Assembly (NCBI GenBank): GCA_011109175.1
Contig: RDEW01000046.1
Span: forward strand, 340,628 to 404,627
Direction of reading: 5' to 3'
DNA: 64,000 nucleotides
Source of the DNA: Dicyema japonicum
Taxonomy: Eukaryota > Dicyemida > Rhombozoa > Dicyemidae
The translations under genes and the position numbers were made by a program. Position 1 is the first letter of the stretch; the number at the start of each line of letters is the position of its first letter. Shown in pieces: positions 1 to 64,000 of this stretch. The notes beneath the pieces are model-generated. The model had not been told where the DNA came from, did not search any database, and saw only the letters and a program-made list of their open reading frames with translations.

Positions 1-1872
1 TCCTTTTTGGATATAATTTAGGATTATATCTGCGCCACCAGAGATGGTGAACCACATGACGCACGCTAACAATTAAAGCTCCCTGCAACAAAAAGGAAGA
101 GGAGGAACAGAAGAAACAAACAAAAAATCTTCATTTAATTAAATTAAATAACTAACATTTTTACAAGGCTACCATGAATTATAAAGAAGCATGAAATAAA
201 TTTCTTCGAGATGAGTTCAGTCATTAATTACAAGCAATGTCTTAAATATGACAAATCTATCGAATATTTGAAAAACTGAGAACTATTTCAGCACTCCTAC
301 AATCAAAACAAAAATACAAGTAACATACATTACTAACTAATAGAGTCAGTGATTGTTGCATCACTGAAATTGATATTACCAGATGTTGTGGGTCTCATCG
401 AAAAGCATAAAACAATTCCACTCAGCAATGATTCCATTCGTCTAAGAATCGACCAAATGAGAATAATTATTGAGTTGGTTTTTTTTTCAAACTTAATGAG
501 GTTAGTAAATTAAGACCACTTTTAGGTATTAAGGATATCATGTAGATGCTAAAAGAATAACAAAATATTTTATTATTTTCATAAAATAAAATTTGTCACT
601 TTGCTGGATTCGAAAAAGTTGCAAGATTATGATTTTGGATATTCGAAGATTATAGATCAGTTGCCAAAATTTTGCAATTCCATCTTTCAGATAATCTTTT
701 ACTTTCCTATTTCATATCTTGTTGAGAGAGAATACAGCCCACTTGTTTAATGAAAAGTAAGCGAAATAAATTGAAAGTTTGTGAGGCGATATTTGACTTT
801 AAGAAAAAAGTGAGCAAATGGGTCATATAGCGACTGCCTGGCTATTCCCTCTCAGGATGGCGAGTGAGATTCTTCATATTAATGGCTTGTTTAATATCAT
901 TTTAATTGTAGCGAGTTGATGCTCTTTTGACAGTGACCAGTTTGCCTTAACTCATGGCTGTCAAAATAACCCCAACTCGCAACAATTAACACAAACAGCT
1001 GAGGACATTTAGGCAGAGTAATCAGTACAAATTAACTCATTTGTCTATATAAGGAATTAAGCCGTTTCTCTTACGTTTTCTGGCTTCGATTACCATCGAG
1101 AAACCCCAATAATTAGCTAAGTGATCTTTAAAATCACAATTTACACACTTTTGTACTTCAGTCACATTGACTTTACATTATGCCATAGAGTGAGGGTCCG
1201 ACCACAGTAAACACTTCGCTTGATTCTTACAAAGACGAGTTATGTGTCTGAAATCTTAGCATCCGTAACATTGGAATTTGGCTTCCTGTACGACCCCGCA
1301 CTACTTTTGAGAAACCAATTTAACAAGACATTGAGCTTCTGTCAAACATTACCACTTTCACTAATGGTAATTCATTTTTAACAAAACTCTCAATCGTTAG
1401 CTTTCTCGATAGTTTCACAGTAGGAAAACTTTCAAATTCTGAATTTTCCACCCATAAAGGGACGTTTCTTAACAAGACTGCAACAAGATTTCTAATCCGA
1501 ATGAATGGCCTCCTTTACCGAAAGGATTTTCTTTATCAAGGACGACTTGAAAATCTCCTCGATTGCGGATTGTTTCAATGAGGAGGATCGTAAAATCTGC
1601 ATTGCTCACGAAGGACTTGCATACGTCATCGTTGGTCAGATAAATTGTTCATAAATCGTGGCAAGGCCACCAGTTTGGTCTCTAAGTGTTTTTGAGAGCA
1701 CTTTTAAAATTCTCATTTTCTTTAGAGCAGAAGTTACTTTTTTTGTTTTTTTGCGGTTGCATTCTTGTTGCAACCATTTTATTCGCAGGTTACTAGGCGA
1801 TCCGATTAAAAGTTTAATTTACTTATAAAAAATTAAGCCAACAATGTTATTTGTTAAATAAAATGTTGTTAG
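1..1872. other. Intergenic AT-rich sequence
   Basis: No convincing coding region is visible on either strand. Two repeats lie within it. Bases about 35-112 resemble the reverse complement of about 31640-31740. Bases 811-872 are one copy of a leader repeat found at four places in the window. The stretch from 880 to 1870 is downstream of the alpha-actinin stop codon on the opposite strand and may contain its 3' UTR. Confidence 0.5.
811..872 (+). repeat. Leader repeat, copy 1 (+)
   Basis: About 60 bases beginning GGTCATATAGCG and containing CTATTCCCTCTCAGGATGGC recur at 13742-13812 (+), 17803-17890 (-) and 40061-40146 (-). In the last two the repeat sits at the 5' edge of a non-LTR element with a WYLDD-type reverse transcriptase, so this copy is probably a solitary 5' end of that family. 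No RT coding follows here. Confidence 0.5.
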
Positions 1873-4800
1873 TTACATATCACTAGATCCACCAAATAGG
1901 GAAAACGAAAAAGAAACATAATCCAACGGGTTAGCTTCCATTGTCGGTTGTGAGTAAGGTTGCATATTCCTTATGCAGTACTCAGCAAATTCATGTTCCA
2001 GGTTATCACGGAGTAATTGTGAGGTGATATAAGGCTATATTTTACGAGGAACCGTACCTTTCCATTGGCCAAAATACGGAAACAACTGGTTATGTTTCCC
2101 ACGGTTTCATGGGACTCGTTTATCTCATTCATAAATTCAAGATACGCGGTAAAAGTGATCGATCCTGTGTTATTTTTGTCAAGTCGCTTCATCAGTTCAT
2201 AAAACGCCTCGTCCTTAAAGTAAATCCCCAATCTTACGTTTTCAACAGTCGCAGAATCATAACCCAGAGATACGAGACAGTTTCTGAATTCCTCCGGGTC
2301 CAATTTGTGGTCATTATCCTTGTCAAAGTGAGCAAATGACGTCTGGTAATTCGAAATGTTCTCCTGTGATATCCCCGTCGACTCCATTCGAGCCAATTTC
2401 TGTTGTTCTACTTCAATGTAGACCGAGGATATATAAGACCGCAGTTTTTCATAGTCAATCTTCAGTTTCTGGACGCTGTAGCCAAGATTTCGAGTGTCAA
2501 ACACCTTCGCATCCACCACCTTCTGGTATTTAGCTTCGAGGAGTGCAAGGGTGGGTTCAAATTCGGCTACTTTGACCTCGCATTTGACTAGATACTCCAA
2601 TTCTGCTTCCAAGGTCTCCGAATTGATTGACTGAATCTCCTTGATATCCTTCGCCATCTTTCTGATCCAATTATTGGCCTCTATCGACGAGTTTCTAAAG
2701 TTCTCCTTAACGACATTGATCTTAGAGTCACCACATAACAAACATGTCTTTGATTTTTGGCCTCATCCTCGAGTTCTTTCAGCCTCACTACTCTCATCTT
2801 ATTCATCTTATTCCATGCCGCCATGACGGACTAATATGTCAAAAAATGGGGTACATCAATACTCACAACAGAGTAAACAGTCTCCTTCTGTTTGGGGAGG
2901 TCGGTACCCTCACAGCATCGCCCAATTTCAGTGGCCAACAAGCGGATCTGCTCAAGTCTGGCTTCAGCCGAAGGTAGAGTTTCCGCGAATTCTTTATTTG
3001 AAACAATCATTTGATTAGCGTCGGATTCGCAGTTTATAATGTTAATGTTCTCGAAATCATCATTTACGGAATCCAACCATTTCTTGAAGGCCTACAAAAC
3101 TGTTGAAGGCAATCAACCGTGACTCTGACAGCATATTCAAGCTGTATAGTATCAACTTTCTCCAAAACAGCACGATATTTCTGCAAGCAGTTACAACGGG
3201 GGAAACCTCGATCCTATTAATAATACCAAGACAAGTGCTAGACAGATCTGCATGTTTATCAACCAATTCCTTCTCCCGCTTATTAATGTTGTCCACATCG
3301 TAATAGTTCTGCTTTCTGCTAATAATGATTTGCTATCAACCGAAAAAATGCAGCAATTTCGGAAATATCAGAAAATGAATCATTCTCGGGATCCTCAATG
3401 GAAAGGTCGTCTCTGACCGTGAACGCCATATTAAGCATCGGCTGCGGTTGCAAACCAAAATATACCTTAATATCGCCCAATTTTACTGAATTTGGGTTTA
3501 TTGCGGGGAGCTCCGACTTCTTTTCGTTCAGCCAGTTTTCGTATGAGGCACAACGTTTGTAAAACTTGTTTAATAACTGGGAGAAGAATCGCAGTCTAAA
3601 TATTTATATGATCACTACGTTTCTATAAGCTTGAATATCCACTCTTCGAAGCCTTCCTCAGCAATGTCCAGTTTGGCCCACTCCCTTTCGATATCCTATA
3701 ATTTCTGAAGAAGAAAACCGAGATAAGCTGTCCTTCCTTGGAATAAAGCAAGGCCTTCCTGAAAGTTTAAGTCGTGTTTGCAGGCAGTTATAGATATTCT
3801 CCAACTCGATCTTCTCTCCATAGTAAGATGGTTTCTCAGTGAGTCCATAGTTGTGGTAAGCATTTAGTATTTTATAAGCATTGTTCAACGAATTTTCCAC
3901 AGGGCGACTGTTCAGCCATTTTACAGTCGATTTAATCCATTCCAATAACTTCAATGAACCGGCAAATAAACCCTTGTGCTCAGACCTTCGTAGTTTTCCA
4001 TCAAATTTTCGCTTTCCTGGTTCACCTTCAAAGCCTGACATATAGTCTCCGCAGCTTTCACCGCCTACCGTAAAAATGTCTCCGACCTTCTGGTCTGAAG
4101 TAAAACGGTGGTAGAAAGTGGAAACGTAAGCCATGACTGATAATTCGTCAGCCATTCCAGGTTGGAGAAGATCTCATAACAGAATAAAACCAACCTTCAG
4201 TGTCCAGCATCTTTGGGATGTCCAGGTGTTTCTCAGCCACGGCAAAGGCGTCGTTGAGGTTATTTCTGGGATACATTCTCTAACATATAATCAAATCAAA
4301 CATCATATTTTTGTATATCTATCAAATCTGGTCTGTGACGGTGGATTAGAGCTCCAAAGGCCATTCCGTCCTTAAAACTAGGAATAAAGGAGAGAGATAA
4401 GCCTCGTGTGGAAGTTCTGGATGTCGACTCCTCGGTAGCCTGCGGTCTTCCGCTGAGTCCATAACAAAAGTCCCTCCTTGGCGGACCGTTCTAAAGTATG
4501 AGGTGGAAATACCTTCAATGTGGATATTTTGGATGGCAAATCGCAGAATTATGGTCCAGATCATACCCAGAGTCATTTTTATGTTTCCATCCACGATTTC
4601 TGCGGTGGAATAATAAACTCAACCTTCTGCGCCGATCGATGCGAGTCTGACGCCTTTGGTTTCAATAAAATTCAATGCTATATTTAAATTTGCAATTTTG
4701 TGGAATCTCATAGTCTTGGTCTCTGGTCTCGGAAGACTTTCATTCGAAATGACTTCAAGTAATTTTATCAGTAGAAGGCCGTCCATAAAATCCTTATCAA

Positions 4801-4954
4801 AAGCCTCAACTTTCATATCTACTTTCTTCAAATGAGAATTGCACCACTCAGTGAAAGCCTGGATGAATATAATCGAGATTACCCTTATTTGCTGTCTCTC
4901 CCATGAAGGATCCAGCACACTTTCTCTATCCCAAGTTTCATTATTAGAGTCCAT
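1873..4954 (-). CDS. ACTN: Alpha-actinin (18 exons, 17 micro-introns)
   Basis: Actin-crosslinking protein of the cytoskeleton. Exon joining gives 886 residues, close to the usual ~890. Order: CH1 (about 18-125), CH2 (about 135-240), spectrin-repeat rod, two EF-hands. EF loop 1 (753-764, [12 protein letters not shown]) keeps its calcium ligands; loop 2 (793-804) ends in Ala instead of Glu and probably does not bind. C-terminus is LFGGSSDM. Introns: 4859-4882, 4600-4623, 4491-4512, 4378-4402 (GC-AG), 4280-4301, 4173-4194, 4065-4086, 3949-3971, 3685-3718 (uncertain), 3596-3618, 3319-3340, 3181-3206, 3092-3117, 2831-2866, 2721-2743, 2214-2237, 2035-2057. The start is the ATG at 4952-4954, seven bases after a TTTTACAG that could be a cis or trans 3' splice site. 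Identification is by family pattern; splicing is inferred from frame and alignment. Confidence 0.95.
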
Positions 4955-5690
4955 TCAAGGCCTGTAAAAGTTCAAATTTATTTTATTTATGATTAGTGAT
5001 ATAATATATTATTAATTTATATAATTTATAGAATATAAAATAACATATTAATTTTACCGACTGTTGACTCCAAATTTATAATTATAAATTATATTTCAAG
5101 TCACTAAATCACCTTGAATTTCTAAAAATTGATATCCAAGATCTAAGTAAACTAAATTTTCTAGTTCTGCTTGTGGGTTTCATAAATCTAGTCATTAGTG
5201 GTTTTGAGAGATTCTTGTGAAGAATTTACATTTATAGTGATTAAAATCGTGCTCATGCTATAGTGGCTTTCAGATTCATTATTGAGCGCATTATGGATAA
5301 ACCATTATTCTAAATTGCAAGATTAAAAGTAAATGAGCATAATAATGCCTACAAATATTGAGAGATCGATGATAATCAAAGATAGTACGCCATTTTCAAT
5401 GGTAACCGTACTAATCACTATTGATTATCAAAAAAATATTAAATTATATTAAAAATTATTAAGAACGTCTGCTTGTGCCGACCAAATCCATCCTCCGATA
5501 GTCTATTGAAGACTTCCGAAGAGAAGTGAAGAAGTAGGTCCGCCCTCTTTTATTTTCATCACATCTTCTCTATATTCTTCGGCGGAAGAGTGGTAATCTT
5601 CACTAGGCAATCACAAATATAATAATTTAAGCCATGAAAACCGCAGTAATTTATCAAAATATTTTCAGTTTCTATTATTTATTTAATAAC
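4955..5690. other. Intergenic AT-rich sequence
   Basis: Upstream flank of alpha-actinin. No ORF resembling a known protein. A dispersed repeat lies at about 5460-5610. Confidence 0.5.
5460..5610 (-). repeat. Dispersed repeat A, copy 1
   Basis: Read on the minus strand this resembles 7390-7600 (minus) and 13400-13560 (plus): GAAGATTAC, then ACTCTTC, then a GTGTGA(T/C)GAAAAT-like block, then CTTCTCTTCGGAA in two of them. It could be a decayed ORF1 or untranslated part of a retroelement; no protein family is recognised. Confidence 0.4.
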
Positions 5691-5694
5691 CCCG

Positions 5695-6330
5695 AAAAGA
5701 TAACACCAAGAAAGAAGGAGTAAACCAACTAATTAAGTGATCCTGGTACGCCTCAACAGGATCGAGAGGTTTTACTATGTTCCTCCAGAGTACCCACGGC
5801 TTTCCTGTATAGACGACGATCATCTTTCACTAGAGTTTGAAGAGGGGTGGGTTTTTCCTCAAATTACGTGTATTTGAGGCTTCTAGCCTTGAATGGAAGA
5901 AACGACTTGTTTCTTGATCACACAGACCGATGAAGCCGGAGCCGTTATTTTTGATTGCGGCGTGGTCAAGCATTGGGGGAAAAGATCGGGGGTAGATTTG
6001 TTGACATGCAAGTTTGCCTACTAGGGAGTTGATCTTGTATGAATTGGATATTGAAGCTCCATAGGCCCATGAGGCACAAGCAAACTCTACCGTCGGTTTT
6101 AGAAGTTGATTGTACAAGACGACAGCGCATTCCCGTGACGGCCTGGACTTCAAAAGGTCGCTTACCTATTAATGCCGCATTGAATAATGTCATTCAGGCG
6201 AACCCTCGAGGTACAGGCTTCCCAGCTCAACTGGAGCTTGTTGGACTGGATCGTAGAGATTGCAAGAAGCCAGACGGAATGACTCTTTTCCCACATTCAC
6301 ACGGAAGATAATTGGTCTGAGATTTAACCT
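5695..6330 (-). mobile_element. CR1/Jockey-type LINE, 3' fragment
   Basis: Minus-strand translation of 5830-6153 contains VLYNQLLKPTVEFACASWAYG, typical of the thumb/connection region downstream of a non-LTR RT. The 3' terminal motif shared by this family (GGATCACTTAATTAGTT followed by a CTTGGTGTTA-type end) lies at 5695-5745. Frame breaks show the copy is dead. Confidence 0.65.
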
Positions 6331-6444
6331 GTGTGGATACTTTCTCCACTTCGCTTCTTCTGAGATCAATCAGAAACCTGGATATTCGGCCAATGCAGCT
6401 AAATCGGTCAAGATCTAAAGTACTCGGCCATTGGAGACTGATTT

Positions 6445-6600
6445 ACACCAGTGGCCATAGAAACGTCGGGAGCCTTAGGATCCCTCACTGCGGGTTTTCT
6501 GAAAGAAATAGGAGGGAAACTAGCGAGCCGAAAAAAAACCCCGCGAATCGTTCTGGCTAAGGTAACGAGTCGGGATTGCCGAATTACGTGGAAAAGTATA
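6445..6600 (+). mobile_element. WYLDD-family LINE, C-terminal coding fragment
   Basis: Encodes PVAIETSGALGSLTAGFLKE and a GG-LASRKK stretch. The same segment recurs at 19175-19345 (+), 53795-53985 (+) and, diverged, at about 24880-25110 (-). It is the extreme C-terminus of a non-LTR RT family that ends with a conserved ETSG...FLKELG...W..Q+I..AI.RGN pattern. Only this tail is present. Confidence 0.55.
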
Positions 6601-7389
6601 TGTAATTTTTATTTTTTATTAAAGAAGTTCAAATTTTATTGTGGCGGCATGCGGTTCAACTGTTGTCGTGGTGGCGCCCAGTGCAAGTTTTGCATTAAAG
6701 AGAACCGTTTGAATTTCTTCACACCTCTACGTATTTTTGAAGGGTGGCTTACCAATTTCAATTTGCAAAGGCTTAATTATTTTAATTTTTTGTTAATAAA
6801 TTGTTTTCCATTAAAAATACTTAATATTTACAGTTTGGTGACTATAAGTGCAATTGTTCCTCAATCACTACTACTTGGATAGCAATCACTTGACCTACCT
6901 AGAATCTTATTAAGAAATCCTCCCTTTTAGCAAAAAAGCAGTAAAAGCGATTGTCTAAAATTATTGAGGATTTTTACTTTATTAGTTTTGCAAAAATGTC
7001 TTTTGTATATTATTATCATATATCTTTAAGAACAGAAATGGACTTTGTTTCTTTAGTTTTCATCGCTTTCCTGTACATAATTTTTGAGTTTGAGAAACGT
7101 GAGGTCTAGTTGAAATAAACTTGTGAATTAAGATGATCAAAATACTCAAGTATTTTTGTCAAAAACAATAGTTAATAACTTGATATGAAATATTTACCAT
7201 TAAAACTTGGCTAACAAATTTTTGTATAGAAACGAGGACAAGCATAACGACTTATTAACCTTAATGAAATAATAAATGATATTTACTCACCATTTGTTCA
7301 AAAAATATTTATTGGAAATGTATTAGGCTCATGATGGGTCGTTGGATTGAAAGGTAAATAGAACATTAAGATTATTTATTTTCTTCGGT
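6601..7389. other. AT-rich sequence, nothing recognised
   Basis: No coding or repeat structure could be supported on either strand. Confidence 0.4.
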
Positions 7390-7600
7390 CCTTCATGATT
7401 CCGAAGAGAGGTGGAGAAGTAGATCTGCCTTCTTCAATTTTCATCACACGTCCTACTGTCCCAGACATCACTTTATTTTTTAGAGGAAGAGTTTTCATAA
7501 TGGTAGTCATCCCCAGTGGAATTGGTCAGGAGGAGGTAAGAGGATCATTTTCAGTAACTGTGTTATACCAGAAGGACTCGTCGTCTCGCAGAATTGACCT
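7390..7600 (-). repeat. Dispersed repeat A, copy 2
   Basis: Minus-strand sequence resembles 5460-5610 (-) and 13400-13560 (+), with shared blocks including ATGAAAACTCTTC and AGGACGTGTGA(T/C)GAAAAT. Function unknown. Confidence 0.4.
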
Positions 7601-7621
7601 TCGCTGAAAATACCATCTTTC

Positions 7622-7830
7622 TTATTCGAACTCGCGTTCAGCCAAAAGGGGGTTTGGTTGACAAAAACAGACGTTCTTTCTTTGGTTCCTTCCTAGGAGG
7701 ATGGGTAAGTGAGGAGGGTGAATATTATAGTTAACATCGTTAATACCTGGACTCTTTCCGTTATTCAGTTTATTGGAATGTCTAAACATCTCGGATCTCC
7801 GACAACTGATGTATCTCTTTATTATCATTT
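7622..7830 (-). mobile_element. Possible LINE RT fragment
   Basis: Minus-strand translation contains SNKLNNGKSPGINDV, which resembles the start of an RT domain (K..KSPG.D.I) in CR1/Jockey-type elements. Only about 60 residues are readable and nothing else confirms it. Confidence 0.35.
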
Positions 7831-8118
7831 CTTAAAAGGGATTTAAAGTAGTCGAAATTTTTTTCGATCATCTCATCTCTCTGGACGGCATTCTCTCAAT
7901 GTTGGAACATTTTATCGATTGAGACTGTTGACCTCAGGAGACGTGGAACAAAATCCAGGCCCAAAGAAGTTAACAATCTAGAGCGTAAACATAAACAAGA
8001 TCAGAGGAAAGATTGCCGAACTTTCCTTATTCTTGGAGAGGAACAGAGTAGATATCTGCCTTCTCCAGGAAACGAAGCTTTCAGAAAACATTTCTACTCC
8101 TCTCTTTAATGGAGATAG
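7831..8118 (+). mobile_element. CR1-type LINE 5' fragment: 2A-like site plus endonuclease start
   Basis: A single frame reads through RLRLLTSGDVEQNPGPKK and continues into VNINKIRGKIAELSLFLE and DICLLQETKLS, the start of an AP-type endonuclease (the QE pair is catalytic in that family). One TAG replaces what is probably a Trp codon at about 7978. Homology stops at about 8118. The copy is therefore a 5' segment lacking the rest of the endonuclease and all of the RT. Confidence 0.8.
7922..7963 (+). other. 2A-like ribosome-skipping sequence
   Basis: Translation RLLTSGDVEQNPGP matches the D-V/I-E-x-N-P-G-P consensus of 2A peptides exactly, with the usual Leu-rich stretch before it. In known 2A sequences the Gly-Pro peptide bond is not formed and the downstream protein starts with Pro. 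Here the break would fall directly before the endonuclease. Activity is inferred from consensus only. Confidence 0.85.
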
Positions 8119-9652
8119 GATTTCTTTTTATTTTATTACTGTCTTCTTTTACATATCTTGTATTCTATATGCGTAGTCTTAAGTTTTTTGTGTTCTCGAT
8201 GAAATAGCAATATGTTTGTCATATAAACGAGCCGATGGTGACGTTCTCATGTAACAATGACCGTACAATGGTTTTAATTCCGTTTTAGATTGACGTCCAT
8301 CGATCTTTTGGTAGAATCTCGGTGTTCAATTATGAAATAAATTGATTTGAGAATATGTAAACAGATAATATAATCATTCTGATTGTAAATGAGAATTTTT
8401 TTCCTTTGTCCCATCCAAGTGGTTACATGTTGAATGTCCTGCTGCACAGAGAGTCACTCAAAGCATTACCAATCAAGCTCATCATTCCTCTACTATGAGC
8501 TTTAATGAAATTTTCGTCTCTACGACGTATTCATACTTTTGCGTTCCAGTCTTGGGGGAAGCACGTATGGCAACGGGAAGATTTGAATAAAAATTTTCAA
8601 TTTCTACAGGACATTTCATTGCCATATCCATTGCATACGTGTTAACATAGTCAGAGGCATTTTTCTCATCATTAGTTGTAATATTTATATCCTCCCACTA
8701 ACTCTCCAACACTTGTGACTTTAGTTGACATGAGGTTTATGGGTTGCAAAACCATTATGATTTAAGTAAAATTACCATGCATCGTCCAACTAGTTTATCC
8801 AAATATTTGTTTAGCTTGGTCTTTTGGAGACAAGAGACTAAAACTCCATAACGACTGCGGTCCTCGGACAACTGTTTTCTTAGTAGTGAAGAGAAAATTC
8901 CTCTGAAGTTAAATGTCGTAAATAAAAGTTTTCCAGTGTTGTATTAAGCATATGAGCAATAGAGGGACGTCACCACCTAAATAAATAAAAACCTTCTCAA
9001 ATATAGGAAACCGGTAACTAGCATAAAAGTAACAACCAAAAACTCTAGCTTCAAGAGATCAGACATCTCTGGTGAGAATCAGAAATCGAAGACGAACCAG
9101 GACAAGAGTAGATAAATCGATTGTCAGATTCTGTTCATATAATCTTGTAAAGAAGTATGATTACCTTGGCAAAGGCGACACAAACTTTTCTCCAATGGAA
9201 GTTCGTGTGGACATCGAGATCACTTCTTTTCCTTTTTCCCGAGTTAATAAATTAAATAAACCCTTGCCCTCCTTCTAATGAATGAAATGACAGATAATGA
9301 AGACATTATATGTATAAAGTATCGAAGAAGTGTCGGGTACACCAAGATACTAATAGTCTGGTCACAACTCTGGGTGATTTTGACATTGGTTCTTTACCTT
9401 AGTGGTAACTATTAGTCAAAATGGTAGAAAACGTTTTATCCTTTTCTACAGATATTTCCTATTTTCTTAGTCTCTTAACTTTTTGATTAAGTCGAGACTT
9501 ATAAAGCACGTGTACAATCAATAGAAGGATATTATTGAGACCATGAATGAAGTGTCCTCGGTATGTTTGATTGAAAAAGTGAGCTAAACCAAGTAACACA
9601 AAGTCTTTAAAATATTCGATTATTTAATGTAATTAAGGGTTCAACATCATCA
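8119..9652. other. Intergenic, no gene recognised
   Basis: Several short ORFs exist but none resembles a protein family or shows the micro-intron pattern. The last part lies 3' of the FOP-like gene. Confidence 0.4.
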
Positions 9653-10367
9653 CTAAACATCACAGATGGGTTCAGCATCCTCAATGATGTCACATTCAGA
9701 TTCACTTATCTTTGAAGCAGACACGTCGTCAATTGAATCAGCATTCTAACTTAAATTTACATGGACAACCTCGTACAGATCACTCTGAGAAGACGATGAC
9801 TTTAACAGGGCATCCACAATATTTTTCTTCTCCAGTCTTGTTTTCTCATTTTCAAAAAAATCTTCCTTGTCACACTGTTCTAAGGTTTTGACTGACTCGG
9901 AACGACAGGGAGGATGCATAGAGCTGCTAACCAGCTGCAGTAGGATGGGGACCCCTGAAGAATCTGGGTCATCTAGTTTAAGAGCTTCAATGATCTCTTT
10001 TCGGGTCATCGAACATCTTTGCTGAAAATAAGGCAGAAAGTACAATCGAGCATTCCGGTAGAAAAACAGACTCAGTTTTCTCAAGTTTAAAGAAATTCAA
10101 GAAATCGACGATAATACTGAAAGCCAACAGGCCGTCCTCACTTTGAACAAATTCGGCGACTTTATTACGACTTGCTCCTTTCTGATTGATATAATAAGGA
10201 AGAAAACCTGGAAAATTCCCTGGTTTTCAAGCAGTAGAAAAATGCTTGCACGAATTTTGGCCTAATAGTAATGTAGATACCATTACTTTCACACTACCAA
10301 GGATTCCGTTGGAGTTAAGGTTTTGTAATACCAAATCTCTCAATTCAGTATCATCTTCATTTGACAT
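9653..10367 (-). CDS. CEP43: FOP/CEP43-like centrosomal protein
   Basis: FOP (FGFR1OP) anchors at centrosomes and ciliary basal bodies through an N-terminal LisH dimerisation domain. Five exons give 205 residues. Residues 1-16 (MSNEDDTELRDLVLQN) and the following NGILGSVKAKIRASIFLLLE match the FOP N-terminus; SEDGLLAFSIIVDFLNFFKL and SVFLPE match the LisH region. Introns: 10262-10286 (25 nt), 10182-10207 (26), 10022-10043 (22), 9746-9769 (24), all phase 0. The last intron is the least certain; without it the protein stops at 9746. The tail after intron 4 is acidic and Ser-rich, as in FOP. The family is usually about 400 residues, so this is a short form keeping mainly the dimerisation part. 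Start chosen at the ATG 10365-10367 because homology begins there. Confidence 0.85.
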
Positions 10368-10369
10368 TT

Positions 10370-10849
10370 TCGAATTTGGTTGTCCAGTGATAACAATTTT
10401 AAATCAGTATTTATTTATTAAATATAAATATATTTTTTTATTATATAATATGTTGGACTGGACTTTGTAAGAAAGATGATCTTTTTTATGTAAGAAATAG
10501 CGTGCTTCCTCGTTAGTGAGGTCAAGTAATTGACTGACTAACATGTTCAGGCTTTGTAGGAACTTTAAAGAGGTTGATTATGCGGGAGAAGATTTCATTT
10601 TATTGGGACTTTTGTTTGATCAACAGATGTGTTTTTTAAACTTTAGCATAAATCGACTTTCAAATGTCCAAAAAAAGTAAACTTTCCCAAATTTGCCATT
10701 TTTGGTTCCAGCATTTTTTGCGGCAAATTTGAAATGGAAAATTTCAGAATTTAATCAATAATTTTAAAATAGTTATTGGGAAACTTCTCGTCGATGAAAA
10801 AACTAAATTTGATTTTTTACAAAAACAAAATTTTCGAATATTTGCTTTA
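10370..10849. other. Intergenic AT-rich sequence
   Basis: Upstream flank of the FOP-like gene; no feature recognised. Confidence 0.4.
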
Positions 10850-11480
10850 AATCTTGTAGTAGATGTAATAAAGACGACATTCTCTTCGTTTTCAACGTTC
10901 TCAAGAAGATCCTTTTCAATTTCGCTTTACTCTTTCAGAACTTTAATACGGAAAAGAACATCGATAATCATATTTTTTTGAAACACCTTGGCATTTTTAT
11001 TTTTCCAATCATAAAGGCTTTAATTTATGATTTTCAGACATATCTGCGCATAACATCACAGATACTTTATCTTTGAAGTTCTTGTATCACCGAACGGAGT
11101 TTTGCAGATACTTATGGGTGGAACAAGCTTGTAAAAAATCCCAGTTTCATCCAGGTTATAAATCTGATCGCAGGTATATGACTTTGAAACCTCTTGAAAT
11201 TCTTTGAGAAACCCTTCATTGTCGACACTTTTGCCAGTTCACATTTCCCATGTAATTTCCGCATCCGAAATCCATGCCTTTTCTTAAATTTGGATAAAAA
11301 TCCACGAGTTTTTGAACAATGCACCTTAAAATTTAAAAACATTAAGAATACCTTTTGATTCCATCGAATCCATCCACTCTACAAGCTTTTCATCAGTTAC
11401 GGGAACTCTAACTTTTTGACTTTTTGTTAAGAATTTTTTAGTTTTGAATTGTTCAAAAATTGACTCACGACTCTTTAAGG
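10850..11480 (-). pseudogene. Tigger/pogo-type transposase remnant
   Basis: Minus-strand frames carry, in order, KSQKVRVPVTDEKLVEWM, GFLSKFKKRHGFRMRKLHGK, a shifted frame with DQIYNLDETGIFYKLVPP, and HKLKPLMIGKIKMPRCFKK. This is the order seen in Tigger/pogo (Tc1/mariner superfamily) transposases: CENP-B-type HTH, then the first catalytic block with DETG, then the G.H.L.P..IG....PR.F motif. Frame breaks and stops show it is dead. Terminal inverted repeats were not found. Confidence 0.75.
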
Positions 11481-11519
11481 TAGCGCTAACTGTCTTCCGG
11501 CAAACAAAAATGAAAATTT

Positions 11520-13380
11520 ATCGACATTCTTTGGCATGATAAATAAAGTTGTCTGTATCCTTATAACACAATATTTGGCAAATTCCCATCATCTTCTTAC
11601 AATGCCTGACATTTCAATACTTGCTACGCCTGTTATGTAGTTCTTTCCACTTCGATTATATTAAAATCACATTTTCCTTAGGTGGATTTCCTGATAAAAA
11701 CGCCCCGAGTTTTTCGAGTTCTTGCTTACTTCTTCGACGCATCAGAAACCCTCATAAATATGTTAAATGTTTTCACGAGTTGTTATAATCAAATAAAATC
11801 AATCAATTTCAACCTCCAAATTTCCCCTGTTATGATGAAAAGATTTTCTATTTCTCGTTGAAGTTTAAATTAGCTCAGCCGTTGAAATCATTTTGAATAT
11901 ACATTTTGATGATTATGGATAGCTTTAGAAGATTGGTAGTTTTGATGGGATAAATTTTACTGCGCCTTCAGATGCAGCATGAGTGCATATTAGTCCTCTT
12001 TCAGTTCATCGAAACATTTGGTGGATACGGTCCTTAACTCTTATTCAGGATTAAACATTTTTGTCTCCGTCAAAAGATATGAATATAAGGCAGTTGAACC
12101 GGATGATCTCATTAATCAGAATTGTTTTAGGGGTGCAAGAAGACTTGGCTACCTCAAAATGGCTAGCTGCCATTCAATGGGTGCTTAATTGAATGCTTAA
12201 CGTGCAGAAATCATCAACTTGGTGGATAATGAGAATGATATAGTGATAATAGAGTCCTCGTTCCATCTTCACCTTAAAGTGTATGTGTAACGAAAATGTC
12301 GCTATGGACGTTGGATCAATCCCTATGATTATAATCCATGTAATGCAAATTGAGTGTGGACAGTTTCCCTCGGAATCTATTTCTCAACGAGAGGTTAAAT
12401 GAGCTTTCCTCTGCTTGCCTCCATTATTTTTAGAGCTCATTTGTCTCTCATGGAGCGATGGAAGACGACCTGATTGGATAACAACCTTCCCTTTTCAAAA
12501 GGACTAAATCTTTGATGGGACAGTACGTGGGTTTACATTTGCTGCTTCTGTGGTTTACATTCCAAGCAAGTCAAGGATCACAAAAAAAGAGAAGTACCAA
12601 AATATTTTGGAAGATCATTTGTTAGTCCCTTTTGATGTAAACTGAAATTTTAGGCAGAGTAATATAACTTCGCTCCTCTGTTACCTTTAATCCTTAAAGA
12701 CCGCACCATTCTCTTATTTCTTCCATATAAACACTTAGTATCATCTCCAAGGTCATACTCTATATCTGGCTTCACATCTAGGTTTCTTGAAGAGGAAAGA
12801 TTTTCGTCTCTCTGCCACGTGTCCTTCACAAAATAGTTATTACATTTTATCATAGAAGGTATAGCTCATCTGGCTACCGGACAGCCACCATAGCATATTT
12901 TGTGGCTGTCGACCCTCAGCTGACATAAGATGTTTCGTTAGTTAGTTCCGGGGACTCCAGATGCTATTCGGTCCTCCACGATGAAAAAATATACTTGCCC
13001 ATTGCAATGTCTTGCGATGTTCCGAAATGTAGACAGCTATAGCATCTCGGTGACGTCCTTCTGGCCCATTCCAACTGATTTCCATCTATCAAATAGAAGA
13101 ACCAAAGAAACTAGGAATAAAGGAGACAGCTTCTGTACTCAATTTTAAGCTCATCTTTACAACACGGACTCCCCTTCCATTTTAAAAGACGTTTCAGTAA
13201 CTCAATGGTGTGGGTTAGTTCGTTCATATTAGTTCGTTATCATCTTTCCTTCGCATAACCACAGGTTTGTATGATTACCAGTTCGTGTTTTTGGTGAGGT
13301 TATGTAAGCAAAGACTGATGTCTTGAGAGGTGAAAGAATGGTCTGACCTGTTAGGGTTTATATGTTTCTGGTGTGAGGCG
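11520..13380. other. Intergenic, nothing recognised
   Basis: No coding region is supported on either strand, although small open frames occur at 12650-12853 (-). Repeats begin at about 13400. Confidence 0.35.
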
Positions 13381-13399
13381 ACGATTCCTTTTGGCACAA

Positions 13400-13560
13400 C
13401 ACAGTTTTGAAAGGGATTCTTTTAACTTTTCCCTGACCAATCCCACTGGTGAAGATTACAGTAATGAAAACTCTTCGCCAAAGAATAACACTAGGACGTG
13501 TGACGAAAATGGAAGAGAACGTAATACTTTTCTTTAGAAGCAGAAGATGGACTATTGAAG
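13400..13560 (+). repeat. Dispersed repeat A, copy 3
   Basis: Plus-strand counterpart of the sequences at 5460-5610 and 7390-7600. It shares GAAGATTACAG, ATGAAAACTCTTC and AGGACGTGTGACGAAAAT. It is followed at about 13615-13650 by a block also present at 43494-43524. Confidence 0.4.
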
Positions 13561-13741
13561 GATCGATTTCAGACTTTCTACCTCGGGTTCCTTCATTGGA
13601 TTAATGAGTTGACCGTTTGTGCTGGGCTTACCAAAAATTGTAATCTAGGCGTTAATGTGTCACACGGACGGGCAGTTACATTTTTGACATTGAAAGTGGC
13701 ATATATCAAGTCTCTGATATTGAATTTTTATTAATACAAAA

Positions 13742-13812
13742 TAAACAAAAATGTCATACAGCAGCCGCCCTGACTACTTAGCTATTCCCTCTCAGGACGA
13801 CTTGCGAAATAA
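13742..13812 (+). repeat. Leader repeat, copy 2 (+)
   Basis: Shares GTCATACAGC and CTATTCCCTCTCAGGA with the other leader copies. No RT coding follows; a SINE lies 140 bases downstream. Confidence 0.5.
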
Positions 13813-13951
13813 AGCCCTACACGAGTATTAATATAGAGGAGTCAACAAAATCGAATATAAATGTCGATATTTTAATGTTAAGAATGAAATTATTAGAAAA
13901 GTCATTATAATCTGTTAAGTTTGTAAAATTTCGGCCCATTAAGTGTAGATT

Positions 13952-14285
13952 AATAATAATAATAAAGCCTTTTCACGAGAGCCATAGTATTTTATAGCTC
14001 CGCATAGGCAGGACACACACTTTATTTAAGTAAAGAACAGTTAATTTTAACTAATCGTAGAACCAAGGAATGATCTTCACTTCTTTTTTTTCTTTTTCTT
14101 GTGTGAGTGTCCTTCTAGACAAATCCAGTTCCGCAGTGAGTATTCACTGTGATGACGGCGTCACTCGTCAAACCATTTCTGCATCGTAGATGCGTGGAAC
14201 CTTCCACCTGGTGAACAGCAGCGAGATTCGAACCCGTAGCCTAAGCCACTTAAGCCCGACACCTAACCACTAAGCCACCCGGGCT
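13952..14285 (-). mobile_element. tRNA-derived SINE, copy 1
   Basis: On the minus strand the element begins with a tRNA-like head containing an A-box-like TGGCTTAGTGG and a B-box GGTTCGAATCT, as expected of an RNA polymerase III promoter. A unique body follows, and it ends in an ATT/TAA repeat. It is flanked by the direct repeat GTGTAGATT (13943-13951 and 14286-14294), interpreted as the target-site duplication. About 334 bp. A second copy is at 31248-31563. Confidence 0.88.
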
Positions 14286-15032
14286 GTGTAGATTGGATAT
14301 ACAAATCACCATGTTTTTGCTTCTTGTCCCCATGAAAGATTTATGATGGATGGTATGGAGACTAGAACCTAGTTTGTCGCAAAGAAGGATTTGTTCCGAA
14401 GTCCTTTCTACTCAAATCTATTAATGTGTAATTTATCACCCTTATTAAAATCATACTTAATTCGTTTTTAAATAAATAATTCTAATATTATTTTAATGTA
14501 TATGCATCCAGCTACAGAAATAATTAATATTTTATCAAATAGTTGAGGTAGCTTTAATGAGTCTCACGTGCATCATGGCTTTTAATACTGTCAAGCGTCC
14601 CAGCTTCTTGAGGAAACGATGCGATTTCCAGCTTATTCCTCAAGTCTTAACGTACGATGGGAGGTAACGTGAAATGATCAATCAACACTTCGTATTTTTT
14701 TCGCCTAGGCTTCGGTCCAAGTCTGATGAGATACCGATACGGACAGTATCGTCATAGAGATGGGTCTGATGTTTACCGACCTTAAGGGCATTGATCCAAG
14801 CGTCACTCCATTCGCATCTTCCAGTGACTAGACAGGGTTTCGCTGTTGGTTTGATAGGTTCAGAAGCCTCTCATATTTATCTTCGCAGATGGACCTGTAA
14901 TGGTCTCTCTGCTCAGCAGCTTGACTTTCAGATGCTCCATATCTCTGATCCATTACGATTCTGTTGGGAGTTGGAGAATCATCTTGATCAACCGCTGACT
15001 GGAGCACAAGGAGGATAGATATGCAGGGCGAG

Positions 15033-15061
15033 CTAAATCCGTTGGTGAGAGGATTTACAGT
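15033..15061. repeat. Target-site duplication, 3' side of the RTE copy
   Basis: Identical to 17520-17548; starts CTAAATCCGTTGG and ends GGATTTACAGT. Confidence 0.9.
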
Positions 15062-17519
15062 ATTATTATTATTATTTAAAGCACTCCCGAGAAGTCATAA
15101 AATTAATCAAGCCTCCCTTGTGCCGTATTTCTAGCCATCCTCTCTATCAGCCTTTTCCAGGACCCTCTACTTCGTGCCAGTTCACTTAAGGTATCTAGGT
15201 CGTCTGCGGAAGTGAGCTTCAGTCCCACAGCCGACAGGTCTCCATTCAAAATAGTTGGGAGTGTGACTCTTGGTCTTCCACGGAAACCGGCTCCCGTATG
15301 CATTAAGTAGTTTTCCATGGCGATATTCGCGGGTACTTGAGCATTTAGACGTAAGATATGTCCAAAGAGACTCCATCTTGATCTGAAGATCTCCTCGGAT
15401 AGTATACCAGATTTGCACTTCGAGTAGAGGTCATTGTTTGAGATCTTCTTAGGCCACTTGATCTTGATTACTGATTTCAATTGTGTCCTGTGGAAAGCGT
15501 CAAGACGGTCCATCTCTTGTTTAGAGATTCCCCAAGTGCCTGAATTGTAGGTCAGGACGGGGATGACAAAAGCCTTATATATTCTGAGTTTGGTGTTTAA
15601 TCCCATCCTCTTCTTATGACCCCACATATTCGATACTTTCTTTAGTGCACACATTGCGAGGATTTTCCTCCGAGAAACATCTTCTGAGTCCCCGAGAAGC
15701 GAACCCACCTTCTTTTGCTTTCTCCAAGACTCGTCCGATCTTCGATCATTGCGTGTAAGTGTTGTGAACTCTGTTTTATCGGTGTTAACGGTTAAGAACC
15801 ATTTCGAGAATACGTGTGGAAGAACGTTAAGCATGTGTTGAAGTACTTGAATATCCTCAGAAACAAAGTCCAGGTCGTCCGCGTAGATTATCTCGTTATA
15901 ATTGTTGCCAACCAGGGGTCTGAACTCTCTTAGTGCGGCCTCAAGGTAGACAATAAAGAGGACCGGGGATAGTGAGTCCCCCTGTGGAACTCCACGTGAG
16001 GTCGAAAAAAAGTTAGAGGTAGAGTCACCAATTTTGACGGCAAGTTGAGTGTTCCGCATGAGTAAGTGTATTATTTTGACATCGTCAGGCAGTAGAAAAC
16101 TCTCCAACACTTCCATAAGTTTTCCACGGTCCACCGAGTCGAACGCACGGGACATGTCGATACCAAGTATCTCAATAGATTTTTTGTATATTTTGGCACA
16201 GGGCACAATACCACCTGTGCCCCCATACCACGTCAGCCGTGGACCTGCCCGTCCGGAATCCACTTTGGCCGTCCGAAAGAAATATGTTCACCCTCTCCTT
16301 TATTCGGTTTAAAGCAATGAGGGATAATGTTTTTCGTATGGAGGTTAGGAGTATAATAGGTCTGAAGTTGTGAGGGGGGCCTTTACTTTTTCCCGGTTTT
16401 TGTAGTGGAATTAGCCACCCTTTTCCCAGTTCCAGTTCATCTGCACCCTCGAGAGACCGGTTGAAAATGTTAGTAATCATTTCAATTAGCTCCTCCGGGC
16501 CGTATTGTAAAAGTTCTGCAGTAATGAAGTCTGGTCCGGCAGATCTTCCGGTATTTAATTTTTTAATAGCTTGTTGAGTTTCGGATATGGTAATAGGGCT
16601 AGTTAGAGTGTACTTGTAAGACTTCCGAGATTTCATTGCTTGGTCAGCCGCGTCCTGTTTGTTGAACATAAGGTCAAAATGGGATGCCAGAACGTTTGCT
16701 TTGTTAATGGTCCCGATAACGTCGTGACCAAGGTTGTCATGGACAGTTAACGAAATTGGACAGTTTTCTCTGCTAAGAAGCCGGATTGCTTTGAACATTC
16801 TTGGTCCGTTCTTGTACTTTAATATGTCTGAGATTTTCTCCTCAGCTTCATTTTTGGCAAGGAATCTTTGTATTTGTTTGATCTTCGTTAAGACTCTCCC
16901 TCTCTGGGTGCGCAGTACTTTGATATCTTCCGGAGCGTTTGTGTTTTCCATCCGGAGTCTGAGCTCTTTCTGTGTTACAGAGAGTTGTCCGATATCCGGA
17001 TTACATTGTTTGTGACGAGATTTGGTGATGTGACCAAGCACACTAAAGGCTGTGTTTTGGATAGCAACCACTATTTCATCCCATAAGCTGTTTGTCGGCT
17101 GATTTTGGTTAATACTGTTGATGCTATCTCTCAGAACTGCACTATAACGACATTTGGTGGATTCTTCGTAGCGTAACCTCTCAGTGTCGAAACGTACTGA
17201 GGTAAGGCCTTTGTGTTTCCCGTGTATTCCATGGATTCTTTTAAGTACTAGCCGGGCGACCACAAGTTTATGATCGCTACTTGTTTCAAGTCCACCGTAA
17301 GATCTCGAGTCCTGTAGGAGGGCCTTCTGATGTTGCTTGCAGATAATATAGTCGATCTGATTGTATATATTGACTGTGTTTCCAGATTTGCCTTTTCTGG
17401 TACCAACCCACGTGGTCCTGTGTCTTGCCGGGTGCTTGAAACAAGTGTTGCATATGAGTAGGTTGAATGCCGTGCAAAATTGTATTAATGCCTCTCCGGG
17501 GATGTTACGGCGGTTTCTA
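15062..17519 (-). mobile_element. RTE-like LINE, 5'-truncated, nearly intact RT
   Basis: Encodes the end of an AP endonuclease (NQIDYIICKQ and SSDHKLVVARLVLK) and a full RT: QKPGKSKGPPHNFRPIIL, QSGFRTGRSTAD, MSRAFDSVDR, GVPQGDSLSPVLF, IIYADDLDFVS (catalytic YADD), then a C-terminal region with MDRLDAFHRTQLKSV and SRWSLFGHILRLN. The only break is one frameshift near 16200-16260. The 3' end is an ATT repeat at 15061-15076. Identical direct repeats of 29 bases at 15033-15061 and 17520-17548 are the target duplication, so the insertion is recent. The 5' end is truncated inside the endonuclease; coding reading past 17519 is target DNA. Confidence 0.9.
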
Positions 17520-17548
17520 CTAAATCCGTTGGTGAGAGGATTTACAGT
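17520..17548. repeat. Target-site duplication, 5' side of the RTE copy
   Basis: Identical to 15033-15061. Marks the 5' truncation point of the RTE element. Confidence 0.9.
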
Positions 17549-17915
17549 TAACAAAAATTTCAAAGGAAAATATTGAGAAACATCTTCCCCTATGAGGCCG
17601 GGAAACCTCACCTTCAAGACGTCACCTTCACCGACACATTGGCCCCTTCCAACCTACACCAGAGTTTCTCTGGAGCCTGTTCTGCCGCTAGAAGGCCGAG
17701 AGGTCAAAGTATGAGGTACTACCAGAGGATTTTCTACCGCGATTGAAACTTTTGGTTTCCTTGAGTCTTCTCTGCACAAACAGGAGATCTCCGTGGGCAC
17801 TGTTTGCTATTTGAGCGAATCTCCTTCGCCATCATGAGAGGTAATAGCCACACGATCAGGGCTGCCGCTATATGACCTTTTTGTTTATTTTTACGGAAAA
17901 CACAAATCAAATTTA

Positions 17916-18300
17916 CTACTCGCTTCTAAACCTTTCGTCTCTTATAAGAGGAGTCGTCGACCTGAGTCCCATTCGTTTCACCTCAGTCAGGTTACCTGGA
18001 ACGTCATTGAACTGATCTGCTAATTCCACCGAGTGATTGGTCGCTGTAACCAAATCTTCCTCGATAGTATGCACTCCATACTTATACTCCACCAACATGC
18101 TCTCCAACGTATTTTTGAGAACAACGGATTGAATGTATGTTCTAGTTGGTGCATCGATTGCGATGGCTCCCAAGTGAGATTTATAAACCTTCGAAAGGAC
18201 ACCGTCTCAGGTTAGAACAATAGGTATGACTTTGACTGGAGCACCATAAAGTAGTTTGAACTCTTCAACCAATAAATCGTACTTATGCAATTTTTATGTG
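17916..18300 (-). mobile_element. LINE C-terminal domain fragment
   Basis: Minus-strand translation contains KYDLLVEEFKLLYGAPVKV, IPIVLT, GVLSKVYKSHLGAI and QSVVLKNTLESMLVEYKYG. A K-Y-x-D-L...V.V.P.V.G..G.V.K pattern is typical of the segment after the RT in several non-LTR lineages. One stop interrupts it. The remaining frame runs to 17916. Confidence 0.5.
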
Positions 18301-18518
18301 CTTCACTAATCATTGAGAAGTAATAAGTACAATTTTATTTTATCGTGGTCAAAAATATAAGCTTTATTGAACCTGACCTGAGTATCTGTCTTTATGAATG
18401 TGTCCATTCAGATTTTTGCAACTGAGTATTGACTATGGAATTGATAGAATGCGTCTTCAATGTCTTTGATTTCTTGACGTGGTGCATTCTTCATAAATGC
18501 AATGTAGTCACTGTTAAG

Positions 18519-18590
18519 CGGAGTGCGGAAAAAAAAAGTCCCGTGGGGAAAAAAGTCAAGTCGTCTTTTTTTAGTTTATTTCTTTCCAAA
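18519..18590 (+). mobile_element. MITE terminal segment
   Basis: Shares GGAAAAAAGTCAAGTCGTC and the following T-run and AGTTTAT with the terminal inverted repeats of the MITE at 28152-28835. An opposite end could not be found nearby, so this is a solitary or eroded end. Confidence 0.55.
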
Positions 18591-18599
18591 TCAGCAAGG

Positions 18600-19170
18600 C
18601 ATCGGTACAACATACAATCACTTTTATGTGAAATTGAAAAAGTCCTCTCCAAGGTTAGCACGAAAAATATATGTTTCAGTCAATTTGTGTAATCACAAAT
18701 ATAAACTAATTAGCACGAAACAAACACATTACGTTCGAATATGGTCTATTTGTCACGTAGTGCATTAATTTGTACTACAAATTCTGAAAGAATTCTCCGT
18801 TGTGCTACTCTTCCTTTTTTCATTTCCGTTGTGCTACTACGAGAGAAAAGATTCTCGCCCGAAAAAAGAAAACAAGGCGAGCGGCGATCAAACTATCCCT
18901 TGGGAAGAAATTGTACTACCCGAATATTTTCTCAAAAAATAAAGAATAAAGATGATTTAATTCGCAAGATTTTATTCTAAAAAGTACAAACAGAATATTT
19001 AATAATCGTCATGAGAGCAAAAAAAATTAAGAAAATCAGACGAAAAACATGTTCAGTTATATAATAATCATTAGGATTAAAAATCGAAAAAGAAGGCAAC
19101 ATAGATAATGTGACGATTTCGATACCAACCGCAAAAAACATACACCAACCGCAAAAAACACCTACACGTG
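18600..19170. other. AT-rich sequence, nothing recognised
   Basis: No gene supported. It contains a short local duplication of CCGTTGTGCTACT (about 18797-18840) and of ACCAACCGCAAAAAACA (about 19126-19160). Confidence 0.4.
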
Positions 19171-19174
19171 ATTT

Positions 19175-19345
19175 GCGGTCAAGTTATCGGGAGCCGTTGG
19201 TCCAATGACGGCTGAGTTCTTGCGAGAACTCGGAAGAATGCTTGCCAGAAAGAAAGGGGATCAACGAGAAGGGTTATGGCTGAGACAAAAGATTGGAGTG
19301 GCCATACTCCGAGGTAACTCATTCGCAATCACGCAGTCGGCTTCC
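19175..19345 (+). mobile_element. WYLDD-family LINE, C-terminal coding fragment
   Basis: Encodes SGAVGPMTAEFLRELGRMLA, then WLRQKIGVAILRGNSFAI, parallel to 6445-6600 and 53795-53985. Confidence 0.6.
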
Positions 19346-19349
19346 TCAA

Positions 19350-20105
19350 CAAACATTTGTTTCTTTGTTAAATAATTGTCTTTAACAAAAATTAAATCAA
19401 TAAAGGCAAGGTCAATTATGCCCTGCAGGATTGGGCAGGTGATTAGTTATTTCAAAATAATATGGACAATTTTGTTATAAGATCAAGAAATCATCATTAA
19501 TTTAAAAAAAATTATCATTATATGGACATGGGCGGGCTTAAGGACGTTAGTGACTCGCTCCTCCTAACTTTCCAGGTCATTGGACAATCGTCCTCTCCAC
19601 TTTGCCCATCAAGCTTTCTTGACGACCAGAAGACAAGACATTTAAGGTAACAACTAACGGACCTTGAGCTTATTTTCGGAAAACACCGGTAGTTCTCTCA
19701 GAATCAAATATATTTGTCGCGTATCTGGGAGCGTCCGCTCTTGGCTGCAACGTTTTAGTTAGCCACCAGTTTCTTTCACTTGAAGGACCTGGAATAAATA
19801 AATCAACCTTCCATGTATAGAGTGAAATCTATAAAATTTGTGATAGAAGAGATGTCGGCTGGGATTCCCCTCAGCCAATGAACAAGAGTTCCCGAAGAGG
19901 TAGTAGACTGGACTATTGTGGGGGAAAATTGGAAATCTTCCTAAGTTGACATAAAAAGATCACTTAATAATCTGAATTCTTTAACCAGGCACACAAGAGA
20001 TCCAGGTGCTAAAGATAAGGTTAGAGTAGGACTTACTACAGTAGTTCGGATGGAGGTTCTAAAGATGAGCGTCGTGAGGCTACTGGATCTATCGTATTAG
20101 AAGAA
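19350..20105. other. Unassigned sequence between LINE fragments
   Basis: No family recognised; probably eroded transposon and spacer. Confidence 0.3.
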
Positions 20106-20109
20106 AGGA

Positions 20110-20745
20110 TGAATTAAATGTTATAAGGTTGCCGATTTAGTTTGTTTAGGTTAACCGTGGAGTTCCTCAGGGGTCGGTCCTAATTACTACCCTATTTAAT
20201 ATATTTTTATCGTCGTTCCCTCCCTCAGCTAATGTAGGACTAAAATGGCTCTCTATTGGAATGGTATCATAGTCTATTAGCACTTGTAGGAGGATAAGCT
20301 ACCTTGGTGTTACTTTTAATTCCACTGTAGTTTCCTGGAACGTGTTTCCCTCATTAAGGTTGTACAGCGATGGGAGATCTTCAAAAGTTTCAGATAAACA
20401 GAGATACCAGAGGGTAAGTATTCAACGCCATAGTGCTGCCTATGCTTACCTATGGTGGGCACTCTTAGTATTTCAATGAGAATAATGAAAAGTGCTTAAA
20501 AATCCTGAGGAAATTCAGGAGACATGCAATACGGTATTCTTTATGAATGTTTCATAGGACGCCTTTTCTGATGAGACTTTTGGCGATTTTAAGGACCCGC
20601 AAGAGATCATAAAGAAGATAATGTGAAGATTTAATTTCAATAATCAATGGAAGATTACAGGCAAGAGGGAGACATTGGACGTCTTGAAGAACAGGTATAA
20701 CTCTTCCCAAACTAATTTATTGCCAATAACTCTGTTCGTTTATTA
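20110..20745 (+). mobile_element. Jockey-like LINE fragment (second family)
   Basis: Plus-strand frames give VNRGVPQGSVLITTLFNIFL and ISYLGVTFNSTV, matching the minus-strand family at 49050-51440 (REVPQGSVLSPTLL, SYLGVTFYFKCS). The YADD block between them is deleted. The fragment ends near a run of ATT repeats at 20740-20751. Confidence 0.65.
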
Positions 20746-20749
20746 TTAT

Positions 20750-22640
20750 TATAAGACCAAGAAATCACCATTGAATCAAGAGGAAACACGGCCTATGAGT
20801 TATCCCTGTTTCTCTCAGTAGCCTCATCATAGTTCGGTGTTCTTCTCTTGAAATCACGTATTCTCGCCGTACAGACAGGCCCTCATTTGAAATGAATTGC
20901 ATGCCAGTCCTCCTGACTATGGTCAAGGCGTGTAGGGTCTTTCATGGTAGTGAAAACTTTTTTAGAGTTCCAATAACTACGGACTAGAAGTATTTGATCT
21001 TCTTTAACTTCAATATGAAAGAGTTTATGTACTATCCAAGTCCATCAACAAAATTCAATTTTTGGCAAAAGAACCTGTAACCACAAAAGTAATAATCTAA
21101 ATGAAGTGACTCCGATGTCCATACTACGCTTTCTCCTGCTGTTAGTAATAATAAACTTGATAATTCTCCACAAAGGTTTCTACTTCTATCTTGAGCAGGC
21201 TTCCAGATATAATCTGACTTAAGACCAAAGGGGATGTTTAGCAGACTTGGATATTTTAAGGAAGTCTGTTAGCATTCCGTAGACATCCATGATTGGTGTG
21301 ACACTTAGCGTTTTCCGTAACAACGGCAAAGTAATCTATTTCGAATCTACTAATATTCAAAGGCATTGGTTTTGTGTCGCTATCAATTCGCTCTGCGTTT
21401 GGCAATAAATACTGCACATCTTATTCGATGTTAGGTAAAACAAATTATTTGTGTAGAAACTCCAACGAAAAAATTGAGAATACTGGATAATGTAAAAAAT
21501 CCAAAAATTCCCATTTTCTTTTATCCTAGAGGCTACGAAATCCAGTTTGTGTAAATGATAACAGCGGGTCCACGGTGACTCCTAAGATGGAAGGGGTCTT
21601 CTTTGTGGAAATCGGGGAATCAACTAAATTGGTTGCTGACGTTAACCGTGTCTCTTTTTTTGAAGATGTGAATTTCGTTACATGTGATTTCCCTGGTGAA
21701 GAGACTTAAGCGGTTCTTTAAAAACCAAAGACCCACCAGGTTTAATGTCTCTTGTATGGACCGTGTCGCCATTTCAATGTTTTGTTGCAATCATAAATGG
21801 ATGTAGTATGAAGTAACTAAGAGAGGGAAGATCACTGAGTTAGGATCTTTTAGGATTCTGAATCAAAAGTCTTCTTTATATCAGACCAAATCTTTCTTGT
21901 GGGTTAGGATTATTTAGGCATTCGGAAATTAATTGAACAAGTTTGGTCACATGAATTGTGGTTTAGTGTCTTGGACGGAAATCTTGTTGAAACCCGACGG
22001 ACAGATTTTTTGAAGGGTCAGACAGATAGGCCGGTAGAGGGGAGACAGGTGGTTTTTTCTTCAGAATAGGGTATATCAAAGATTTATTTCAAATCGACGA
22101 AATCTTGTTTTTGTATATTGATAGATTAAGTTAGTCCTCCATTCATGGATGGTCCCAAGTATCGATTTAAAAACGAGACTTTGTCTGACTCCAAAGACGA
22201 CAGTTATTCACTTTCCTGTTTGCTGAATGCACAATAGACGGATCGAAGAGAATTATGGTGAAACGTTTAATCATTTTTGTGAAAAAAAGATCGAGGTCTT
22301 TAAAATACGGTTTATGGCTGATGTTCACGTAGTACTTTATAAGTTTATTGGATTCATGAGCCTCCTTATCGATGTAATGGGAGAGGTATTTTTCGTAACC
22401 TTTTCCAGCACGGTTTCCTAGCATTCTTTGTTGTGTTTTTTGATGGGGAAAACCAAACTCACTAATTCATTTATCCTGAGGCGTTCCAGCACAAACCTCA
22501 CTGAAGCACAGTGATCCAGAGGGCGTTGTCCGGGTTCTGAGGTTGATTCCAGAACTCGCTGTCAGGGAGCAAAATTGTCTCCCGATGTAATGAATAGATG
22601 TATCCTTTTGAATGCCTGCAAAGTATTGGGAGTAAGTTGG
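20750..22640 (-). mobile_element. CR1/Jockey-type LINE, degraded
   Basis: Reads 5' to 3' from about 22640 to 20750. The segment 22167-22424 translates to LIKYYVNISHKPYFKD and HSANRKVNNC, aligning with YTKISHKEHMK and HSAKTTC in the copy at 29173-29472. Further down there is LSPLYRPICL, an RT block. The 3' end carries the family motif CTTGGTCTTA plus a short ATT tail at about 20745-20760. Many stops. Confidence 0.6.
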
Positions 22641-22978
22641 ATCCAATGACGCAACCAGAGAGAAGGAATTAATTTATTTAGTTTTGATGTTTTTTCACTG
22701 ACATAAAGTGCGAGATTATCCTTGATATTTCCCAGGTGCTCATAGTATGATCTACTACGGAAGAAATTGTTTAGAGGTGTGGATATAATTTTTCAAGATT
22801 TGGATGCTTATATCTCAGAATCTGTTTCAACCGCTATATCTAAGGATCCTGTTTAATCATTAACTACAGTTTCTAGTTATTTTGACAAAATGAAAGCAGT
22901 TTTTTTAAAGGGAACTAATATTACAAAGTAATTAAAAATCATTTTAAAATGTAAATTCACTACCGTTCTCGTATATCA

Positions 22979-24033
22979 TTATAATCGCGATTCAAAATTT
23001 TGAACAAATTCTTTATGATTAACTAGCAAATATAAACATTGGCCGACCATAAGCCAATAAACGTGAAGAAAGGCGAGAAATGTGCACAAAAAGCAGAAGA
23101 ACTGTTGACATGTTTTGTATTCTATTGGCCAGTTGTATATAACTGGGAGGTTACAGTAGTACAAGATCATTCGAGGGAACAACAAATTTCTCATTAAAAT
23201 CCTATCATTCAATACAGTTATTACCAAATAATCATAAATAGAACGTAAAATGCATTTTGCATGAAAATATAAAATCGCTTCCACTCAGAATCGATTTAGC
23301 AAGATATGAGAAGGTTTTTGTGGTCCCAAGCAAAACATCGGTCGAATCGTGGATCGATAAAACCACACAACAGCTTACGTGTATTCTATAAATATTAAAT
23401 TGATAGAACTTGACCAAATCGGATCCATAAATAAGCAGGACAGTACAAATGTGGTGCATAACCAAAATGGGGAAGTCCGAGCGTAAAGTCTCCACAGAAA
23501 AAGACATCCACACAGAGCTAAGGCAATATGAAAGGCGAAACATGTGCAAGGTCGACAATGTTAGCGGTATCCGATGTAAAGTGAAAGGATAATCTTAAAT
23601 TAATGAGATAAAACCTCCAAGGGCCTTGAGGGGGTCAAGCAGGGACGCCGAGTTTCCTGGTTTGAGCACAAAGTAGATGATGAAGGGTTGCATTAGTCCC
23701 AAAAACAAAGTCTTGGTGAAGCTTTCGCTGATTTTCTTAGACAAGTCCAGCTTTATTTGATATCGCTTTTTCATAAATTCCTAAAATTCCAAAACTAAAG
23801 GATACCATTAAATAGTTCATAGTCGATATTCTTGCAAAAATCCAGAATAGAGATAAACCAATAAGCAAGATAAACTTAAACAGAGAATAACTGTTGTTTT
23901 GCTCTCTTATCACGTAGTTGATGTGCCGCATGATAGAGGAAAATGTGAAATTTCCGTTATTCCACGTGTCAAGTAGGTTGATCTTTGTGTTATGTAGTAA
24001 TTTAGTTAATGTGATAGGATGTGAGGCCTCCAT
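22979..24033 (-). CDS. CERS: Ceramide synthase (LAG1/TLC domain)
   Basis: Ceramide synthases are multi-pass ER enzymes that acylate sphingoid bases. Exon 1 (23806-24033) starts at the ATG 24031-24033, has a membrane segment (FKFILLIGLSLFWIFAR), and ends before a 25-nt intron at 23781-23805. Exon 2 (23615-23780) has KKISESFTKTLFL; a 21-nt intron at 23594-23614 follows. Exon 3 has SSVWMSFSVETLRSDF, VMHHICTVLLI (the paired His of the TLC active region) and SIHDSTDVLLGTTK, matching HH...HD in the family. The C-terminal part (RNLLFPRMILYYCNLP to FLAFLHVYWLMVGQ) is in another frame, so one further boundary near 23190-23290 is unresolved. Estimated total is about 330 residues, near family size. Confidence 0.85.
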
Positions 24034-24059
24034 TGCGTCGACTAACGTTGCTTGCACAA

Positions 24060-24638
24060 AGCGATTACGATAATTTTGACGGCTTTTTAATTTTATTTGA
24101 AAATAGGGTTAATTGATATTCGAAATTTATGTTTTTATTCGCAAAACCAATTCGGTTTACCAATAATATTTTAATAATAATTCCAAAGACCACCAATAGG
24201 GCTTAATTATGCAAAACATAATAGATGCTGTTTATTTAATTCAAGATTTATTATGCAACTGTTCCGAACTAAAATTACATGGAATAAAACAAAATGAGGC
24301 TTGCTTTCATGCTATTAATAATTCACGTGAACCACATGGCGCGAGAACTAAATCTGTTCTTTTTAATTTTCTAACTAAAAATAAATTATATCATTTATTA
24401 AAACAAGATAATTTATTATAACATTATTGACTCTCACAGAGATCAACTGGAGGAGCCACTGGATTTCACGGACTTCATGGCTTCAGAGTGGAGACATTAA
24501 AAATTAAACCCAATTTATCAAATTTAATAATTTTAATATGTGAATAAATTATTACGTAATAAAACAAAGTAATCCTATCATCACAAGATTCAAATTTGGA
24601 TAAATTATAACCGACTTGACCTATCTACTGAAAATTCA
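24060..24638. other. Intergenic AT-rich sequence
   Basis: Upstream flank of the ceramide synthase gene. One plus-strand open frame (24209-24421) is not recognisable. Confidence 0.4.
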
Positions 24639-24639
24639 C

Positions 24640-24870
24640 TTATTTACCTCAGACAAACGACTTGGACAAATGACCGTGGATATCAAGAAAGCTAGGGATA
24701 ATCAAATCTATTTTTGGTTGTATTGAGATTTCTTTCCCAGCTTTGAAATTACTGTAAAAGCAATTCATTGAACCATCTGTCAGCTATGCCTGTGCGTCCT
24801 CGATAATCAATCTGTCCTGGACGAAAAAACAGAAAATCAATGACATTCAGTCCCTGAAAGCCACTTCTAT
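24640..24870 (+). mobile_element. CR1/Jockey-type LINE, 3' RT fragment
   Basis: Plus-strand frames carry FTSDKRLGQMTVDI-like sequence, then KQFIEPSVSYACASS, which corresponds to the region after the YADD box in the copies at 27245 and 44650. It abuts an opposite-strand WYLDD-family copy at about 24870. Confidence 0.55.
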
Positions 24871-24879
24871 TAGTGATTT

Positions 24880-26100
24880 CGGGAATTAAGTTGTTGTTTC
24901 CCTTGACAACTGCCAGAGAAATCCTTGGAACAGCCACTCGGTTTCCCGACGTTCGTTACTCGCTTTCGTTATCATGGACCCGAACGATCTTAGAAATGAG
25001 ACGTCTTGGGCCCGAAGACTCCATCCGTCTCTACGACTATAGGATCTCGTTGAGAGGCTGTCACATTTTCTTATTTTAAAATTCTCTAAAGTTCGAGAAA
25101 CTGTCAACGCGGAGTCTGAAAGTCTCGACTGGTAAAGGTGTCGGTGCAGGCTCCATCCAAATCAAACATTTCCCCCGAGAGAAGGGGAAGACATCTCCAC
25201 GATGCATGTCCATTGGTTCAAGAGATGAGGGTTATCCAGTCGCCTCAAGAGAGTGTTTCACAACCCCATTGATGGTAGGTAGCATGCCTCGGGAACCGGC
25301 CACTGCTGAGACAAGAGAGAGGGTGAGAGATAATCTCCATGGAAATGGGTAAGCCCAATATCATAAGGTGTTTCAGATCGGTAGTAGAAGCATCGGGGAG
25401 AAAAGACATGATCCTCATCGTGATTTAGAAAATTCATCTTGCGAGTGTCCTAGATTACAAATTTCGGAAATACGTGCATTAATTTCGAGTCCGTTATTGC
25501 TAAGAATAGGAAAAGTATTTTTAGACTTTTCATAACCAACTCGGTTGAGTCACGGATCGTAGCATTGTCCAAATACCAACAATTGAAAGCAGGCAGCCTC
25601 GTCAACTGCCAAATCAAATAAAAGTGGATCAACAGGATCACCTTGTTGGATCCCACTATTCATTAGTTTGGCAGCAACCGCATTCTGAAGAAAAAACTTA
25701 GATTTCCTAAGGCTTGCAGATGTAGAAACTGCTACAATTGGTTAATCCAGTGCTATTAGGGGAAAAAGAAATAAGGAAATCTAATCCTTGGTCTCCAAAG
25801 GCAAAGCATCCAAGTCAATAGCCAGACTAGAGCATCAGCCGCTACCACCCCCATGGACTTTTGATTCCTCAAAGGAATACAACTCTTCATTCGTAACCTC
25901 GACGCAAAAGTTGAATTTCTTGGACGAAACCTGACCGATAGACGACCCAGAAACAGGGTCAGACACAATTAGGGATTTCATACTTTTTGGATCTCAGACA
26001 GTCGGGACAAATCCAAGAAGACAAAAGTTTCAAAGACTGCCTAACACATCCCATGTAGAAGAACAAGGAACAATCAAACATCGGATCCCAAACTTTCGAT
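24880..26100 (-). mobile_element. WYLDD-family LINE, RT and C-terminus, degraded
   Basis: Minus-strand frames contain GIQQGDPVDPLLFDLAVDE and then CWYLDNATIRDS, the WYLDD catalytic box decayed to YLDN. The C-terminus gives VSFLRSFGSMITKASNERR and ISLAVVKGNNN, homologous to the ETSG...RGN tail in the other copies. Several frame changes. Confidence 0.65.
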
Positions 26101-26525
26101 CATACTCCTGGAACAAACCTTGGAGGTTTTATCTTATAATTCAAGTAAAAAATATTTATCAAATTGCCGATTTAGCTTAATTTTTAAGTCCCATGTCACC
26201 ATATCAAGGTCATATATTACTAATCGACCTTCAGATCCAATGTCATTAGACGTTGCCAGAAGGCCAAATATAAAGATTGGAGAGTTAAGCATGCTCATCA
26301 CAGTCATTTTCGTATATTAGTGATTTTATCGAATAATTCGACGGATCACACACACTGGATAACTTTTATTTTTTAATTAAACTTAATCACTAATCCAACG
26401 CCTCGTTTTTATTCGTAGAAGTAATAATCTTGAACAGACGGTCACGTTCCTAACTTATATACAATGAACAAGCATATTACGTCATCATCAAGTAAGCCCA
26501 AATGGTACAATCCTGACATAATATT
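26100..26525. other. AT-rich spacer
   Basis: No gene or repeat supported. Confidence 0.35.
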
Positions 26526-26529
26526 AATA

Positions 26530-27060
26530 ATACCAAAGACCACGGTTACATCAAACTAACTAATTACGTGATCCCAGCAAGTTCTAGCAGAGACCTCAAC
26601 TTGGCCAGATGCTCCTCCATCGAGCCCAAATAAGCACGTTGATATTAGTTGTCACAACACCATGATCCTGGGTTATTATGTATCAAGGATTCCAGAGGCA
26701 TTGGAGACTGGGACTTTCAAAAAGTCCATCATTCCGTTATTTAGAGGCTCCTTTTTAACTTACGCCAAAAATCTCCCAAAGATCTTTGAAATTTTCTAAT
26801 GGGATAACACTATTGTTTGTTTTTAAATCGACCGTCTGTCTTGTGACGGATTTTTTAGTGCTTGAAGACAGGCGGTTTTTCACCAACCATTCGTTAAGGC
26901 GGTTTTGTTGCAATCTTGAAATGCAGTCTGGATGTCTCGATCACGTAAGCTATGATGAAAGTGAAAAGAATATCATTTTTAATTTCCGGTGTAGGAAGAT
27001 CGCCAGGAATAGGATATTCATCCTCTCTTGAGATGTATCGAATAGTTTTCCAATCTTTTA
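26530..27060 (-). mobile_element. CR1/Jockey-type LINE, 3' fragment
   Basis: Minus strand: a degraded segment aligning with RHPDCHFEIARNLDRLDKWL of the copy at 61635. The 3' terminal motif (GGGATCACGTAATTAGTTAG and a GGTCTTTGGTATTA end) lies at 26521-26580. Confidence 0.6.
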
Positions 27061-27244
27061 CAGTGTATCTAATTACGGTTCAAAGATGAGAGAACATACA
27101 TCCATCTCGATTTCTGCGCTTTGAGCGTGTATTGTTGAAAGTCCGCAGTCCTAGTAGTTAATCGGACAGACTTTTTGAGTCCCCTGGCGTAGTTAAGCTG
27201 GCGTTTAGGCACAGATAGTGATCTCTAGGACAAAAATATGAAAT

Positions 27245-30200
27245 TGCCCTAAAATAAGACATTTTATTTATTTAACCCAAGACCACGGTAAAACCAAACT
27301 AATTATCACGTGATCCCAATGCATTCTAACAGAGAACCCGGTGTTCCTCCTCCGTGCCCGCGCATGAACGTACAGGACGCCTGAATTTTCAGGACCACCT
27401 TTCCGTAATCTAAAATCTAGTCTCATAAGAGTCTCCAGAGGCGTAGGTCCGGTTAGGTGATCTTCACAAATCAAACGCTCCGCTACTCTGTAAGCCCTCT
27501 TTTGCATTTCCTCAATTTCCCCCATATTTGTCCAAAATATGGACGGTCCCCACGAGGCGCATGCATATGAGAAAAATGGTTGAATGTACTGTTTGTACAC
27601 GTTCATCAAGATTGGGTGAGTACCACTCTTCCATACTCTCGATAAACTTTTCAATACGTTCAGTTTCTTCTCGCATTTCAATAGAATGTTTTCTACGTAT
27701 GGTGTCAAACAGAGATGCTTATCAATTGTCACACACAAGATCCTTTGATAAATGTTGGAAGGGATGCCAACCTTGTTTAACTTTAAGGTGACTGTCTTTC
27801 TTCCCAATCTTTTGTCAGAGGTAAAAAAAGTGACGTAGACAATTTCTCTGCATTCACCAAGAGCCGGCATTAAGCCTGTCAAGGTTAATTTGTATTTTTA
27901 CTGTGGCCTTCTGGATGTCCTGATCTCGCGAAGCCAACACAATATCATCCGCATAGGAAAGTAGAACATCATTATCAGATTCAATACTCGGGAGATCGGC
28001 CAGAAAGAGGTTTAACAAGGCAGGGGATAAAGGAGATCCTTGAGGGACCTCGTTGAAGAGAAGACGTGAGATTGATTTCAGACCTCCGAAGCAAACACGT
28101 CCCCTTTGTCCACTTAGGGAGTTAATAATCCAAAGCTTTAGCTTCCCTGGGGGTTGTAGGAAAAAAAGTCAAGTGAAAAAAAGGTTAAGCGGAAAAAAAG
28201 TCAAGTTGTTTTTTTTTAGTTTATATCGCATTTATGTGATACTACTAGCATCTTTTAATTTTTTTTAAATATTTAAAATGTTATAAACATATGATTTTTA
28301 TTTAACGTGAATCAACGGATTATTTAATGTGAATCAAAAGAATATTTAATATGTGAAGATTTTTTCACACATTTAAAAATTATATAGTTTTTTTGTCTCC
28401 GAGTGCTTTGTATACATAAAACCCTTAAAACAAATTTTCTTTCCTCCTTTGTTAGTTGATATTATCTCCATTTTGTCTCTTATTTTTGAGGCAAGCTTAA
28501 TATTTAAAATACGCTTAATTATAACCTTAAAATCCGTATATTGATTAAATCAAAAAAGATTAAACCAAAGAGAAAAAAGTCAAGTCAATTTTATTATTAC
28601 TTTGAAATTCTTAAATTGATTTAGTCAAAGCGATTATACCAAGTCCGCTAACGAAATCACGGACTTGACTTTTTTTCCGTTTTGCGCTAAATTTCGAAAA
28701 TTTATAAGTGAAAAATTTTCAAAAATAGAAAAAAAGCCAAGTATTGAAAAATTTTTAAAAATTAAAAGATGCTAGTAGTATCACAAAAATGCGATATAAA
28801 CTAAAAAAAGACGACTTGACTTTTTTCCACACTCCTCCCTGGGATCCCCGATTGAAATATTTTTCTCGAAAGAATCTTCCTCGAGACTGAATCAAACGCT
28901 TTATGTATGTCAATCGAGCAAAGCACTGTTTTAAATTGTCTCGGCTTGGTTGTGAATCCGGCTCGACTGAAGTCGCTCAATGTTTGTAGAATCTATCATT
29001 TTTGAATCCATGTTGAAAGTCCTCTCTGATAAAAAATATTTTAGTAGTGATACCGGGCTAAAAGACGCTGGGTCATCTCTCGGTCTTCCTGGTTTTAATT
29101 TTGGCCTTATTATTGCTTGTTTCCATAATAATGGTATCACAATCTGGTTAATCGAATAGTTGAAAACCGACATTAGAAAAGTGACTCCCCGTCTCCAAGA
29201 TTTTTTAATAAAATAACAGGAATGTTGTCCGGTTCGTGAGAGCATGTCGTTTTTGCAGAATGTATTGTATCCCTCACCTCTCTCTCCGAAAAGAAGAGTG
29301 GTTCTGATAGTCTCTTTAGTTTCCTGCGTGATGGTAATGTATCAGACTTCATGTGCTCCTTGTGTGAAATTTTAGTATATAATTTTATAAAGTTGTTCAC
29401 ATCTCTTTGAACATAATCCTCATGTTGAAGTTTCATCGCCTTTTGCCACGTTTCGAATAGCTTTTCACACATCTCCCGTAGTGAGATTTCTATTTACTAT
29501 TGTAAGCACACGATTCCACTTCACCTCTGGGCCTTGAGCTCTTTGCCTTTATTTCATTAATCAATGTTCTGATCCGAGTTTCATTCAAAAGTTATCCGGT
29601 TAGATTTTGAAGCTGATTTCCGTCTTTAATCTTCCCTCGACCACCGACGAATTTAAGTAATGTTTGGGTGTAGCCCTTGATCTTGCTTCCAAGATTATTT
29701 GGGTAAAGTAGCTGATGGCAATCTCCAGAGAACTGAAGCTATCCAAGTAACAATTCTTATTTTTTCTTTTGAAATTTCGCGATACAATTTCCAGTTAGCA
29801 CCTTTGTAATTGTAGCTGCTAGGAATTCTCCTCACGTTGGCCTCTCTTTTGATCTTCACCACAGTTGGATTATGGTCGTTCTTGTTTGTGAACGACTGAC
29901 CAGCCAATTTTTGATGAAAGCGACGCCCTGTGAGGTAGGTTTATGTCTTCTCAGTGGTGTCCTTGTATTTCTCGATGGATCATTCAATATCGTTAAGGAG
30001 TCCGTTTGGACAACAATAGTTTTCCTCTCATGTAAGCTAGTTGAGTTGACAGCCATAAGGAATGCTTCGGATTCGAATCTCCGCAGATGATGATCTCATC
30101 GAAGGAAGACAGTCTTTATGGTTTGGCATAACATAGCTCTTCGGGCAGTAACCAGGAGGCGGAATGTAGATATTCACAAGACATAGCCGACGACCTTGAC

Positions 30201-31050
30201 ACTATGAGAGCCAGGGAAGCATGGAGAAAGATGACATCTAACATTGTTTCTTTTGCTACACATGCGGGGCTATAAGTAGTATGACTCTCGTGAAGTGCTT
30301 AAATAAATAATAAATAGTCTTCCTTCCATTGTCCCGAGCGAGATTCCAATTATTTCTGTAACATCATCATCTCCAACAAGTTTCCTTACTTCCGAGATGT
30401 CTCTGCATTTCAAGTTTTTTTTGAATAGAGTGAGCAGACCTCCATCTCTTTTTTCTCTACGGTCCTTCCTGATTGCTTTGATCCTGGAAATGTTGGGGTA
30501 GGGTCATTAAAAAAGAGTTTGGTCTCTTGAATCATTGCAACGGTAATCTTTTGACAAAGCCAGGAGTGAGCGGAGTTCCCTGATTTTTCCTTTAATTCCA
30601 TTAATGCTTTTCTTTTCGATGGGCTGAAGATTTCCTCCGGGAAGGTTCGATCTTCCGCAAATGTATCGCCCGGGGACGAAAATGTCCCCAGGAGGATGGG
30701 GTCTATCGGTCCATGGTAATGTTGTATTTGAGTGACCTATATTTTTTTGACTGATATGCCAGTCATCCATCGGTTATAGTCCTCGTCCCGTAAAGTATGT
30801 GTCTTGTAATCACATCTTTCAAGGTTTCGGTCGATCTACAATGTTCAATAATTTTAAAAAAACCTATCTTGAACCTCTGCGAGAAAACAGCGCCCTGTTC
30901 CGCGCTCAATTCCTCCAAAAACCCCATGACCTTCCCGCCATTGACCGCGATGGTATTTGCGGTGGAAGAATTTAGACTCGTCGACTTCCACGACTTTTGG
31001 TTATTATTTCTTCTTGTGGAATTATAATCTTTCTACTAGCTCTCACCATG
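27245..31050 (-). mobile_element. CR1/Jockey-type LINE, longest copy, interrupted by a MITE
   Basis: From 5' (about 31050): an ORF1-like part with GFLEELSAEQGAVFSQRFK; then about 30660-30705 HPPGDIFVPGR, perhaps a decayed 2A site; endonuclease start INGIKGKIRELRSLLA and MIQETKLFF; RT start YTKISHKEH and HEPDNIPVILLKN; KAFDSVSRKIL; EVPQGSPLSPALL; SYADDIVLASRDQ; FTSDKRLGRKTV; and the thumb region YKQYIQPFFSYACASWGPS. The 3' motif (ATCACGTGATAATTAGTTTG and ACCGTGGTCTTGGGTT) ends at about 27245. The MITE 28152-28835 lies inside the RT. Stops and shifts show it is inactive. Confidence 0.85.
28152..28835. mobile_element. MITE (684 bp) inserted in a LINE RT
   Basis: Inverted repeats at 28191-28267 and 28755-28828 share GGAAAAAAGTCAAG, AGTTTATATCGCATTT and GTGATACTACTAGCATC. 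The direct repeat TCCCTGGG lies at 28144-28151 and 28836-28843, interpreted as an 8-bp target duplication. No transposase is encoded. The left end carries an extra imperfect copy of the terminal unit. Excising the element rejoins the RT segments around KAFDSV and the following region. The 8-bp duplication would fit hAT or P-type elements but the ends do not match hAT. Confidence 0.8.
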
Positions 31051-31247
31051 TTATTCAAATTAATTCAAATATAAAGAGAAAGTTACTCTAAATATGTTTG
31101 GTGGACATTAGGTGCCCCTTGGGCGTTTCCAAATCCTTTTGAATTGGTAGACCAAATAACGCCACGGACATAATTATTTTTTTTAATTTTGTTATTATTT
31201 TTCCATTTCTTTTAAATAAACTTGTTTTGTTGTGTATTAGCAGTCTT

Positions 31248-31563
31248 GGCATAGTGGTTAGGTGTCGGGCTAAAGTGACTTAGGTTACGGGTTCGAATCT
31301 CGCTGCTGTTCACCTGGTGGAAGGTTCCACGCATCTACGATGCTAAAAAGGTTTGACGAGTTACGCCGTCGTCAGTGGACTCTCACTGCGGAACTAGATT
31401 GTCTAGAAAGGACCCACATACAAGAAAAAGAAAAAAGAAGTGAAGATCATTCCTTGGTTCTACGATTAGTTAAAATTAACTGTTCTTTACTTAAATAAAG
31501 TGTGTGTCCTGCCTATGCGGAGCTAATACCACGGCTCTGTGAAAAAAGGCTGTCATTATTATT
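31248..31563 (+). mobile_element. tRNA-derived SINE, copy 2
   Basis: Same family as 13952-14285: A-box-like TGGCATAGTGG, B-box GGTTCGAATCT, the same body (CACCTGGTGGAAGGTTCCAC, TCCTTGGTTCTACGATTAG) and an ATT-repeat 3' end. It is flanked by ATTAGCAGTCTT at 31236-31247 and 31564-31575, a 12-bp target duplication. Confidence 0.9.
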
Positions 31564-31639
31564 ATTAGCAGTCTTCATTAATGACAGATTATTTAAATCA
31601 AGTTTTGAGCCGCGTGGCGCCATGTGGTGCTTTGTGGCT

Positions 31640-31740
31640 AATTGTTGAAGTTTCTGTTTGTTCATTTGTTCCTCCTCTCTTTTCCTATTAGAGTGGCGTC
31701 ATGTGATCCATCTGTTTAGGTGGCGCCTAGTGCCAGGCCG
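31640..31740 (-). repeat. Repeat shared with the start of the window
   Basis: The reverse complement resembles bases 35-112: a CACATGACGC core followed by GAGGAGGAAC and AACAAAC. Function unknown. Confidence 0.35.
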
Positions 31741-32119
31741 GCACGAAAAAGGATCATTTGCTCTCCCTTACTCCACTGGAGGGGTTTCCACTACTGCAAT
31801 TATGGACGTCTTTTACCCTTTATGTTGATTCCGGATGAACTCTGTGGAAGTGGAAACTGGATACACTCAATGAGTTGTTTACTTTAACTTCTTTCTAGGT
31901 GTATCCGGGGTTAATAAATTAATTAATGACAGGATTGTATTTTCTCAAGTAGATGTTATGTTAATAAAATTATATATTTTCTCAATTATTAAAACTATTA
32001 GAACTCAGAAGCAAAAACAAGGAATGAATTTCAAAAGCAATTTCAAAAAACTCATACATACAAGAACACCCAAAGGAAATTTTGTCAAAAATGATCTAAG
32101 ATAGTAAGATCATCTACAC

Positions 32120-32355
32120 CAGTGGTTCTCAACCGGGGGTCCGCGAAATACTTCTGAACCTTTATTTATCAGAGTATGTTTGTAGACAACCGAGCCTCAA
32201 ATTGAAAAAATTGCCTCAAAAAAACAACATCAACCTTCTCATTAATTTTATTTCCTTTTAATAACAAATTGTGTTTTTAGAAAAGTATAATTTTTGACAA
32301 AAAACTTGCAAAAGTATGTTGGGGGTCCGCGACCAAAAAAGGTTGAGAACCACTG
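32120..32355. mobile_element. hAT-type MITE with perfect 8-bp target duplication
   Basis: Both ends read inward as CAGTGGTTCTCAACC, followed by related GGTCCGCG/GGTCGCGG stretches. The direct repeat ATCTACAC at 32112-32119 and 32356-32363 is an exact 8-bp target duplication, diagnostic of hAT elements. 236 bp, no coding. The terminal sequence resembles the Charlie/SPIN type of hAT ends known from many animals. Confidence 0.92.
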
Positions 32356-32364
32356 ATCTACACA

Positions 32365-33230
32365 ATACTACATCGATCAACATCTTAATGGAAAAAGACT
32401 TCAGACAGAATGCCAAAGAAGTATGGAGACCACTCAATTTTTTCTTACTGGAGATAACTAAGAACAACGGGATATCTTTTTGGTTAAAGAATTTTAAATG
32501 CAGATGTTCCACTTCACAAATTAGGGAATAGTTATATGGATAGTTTTTGTTAATTTACATATAAATTGTTATAAAATGATTTCTTAGGTTGGTTATTTTT
32601 AATTTAAAACCCAGATTAAGTATTTGTGATATTACGTTTACAGTTAAACGCAAAAAACACAAATAATTTGAAAAATAATAAAATTGTCCTATTTCTTTCT
32701 TAATATGTCCTAATTTTAATACACTAGACCCTCGCAAAATGACCATTTTTGGTTCCTTATAATTTTGTAGCCAATTCATAAAGACACAGCACCACACTAA
32801 CTTTGTCGTCATGTGAATAGTTGCCAAAATCAAAGCAATGTCTTTAACTCAACTAGGAGAGAGCGTAGTTCCAAATTTTGCATCTTATCCGTTGGCGTTT
32901 AACTTTAGAACCGTGGTCCATCCTTTGTGGTGGACTAGGGTTTCCTTCCGGGAATTGTAGCTAAAAGCGCGTGCCGTCGAGGAGAAAGTATCCTCGGAGG
33001 TAAATTATAATGATTTCTTTGGAGGAGCATTAGGTGCCCTCCTGTAGTTACCAATACTAACAGAATTAGTGAATCACGTAAGGGTAGGTTAAAATTTAAA
33101 TTGGATAATGTGTAGGTCAATTCAAGCGTTTATAAAAATCATATTCTCAGTTAAAAATTAAGCCAAGTGAATTTATTAATAGTTAATCACACATTCATTG
33201 CATACAAAGACCCCAATATTAATATCCATT
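32365..33230. other. Unassigned spacer 3' of the calcium-channel gene
   Basis: A minus-strand frame at 32555-32833 and another at 32935-33120 are open but resemble nothing I recognise. The last bases may still belong to the alpha2/delta 3' end. Confidence 0.3.
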
Positions 33231-33384
33231 TAAGAGTGAAATCCTTCGATATTCCTCCGCACCATAAACCGGTCTCTACTATAAAAATGCACCAAAACGT
33301 TAACATAAATTCCACTGTCATTTAATATGTGGATTGACAGCAGACCAATTCTACAAGTCATAGCCGTTTCCTCCCCTACGAATG

Positions 33385-36300
33385 TCACCAAAAAGACCAA
33401 CCAGGTGTGGTTGGTACCCAGAGGCCATATGGAAGGTCTGTAAAAAGGGAAGTACAGTTATTTAGGCACTGGCAGTCATTAACGTCCATTACAGCAAACA
33501 ACACGTTGAACCCGACAAGTCTCCTGACATTTAATCGCCTAAAATCGACAAATAATGGGTTTACTTGAAGCACGTACCCATTATATTGTCTCACTGTGAC
33601 TAAGCTTGTCTGTAAGAATGTAATATGTTATCTCAGAAGTATTCACACGTGTATATCTAAAATAAGAATCAAATAGCCGACTGTTTATATAAATTAGCTC
33701 GTAAAAGGAGATTCATAAGAAATTTGTCAATTTTTCCCAAAAATGATCCAATCTATTTCATTTATAATAAAATAAACATTAGGTAGATCATGGGGTTGAT
33801 TTGAACTTAAAAGATGAGCTCCGTCATCCAAAAGTACGCATGAAACATAGTTAGGCTGTCCACAATTTGTTGCTAGAAGGTTGTTTAAAACACTTAAGAA
33901 TAAAAACCACCAGAAACTGAAATATCAAAAAAATTTACCGCCGAAATTTTGAATTTTAATTTTATTTGAAATTTGAATTCTTGTACTTCCTATAATTAAA
34001 TAAATAAATAAACCATTTATTAATACAGGTTTCAGTAGTATTTGATCAGCCAGAAACAATTGCATCACACTTGAATCCTGTTGGTATAAATCAGTGAGAT
34101 GGTCATCTAAGTCAGTCGAATTACTTAGTAAGGATTATTATGACTACTTTCCCCGAATGGACGCTAACGAGGAACTCCCAACTGCAAAAAGAATGTCAGT
34201 ATATGCTCTATTATACTTGTATAAATTATTCTTTACTTAAATGTTGTTTTTTGTTCCCAAATTTGATTGTTGAATTCAGCCAAAACGTGATAGTCGAAAA
34301 GAACTCGCTGTACAGCATTTTTCGAGTCTAAATGTTTAAGGGATCTTTCACTACAATTTAGACTTTGTTGAGAAATATTTTGCAGAAAAGACTCAATATT
34401 GACAATTGTAGGGGAATTCTCGTCGAGGGGACGTAGTAAACTATATTAGATTAGAAATAAACTTATTTAATTTTATAAGGAACTTGCACGTGGAGTTAAC
34501 CAAATCTAAATTATTGGAGTGTATTGTACTTTGGTATAATTCAGGTATTCCTGTTATATTAAGCCACTGGTTGTTCACACTGGGAATTACCACTGCGACA
34601 CTAAAAACTAAAAGAGTAAGTTACTAGAGCCCCACATCAGTAACTTTGTTGAAAGTGTAGTTATAAGGTGAGAAGTATCCGTAGAATGGAGCCTACGTTA
34701 ATACAACCTTACTTTGGCCGTGAATTTGGTGGCGGTTATTTGTGCTGTCATTTGGGTGGCGGAATTGTTCAGAATATGACCGACGAACTAAGCATAAAAG
34801 ATCAAAGATGGTACGCTCTCTAGCTGTGTGGAGAAATACTCAAAATAAGGAAGAGTAAATTGAGTGTTCTAATTACAGAAATGGAGTACTTTGTCATTCA
34901 AATTTTTGTGCCAGATAACATAACCATTCGAGTTGACAACAAGCATATATTGCCCGAATATGTACTGAAATACATAAAATTTCAACTCTCTCATCTTTGA
35001 GGCAGTCACCCATGATCTCTAACGGTAACTCAATCCCCGCTACGCCGACACTTGTCGTCTACACTGAGCCTAATTCTCACCAAATTCGTGGAATAATTGA
35101 AAATTGGCTGTGTGATCAATACAGCTAGTTTGGATGTCTAAAATGACTGTCTAAAATGACTGAAACGTCTAAAAATCGTGTAGGGGGCTGAATTTCCAGA
35201 GTTTTGTTGTGAAGTGAAAGCAGTCTGGAAGTTACCGAATTAATAATCTGAAAAAAATTAAAAAATATAAAACATCAACAATTTTATAGATTGCCCCAAT
35301 CGTTGAGATTTTGTAATAATATCCCCATTCTGGCAAGCCAACCAGTATAAAGTCTCTGCGTGTTTATTTCCCTGTTCAATAACAACGGAAAATATTTTTA
35401 TCTGAGCATAAAAAATAACTTTACGGGAGAATTAGGCCAATTATACTTCCTGCATATATATTCCACGTTATCCGCATCTCCGTCTGATATTACGACAATA
35501 ACAGGAATGGAAGACGGGGACTTGTTATTCTCCCGCCACAAAGTATAAAAACTTGGATACTTTTATGAGCTCAATGAAGGCGAATTCCAACCCAGAGTTT
35601 AAATCGGCAACTCCCACCGCCTTTAATTCCCCAACGCTTTTGTATAAAATCTAAAAATAATGCCTAGAGGACATTCTTATTGAATATTGTGGCAGGGACG
35701 AGGGTTTGAAGACAACTTGTCCACCTTGGAGTGATCCCATACTAGTAAACTGAGGATATTTATTAAATACGCTTAGAACGTTAACGTGGTCGTTTTCATT
35801 CAAGGAATCAAGAATGGCTTTAACCGTCAGTCTCATCAAAAAATGAATTCTCCCGTATGTACTTCCACTGCTACAACAAATATGTCTTCAAACTTGTCAA
35901 TCGCTATTACTATTTGTCTGGGGAAGGTTCTAGCAAATGAATAAAATTGAGTATGTCTTGCATCATATAAGCTGATCGTGCTAGGAGATCGCTTAAAACC
36001 TAGTTTATTGTTTGAGGTAAATACCCGGGAAAACACGGAAAACCGAATTGTCCAAGGCCACAAACTGAAATGACGAAACATTCATATTTCGTTTGTTTTG
36101 AATGAAAACTGAATCCAAACTGTTTGTATAATTTATTGTATTGATTATAACGTTATCTAAGCCCTGTGAGATGCAACTTTAAACTTTCATAAACTTCAAT
36201 TGGTATATCAACCACTGATCTTGAAAAGTTCACATTTCTGTTTATCTGGACTTCATAGCTCAGAGAAAAGTTGTCTGTGGTGCTCCTCGAGTCGATGTAA

Positions 36301-36756
36301 TCACAACCCTGCTGTTTTATAATAAACAAACACTAAGTTTTGGATTGAAAGTCGCATTTCTTATTTCAGTTTCGACAGCATTTACGATATTCTAGAAAAT
36401 CAATACAAATCGAAAACTTGTAGGTTTGATGAATATCTGTGGATTTGATCAGAGATTTTATTCGACGCAAAAGTGGCCGTCAGCGTGGGAGAATGGGGCA
36501 CTAATGCTCCCTGTAAGTGGGTAAGTTTCTGGAGATAAATCTAAGAAGTATATATTATTTTGTCAATATGATTGATTAACTCAATTAAAACAATCTATAC
36601 AATCTCTAATTGAGTTGTGTAAGTTGTTTCATTAGCGATTACTTCGAGACTGTATTGAAGGTTCGCCTGCCACTGATCCATGTTTCTATTAAAATTTTAA
36701 TAAAATTACCCTTCCCAGCAAAATATGGAGTAAACAAATAGCAAAAATTTATACAT
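33385..36756 (-). CDS. CACNA2D: Voltage-gated calcium channel alpha2/delta subunit
   Basis: Extracellular auxiliary subunit that traffics Cav channels. Signal peptide MYKFLLFVYSIFCWEG from the ATG 36754-36756; intron 36686-36709; a 60-nt intron at 36541-36600. The N-terminal region has CDYIDSRSTTDNFSLSYEV. FRVFPGFKR and LYDARH precede the VWA domain, where joining across the 23-nt intron 35871-35893 creates the MIDAS motif DNSGS. VISDGDADNVEY, KYNWPNSP and LYWLACQNGDIIT follow. A Cache-like part has MLVVNSNGYVIWHKNL and VAVVIPSVN. Late blocks are AVQRVLFDYHVLAEFNNQIW and GFNVLFAVMDVNDCQC. Most of the roughly 16 introns are 21-29 nt. The boundary near 35650-35720 keeps no frame and is unresolved. 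The true 3' end may extend to about 33235. Homology to the family is clear throughout. Confidence 0.9.
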
Positions 36757-36990
36757 CTGAAAACTTATCTAAAAATAAATATTTTGTTGCTGCTTGTATT
36801 AGTGTATTTGCTGTATACTTGATAGTCCTAACAACAAATGAAAAATAATTTATTATAATTTTGGTTTTCCAATGAAATTAAAAATTTAGTTTTATTTAAA
36901 AATTAAAATTTTATTCAATCGAATTTGATATTTCATTATTTATTAATTATTATTGCATTTGCAATATAATAATAATTAATTTCTTATTTT
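36757..36990. other. AT-rich upstream flank of the alpha2/delta gene
   Basis: Very AT-rich; contains repeated TTATTAATTATTATTG-like stretches. No promoter element can be named with confidence. Confidence 0.3.
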
Positions 36991-36991
36991 A

Positions 36992-37187
36992 ACAACCCAA
37001 GACCACGGTAATTATCATGTGATCCCGATGCATTCCAACAGCGACCTCAACTTTGGCCGTGTTCTTCCCTCGTGCCCGCGCATAAATGTTCTGTACGGCT
37101 GACTGATTTTTCAGACCACATTCCCGTGATCTGGAGTCTAGTCTCATAAGGGCCTCCAGAGGCGTAGTTACCGTGGTCTCGGGTTGT
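36992..37187. mobile_element. LINE 3'-end foldback
   Basis: ACAACCCRAGACCACGGTAA occurs at 36992-37011 and inverted at 37168-37187. The 156 bp between them are the minus-strand 3' end of the CR1/Jockey-type family (similar to 27280-27440, including TCTCATAAGGGCCTCCAGAG). The family's 3' terminus is therefore present in both orientations around one short fragment. Confidence 0.65.
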
Positions 37188-37670
37188 CAAATAAAATAAA
37201 AAATTTCTTTAAATTTGAGTTGTTATGATCTAAAAAGCGTCAAATACACCAAGTTCGTATTTGATTATCATATAATCCAAAAATGGAGGAACTTGGACAA
37301 GAATTGTTGGATTTATGGTAGCCAATGTAATATGGCAGTTAATCGGATTCAATGAGTGTTGTTAGCACAAAAATGAGACTTATTTTCAACCAAAATTGTT
37401 AATTATTAACATAAATAGAATAATGTTAACTATCTTCCTATACGTTTATCATAAGATAGGTGTTCACTGTGGCAACCATAGTAATCACCCAAGTTATTTC
37501 TATTTTGGAAAAAGATTCAATTGGATCCTATCTGTATCCGAAATATCTCAAAGTTAAATCTTAAAAAAATTGATTATTCGACCAATAAAAACCTAAAAAT
37601 TTGAATAACACGAATAAAATCGATTTCAGAAATTAATCTAAGTAAACAAACTTCGTCTTGATGAGCTCCA
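37188..37670. other. Intergenic, nothing recognised
   Basis: No coding or repeat structure supported. Confidence 0.35.
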
Positions 37671-37674
37671 AGGT

Positions 37675-38080
37675 TTTAACAAGATTTCATAATTTTCCGT
37701 CTCGATGAGCTCCAGTGATCAGATCGTCTGCATATTCAAACGCAATTGTATTTTTGGCTTCCGGATTAGGCAGGCGGACAGGAACAGGTTGAAGAGGTCC
37801 GGAGACAACAAAGAGCTTTAGGGAACACCATTTGGAAAAAGTCTTGAGACCGACCTGGATCCATTCATACAGACCCGTCCTCTCCTTCCGCTAAGAAAGT
37901 TGGAAAGCCACAGTTTTATGTTGGAATTGAGTGGTAGACCAAATATTTTTTGCATAAGGATCTTTCTGCAGACTCAGTCGAATGTCTTCTGAAGGTCAAG
38001 AGAGCATATGACTGATTTGTGGCGTGGTTTAGTGTCAAATCCTTCTATGATGAACTGAGTTAACAAGGTAAGGTTTGTCG
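37675..38080 (-). mobile_element. CR1/Jockey-type LINE, RT core fragment
   Basis: Minus-strand frame gives CSLDLQKTFD, CRKILMQKIFGLPLNSNIK, LWLSNFLSGRRGRVCMNGS and LFPNGVP, the palm region of the RT before the YADD box, as in 45210-45752. The fragment is truncated on both sides. Confidence 0.75.
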
Positions 38081-38775
38081 ATAAATTTTAAATATTAATT
38101 ATATTTATTATCAAATAATTGTTAATTAAAATTTTAAATCGGGATGAGTTGTCATTGACATGAATGGTTTTTTTTAATTTTACTCTCAGATTTTGAGTTT
38201 TACGAGGAATCAAATTATCACGATACTATACTTAGGAAGGCACGTGATGTAAAACAAGTATTAAATGATCTTTTTATCAGATAAGGTTGTTGTTGACATG
38301 AAGTATGCCGTGAAAGAGACTAAATCTTTATCTGACAAACTGGTATTAACAGTTAATCATTAAGAATGCTACGACAGAAAAACAGACGGCATTGTTCAAG
38401 GATTCAATCAACAAGGTTGCCAAAATAGGAAAGTCTGCTAGGAATTGCAAATTCACTTTATGTCTGATTGTCTACGTGTTTTTTCTGTATTTTGTTTGTC
38501 GTTTATTGTTTTATTTATTTTTGAAATAAATTTATTTTTAAACCTTTTTGAGAAAATTATGTCTCACGAGAAACTAAAATAATTTCAAAAGAATAATGGA
38601 GAGAAATCAGTTCCAAGGTGGGTTAATATTACTATAGTGTATATAAAATTATATTCTTCCCCTCGTTCCACCTCCTGATTATCCGACCTGTTAGACTCCT
38701 CCCGCTCTTTTCGAGATTGCGGTTTTCGGAGCCTCTCTAGAAGTGTTTATCGGGGAATTTTTGTTTATTTAATCA
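38080..38775. other. Intergenic, nothing recognised
   Basis: No supported feature. Confidence 0.35.
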
Positions 38776-38779
38776 ATAT

Positions 38780-40146
38780 GTAATTAATTTAATATAGTGC
38801 GCTTGAATGGGCAGGCTGTTTCTCCTGACATTTACTATTGAGATTTCCTGTCGTTGTCATCCAGTCTAATGTAGATCTTTAGAGCCGATCCGACAGAATA
38901 GGTAGTCCGCTTGTGGGCCAAGGATTCCTGATGTCTCAACAGAGATAAGGAAAAACAAATAACCTTCCGAAATACTTCAGTGTTTCTTTGATTCTCGACT
39001 TTCTTGGAAACATGGCTAGGATCTAACGCCGAAAGAAATATCTTGCAAAATATTATCGATCGCCAGGAAAAAGAAGGGGACCAAGTAGGTCGCCCTGTGG
39101 TAGTCCTGTTTCGGAAGGAATTATTTCATTCCCAAAAATGAGAGGAAGGACTTGAATACAAATGGTGGACGAAAGAATAAATTTTCGGCTATATAAAGAA
39201 AACGTAGATATCTCTTCTAACAGAGTTAATGGCGTCTCGCAGATTCAATTTTAAAAGGACGTTCTCCCCAGTTTCATGTGATAACCTTACAAACTACTTA
39301 TCGTATAAATCCTTAACTTTGCATCTACCTTTGGCCCCCACGACCAGCTGCAAGGGAAAAAGTCGACTGAAATGCTCCCAATCACTGACAGATAAGTAAA
39401 TTTTTCAGGAGACCCGGTAGAAAACATTGTCGATTGCAATCTGACGAATTCTACCATCTTTCTTTCCTAGCAAAGTGGACTAAAATCGGAAATATTTAAA
39501 AAAGGCAACGCGTTCACAAGATCATAGATTCTCCTAGACACAAGTGTATCAGGTTGACCAACAGATCGAGATAAAAGGTTCATGAGAAGCCCGTTCTTAA
39601 GAAAATCAATTCTTCCATTACTAATCCTTTGGAATTATCGGAGGTTATCAAGAAGATTAGCAGAAGAATCGTCCTCTCTAAAAAGGTCGAGACAGATGTG
39701 CAAAGATCGTCTGGCATAGGAAGATGCTTTTCCCTCAGAAAAGAAACTGACTCAGTGGAATAATTCATTGGGCTAGAATATGTACACAGAGTCAGAACTA
39801 GTCAGATCCTCTTCCATCAATTTCTTCCTAACGCGTTAACTAAACCTGTCAGACCCTGAGGACAGTTGGCTGATGGATGAGATTAGCGCAATCCTCAAAG
39901 GTAGAAATAACTTTTCGGCTAATGCCTTTCGAGATTTCATAAAGTAGTCAAGCGTGCTTTTATCGGCTTGACAAAGGTCTTCGTTAAAGAAGAGTAGGCT
40001 TCGGAAATGGTAAGTAGACCAGATGGTTCATCGGTTGTTATAGAGTGAAAAATGGCTGCTGGTTATTCGAGCGAATCTCGCTCGTCATCCTGAAAGTGAA
40101 CAGCCACGCAGTCAAGGCGGCCGCTATATGACCATTTGCTTACTTT
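38780..40146 (-). mobile_element. WYLDD-family LINE, 5' leader to RT palm
   Basis: Begins with the leader repeat at 40061-40146, then degraded coding. From about 39470 downward it reads GRIRQIAIDNVFYRV, QLVVGAKGRCKV, ENVLLKLNLRDAINSVRRD and GLPQGDLLGPLLFFLAIDN, an RT of the GDPLGPLLF type. The YLDD box and most of the C-terminus are missing. Stops throughout. Confidence 0.65.
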
Positions 40147-40677
40147 TTAAATAATAAATTGTTCATGTAGAGTAATCTAAAACAACCAATATAAGTTTCA
40201 CCTTTGTTTTTTCCTTTCGTCTCAAAAAATAAAGCGATTTCTGGTCTCAGGAATTAAAATCGTTTGAGCACTTTGTGACACGACTACCAACGGACTGCTG
40301 TGTAGAATGGAACATCCGTGAAATAATTATTTATGTCTTATGGAATCTGACTGAATTGCTACCTTCCTATATAAAAGCGAGCGTAAAGTTTAATGTATGA
40401 ACTTCTGATCAAATCCTTAATATATCCAATATTTCTTTAATTTTTTAGCTAGTCCGTGAATAGAGCTCTAAGGTATTTAACTTTCATAGAATACCCGTAA
40501 AGTATCTCTATCAGCAAAAATATGTCAATGTAGGGATTTTTGACAAAATAATAAAAAGTAATTTTATTTTTCTTTGACAATAAAATTAATGAAATCACAT
40601 TATGACCACAAATTGTTTTTCATTCCCAAAGACAATAAAATAAAGGCTATATAAACGAAAAATATGCAATTAGAAAA
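40147..40677. other. Upstream flank of the lectin-like gene
   Basis: AT-rich. No specific regulatory element can be named. Confidence 0.35.
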
Positions 40678-43024
40678 ATGATGGTTTTTAAAATCTGTAT
40701 AGGTTAGATCTTAATATAATTTTAGGATTACTTTTTTGTTTCTTAACGTCTGGTATCTGAAAATTATAATTTTAAGGTGTCGACTACGATGAAGTTTTCA
40801 ACTACAACGGTCATTCGTATTACTTCTCTTCCTCCAAATATAGTGGCTATTATCATAAATACAACTGCGGCAAAGATGGACACTATCCAGTAGAAATAGT
40901 GAATTCCACGGAAAATAGTGTCATCGCAAGTCAAATAGAAACTTATCCTTAGGTGTTTTAAGAAAAGACAGCGAAGTTGGAGTATACAAAAATTATGGCA
41001 ATAAGAAATATTATCTTACTCGCAATGATAAACTAGCTGTACGGAAAAACCTAATTTTAGAATTATACCAACATCGACCCAAAATCATATGTTAGCTATT
41101 CATCAATGACCTGTGTGATGCAATCATCCAACGGAATTTGGATTTTGTCCTACCGTTGGATTCATTTTTATATCATATGTGAGAACGGTAGTAATTATAA
41201 AATCAAAATTAGACAAAATATCATCCACTGGAATTAACATAACGCAAGATAAAATAATCAATAGTTGACATTGAAAATAAATCCTAGTCAAATACGACGA
41301 TTTGCTCAGTTACAGAGGACATTCTTATTACATTTACGGCATAAACCGAGACTATGAAGTAGTTCTCCGAATCTGCAAAAATGATCATAATGGGTATATC
41401 TTTATTCCCAACGATGGACCTGAAAACTGTGCAATTAATAGTATACCTTTGATAACACGTTATAGCCAAAAATCACGGGTTTATTTACGTTGGGATTACT
41501 CAAATAAAAAATAAATTTATAACTGAGAAAGGCTATGAAGCGGTTAGAGCTGAAAATTAAAATTAGAAATATCTCCCATGGGCACCCCGAACCCAACCAA
41601 GGAAACATGTGTTGAAAGAAGTCATGAGACTGGAGAATTTACAAGTAAATCCTGTTACGATAATAATCACATAATTTGTGAAACTGGTTGTGCTTATCTT
41701 AACATGGTAGATGTCGTAATTTCGGGTGCAACTCCGGTGGACTGTAATTACTCCAGGAAACACTGTATGCTTCTAATTGTCATTTACAGTTTATTTTGCA
41801 CAAATTTTGCAATATAATGGATATTCTATCAGAATATTCGATTTCAAAACTTCCTATGAGGATGCTAAGCTGTTGTGCTCTCGACGAGAAGATATCCTTT
41901 ATACTCCACTCGATCAAACAGAAAATTGTGCTGTGATGGGTTTTTACTTTAATTATGCCAAGAAAACACTGAATTTACCATGGGACTGAATTATGGCGAG
42001 ATATACGTCAAAAATGTCTTAGTCCGTGGCGACGGATTTAAAGATGTATGTAAATGCAAATATATTAGAACTACACAAATTGGGATTCTGGGTACCCTGA
42101 AAAGAACGATCAAAAGACATGCGTATATGCATACTATCACTCCGGTAAATGGAGAAACGATGTCTGTCAAAATATATCATTTTCTTGCAGAGAAAGGCAA
42201 AAAAATCTACCATCGTCTATCACGTGCAATAAAAACTTTTATGGTTGGAATTTAGAGCAAATAATATTTAGAAATACCAAAAGATGCTTATCCAGTTGTA
42301 GTTTATTCGAAAACCTATTCTATGTTTGGCCGTCTATTAAGTTACCACGACTCCGTGAGACTGTGCTCATATTACGGACAATCACTCATACAAACAACGG
42401 ATTTGAACATAATTAAAAAACTAACCAATAGTACTCTTATTTATGCTCAACTACAGACCTAATTGAAACAAATATGCACGTGGGTTACAGAATATTATGG
42501 GATAACACAACACTCACCTGGCTTGATGAGCAACCATCTGTTTACATATATTTTCTTAGTTTTAGGGAACTATAAAATGGGCTCCTGGTGAACCCAAAAG
42601 TAACGACTTTTTAATATCTTGTGTGAGCATTGCCCCAAACAATACATTCATCACAAATTCTTGTTACTCTAAATATGTCGCAGTTTGCGTTGGAAATGGT
42701 TTTTTAAATTGGTCACAAAAGAATCTCCTACAGGACTACGACTACTTCGAGACATCATCAACAAGCACAACAACAACTTCCACGACCACCACAACTACTA
42801 CAAGTACCACAACTCCAACAACAACAGAAAAAACTAGTTTACGATATTTTTTAGTTTAAGGTTCCTCAACATTAAAAGCATCGGCATGTTTATTGTAATT
42901 AAATTATTTCATAGCTAAAAAATCGAACAGCGTTGCAGTCGGAGTCGGAGTGTTCTTTGGTATTCTTGGGATCATAGCTGTCGGATTCGGAATTTTCATT
43001 TACAAAAAGTATGAGATTTTTTAA
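40678..43024 (+). CDS. Membrane protein with tandem C-type-lectin-like domains
   Basis: Signal peptide MMVFKICIGLLFCFLTSG, then repeated CTLD-like units. Conserved parts: NYTNIDPKSY...YIICE; PENCAIN...DNNHIICE; TNWDSGYPEKNDQKTC...WRNDVCQNISFSCRE; LLSYHDSVRLC...TWLDEQPS/GTIKWAPGEPKSND...VAVCV. These follow the WxGxP(N/K)ND, W.D.C and final C.E pattern of CTLDs. A Thr-rich stalk (about 42745-42835), then VAVGVGVFFGILGIIAVGFG (TM) and a short Lys-containing tail. Micro-introns placed: 40703-40725, 40753-40776, 40930-40952, 41039-41060, 41188-41212, 41264-41287, 41687-41710, 41765-41789, 42046-42068, 42540-42565, 42837-42860, 42888-42914. The intron before the xYTNW/TIKW block recurs in three units. 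Frame does not close near 41500-41560, 41985 and 42460, so either unusual introns or inactivating breaks exist. Likely surface lectin; ligand unknown. Confidence 0.75.
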
Positions 43025-43185
43025 GTTTCCTTAGAAAAGGTATCTCACTGTCTCTTCCTAATAACTTGAGCTCATTCGGAAGTTTTAAATGTAACTCGAA
43101 TATTTTAAGATTTTTAGTTCGTAGACCAAGAATAAATTAACAAAATTATTAATTTCACTAACATAACTTTTTCTTTATTATTTAA

Positions 43186-43440
43186 TCATACTTTGTCATT
43201 TTTGTTGATTATGTTGATGCTCAGTTGTAGGAATATAATTTGGTGCGTCCTGGGGTCTCCCGACGTTAGGAGGACCTCATTGAAGCGAAAACTTTGTGTC
43301 CCTTCGACAGCCACCATCGGGATGTCATTTTGAGAACCGATGGAGAAAGCAGGTTTTTTGTGCTGTGTAAGACACCAATAATATCCAACGGAAACCGCAA
43401 AGTGAACCACAATGTCATTCTATCACGTTTTTTCTATTCG
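43186..43440 (-). pseudogene. Fragment resembling mitochondrial ribosomal protein bL21m
   Basis: Joining DIVVHFA to HKKPAFSIGSQNDIPMVAVE and FNEVLLTSGDPRT across a candidate 33-nt GT-AG intron gives a segment resembling the centre of bL21 (V.F.G.Q....GD.I.V......I...EVLL.G). The expected N-terminal and C-terminal parts are absent and the upstream side runs into LINE-end-like sequence at about 43450. Identification is tentative. Confidence 0.3.
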
Positions 43441-43493
43441 GTTTCTATTGTTTATTATTAATAACCACGGATACACCGAGAAAAAAAGTTAAT

Positions 43494-43524
43494 AGTTTGT
43501 GCTGGGCTTACCAAAGATTGTAAG
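43494..43524 (+). repeat. Short repeat shared with 13615-13650
   Basis: TTTGTGCTGGGCTTACCAAA is present at both places in the same orientation. Origin unknown. Confidence 0.4.
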
Positions 43525-43874
43525 TCTGGGGTCAATAATAATAGGCGCAAAAGCAAAGTCCTTTTAATATACACAAGAACCTTTAAGGGAAAAAGCTTGT
43601 ATTCCTGTAGTTAAAAGAAACCCAATGGGGGGTGAAATAACTGATTTTTTGTGCCACTCTGACACAAAACGTTTAATAGATATAAATTTGACTATTAATT
43701 CGTTTAAGAAACTTTTTAATAAAACAAATCTTCTACTTTCAAAACTATTTTTCAGAGAATCTAATTGATTACTTTTTAACCTGAAAAATTAACTTTATTT
43801 ACCTAAAACTAAAAATTAACCCAAAAATTTAACTTTATTACTAACAATAAAAACACTAAAACTTTTTGTTACAC

Positions 43875-44640
43875 ATACAAATTACATAATTTTCTAGATT
43901 TTCTGGTGGAAAATGTCTGTTGGATCTTAGAATATTCTTTATCTCAGAGAAACATCGTTCAACCGAGCACGAAGTTGTCTAACAATTCAGGAGTAATGAG
44001 AGATATGTGAATTAGTCATTTTAATTATGTTTGAAATATCATTTTTTGAAGCCTTTTATTTATGTATTTTTTAATAAATTTGTTGTCATTTCCAAATTCC
44101 AACGATTCTAAACCATCATATGTTTGTTCAATTGTAAAGCTTGTACTTTGGTAATAATATCTGCAATAGCAACATTATTCGGAAACCTGGAATGTTCGAA
44201 TAGCTTCAGATAAGGTCACATAGACTGCTAACTAACGGTGAGGGAACTCGTACAGAGCCTCAGTAAAACAATTCTTTGAATAGTTTGTTTAGTAAAATAT
44301 CAGATTATATAAATGCTCTGGTTACTTTTAGAGCCCAATCATCATTTTTGGGATATTGGTCAATGTGTGTTTGGTGAGATTCGGTCAGATTATCTACAAA
44401 AAATAATTGTTATATCGCAAAACTCAATGAATTTTCATCAAAATAAATTTTGATGGGAATTTACAAAATGCCTTTTTTTGCCTTTCCTCGCATTTTATAT
44501 TACACAAACAGTGTCGACAATATAGCGAACCATCCTCAAGAATCATAAATTCTTTAGGATAATACTTTACAATGGCCTTAGCTTTAATTTGGTACGATTT
44601 TGCTATCTTAGGTATGTCAACCAAAAATTTTAGTGGCAAA
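43875..44640 (-). pseudogene. hAT transposase remnant
   Basis: The 5' part (44424-44639) encodes YPKEFMILEDGSLYCRHCLC, a BED-type zinc-finger-like start. The 3' part (about 43875-43975) encodes SCSVERCFSEIKNILRSNRH followed by PPENLENYVI, the hAT C-terminal dimerisation domain (VER.FS......R....ENLE). The catalytic centre is degraded, with many stops. It belongs to the superfamily that would mobilise the MITE at 32120, but identity of their ends could not be tested. Confidence 0.75.
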
Positions 44641-44649
44641 ATATATTAT

Positions 44650-45752
44650 TATTAACCCAAGAACACCAATAGTTTATTTAATTACTAAATTAATTAAGTG
44701 ATCTCGAAGGCCTCAATCAGAATTCTCATTTTCTCCTCGTGCGCCTTCTGGGATCCAACACAACTTCTCTGTGGGCGAGGTGGTTTCGGGAATAGGAATT
44801 AGAGAGGGGTGATGTACACCCTTTTCATAAGACATGTGGTGACTGTGTATTGTTGTGAGTTGTACTGCTTGCACAGGGTAGCAAATCCTTTTCCATTTTG
44901 TCAGATAAGGTCTTCAAGTGATGAGGGTAATAGTTTTTCTAGTTTCCCGAGATTACTAATAGTAGTGGCTGTTAAGGCCTGAATGTCTCGGATTCTTTGT
45001 TTGTTCGTCCAGACAGATTGATTCCCCGTGACGTACAGGCATAGCTGACAGGCTCAATGAATTGTTTGTGCAACAATTTCAAAGCTGGGAAAGAGGTTTT
45101 AATGCCACCGAAAATAGTTTTGATTATCCCTAGCTTTCTTGAGCAGCTTCCAGAGACAGTGTCGACGTGAGATGAAAAGGACATGTGTGTGTCGAGGTGA
45201 TCCCAAGATTTACAGTTTCTTCGTGAAAGGTATTTTTGTCTGGTTGATAAATATATCCACTGTCATTTGCCCAAGTCGTTTGTCTGAGGTAAATAAGGAA
45301 GAAGATTTTTCAGTAGATATATAAAGCCGGTTATAATTTAGCCAAATTTGAATCTTGTGAAGGTATTCTTGTAGTCTTTCTGATGCCTTTGGAATATCTT
45401 GGTCACGGGATGTGATTAATAAGTCATCAGCATATGATAGGATGAAATCGTCTTTATTATCGGGTTGCGGTAAATCGGACATGTATAAGTTAAATAAGGC
45501 GTGTGATAAAGGGGAACCTTGTGGGACACCATTGGGTAGTAATCTTGTAATTGATTTGGTCCCATCCATGTATACCCGGACCCTTCTTCCATTTATGAAG
45601 TTAGCAAGCCAAAGTTTTATATTGGGGTTGACGGGGAGAACAAACAATTTCCGGGTTAGGATTTTCCTTGAGACAGAGTCGAAGGCCTTTTGTAAATCGA
45701 TCGAACAGACGACTGTTTTGAGGTGACAAGGATTTGTGTTAAAGCTTTCCAT
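44650..45752 (-). mobile_element. CR1/Jockey-type LINE, RT to 3' end
   Basis: An uninterrupted 180-residue frame (45210-45752) has VVCSIDLQKAFDSVSRKIL, LWLANFINGRRVRVYMDG, GVPQGSPLSHALFNLYMSD, LSYADDLLITSRDQD and SLFTSDKRLGQMTVDI: a complete RT palm with YADD. A second frame (44972-45184) gives LLHKQFIEPVSYACTSRG. The 3' motif (GATCACTTAATTAATTTAG and TTGGTGTTCTTGGGTTAATA) lies at 44650-44705. 5'-truncated upstream of the RT. Confidence 0.85.
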
Positions 45753-45771
45753 GATAATAGTTAATTTAAAA

Positions 45772-46110
45772 ATTAATAAATTAAATCAAAAATTATAAGG
45801 TTAAAATAATTTTAACTTATAATTTTAAATTTTAACTTTTTAACTAATAATTTTGTTTAATATACATTTATTTATAATAAAATATAGTCAAAAATCATTT
45901 TAATGATTATTTATTAACTATTATTAAATTTTAACTTTTTTAACTTGGTTCGCCCTATTGATTACACTGCTATATAACTTGGAACACTCTCAAAAAGTTC
46001 CTTAATTAGGGTCATACAGGATTCTAACCACATCATTGTACATAGCACTGTCTTTGAGTATATGAGACTATAAAATCTTGGAAATAAAGCTAAGAAGGTT
46101 GCAAAGGGAG
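45772..46110. other. Very AT-rich spacer
   Basis: Low-complexity A/T sequence, then a short unique stretch leading into the lectin fragment. Nothing else recognised. Confidence 0.4.
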
Positions 46111-46111
46111 G

Positions 46112-46196
46112 ATGGGATTGCCCAATGACTGTGTCTTCCACTTAATAAATAACCGTTGTTATCTATTAAGTTACCACGACTCCGTGAGACTGTGCT
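46112..46196 (+). pseudogene. C-type-lectin gene fragment truncated by a LINE
   Basis: Reads NDCVFHLINNRCYLLSYHD-SVRLC, the start of a CTLD. Bases 46162-46196 are identical over 35 nt to 42333-42367 in the lectin gene, with no similarity on either side. At 46197 the reading continues directly into LINE RT sequence (WIANFLNGRRGRV). Confidence 0.55.
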
Positions 46197-47095
46197 GGAT
46201 CGCAAATTTCCTAAATGGAAGAAGAGGAAGAGTAACTGCTGGAAAAACTAGATCAGTGACCAAGTTCCTTTCCAAATGGGGTCCCTCAAGGATCTCCACT
46301 TTCACCACACCTATTCAACTTATTCTTAATTGATATGCCCTCCCTTACCAGAGACGATACTCTGGTTCTGACATATGCGAATGATATAATCGTCGCAGTT
46401 AAAAACCAGTGCGTTAATACTGCTGTTTACCGACTACAAGCTCCATTGAAAGATTTGAACTGTTGGCTCGTTAAGAACATTCTACATACAAGTCCCGAAA
46501 AGTCTTATACAACAATTTTCACAACAAACAGAAGATTGACAAATTCCGCTCCGTGTGTAACCATAAATGGAAATTCAATCCCCACGACCAACTCGGTCAA
46601 GATACTGGGCGTGACTTACGACCCATTCTTGACCTTCAGCTAACACATCGACAACGTCATTTGTTCGACACAACGAAAGCTAAAGTTTGTTAAAACACTC
46701 CTTGGACAATATAAGGGTGTTTCAACTCAAATTTGGACTCGCTCTACGTGCAGTATATTCAACCGTCTCTAACTTACGGGTGTGCTGCATGGGGAACCAA
46801 CCTATCAAACAGGAATATAGAAAAAATCAATACCTTCCAAAGAATGGCCAGTAAGGTTTTGCAAAGGTGCTCTTAGACACCTCTAAACCCTACACCTTTT
46901 GAGGAATTAGTGAGGAAAACCGGAGCCTTACTACCCTCCAATAAAGTTAGAAACCCCCGCCCAATCCGGAAATGCGTTGGAACCCAGGGAGAACACCGAG
47001 TAAGAATGAGATGGCTACTCGAGGCGGCCGAAATCATTTGACGGCTATGCAGTTATTTAATTTGTCGGTGATTTTCGGTTTTTAATAATAATAAT
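46197..47095 (+). mobile_element. CR1/Jockey-type LINE, RT to 3' end
   Basis: Encodes WIANFLNGRRGRV at the 5' edge, then LVLTYANDIIVAVKNQC (YADD decayed to YAND), TTIFTTNRRLTNSAP and ILGVTYDPFLTFS, followed by further degraded thumb sequence. The 3' end reads GTCGGTGATTTTCGGTTTTT and an AATAATAAT tail at 47064-47095. This 3' end differs from the ACCGTGGTC type and matches the fragment at 51815, so it represents a second subfamily. Confidence 0.8.
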
Positions 47096-47536
47096 CGGTT
47101 ATAAGAATAGCTCTAGATCTCAATCTCAGTGATTGTCATCTGATTATAGATAATAAAATAATTTTTGAATTGTGACAATGAATATAAATTGAATTAAAAC
47201 ACAGAAAATATTCCCTTTGAAATTGTTTGATTTTCATGCAACTGCTTGAGTAAACAACTTTATCTATGTTTCATTTTATTCGATTTGGCTTCTCTCCAAT
47301 GAATCATTATTGACCTCACCAGTAAAATTCTCATATATTGGCAATTAGATCGACAGTAAATATATTTCATCTCGGTTGACTTTAGTTAGTTAATTGCCGA
47401 AATGTTGAGTAGGTGGCCAAGTTTTGGTACACTGTGAAATAACTCTCCTGTCACCATCTTCTCAAGATGGAAAATCTCTATTCTTATGTACTCGGGAGAA
47501 ATCGAAACCCGAAGTTTTTATATAAGAAATAGGGGG

Positions 47537-47622
47537 AACATAAAAATCATTTATTAGCACTTTTATCAAATCAGAAAACAGTAAATAAATTTAGAAACCA
47601 ATATATGAAATGAAGAAATAAA
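47537..47622 (+). repeat. 85-110 bp repeat B, copy 1
   Basis: Contains CATTTATTAGCACTTTTATC, CAGAAAACAGTAAATAAATT and CCAATATATGAAATGAAG; similar copies at 48903-49015 and 51453-51567. Confidence 0.8.
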
Positions 47623-47633
47623 AAATTCAAAAA

Positions 47634-47675
47634 ACCACGGTAAAACTAAACTAACTAATCAAGTGATCCAGACAC
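47634..47675 (-). mobile_element. CR1-type LINE 3' terminus, minimal fragment
   Basis: AACCACGGTAAAACTAAACT and ACTAATCAAGTGATCC are the 3' terminal signature of the CR1/Jockey-type family, read in reverse. Only about 40 bp. Confidence 0.5.
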
Positions 47676-47679
47676 GTTG

Positions 47680-48900
47680 CATCAATGAACGTATTGCCAA
47701 AAAGAGGGAAGATTGAGTGAAATGAATAGTTTGCTTTCGAGGTCATCTTATCGCATAGAATTTACATTGCTGCTGAAGATATGAAATCGATCTAACAGTG
47801 AATGATACGCAATATAGCCGAATGTATCAGAAATGATTGAAAAGTGGGAAGAGACAATTTATTCCAATTTTTGAGTCAAAAATAACAAATTATTCACTAA
47901 AAAGACAAATCTCTATAGAATCTGAAAATAACACATCAAAAATAATAAATTTAGCAAAGCTCTAACAAAAAATCGTCAAAGCGATTACCACCGTCAATTT
48001 AACTAAGCCCACCAAGTATCCTTGGTCTTACTGATAGTGAACTTAACTCCTCTTTTGTTGTAAAAATTAAAGTCTTTTCTGAAATCCCGCCTAACAATTT
48101 TCTTCCTCAAATCATCTCCAAGAATAGGCTCTAATCTTCCAATTAAATCGTAATATATTACTCTTGATCACATAAACAGGGACAACATGAAGTTTTGGTA
48201 GGATCGTCAAAAAAATAATTTGTCCCACCAAAGCAGGGATCGTATAAATACATGAAATGGCTATATCTATTAACTGATAGTTACCTACTATTTTCCCCTT
48301 TTTATTACCCTAAAATAATATATTACAAATAAAAACCATTCGCCGGTTATTGGATATAATCGCGGGTATTTATATACGAATTTTTTCGGCATTTGAAATA
48401 TAATATAAATCCAATAGTTAATTGTGCAACTAAAGCACGTGCAAATATTTTAGTAACTTTTGGTTTTTATAGCGAAATTTCTTGCTAACAATCGATGGAG
48501 GTGGATGAAAGCGACATTTAAAATTGTGTTGGGACTGGGCTATAAGTACTATGGTCAACATAAAAGCCCTGAATAATAACCGAGCTGTACTGATTCTAGA
48601 GACTATCAATCCATTTTCCATTCCTGGAAATAAATTAATATAAATTATTATTAAGATAAATTTTCTTTGATAGTTTTACATTCCTATTAATTTTCAAACA
48701 ATAAAGTTTCCGAAAAAATTATTTAAAAAATATTATTCATGCAGAAATTTAAGTCACACATCTTTGAATTATCTTTGATAACTGTCAATTACTAGTTTTA
48801 AAAATTATCAAAATTTTACATTATGTGACATTCAACATAATCAAATACTCGGTTTTTATTAAAAAAATGTAATTTTGTTTGAGAAATAATCTTGAAAAAA
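47680..48900. other. AT-rich spacer containing one unidentified ORF
   Basis: Apart from the ORF at 48430-48621, nothing is supported. Confidence 0.35.
48430..48621 (-). CDS. Unidentified short ORF
   Basis: 63 residues from the ATG at 48619-48621, immediately preceded by TTTATTTCCAG, which could be a 3' splice site. Starts MENGLIVSRISTARLLFRAF; hydrophobic in the middle. Another open stretch downstream (about 48060-48390, minus) could be joined by micro-introns. No family recognised; it may not be a gene. Confidence 0.25.
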   Translation of the reverse strand: MENGLIVSRISTARLLFRAFMLTIVLIAQSQHNFKCRFHPPPSIVSKKFRYKNQKLLKYLHVL

Positions 48901-48902
48901 CG

Positions 48903-49015
48903 AAAACATAAAAATCATTTATTAGCACTTTTATCAAATCAGAAAACAGTAAATAAATTTAGTAACCAATATATAAAATAAAGAAATAAAAACGAGTGAT
49001 TTAGTATAAAAGGAT
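48903..49015 (+). repeat. 85-110 bp repeat B, copy 2
   Basis: About 90% or more similar by eye to copies 1 and 3. It lies directly at the 3' end of the Jockey-like element and continues with GTGATTTAGTATAAA as in copy 3. Confidence 0.8.
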
Positions 49016-49049
49016 AAAACACTTTATTAGGCTAAAAATAGTAAGTAAT

Positions 49050-51440
49050 TAGGGAAGAACTAATTAACGCCCCTTTCACCGCCTTGTGGCAGCGTTTTCG
49101 TGGCTTCTCTGTCTTCTTCCCCGTGCCTCCTTCTTTAATTTAATTTCAAGATCTTTTTAATAACTTCCTCCGGGTCCTTAAAGTCAGGGTATTCTTTTTC
49201 CAGCAGCGGCGCTCTATAAGACATTCCAAGAGAATACCGTATTGCCCGCCGCCGAACCTTCCTAAGTTGGTGAGGGTCTTATCGCGTTCTTCACTGCGAT
49301 AATAAGAGTGTGCACCATAAGTGAGCATAGGCAGCACCATGGCGTTGAACACTTTGGCCCAGGCATCGCGGCTCAGCTGAAAAGCCCTCAATGCTCCTAG
49401 TCTTTGCACAGCCCGCCTCTTAACGAGGGCGGTGTGCTCCTGGAAACTACACTTGAAGTAGAACGTCACTCCAAGGTAGCTCGTCCGCCCAGTGACCTCT
49501 ATAGGTACCCCATAGATGGTCACTCTAGGTATTAAATTATTAGACCGCTTAGGGCGGCCAAAAACTAACAACCTGTATTTCTCGGGCCTCAGCCTGAGTC
49601 CTCTGCTCCCACACCAGCGTATGATTTTATCGACAGCGACTTAAATCCTCCGACACGCTACATCTGGTTTCCACGAGTGATCCCAGAGTACTATGTCGTC
49701 CGCATAGACAGCCATCTCCGTCATCACATTGGCTGGGTGAGGGAGGGTAGACAGTAATGTTAAAAGAGTTGGACTCAGAACCGACCCTTGTGGAACTTCC
49801 CGGTTAGATCTAAACAAACTAGATCGGCAACATTTATGCCTTACGTAGTTCATCCGATCCTCTAAGAAGCTTGATAACCAGCTCCTTAGTTTCAGGGAAT
49901 TCCTCCTTCGACAGGGCCCATCGGAGGCCGTCATGCCAGACCGAGTCGAACGCCCTCTCCACATCCAGGAACAGCGGCTGTGCACTCGTTCGGGCTCCTT
50001 TCACGAATCTGAGAGCTCAACCTCCAGAGGGAGTCCCGACAGGAACGCCCCTCACGGAATCCCATCTGAAAGTCCGAGAGGGTGTCTCTTATTATGTATT
50101 CCTGGGTTAACCTCTGGTGTATCACTCTCTTTAAGATTTTAGCAACGGCAGGCAACAGGCTTATAGAGTGGTAGCTACTAGGGTCCTCAGGAGGTTTTCC
50201 TGGTTTCTTTACAAAAACCAGTTCCGCTTCCTTCCAACGCCTAGAACGTAACCCAACCTGAAGCTACCGTTGTACAACCTTACCAAGGTCGCTAGAAGAC
50301 CTGCAGGTCTTTTCTTGAAAAGGGCCATGGGAATCTTGTCCTTGCCCGGTGCGTTGTTCTTCGATTTTCTTATCGCGGCCCGGACCTCCTCCTTAGTTAT
50401 ATACGTCATATTCGGGTCCCCCCGAAGTGGCTCAACTTGCGCTCTCCGTAGAGATGACGTCCTCAATTCTTTGGCGAGCAGACCTTTCGACGAATTTGTT
50501 CGGTCGAACTGCAGTGACTGCCCACAAAGCTACCTGCAAAGATGCTCGCAATTTCATCTGGGTCCGAGGTTTTAGAACCATCCGCACGACACAGGGTACG
50601 CGCAGACGACTTTTCCCCTCTGCCCGACAGACGCTTCAGTTGACTCCAGAAGTCCGGCCATGCGGGGTTCACCCTCTCGCAGGCCCTCCTCAATTTGTCA
50701 CTTCGGAAGTCAAAGAGCGATATCCTGATTTCCATTCTCAGCGATTTCCTCCTTTCCTTTCTCAGGTTTACCTTCTTCTGGTAGTAGATCCGGTTTTCCA
50801 CGTATGCGCACCTCGCTCGGAATCTCAGGAACCTCTTTCTAAGTATTATTTTACTCAAAATCAGGCCTGGAATCCGCGCGAAGCCTTCACCATGCGGACG
50901 TAACCGGAAGTTAGTCCGCATGTATTCCTCAAGTACACCACACAGGGTGGCATTTAATTCTTAACGTCTGCTTCACTGCAAACTTGCCCTTTGAGAGAAG
51001 GGAGTTTACTATCTATGAACGACTCTAGGTGATCCCAAGTGCCAGAGCCCAAGTCATAGCCAATTGGGGCCTGAGATCGAACAGGTTCGTAAAGCTCGGT
51101 GAGTAGGGGACGGTGATAGCTTCCGATGTCTCTAAGAACACGAGGTACGGAGAGCATACCAATTAACGATGGAGAGGCTACGGTCATTCCCAGGTAGTCC
51201 TCTCCTCCTCTTGTATCCTTGTGGTTGGGGTCTGTTGATGTAGTAACCGAAAGCCCAAGATCCCCCGCTAGGTTCCGCAGTGCTGATCCCGCTCTATTAT
51301 TAGTAACGCATCCAAAATCCGAATGATTAGCATTCAGATCGCCAAAAAGAACACAATGGGGATATATGTTTTAATGTGGTGCTTACACAACCACAGCTGC
51401 TTGGCATACATTGCCCCTATAACTAAAGTAAAACTAGGAA
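49050..51440 (-). mobile_element. Jockey-like LINE (second family), endonuclease and RT
   Basis: GC-richer than its surroundings. From 5': an endonuclease end with FGDLNANHSDFG, NNRAGSALRNLAGDLGLSVT and a final PSLIG...IGSYHRPLLTEL block; RT start EVRAAIRKSKNNAPGKDKIP; LSDFQMGFREGRSC; REVPQGSVLSPTLL; MAVYADDIVLWDHS (YADD); SYLGVTFYFKCSFQEHTALV; LPMLTYGAHSYY. Coding shifts frame several times. An AATAAA lies in the 3' part (about 49025). It is flanked by repeat B copies 2 and 3. A plus-strand relative is at 20110-20745. Confidence 0.85.
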
Positions 51441-51452
51441 GCCTAACACGTA

Positions 51453-51567
51453 AAAAAGCATACAAATCATTTATTAGCATTTTTATCAAATCAGAAAACA
51501 GTAAATAAATTTAGAAACCAATATATGAAATGAAGAAATAAAAACAAGTGATGTAGTATAAAGCAAA
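51453..51567 (+). repeat. 85-110 bp repeat B, copy 3
   Basis: Shares about 110 bp with copy 2 across the Jockey-like element; differs at several positions, so it is too diverged for a fresh target duplication. Confidence 0.8.
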
Positions 51568-51569
51568 GA

Positions 51570-51812
51570 ACTGCCTTTATAGGACCGACCTTTGATAATT
51601 AACAGAGACACTTTTAATACGATGTCTTTGATCCTTGTAGAATAGAACTGCCTTTTTACTGTAATATAAGACCGATTTTTGATAGCTCACAGGACGGAAC
51701 AGAAAAATTTATTAATAATCAAACTCAAAAGTAGTTAAAGTTAGTTAAATACCAAAATTACTAATTAATGAGTTTGATGTGGATGTCGGGGTCAAACTAA
51801 TATTATTTATTT
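51570..51812. other. Spacer with short local duplication
   Basis: Contains two related stretches (GAACTGCCTTTATAGGACCG and AGAACTGCCTTTTTACTG...AAGACCG). Nothing else recognised. Confidence 0.35.
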
Positions 51813-51814
51813 AA

Positions 51815-52000
51815 AACCAAAAATCACCGACCAAATAATTGTTCCTCCGAGAGCCGACACACTTTCTGTATGGATGAATCACTTTTCAGAAATTTTGAGG
51901 TTTCAACGGGGCTCCAGTTCTCCTCACAAGTTCCTCGTACGAGGTTGGCTTTAGTGGCGAGGAGAACTTTAGGGCCCTCGTTAATATTTTTTGGATAGAG
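51815..52000 (-). mobile_element. CR1-type LINE 3' fragment (second subfamily)
   Basis: Minus-strand reading gives TKANLVRGTCEENWSPVETS and then the 3' end GGTCGGTGATTTTTGGTTTT, matching the 3' end of the copy at 46197-47095. Confidence 0.6.
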
Positions 52001-52429
52001 TTTTTTTTTTATTGGACATTAAGAAAATAAGACTAATTAGTCTGTATTATTTCCCCCTTGATCTTGACATTCCTATCTTCAAGATCATAAGAACGATTGT
52101 CCTCTTCTATGGTGATATGTCTAAACTCATCAAAAATTGAATAACAACAGAAATGGCATTTCCACATTCTTTTAAAAATTCATATGAATAAAATCCTAAC
52201 CAGAAACTTTGTTTACGCATCCTACATTGCCAACGTCATTTCACTGAAAGAATCGTTCAGACCAAAGTACTTTCACTGAAAAGATTCTTTCAATCACAAA
52301 ATTTGTTCTGCATTTCCAAGTGAAATGATCGGAATTTCTTGAATTTCTGAGACCTGTTCTCGTAGTGGTACTACAAGCTCCAGTTTATTGAGGATTTTGA
52401 TACGAGACTTTTAGAACTTATCTTTTATT
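52000..52429. other. Spacer, nothing recognised
   Basis: Contains a local repeat around TTTCACTGAAA(A)GA(A/T)TC (about 52240-52295). No gene supported. Confidence 0.35.
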
Positions 52430-52990
52430 GACTCTTTTGAGGTTGTCTATACAAACTAATCTACACTAACTGGGTCCTCACCAACTTTGGAATGTCTTTT
52501 CGATTGACAGTATATACCAGCATGTCCATACATCAGACTTGTTTTTTGTCTTTCAGGACTTTCATTTTTGGTAGCAACTTTTAACAGATTCTTTATGTTT
52601 ATTTTGTCTTTCTCTTGATTTTCTGGCTTTCGATCGTAGTTTGACAACCCCCATAATTCTCTCAGTGGTCTTCAGAACCACAGTTCACACACTTTCATTT
52701 AGCTCCACGGACTTTAAATTTGTTATATTATGAGGACCTTAGCATATTAAACCCTTCCCTGAATCTTACACAGTCGAGCTGTGTACCAAAGTCGTGACAT
52801 CTGTAGTACTGGATTTCAGTATTGATTTTTTAAAGTCGATTTTTAAGTCTAATCTAATAGATTTGGCTTTTCCTTTGTCAGACATTACCGCTTTGACTAC
52901 AAATAATCTGACCCTTCTTTCAAAACGTTGAGAGTTAGTTTGCCAAAAATATCCCGTAAGATAATTTAAGGACAAAATATTTTTTATCGC
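52430..52990 (-). mobile_element. Jockey-type ORF1 (Gag-like) zinc-knuckle remnant
   Basis: Minus-strand frames give CHDFGTQLDCVRFREGFNML and then KCVNCGSEDH with ENYGGCQ. This corresponds to the tandem CCHC knuckles at the end of Jockey-clade ORF1 proteins (RCQ.FGHT...C; CVNCG..H.ANY.GC). It lies upstream, in the same orientation, of the EN-RT part at 49050-51440 and could be its displaced ORF1. Several stops. Confidence 0.6.
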
Positions 52991-53790
52991 CTCATAAACA
53001 AAATATTCTAACTAAAGTCAGATACACAAGTGTACTTCTAAGCCAAAAATTATAGGAGATTTTGAAATAAATCACTAAATAGAATATTCGTTTCAGAGAA
53101 TACTAGTTGGAAATAAAACGAATGGAACATCTAGTTAGATTGGATAAGAGCAATTATCTTCCTTTTCGTGAGCATGGACAAGGTGACGGATTAAGGAGAC
53201 ACTAGAAACCTGAAGTTCTGAACAAAGGAGTTGTCAGATTCATGAAGTATTCGGATTCACTTTTTGTCGGCCTAAAATTGATTATCGGAGAATCATCTGT
53301 CAGATATGATAGTTAACATAAATCTATTAATGTTAATATTAATGTGGTTAAAGACATAGGTGGTTAGTTCTACCATAAGCATATAAATACTTTGGTTCTT
53401 CTTCACACTCTTCCGTAGTTCATCGAGGTCGTCAGTTTTCTCAAGATTCCAGCATTTTAATGTCCTCAGCATTTTCCAGAAGCAAGCTCAGTTTTTGTCT
53501 TTGTTATGTTTCAATGACCATTTATCCAAAATATCTGCGACTTTATCCACAACTGAATAGTAACTCCATGTCGTCAGACAAAATCTATATCGTCCGCATT
53601 AATATAAATGTCTTTTGGATTGCGGATTATGAAGTTTCGGTTTATTGAATCCTGTTTGTGTGGAATCTACGTAAAATTTCGATGAATATCAAAAAATTCG
53701 GATAATTTAAATTTTTGAATTATTGAAATTCGGATCAATTGGGGTTTACTGTATTTTATTTTTAAATTATTAATTGGAGACCGCTACCGT
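52990..53790. other. Spacer, nothing recognised
   Basis: No coding or repeat supported. Confidence 0.35.
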
Positions 53791-53794
53791 TTTG

Positions 53795-53985
53795 TACCGG
53801 TAGCAATCGAGACGTCTGGTGCGGCTGGAAATATTACAGCCTCTTTCCTAAAGGAAATCGGGGAAAATTGGCCCACCGCAAAAAAGACGTTAGGGAAGCG
53901 GTCTGGCTGAGGCAAAGAATTGGTATGGCGATTGTTCGCGGAAACGCTTACTCCGTGATGTCAGCAGCCGCTCTCCCCCATAGTT
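53795..53985 (+). mobile_element. WYLDD-family LINE, C-terminal coding fragment
   Basis: Reads VAIETSGAAGNITASFLKEI, then a frame shift, then WLRQRIGMAIVRGNAYSVMS and a stop. Same tail as at 6445 and 19175. Confidence 0.65.
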
Positions 53986-54084
53986 AATAAATAATATTTT
54001 ATTGTTAATAAATTTTTGATAAAAAAAAAAAATTATTAAAAAAATTAATTTAAAAAATTTATTTATTTTTTTATTTTTATTAAA

Positions 54085-54965
54085 CGAAAAAACCACCGTC
54101 ATTTCCAAAATAACAGAATTCAGATGATCCCAGCCTCTCCCTCAACAGTCTCCGCATCTTTTCTCGGTGTTCCGACTGCGTTCCTACGCATTTCCGATAT
54201 GGACGGATTTTCTAGGTTTCTTGACAGAATTTCCACTCGGGAATATTTCCTTAGTAGGTTTGCTCCTTCACTCGAATGCTGCCTATCTTGTCCAAATTCG
54301 TTGCAGAAAGTTAGATCCCCAGATATTACATGCGTATCCTATTGTAGCCTCGATGAACTGTTTGTATGACCTCCAGACCACTCAGATCTTTTATGTCATT
54401 TAGGTTTCCCAAGAACGCCTTCAGGAAGTTGATTTTCCTCGTACAAGTCAATAACATATTCTCGACATGTTTTGTAAAAGTTAATGTGTCAATGGTAACT
54501 CCCAAGATTTTCTGGTATTTGTTTTTCGGGATAATCTTCCCATCCAGTGTGACGTCAATTGATACTTTCCCTAGTTTTCTGTTTGTCGTGAATAGGATCA
54601 ACCCCGACTTCTCCGGCTAGCAGTCAACTGATTTTCGAAAATTGCAATTGTTGGATAAAAAATTGAATAAATTAAAGAAATATAACTAAAATTAATTATC
54701 GAATTTTTATTAAATCATATTTAATTGCAATTGGTTGCCCTAGTTATAGTAGATAAGGTTTTTCGAACTGTAGCCTCAGATTCCTGAGTGGGGCCTGAAC
54801 TTTACCAGATTTTGTACTGCCGTTGAAATGTTTACTGGGTGAGTCTTGAATATTTCGGTGAACATAAGGATTTTTACTAACTGAATCGGCGCCTTTTTTA
54901 GTAGTTTTCCACAAATATTGCCAAAGCCAGGTTTGTTATTATTCAAACGCCAGAGACCTTCCATA
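54085..54965 (-). mobile_element. CR1/Jockey-type LINE, degraded 3' half
   Basis: The part 54326-54601 encodes ILFTTNRKLGKVSIDV, KYQKILGVTID and CTRKINFLKAFLGN, the segment after the YADD box. The part 54776-54964 encodes NNNKPGFGNICGKLLKKAPI, from the RT start; the palm between them is deleted. The 3' signature (GGGATCATCTGAATTC and a GACGGTGGT end) is at 54090-54135. Confidence 0.65.
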
Positions 54966-56630
54966 ATTATTGAATCCGTGAAGGTGGTAATATGTCACCC
55001 CGATTAAATTGTTTTTAAGAGTTCGACATTAAATAACGCCATGTTATACCAAAATTTCCTCTATTCGGTGAGAAAAGTCACAAAAATTAATTAAAATCGG
55101 ATAACTTATGGATTATCCTGCAGATTTTGCTTTAAATATCGCCTTTCCCAATCCTAAAATGCAGATCTAACTCGCTTCATATCATACTTGTCGAGAACAG
55201 AGATCCATAAAAACTCAAGAAAAGTTCCCCTGTGTATCCAATCAGTGCTGATGACTATGGTGAGGACATGGCAATTAATTTAAACTAGAGGCGGTTCTTC
55301 TTCTAAGAGAACTAGGGTCTCAAATTAGTTATAATTAGATGATTATTGATTAATTTATGCATTTTAACTCAATTTTTGAATTTCCACATGTAAAACTTAT
55401 TATTTGGAGAGACTATTGTGCACTCTCCTAAAAGTGACTGTTTGGAGTTTTGACAAATGCAAATTTGAACCTCTCCGGAGCCTATGGACCTGTTCAGCCA
55501 GTAGACTATCTGGAGTTCATTATGTGTGAGATTAATAAATCGAATAATCCGGGATTATTATAATCCGTTGCCATGTATTAATGGACAAAAGAAATCGAAG
55601 AGTGTTTAGTCCACATAATTATTATTCCCGAATCAATACGTCAAATATTCCAGAATTTTAGAAAAAATCAATTTTAAAATTAGTAAATATTTCCAAATTA
55701 TTACGAAGTGTTTGACCCAGTTGAACTTTTGGCCTCATCATTTTCCGTGTTACTGGCATTTGATACCTTAACTAATATTCTCATAAAGTCTTAACTTTGA
55801 GGGGTCTTAGGCTCTAAAATGTTAAGTAAATAATTTTACCAGTAGATGAAGGTTTATTTTCCTCGACAGCTTCCTCATTCGTTGTCTTTTTATTAAAAAG
55901 ACTGCAAACCTTATTTGACTGGGATTTCTTTATGCACATATTCCCCATGATATTTAAGATAGAATTAATGTGAAAATTTTATTTGAATTATACAGGTTTT
56001 CCAAAAATAATATAATTTTTATAAATATTATTAATTAAAATTTATTATTAAAATAATTAACTCTCACAAATTTTCAATAAATTTTTTTTTTCACTTGTCC
56101 GTCAATTCCTCATAGGTAATCTGTGCTGCATACAGCACTAGGGAGATGTCACCCAATAACCCTACTGGCTTACTTTTGGAATATTAGGATATAAGCAGAG
56201 GTTTTCCTCCGGGAGAAATAATAGCTAGCTTACGTCCTCGACGATCTGTTTACTAAATATACTATTTAATGGTTATTCATAAACTCTAAATTATCTACTC
56301 TTGCTAATTAATCCAGGGTTTTATAGATATCTTGCAAGTTCTATGCTTAAATTACTCAAAAACGTCAATTTTTCTTAAGATTTGACAAGTTTATTTACTC
56401 TTCAATAGGTATGTAGATAATTTCAAGAATATAAGTGGTTTCTTTAAAGCTTACGTACTTCTGAACAACCGAATAAATTCATCAATGCGTCAAAAAAGTC
56501 GTATTTTAGAGAGTTTTGGCAGATCGTTCTTGCACGATGTCACGCTTAAGTTACACAAAAAGCATTGGTGAGTGCCATTCATGATTACTTAAAAATTAAC
56601 TGAGTTTGACTAATGTAACTAATTTATTAA
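54966..56630. other. AT-rich spacer, nothing recognised
   Basis: No coding region or repeat could be supported on either strand. Confidence 0.35.
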
Positions 56631-56635
56631 CCCAG

Positions 56636-58370
56636 CCATGTTGAACCTGCAGAATGATTTAAGGATCTTATCCGAAATTACTGTTGATCCGCAAACTTTT
56701 TCCAAATTGAAACAAGAACGAAGGCAAATCGAGAGGAAATTCAAACTCTTAAACAAGCAACATCACACCACTTAGTTCGAAAACAAGATTAAAGAGGTCG
56801 AACGCCTTAAAAATAACCCTGACATTTCTGGCTATAGACTAATGAAGAGAAACCAATCAAGGAAGCTTCTTTTGGACGGCAGAAATGAAAAAAAAACAAT
56901 TAGAAATTCTACCGAACAGGCAGAGTTCGTCGCATCGCACTTTGAACAACTGTGAAAGGAGAGAATCGGACTTCACGCCAGAGGATAGCGATTCGAACGG
57001 TTCATCTCACCAAAGGAAGTCTCCAGAGCGATAAAGAAGCTCAAATTTAGTCGCTCTCCGGGACCATACAACATATCCTTAGAATTGTTAAAATTAGGCC
57101 CAGCATAACTTGCAGAGAAACTCTCAAATTGCTGAATGATATGATAGCTAACAAGAATTTTTCAGAGCTTGGAAAATGGGTACTAATACCTGTCCAAAAC
57201 GCAGATAAACCCACCGGACTTGTTGAAAACTTGCGTCCTGTCATTTTTCTAATTACCCTGCGGAAAATCCTAGTCCTGATCGTACTTAATCGGATCCAAG
57301 AATCAGTGGACGGGAACTTGGATCATAGCCAAAGTGGTTTCAAAACTGGGAGATCAACAGCTAATGAAGTATGGTGCCATAGGTGGCATTGTTCAAGGAC
57401 TATTATTGGAATTAATCTCACCAGAGCATTCGATACTTTTATTAAAGTGCTGGAAAGTTTCCTGGACTCGGTCACCTTAATACGGATACTCCTATCAAAA
57501 AAAGTGTTGCGAGTGTGTATTGGAAACTGTATGTCGTGAGAAATCGTGACAATAGTAAGCACACTTCAAGGAGATTCCCTCTCTCCGGTATTGTCGCTTT
57601 ATATCTTTAATCTGTTCTGAGATTTCCGGAAGTATTACAGCGACGATATTATGGAAATTGTTTAAGCCGATAATGGAACGCCACGAATACGGATATTGTC
57701 GAGATCAACGGATGGAACCACGAATACCGAAAACTGGAGGAAGACCACAAAACTTGACTCTCTTCTTGGAACTCCAAAGACATTGCCAGAAGGAAATTGT
57801 TATCTACGGTGACCATATAAAAGCTTTTGAAAGGATGGCTCTCAAGGCGTCCAGCCTACCCATCAATCTGACTCAGATTATATGAGGCTTTCGTGAAACT
57901 GATCCTTGCGTATAACTCTGGAATTCTGGGAATCTCGAAAACCGACGGGAAAAGGCTCGACTTCTTTCATAATAATCAATTTCGATATCTCTTGGGATTA
58001 AAGTTGCCAATGCGTGTAAGGAGTGAAGCATTTTACAAAGGATACTCTCTGGACTTGTGACCATCTTGATCACGAAGATGCACTGGAAACTGTTTGGTCA
58101 CATTGGGGAGAATTCCCAGAGGAGGGTGGAAGCTCATCCTTGAGCTGTTCAATGCGAAAAGTATAAGTTTGTGCGAACTGAAAAACGTTAACAAATTTGT
58201 TAGGCAACATTGCAACGGTGGTATCTGAATCACCATATGGATGCTCGAATTCGTTTAACCTAAGAGAAGGATTTATTTAGAACCCCGGATCAACAAGAAA
58301 ATCAGAAAAAACGTCAGTGAACTTTTACAGTCGAGGTGATTGGCCAGACGTCTCTACTTCTGATTGATAC
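56636..58370 (+). mobile_element. RTE-like LINE, degraded copy
   Basis: Plus-strand frames contain EVSRAIKKLKFSRSPGPYNI, KWVLIPVQNADKPTG, RPVIFLITLRKILVLIVLNR and SQSGFKTGRSTANEVWCHRW, closely parallel to the copy at 15062-17519. Then INLTRAFDTFIKVLESFLDS, LQGDSLSPVLSLYIFN and a tail with SGILGISKTDGKRLDFFHNN. The YADD box is not readable. Many stops. Confidence 0.8.
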
Positions 58371-58389
58371 TTTTATTTAGTTTTCTGAT

Positions 58390-59240
58390 GAATTTCAAAA
58401 ATTTCAAGTCCGTCGGATGACATCTTTCCATAAAGTTTCTTTGTTTTATGAGTGTCAGGGAATTGAGGGTATAAAATTCTTGTATGATGAAAGAGAAATA
58501 AATATGTTGTCAGCCTTCTGAATGCCCACGTTGATGATTCTTGCGGCTTCATCTTTCGAATTTATATGGGATGATAGTCCTTTGACCAATTCCATGTCAC
58601 GAAATCAGAGAAGCCAGACCAATCAAACTTATAGTTCTTGAAACTTTTCGCTTCAGTCTGCAATGTCCGGCGTCTCAGAAATCCTCTATTAACATAAGAA
58701 TGATGGATTATGGTTGCTGGAAAAATCATAATTCACATCCCATGTAGCAAGTCACGCTAAAGAGGGTAAACAAAAGGTTAAATCGAGAGAAGTATTCCTT
58801 AATTGGGTTCTTGTGTGTAATTTAGGGTCATTCAGGATAATCATATCAATAAGACCATGAACTCGGCTGTCAGAGGAATGTGAAGCAAGTTCGATTTCGG
58901 AGAGGAGAGCTCCAGAATATTCTTTCTAATTCCATTTGTATTAGATGTAGAATTATTAAGTCTCCACGTGGACCAGGGTTTGTTTCAATGTCGCCACATA
59001 GGAGGATCAATAGTCCAGAACAATGATGACAAAGTCGGAGGCACAGGTCACAGGAACACCCAAATAATGGGATCTTTCGTTCCTTTCCGGAATGGGTGAC
59101 ACCTTTTCTGGTGAGCCACTAGACAACACGTTAAGCACATTGCCACGTTCTTATAGTCAATTCACTACTCGAAATCCTCACGCGGGGTGGAGTCTATATG
59201 TTCCAACCCCATTAAGGAGCACGATGTGAGTCATTTTTTG
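58390..59240 (-). mobile_element. CR1-type LINE 5' fragment: 2A-like site plus partial endonuclease
   Basis: From 5': a Cys-rich frame CLRLCHHCSGLLILLCGDIE-TNPGP, then after a one-base shift NTNGIRKNILELSSP (endonuclease start). A gap follows, then SLDLTFCLPSLA and TWDVNYDFSSNHNPSF, the end of an AP endonuclease. The catalytic middle is deleted and no RT follows. Confidence 0.75.
58969..59013 (-). other. 2A-like ribosome-skipping sequence
   Basis: Translation LLILLCGDIETNPGP fits the D-I-E-x-N-P-G-P consensus with a Leu-rich lead-in. It occupies the same place relative to the endonuclease as 7922-7963 but has a different sequence (DIET against DVEQ), so the motif is conserved while its surroundings have diverged. 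Confidence 0.85.
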
Positions 59241-59662
59241 CTGATGTAAGAAAAGGATTCGTTCCATAATCTTTTTGTATACAAACCTTTAAAAAATAGA
59301 GTTCAAAATCTAATTCATACATCGACTTAAATCCCAGTTTTATTTAGCGGATTCCTCGTAATCGCGTATTTCGAATAACATCGATCACTGTACCAAGAAA
59401 AACGATCATATAAATCTAAAAAATAACATTACTTATTCAGGTCAATCTGCAAAATAACATAATTTTATTTACCTTTTTAGGTCAATCAGATTCACCTGAC
59501 ATCTCTCATTTGGTACATTAGCAAAAATATGAGTCAAATCGTCACATTACTTCGATGGTACTGAAACCACCATGTGTCGCAGTTCTTCACTACTTACCGA
59601 ATGATCTCCCGCTTTATGGAACAGAATCATTTTGTCCACAATGGTTCGTCCTGTGGATCCCT

Positions 59663-59875
59663 TCAGCGATAATTTTCATTTCTTCGTTGCTTGTGGACGG
59701 TATCACTAATTTGTGATTGCTGTTGAATCTTTAAAAAAAGCTTTCTGTCTTTCAAAAGAAAGTTTTCAGCTTTTTTTAAGTTGAAAATTGTTGACTGCAG
59801 GTAAATCAACATCTTGATTCTCGAGGATGGCTCGTATTTCTCATTATCTTTTACGGAAATTTTTGTATACGGCAT
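59663..59875 (-). CDS. Unidentified short ORF, possibly one exon
   Basis: 70 residues starting MPYTKISVKDNEKYEPSSRI, then a Lys/Leu-rich, probably helical stretch (STIFNLKKAENFLLKDRKLF) and a basic end. An open stretch continues below it with candidate micro-intron sites. No family recognised. Confidence 0.3.
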   Translation of the reverse strand: MPYTKISVKDNEKYEPSSRIKMLIYLQSTIFNLKKAENFLLKDRKLFLKIQQQSQISDTVHKQRRNENYR

Positions 59876-59934
59876 TCGATCAACGTGAAAAAATATTATA
59901 GCTAAGAAAGAGAAAACATGGTCATTCTCAACAA

Positions 59935-62335
59935 TAACGTCATCCTAGCTTGGTGTTCCTCATGGGATCAATGTACTTCGTGTAGGATCGTGCCATTGAC
60001 AAGAGTTCAAATGAAATGAACTACGGGCCCGTTCTCCTTGCTAAGGTCTCGAAGGGAATATGGAATCCGCCGAAGTTTGTCTCATACAAACCGCCGATAG
60101 GTCTTTATTCAAGCGGAGCTGAAGATCGACGTGGCTTTGATTCAAGAGACGAAACTGCCTATAAACAGTCCTACCCCAGTGTTACCTAGATACAAGTCAA
60201 TACGGACTGACCTGAAGAGGAAGTGGAATGGTGGCCTACTCATTTTATATCGGAAAGACCTTAAATTTGTGGAAATCACTTCAGTGGTAAAGAATATCTT
60301 GGGAGACAACGATGTTACTGAAGTCACTTGGAACAACATATGGAAAAATTACCTTTGTGAACGTCCATGTGCTTCACCTGGTTCTTGCCAGAAGCACTAC
60401 ACTATGCCCAATTTATCTACTTTGGCTTCCTTGAACGACTGATCATTGGTGGGGATATCAACGCCAAATACCCTCTATGGCTGGCAAGTCAACCGTCCGA
60501 TTCGAGATGAAAAGTACTACTTTCGCAGACAGGACCTTTCACGGTCATGAATGATCCGTCAAAACACACGAGAACCCTCTTCAGGGAGTCAGACCAACTA
60601 ACTTCTTCAAACATCACGCTTCGTTCCTTAGGCCTGACGGTATCCACTTGGTCAGTCACTTACAACTCAAGAAGTGACCATAATGCCATCCTTTTGAAGA
60701 CCAAGAAAGAAACGTTAACTAGGAGGAGGTCCCTAGAAAAATTCAACTACAAACGCGCAGACTAGAGACTTTACCGTAAACTTACTGACAACCTACTGCA
60801 GTACCTGGATGGCATTACTTCCATGGACAAAGTAGTCGCTTATGTAAACCGCGAAATCACTATCTGTACCTAAACACCACCTTAACTACACCAGGGATAT
60901 GGCAGGAAGAAATTAATCAAGGAAAGAAACTAACTCAAAAAGTCTGGCCGATTAACTACTGAGGATAAGCTTAGACTGAAGGCTTTGAACAATGAACTAA
61001 AAAACATGGAGGTAAAAACACAAATATCAAGATGGAAGCTACTGAAATTTGGAAGACCATCCGAGACGTCTCAAGAGAGGATAATAGATCGTCCGAGGTG
61101 GATCACAGCCAAAATGACTTAAATAACCTAATACAATAATATGTGAAAAATATCCCATAAGGACCACCGGTCGCGTTATTGTATTTTGTGTCGAAAATTC
61201 TGGAAGGGCTGGTTCTTGCGAAAATCAAAATTTTCATCCCGGACTTGTCATTTCAACATGGTTTTAAAAAGGAGAGGTCTACTTCGACCCACTTATCTGC
61301 ATTGACTAACTTTATACGATATGGTTTCTCGCACAGGCCGGGACACATGAAGACTGTACTTTGCTCCATAGACGTTTACAAAGTTTTTGACTCTGTGTCA
61401 AGGAAAATTCTTACTTGGAAAATTTATTAAACAAAGATCTATGGAAGGCTCAAACTCTGGCTAGCTCTCTCCCTTAGTGGTCAGAAAGGACAAGTCTGCA
61501 GTGGCCATTCAAGGTCTATTTCACGAATTCTCCCTAGTGGTGTTCCCTAAGGATCCCCATTGTCTCCATTTTATTCAACTTATTCATGGCTGACCTCCCC
61601 ACTCCAGACTCCGAAAATGATATTATTCTAACTTATGCCGACGACATCGTCATTGCGTCACGCGATCAGACATCCAGATTGTCACTTCGAGATTGCAAGA
61701 AATCTGGACCGTCTTGACAAATGGCTATCGAAGAATCGCCTAACTGCCAGCAGTGAAAAGTCTGTAACAACCCTATTTACTTCAGACAAGAGACTGGGAA
61801 GACGGACGGTCGAACTGAAAGCAAACAATGAAGCTATTTCTTTCAGAAAATCCCAAAGGATCTTTGGGTGACTTTTGACATGCATATGTCATTCTACCCT
61901 CATGTTGAAACTGTAATTACGAAATGCGAAAAAAAACTAATGTTCTGAAATGCCTCACAGACTTATGGAAAATCGAAAAGCATTCTGTTTTGAGCTCTAT
62001 ATATAAACAATTCATTGAACCATGTATCTCTATGCATGTGGTATATGGGGCCCATTCATCTCTTGGACGACTGTCTTGAAGATCGCGGCTAGCCGGAAAA
62101 GAGCTTCCAAAATCACGGAACGCTGGATTTCTGGAAAGTCCGAGCCACCATTGCCACTTGAAGCCTTGATAAGAATGAACTGTCGTGACTGCGAAGATCC
62201 AGTCACTCGACCGATACGTGCTTGTGTGGGGTTCAGGGAGCAGCATTGGGCTAAGATGAGGTCCCTGCTAAAGCCTGCTGGGATCACTTAATTAGTTAGT
62301 TTTTGTAACCGCGGTCTCTGGTGTTATTATTATTA
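59935..62335 (+). mobile_element. CR1/Jockey-type LINE, endonuclease to 3' end, inactive
   Basis: About 60004-60030 encodes SSNEMNYGP, a decayed 2A site in the expected position. The endonuclease follows (IDVALIQETKLPINSPTP, NGGLLILYRKDLKFVEI), then SNITLRSLGLTVSTWSV and the SDHNAI pair. A partial RT has GLVLAKIKIFIPDLSFQHGF, KKERSTSTHL, CSIDVYKVFDSVSRKIL, LTYADDIVIASRDQ and SVTTLFTSDKRLGRRTVELK. The thumb has KQFIEP and WISGKSEPPLPLEALIRMNC. The 3' end reads GGGATCACTTAATTAGTTAG, CGCGGTCTCTGG and an ATT tail to 62335. Frame changes and an internal deletion near 61140. Confidence 0.85.
60004..60030 (+). other. Decayed 2A-like site
   Basis: SSNEMNYGP keeps E-x-N-x-G-P of the 2A consensus but has lost the Asp and first Pro. 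It lies about a dozen codons before the endonuclease start, as in the intact copies, so it is interpreted as the mutated remnant. Confidence 0.5.
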
Positions 62336-62339
62336 TAGA

Positions 62340-64000
62340 TCTTCATAGACCAGTTGATCTTGATTACCGATTTGAGTTGAGATCTGTGGAAAGAGTCATG
62401 ACGGTCCATTTCCCGTTTAGAGGTCGCCAAGTCCCAGATTTGTAGGTTAGTACCGGGATGACAAAAGTTTTGTATATTCTGAGCCTGGTGATTAGTCCTA
62501 TCCTCTTCTTGTGGCTCCATATTGACGATATTTTTTTCAGTGCACTCATAGCAATGATCTTCCTACGAGTAACATCTTCAGAGTCTCCTAGAAGCGGGTC
62601 CATCTTCTTTTACCTTCTCCATGGCTCGTACAATCTCCGATCATTACGTGTAAGCGTCGTAAACTCCGTTTTGTCGGGATTTACGGATAAGAACCATTTC
62701 GAAAATATATGTGGGAGTACGCTGAGCATGTGCTGAAGTGTTTGAGTATCCTCAGAAACAAATTCCAGATCGCTGCATAAATTATCTCGTCATCGTTGTT
62801 TCCATTAAGGACTTAAACTCTTTTAGTGCAGCTTCAAGGTAAACAATAAAGAGGCCCGTGGATAGCGAGTCCCCCTGTGGAACTCCACGTGAAGTCGGAA
62901 AAAAAGTTGGAGGTACATTTGCCAATTTTGACAGAAAGATGAGTGTTCCGCATGAGAAGGAGTATTATTTTAACATCGTCAGAGTGAAGAAAACTCTTCA
63001 GAATTTCCATGAGTTTTCCCGGTGTACCGAATCGAATGCACGGGACATATCAATGCCAAGTATTTCAATAGATTTTTTAAACTTTTGGAATAGAGTGTCA
63101 GAAATCCACTTTGGCCGGGGGATAGGAATCTGTTCACTGTTTTTTATCCGGTATAATGCAATGAGAGACAGTGTTTTGCGTATGGAAGTTAGTAGAATTA
63201 TTGGTCTAAGGTTGCAAAGGGGATCTTTGTCTTTCCTGGGTTTTTGTAGAGGTATTAGCCACCCTTTTCCTAGTTCAACGCATTATCTTCCTGGAGAGAT
63301 CGATTGATAACATTGGTGATAATTTTGGCTATCCTGCAGATCTTTCGGTGTTCAGTTTTTGATTGCTTGAAGAGTTTCCTAAACGCTTATTGGGTGCAAT
63401 AAAGTGGATTTGTCAGGTTTTGATAGTTTCATTGTGTGGTTAATTTCACTGTGCGAGTTGAATAGAGGATCAAAATGCAAAGCTATTGTATTACTTTGTT
63501 AACGCCTCCAATGACAGTATGACCGAGGTTATTGTGGACAGTGATCGGGGCCGAACTTCTCCTTCTGTTAAGGAGGCGAATTTCATTAAACATCCTTGGT
63601 CAGTCTTTATATTTTGTTATTTCGGAAATTTGATTTTCTGCTTCACTTCTGGTAAGGAATTTTTGTATTTGTTTGATCTTTGTTAGGACTCTGCCTCTCT
63701 GGGTGCGGAAATCGTTGATTTTTTTGGTGCACTTGTATTTTCTGATCGGAGCCTGAGCTCTTTTTGTATTACAGAAAGTCGTCTTATATCCTGACTGCTT
63801 TGTTTGTGACTGAATTTGAGGGTGAAACCCAAAACATTAGAGGCTACTTTTTATATAGTAACGACTATTTCCTCCTATACTTTATTTGCTGGTTGATTTT
63901 CGTTAATGGAGTTGATGTTATTCCTCAGAGTTGTACTATATCAAAGACTGGTAGATTCTTCATAACGTCTCCGTGTCGTATTGTACTGAGGCGATACCTT
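62340..64000 (-). mobile_element. RTE-like LINE, third copy, runs off the window
   Basis: Minus-strand sequence aligns with 15460-17200 of the first RTE copy: QLKSVIKINW, MSALKKISSIWSHKKRIGL, DPLLGDSEDVTRRKI and degraded RT blocks up to the region before the RT. It starts abruptly at 62340 beside the tail of the preceding LINE, so it lacks the RTE 3' end. The 5' part lies beyond base 64000. Confidence 0.8.

Follow-up and report, generated by a model that had tools for sequence, protein, structure and literature searches.

The window, which is the whole stretch of 64,000 nucleotides of the Dicyema japonicum genome analysed here, has a GC content of 37.3%. Dicyemids are microscopic animals that parasitise octopuses. 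The genome itself is described as 67.5 Mb in size, with a GC content of 36.7%, 49% repeats and a mean intron length of 38 bp (PMC6736024). The features recognised in the window are collected in Table 1. They include an alpha-actinin gene, a fragment of a LINE family (family A) with a 2A-like motif, the front end of another LINE family (ETN2) with a second intact core, and copies of a conserved LINE 5′ module. The window is full of LINE debris, in the form of many RT and endonuclease relics that resemble the family A protein.

Table 1. Features of the window and the basis of their recognition
Feature	Position	Strand	Basis
5′ module (HDV-like fold), relative of family A, short kind without 2A	3..77	-	blastn, 88% to A_L002
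Alpha-actinin gene	1971..4954	-	
RT/endonuclease relics	5965-6120, 15469-16642, 27424-30641, 37776-38072, 44883-46957, 49380-51352, 54148-54613, 58476-58880, 59975-62273		tblastn, family A protein
LINE family B 5′ module, without 2A	6641..6712	+	blastn, 89% to B_L049
LINE family A fragment: leader end, 2A, first ~50 AP endonuclease residues; truncated at both ends	7881..8113	+	blastn, 92.3% identity over 233 bp to the open copy C123 of the same genome; also L002
2A-like motif of the family A fragment	7922..7963	+	translation
Core DVEQNPGP of this motif	7940..7963	+	
TAG in the endonuclease frame of the family A fragment	7979..7981	+	
LINE sequence with GGNLQP before the endonuclease start	30507..30773	-	by eye
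5′ module of a further family, kept out of the fold definition	31676..31767	+	blastn to B, Q and V representatives
Open frames, C-type-lectin-like	41554..42859	+	by eye
ETN2 front end: 5′ fold relic, leader, intact core	58888..59140	-	blastn, 75.4%, 285 columns, ETN2_L069
Second intact core of the window, GDIETNPGP/DIETNPGP (ETN2)	D codon from 58992 downward	-	translation

The family A fragment contains in its plus-strand frame the 2A-like motif RLLTSGDVEQNPGP, whose core fits the viral StopGo/2A core (D/G/C/N)(V/I)ExNPGP (PMC12846837). Right behind the motif is the start of an AP endonuclease, KKLTI*SVNINKIRGKIAELSLFLERNRVDICLLQETKL, where the asterisk corresponds to the TAG that interrupts the frame. 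The original prediction at this locus was an intact 2A-like motif directly before a LINE endonuclease. The motif is real, is in frame, and shares its core with relatives, and the endonuclease sequence does follow it immediately; it begins sooner than the eleven residues downstream that had been proposed. The copy was also rightly regarded as dead, but the single stop codon is not the sole reason, as the fragment has neither the 5′ end nor a start codon, retains only a small part of the endonuclease and contains no RT. The similarity to the open copy stops at either end of the fragment.

Two other loci of the window can be mentioned here. In one LINE family, represented by L109, L111 and a minus-strand sequence of the window, a GENPQP-like sequence is seen by eye before the endonuclease start, in another frame; the window sequence reads GGNLQP where NPGP would stand. 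The open frames that look like C-type lectins gave no Pfam match in the first of them.

The introns of the alpha-actinin gene are apparently very short. In one place a GT...AG stretch, 24 or 30 nt long, keeps the frame of this gene and would be read through, and it is located in a 12-residue segment that is missing from chicken actinin. The sole match in the protein search, whose length limits full-length actinins fall outside, was P0001, a 147-residue fragment registered as 'Octopus sinensis' alpha-actinin-4-like with 65% identity. By eye, P0001 resembles chicken actinin only distantly, to roughly the degree that the window protein does. It is probably a dicyemid contaminant sequence in the octopus assembly, which would explain both this distance and the identity to the window gene.

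The 2A core and the element in the genome

The assembly searched comprises 64,672,829 bases in 191 contigs. The peptide D(V/I/M)ExNPGP, written as degenerate DNA, has 344 exact coding sites genome-wide, and neither the codon-reversed nor the letter-reversed pattern has any (0 for both). These counts and the match of the fragment to an open LINE copy indicate that the motif in the window is not a chance sequence. Other family members, open copies among them, carry the motif as well. The window locus is what remains of a 2A motif that stands close to the protein N-terminus in a LINE family with one ORF.

Family coverage is drawn from about 100 of the 344 core sites, and thus mainly from the first contigs, together with some matches of an earlier genome search. 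A set of 85 copies with the exact core was compiled, leaving out those whose upstream sequence was shorter than 180 nt, contained N or was identical to that of another copy. Endonuclease-like sequence is found behind the core in 78 of these 85 copies (E up to 0.01), against 0 of 85 when the letters are reversed. L019, L029, L050, L055, L059, L072 and L077 are the seven copies without such a match. The core, which is the selection criterion of this set, is represented by 37 different 24-mers and 14 peptides.

Because the 85 copies were picked by the core itself, a second test was built on the endonuclease alone. Its query was 113 residues long and started after the 2A; scoring covered the top 150 of its 1443 candidates, and in the earlier genome search the top 150 of 961. 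This endonuclease-only search gave 39 matches to the endonuclease start on contigs C1–C87, the part of the assembly in which every core is listed, and the exact core is present just upstream of 19 of them. Among the 20 endonuclease starts without it, 19 were fetched, and 16 of these show, by eye, mutated relics of the core, such as DVEQNLGP, DVKQNPGP, EVEQNPGP and DVETNTGP, or frameshifted forms. In the other three (L102, L109 and L111), no core is seen before the endonuclease start. With recognisable relics at 16 of the 19 coreless starts fetched, the 2A would most simply be ancestral to this set of elements and decaying with the copies.

Open copies contain a single ORF in the order leader, 2A, AP endonuclease and reverse transcriptase. 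The ORF of the C123 copy has 928 residues from the first Met, 50 of which precede the D of the core. Pfam matches in the 928-aa ORF (L080, C123) are PF03372 (3.5e-11), PF14529 (1.7e-13) and PF00078 (1.8e-34); at E up to 0.01, these endonuclease and RT families are the only ones, and an RNase H domain was not found in this ORF. The C68 copy has an open frame of 1030 residues in the same order, which is partly flank. Counted from the first Met of the element, the leader is about 35 residues long in family K and up to 57 residues long in family L.

The copies are alike over roughly 105–205 nt before the D codon, and then their flanks diverge. At 4 of 15 loci (L042, L053, L054 and L080), a target-site duplication of 11–16 nt flanks the element, one copy lying immediately before the leader and the other behind a simple 3′ tail. 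Eight of the 15 loci have no duplication, and in L049, L050 and L055 the matching words do not qualify as one. With endonuclease and RT in one ORF, target-site duplications and a 3′ tail, the element is an APE-type non-LTR retrotransposon.

The 5′ module and its HDV-like fold

The 5′ end of the element, which encodes the start of the leader, is conserved in nucleotides across families, whereas the reading frame differs. The same module is read as ATG TGG TTC ACC in family A and in the other frame, as ATG CCG CGT GGT TCA CC or ATG TCA TGT GGC TCG CC, in families M and K. One word of the module, GTCATGYGGYTCACC, was counted 270 times genome-wide, against none for its control.

Read as RNA, this 5′ end would contain P1, P2, P3, P1′, a P4 hairpin, an A-rich J4/2 and P2′, which is the order of HDV-like ribozymes. 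Seventeen representatives were hand-picked, corresponding by eye to about 15 sequence families. The P4 hairpin can be seen by eye in most of them and is not evident in family K. The helix blocks were placed on the representatives by hand, leaning towards structure, and so placed, 91.6% of the 238 cells of P1, P2 and P3 are standard pairs, compared with 83.6% after shuffling. Changes on both sides of a pair number 23 versus 5.6, and the covariation score is 0.384 versus 0.202; none of 500 shuffles reaches any of the three values. If the partners are slid by 1–3 columns, pairing falls to 32.6–50.0%. Examples are TGGTTC/GAACCA, TGGCTC/GAGCCA and TGACTC/GAGTCG for P2, and GCGTC/GGCGC, ATGAC/GTCAT, TCGTC/GACGA and TTTTC/GAAAA for P1.

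When the blocks were inherited by alignment only, the fold was assigned in 68 of the 85 copies and left unassigned in 17. The minimum free energy (MFE) fold of family A contains P2, P3 and P4, and those of X and N contain only part of the nested set; z-scores are weak across the A, X and N folds tested (-1.7, -0.7 and -1.9). L3 of X and N is TTCTCGT and TTCACGT, which look HDV-like. A loose HDV descriptor was discarded as evidence. It accepted 34 of 76 real upstream stretches, 90 of 760 shuffles, 11 of 54 far-upstream stretches and 1 of 57 downstream stretches, and is too permissive in AT-rich DNA, so the covariation count was used in its place.

Fourteen loci were chosen that have no listed core near their 5′ module. 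Six of them (L113, L114, L116, L117, L123 and L124) carry mutated relics of the core. L121 ends before the core, L118, L119 and L125 are short, L120 and L126 are partial, and L115 shows no core. In the remaining locus, L122 (C5:79910-80410, - strand), one frame leads from the 5′ module through the leader to the endonuclease start KDKISVMQLNVNRI without NPGP, and the locus seems to be a family member without 2A.

L118, L119 and L125 consist of a family A 5′ module joined to the 3′ end of the element, and have no 2A, endonuclease or RT. Their 3′ match to the C123 copy extends over 70–82 columns with 72–79% identity. These three complete short elements and the partial L120 and L126 have in common an extension of ~115–145 nt upstream of the fold. 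The extension contains a pyrimidine tract and CAG and looks like a splice acceptor. The module has thus been kept where it no longer leads into the endonuclease and RT, pointing to a role at the level of RNA or DNA.

The modules of the window can be described in the same terms. The one at the window edge, which cuts it, has the P4 hairpin GATATAAT/ATTATATC and the upstream stretch in common with the short elements without 2A. The family B module includes the leader start and P2 as CGGTTC/GAACCG. In the module of the further family, the pairs GGCGTC/GGCGCC (P1), TGATCC/GGATCA (P2) and GTGCC/GGCAC (P4) are seen by eye.

The HDV-like fold at the 5′ end is well supported by the compensatory changes, whereas its self-cleavage is a step that we infer. 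The difference in grade comes from several observations, of which the background of the loose descriptor is one. None of 13 loci matched an HDV-like Rfam model at E up to 5, and the window has no such match at gathering score. By eye, the usual catalytic C can be seen in J4/2 of 8 representatives, while the other 9 lack it. P1 is short, with scoring limited to 5 bp, and there is a U-U mismatch in P1 of ETN; a P1 defect of this type is linked to lost activity in other ribozymes (PMC3774820). Finally, 9–11 nt separate the duplication from P1 in L042 (family K), L054 (ETN) and L080 (family A). These nucleotides, and the upstream extension of the short elements, indicate that in some copies the 5′ end lies upstream of the fold.

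It is possible, and to be taken seriously though it is not the preferred reading, that the 5′ RNA is not a ribozyme. It could be a structure for translation initiation or for RT or packaging, or the DNA could serve as a promoter, with an HDV-like topology only and the 2A nevertheless present. The representatives lacking C in J4/2, the failure of Rfam to match, the extension in the short relatives, the offset in three of the four duplication-bearing copies, and the location of the AUG inside the fold would all suit such a role. Against it, the helices are in the right HDV-like order with an A-rich J4/2, and one junction is exact: in copy X (L053), nothing separates the target-site duplication TACGGTGAGTAA from the 7-bp P1 GATCGTC, and this junction is the predicted cleavage site. 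Besides, by column identity the similarity in families K, L and M fades no more than a few nucleotides from P1, at variable junctions. In R2, variable 5′ junctions go with cleavage at the 5′ end of the element, according to PMC3774820, and this parallel favours a ribozyme.

The leader, predicted ribosome skipping and known systems

The reading preferred here, which we regard as probable, is that of a single-ORF LINE with an HDV-like 5′ fold containing the start codon and with a 2A that releases the leader of 35–57 residues, while the endonuclease-RT protein continues. An AUG and an open frame are present in the sequence within the fold. The element RNA would begin with the fold, which would cut itself from the upstream transcript and set the 5′ end. 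Translation would start at the AUG inside the fold, either in P1 or between P1 and P2, and for that reason the leader is partly dictated by the RNA fold, which the families read in two different frames. At D(V/I)ExNPG/P, where the slash marks the Gly-Pro bond, the core predicts that the ribosome would skip; the leader would be shed and the endonuclease-RT protein would start with Pro.

One may speculate that the purpose of the 2A is to remove the leader that the ribozyme imposes. On a bolder reading, which has a little less than an even chance, this would be an entire animal LINE lineage in which a ribozyme carries its own start codon, each protein starts with a leader encoded by the ribozyme, and a 2A right behind strips the leader, so that of two devices in the style of RNA viruses one solves the problem created by the other. 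If this is true, trypanosome L1Tc would be a second instance of ribozyme-2A coupling, either inherited or independently reached. The idea of leader shedding is testable with the two-frame reading of one fold and with L122, which seemingly has the 5′ module without 2A.

The residues upstream of the core bear on whether skipping occurs. L-rich motifs ending with (A/S/C)G are active when D is at p12 (PMC12846837). Under a strict Leu-rich rule, 3 of 4 hydrophobic residues and then (A/S/C)G, 10 of the 17 representatives and 40 of the 85 copies fit. Family A of the window (RLLTSG) and family L (SLLTSG) end with SG, yet they fall outside the strict rule. The context of family K, GLRRCG, is clearly different and is also outside.

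The seven representatives outside the rule, family A included, could suggest that NPGP is a leftover inherited at the N-terminus that does not promote skipping efficiently and that the product is mostly a fusion, and the frame of L122, which runs from the 5′ module into the endonuclease start without NPGP, would agree with this. Such a remnant is unlikely, since the octapeptide is exactly the canonical active core, the ten fitting representatives belong to a class described as active in PMC12846837, and the codons vary synonymously among copies.

It is very improbable that the released leader is a signal peptide with dual targeting through incomplete skipping, as described for the 2A of sea-urchin NLR proteins (PMC4981915). 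The leaders are N-terminal and short, and many of them are hydrophobic near the end, as in the sea-urchin case, but it is hard to see why an endonuclease-RT protein would enter the secretory route, and the part of the leader encoded by the ribozyme is not conserved as protein.

Many LINEs possess an ORF1, and the original prediction held that the 2A separates an ORF1-like protein from the endonuclease-RT protein. This part is not supported. No ORF1 is seen upstream of the 2A in the copies read, and the divergence of the flanks right above the leader of 35–57 codons led to the rejection of an upstream ORF1; what the 2A would release is the short leader. That an ORF1 lies further upstream and was missed is highly improbable, even though some 285–300 residues precede the 2A in P0012, P0014 and P0016, three relatives from metagenomes, because the copies are similar over so short a stretch before the core and the four duplications sit just upstream of the leader.

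With the single-ORF reading retained, the element can be compared with its relatives. Among the proteins found, the closest are P0002 (32% identical) and P0003 (29%). P0002 opens with a 2A, MAALIVRSGDVEQNPGP, and in P0004 and P0005, too, the core precedes the endonuclease. An NPGP-type core is seen in 13 of the 95 proteins of the combined set, this element included, which is not a frequency because the set contains the actinin P0001, not a LINE protein, and because the profile of the second search contained 2A rows. An RT can be recognised in 44 of these 95 proteins, and in the tree built from them the element clusters with P0002 (97/57) and P0003 (99/92). It joins no named clade in this tree, and the names of the homologues did not settle the clade.

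2A motifs and HDV-like ribozymes are each already known in LINEs, and L1Tc has both. L1Tc is described as containing 2A, an HDV-like 5′ end and AP endonuclease-RT, in addition to RNase H and chaperone (PMC4748587). The dicyemid element is like L1Tc/ingi (L1Tc2A, Pr77, L1TcRz) in its HDV-like 5′ RNA, 2A and AP endonuclease-RT, the active 2A being that of L1Tc and the one here predicted. It differs in the animal host and, as far as L1Tc is compared by description, in the RNase H not found in the 928-aa ORF; because of the latter, the element is not filed in the L1Tc/ingi clade. Trypanosome elements have short derivatives in which the 5′ module survives an internal deletion (PMC4035085). Similarly, in the short relatives L118, L119 and L125 the 5′ module and the 3′ end remain and the part from 2A to RT is lost.

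2A-bearing APE-type LINEs of multicellular organisms are reportedly the subject of Odon et al. 2013, and, judged by that title, the element resembles them in 2A-like core, AP endonuclease and RT. R2 has a restriction-like endonuclease and is not known to carry a 2A. It is likewise an animal LINE with an HDV-like fold at the 5′ end, and the variable 5′ junctions described in PMC3774820 are those of R2; unlike the element here, R2 is specific to rDNA.

In the open-licence literature, the surveys of Odon 2013 and Rao 2025 aside, no report on 2A or ribozymes in dicyemid nuclear genomes was found. The combination of 2A and a putative HDV-like fold across about 15 families in one animal genome provides a natural series on their pairing, and the 2A is a recurrent part of mobile elements in what is probably one of the smallest animals. 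These families add many natural 2A contexts, unusual ones such as that of family K among them. The core is the same as that of viral StopGo/2A, and the L-rich (A/S/C)G context of the 10 representatives is that of motifs 2/6 in PMC12846837; the difference is that here it is located in a LINE, near the N-terminus, with skipping predicted.
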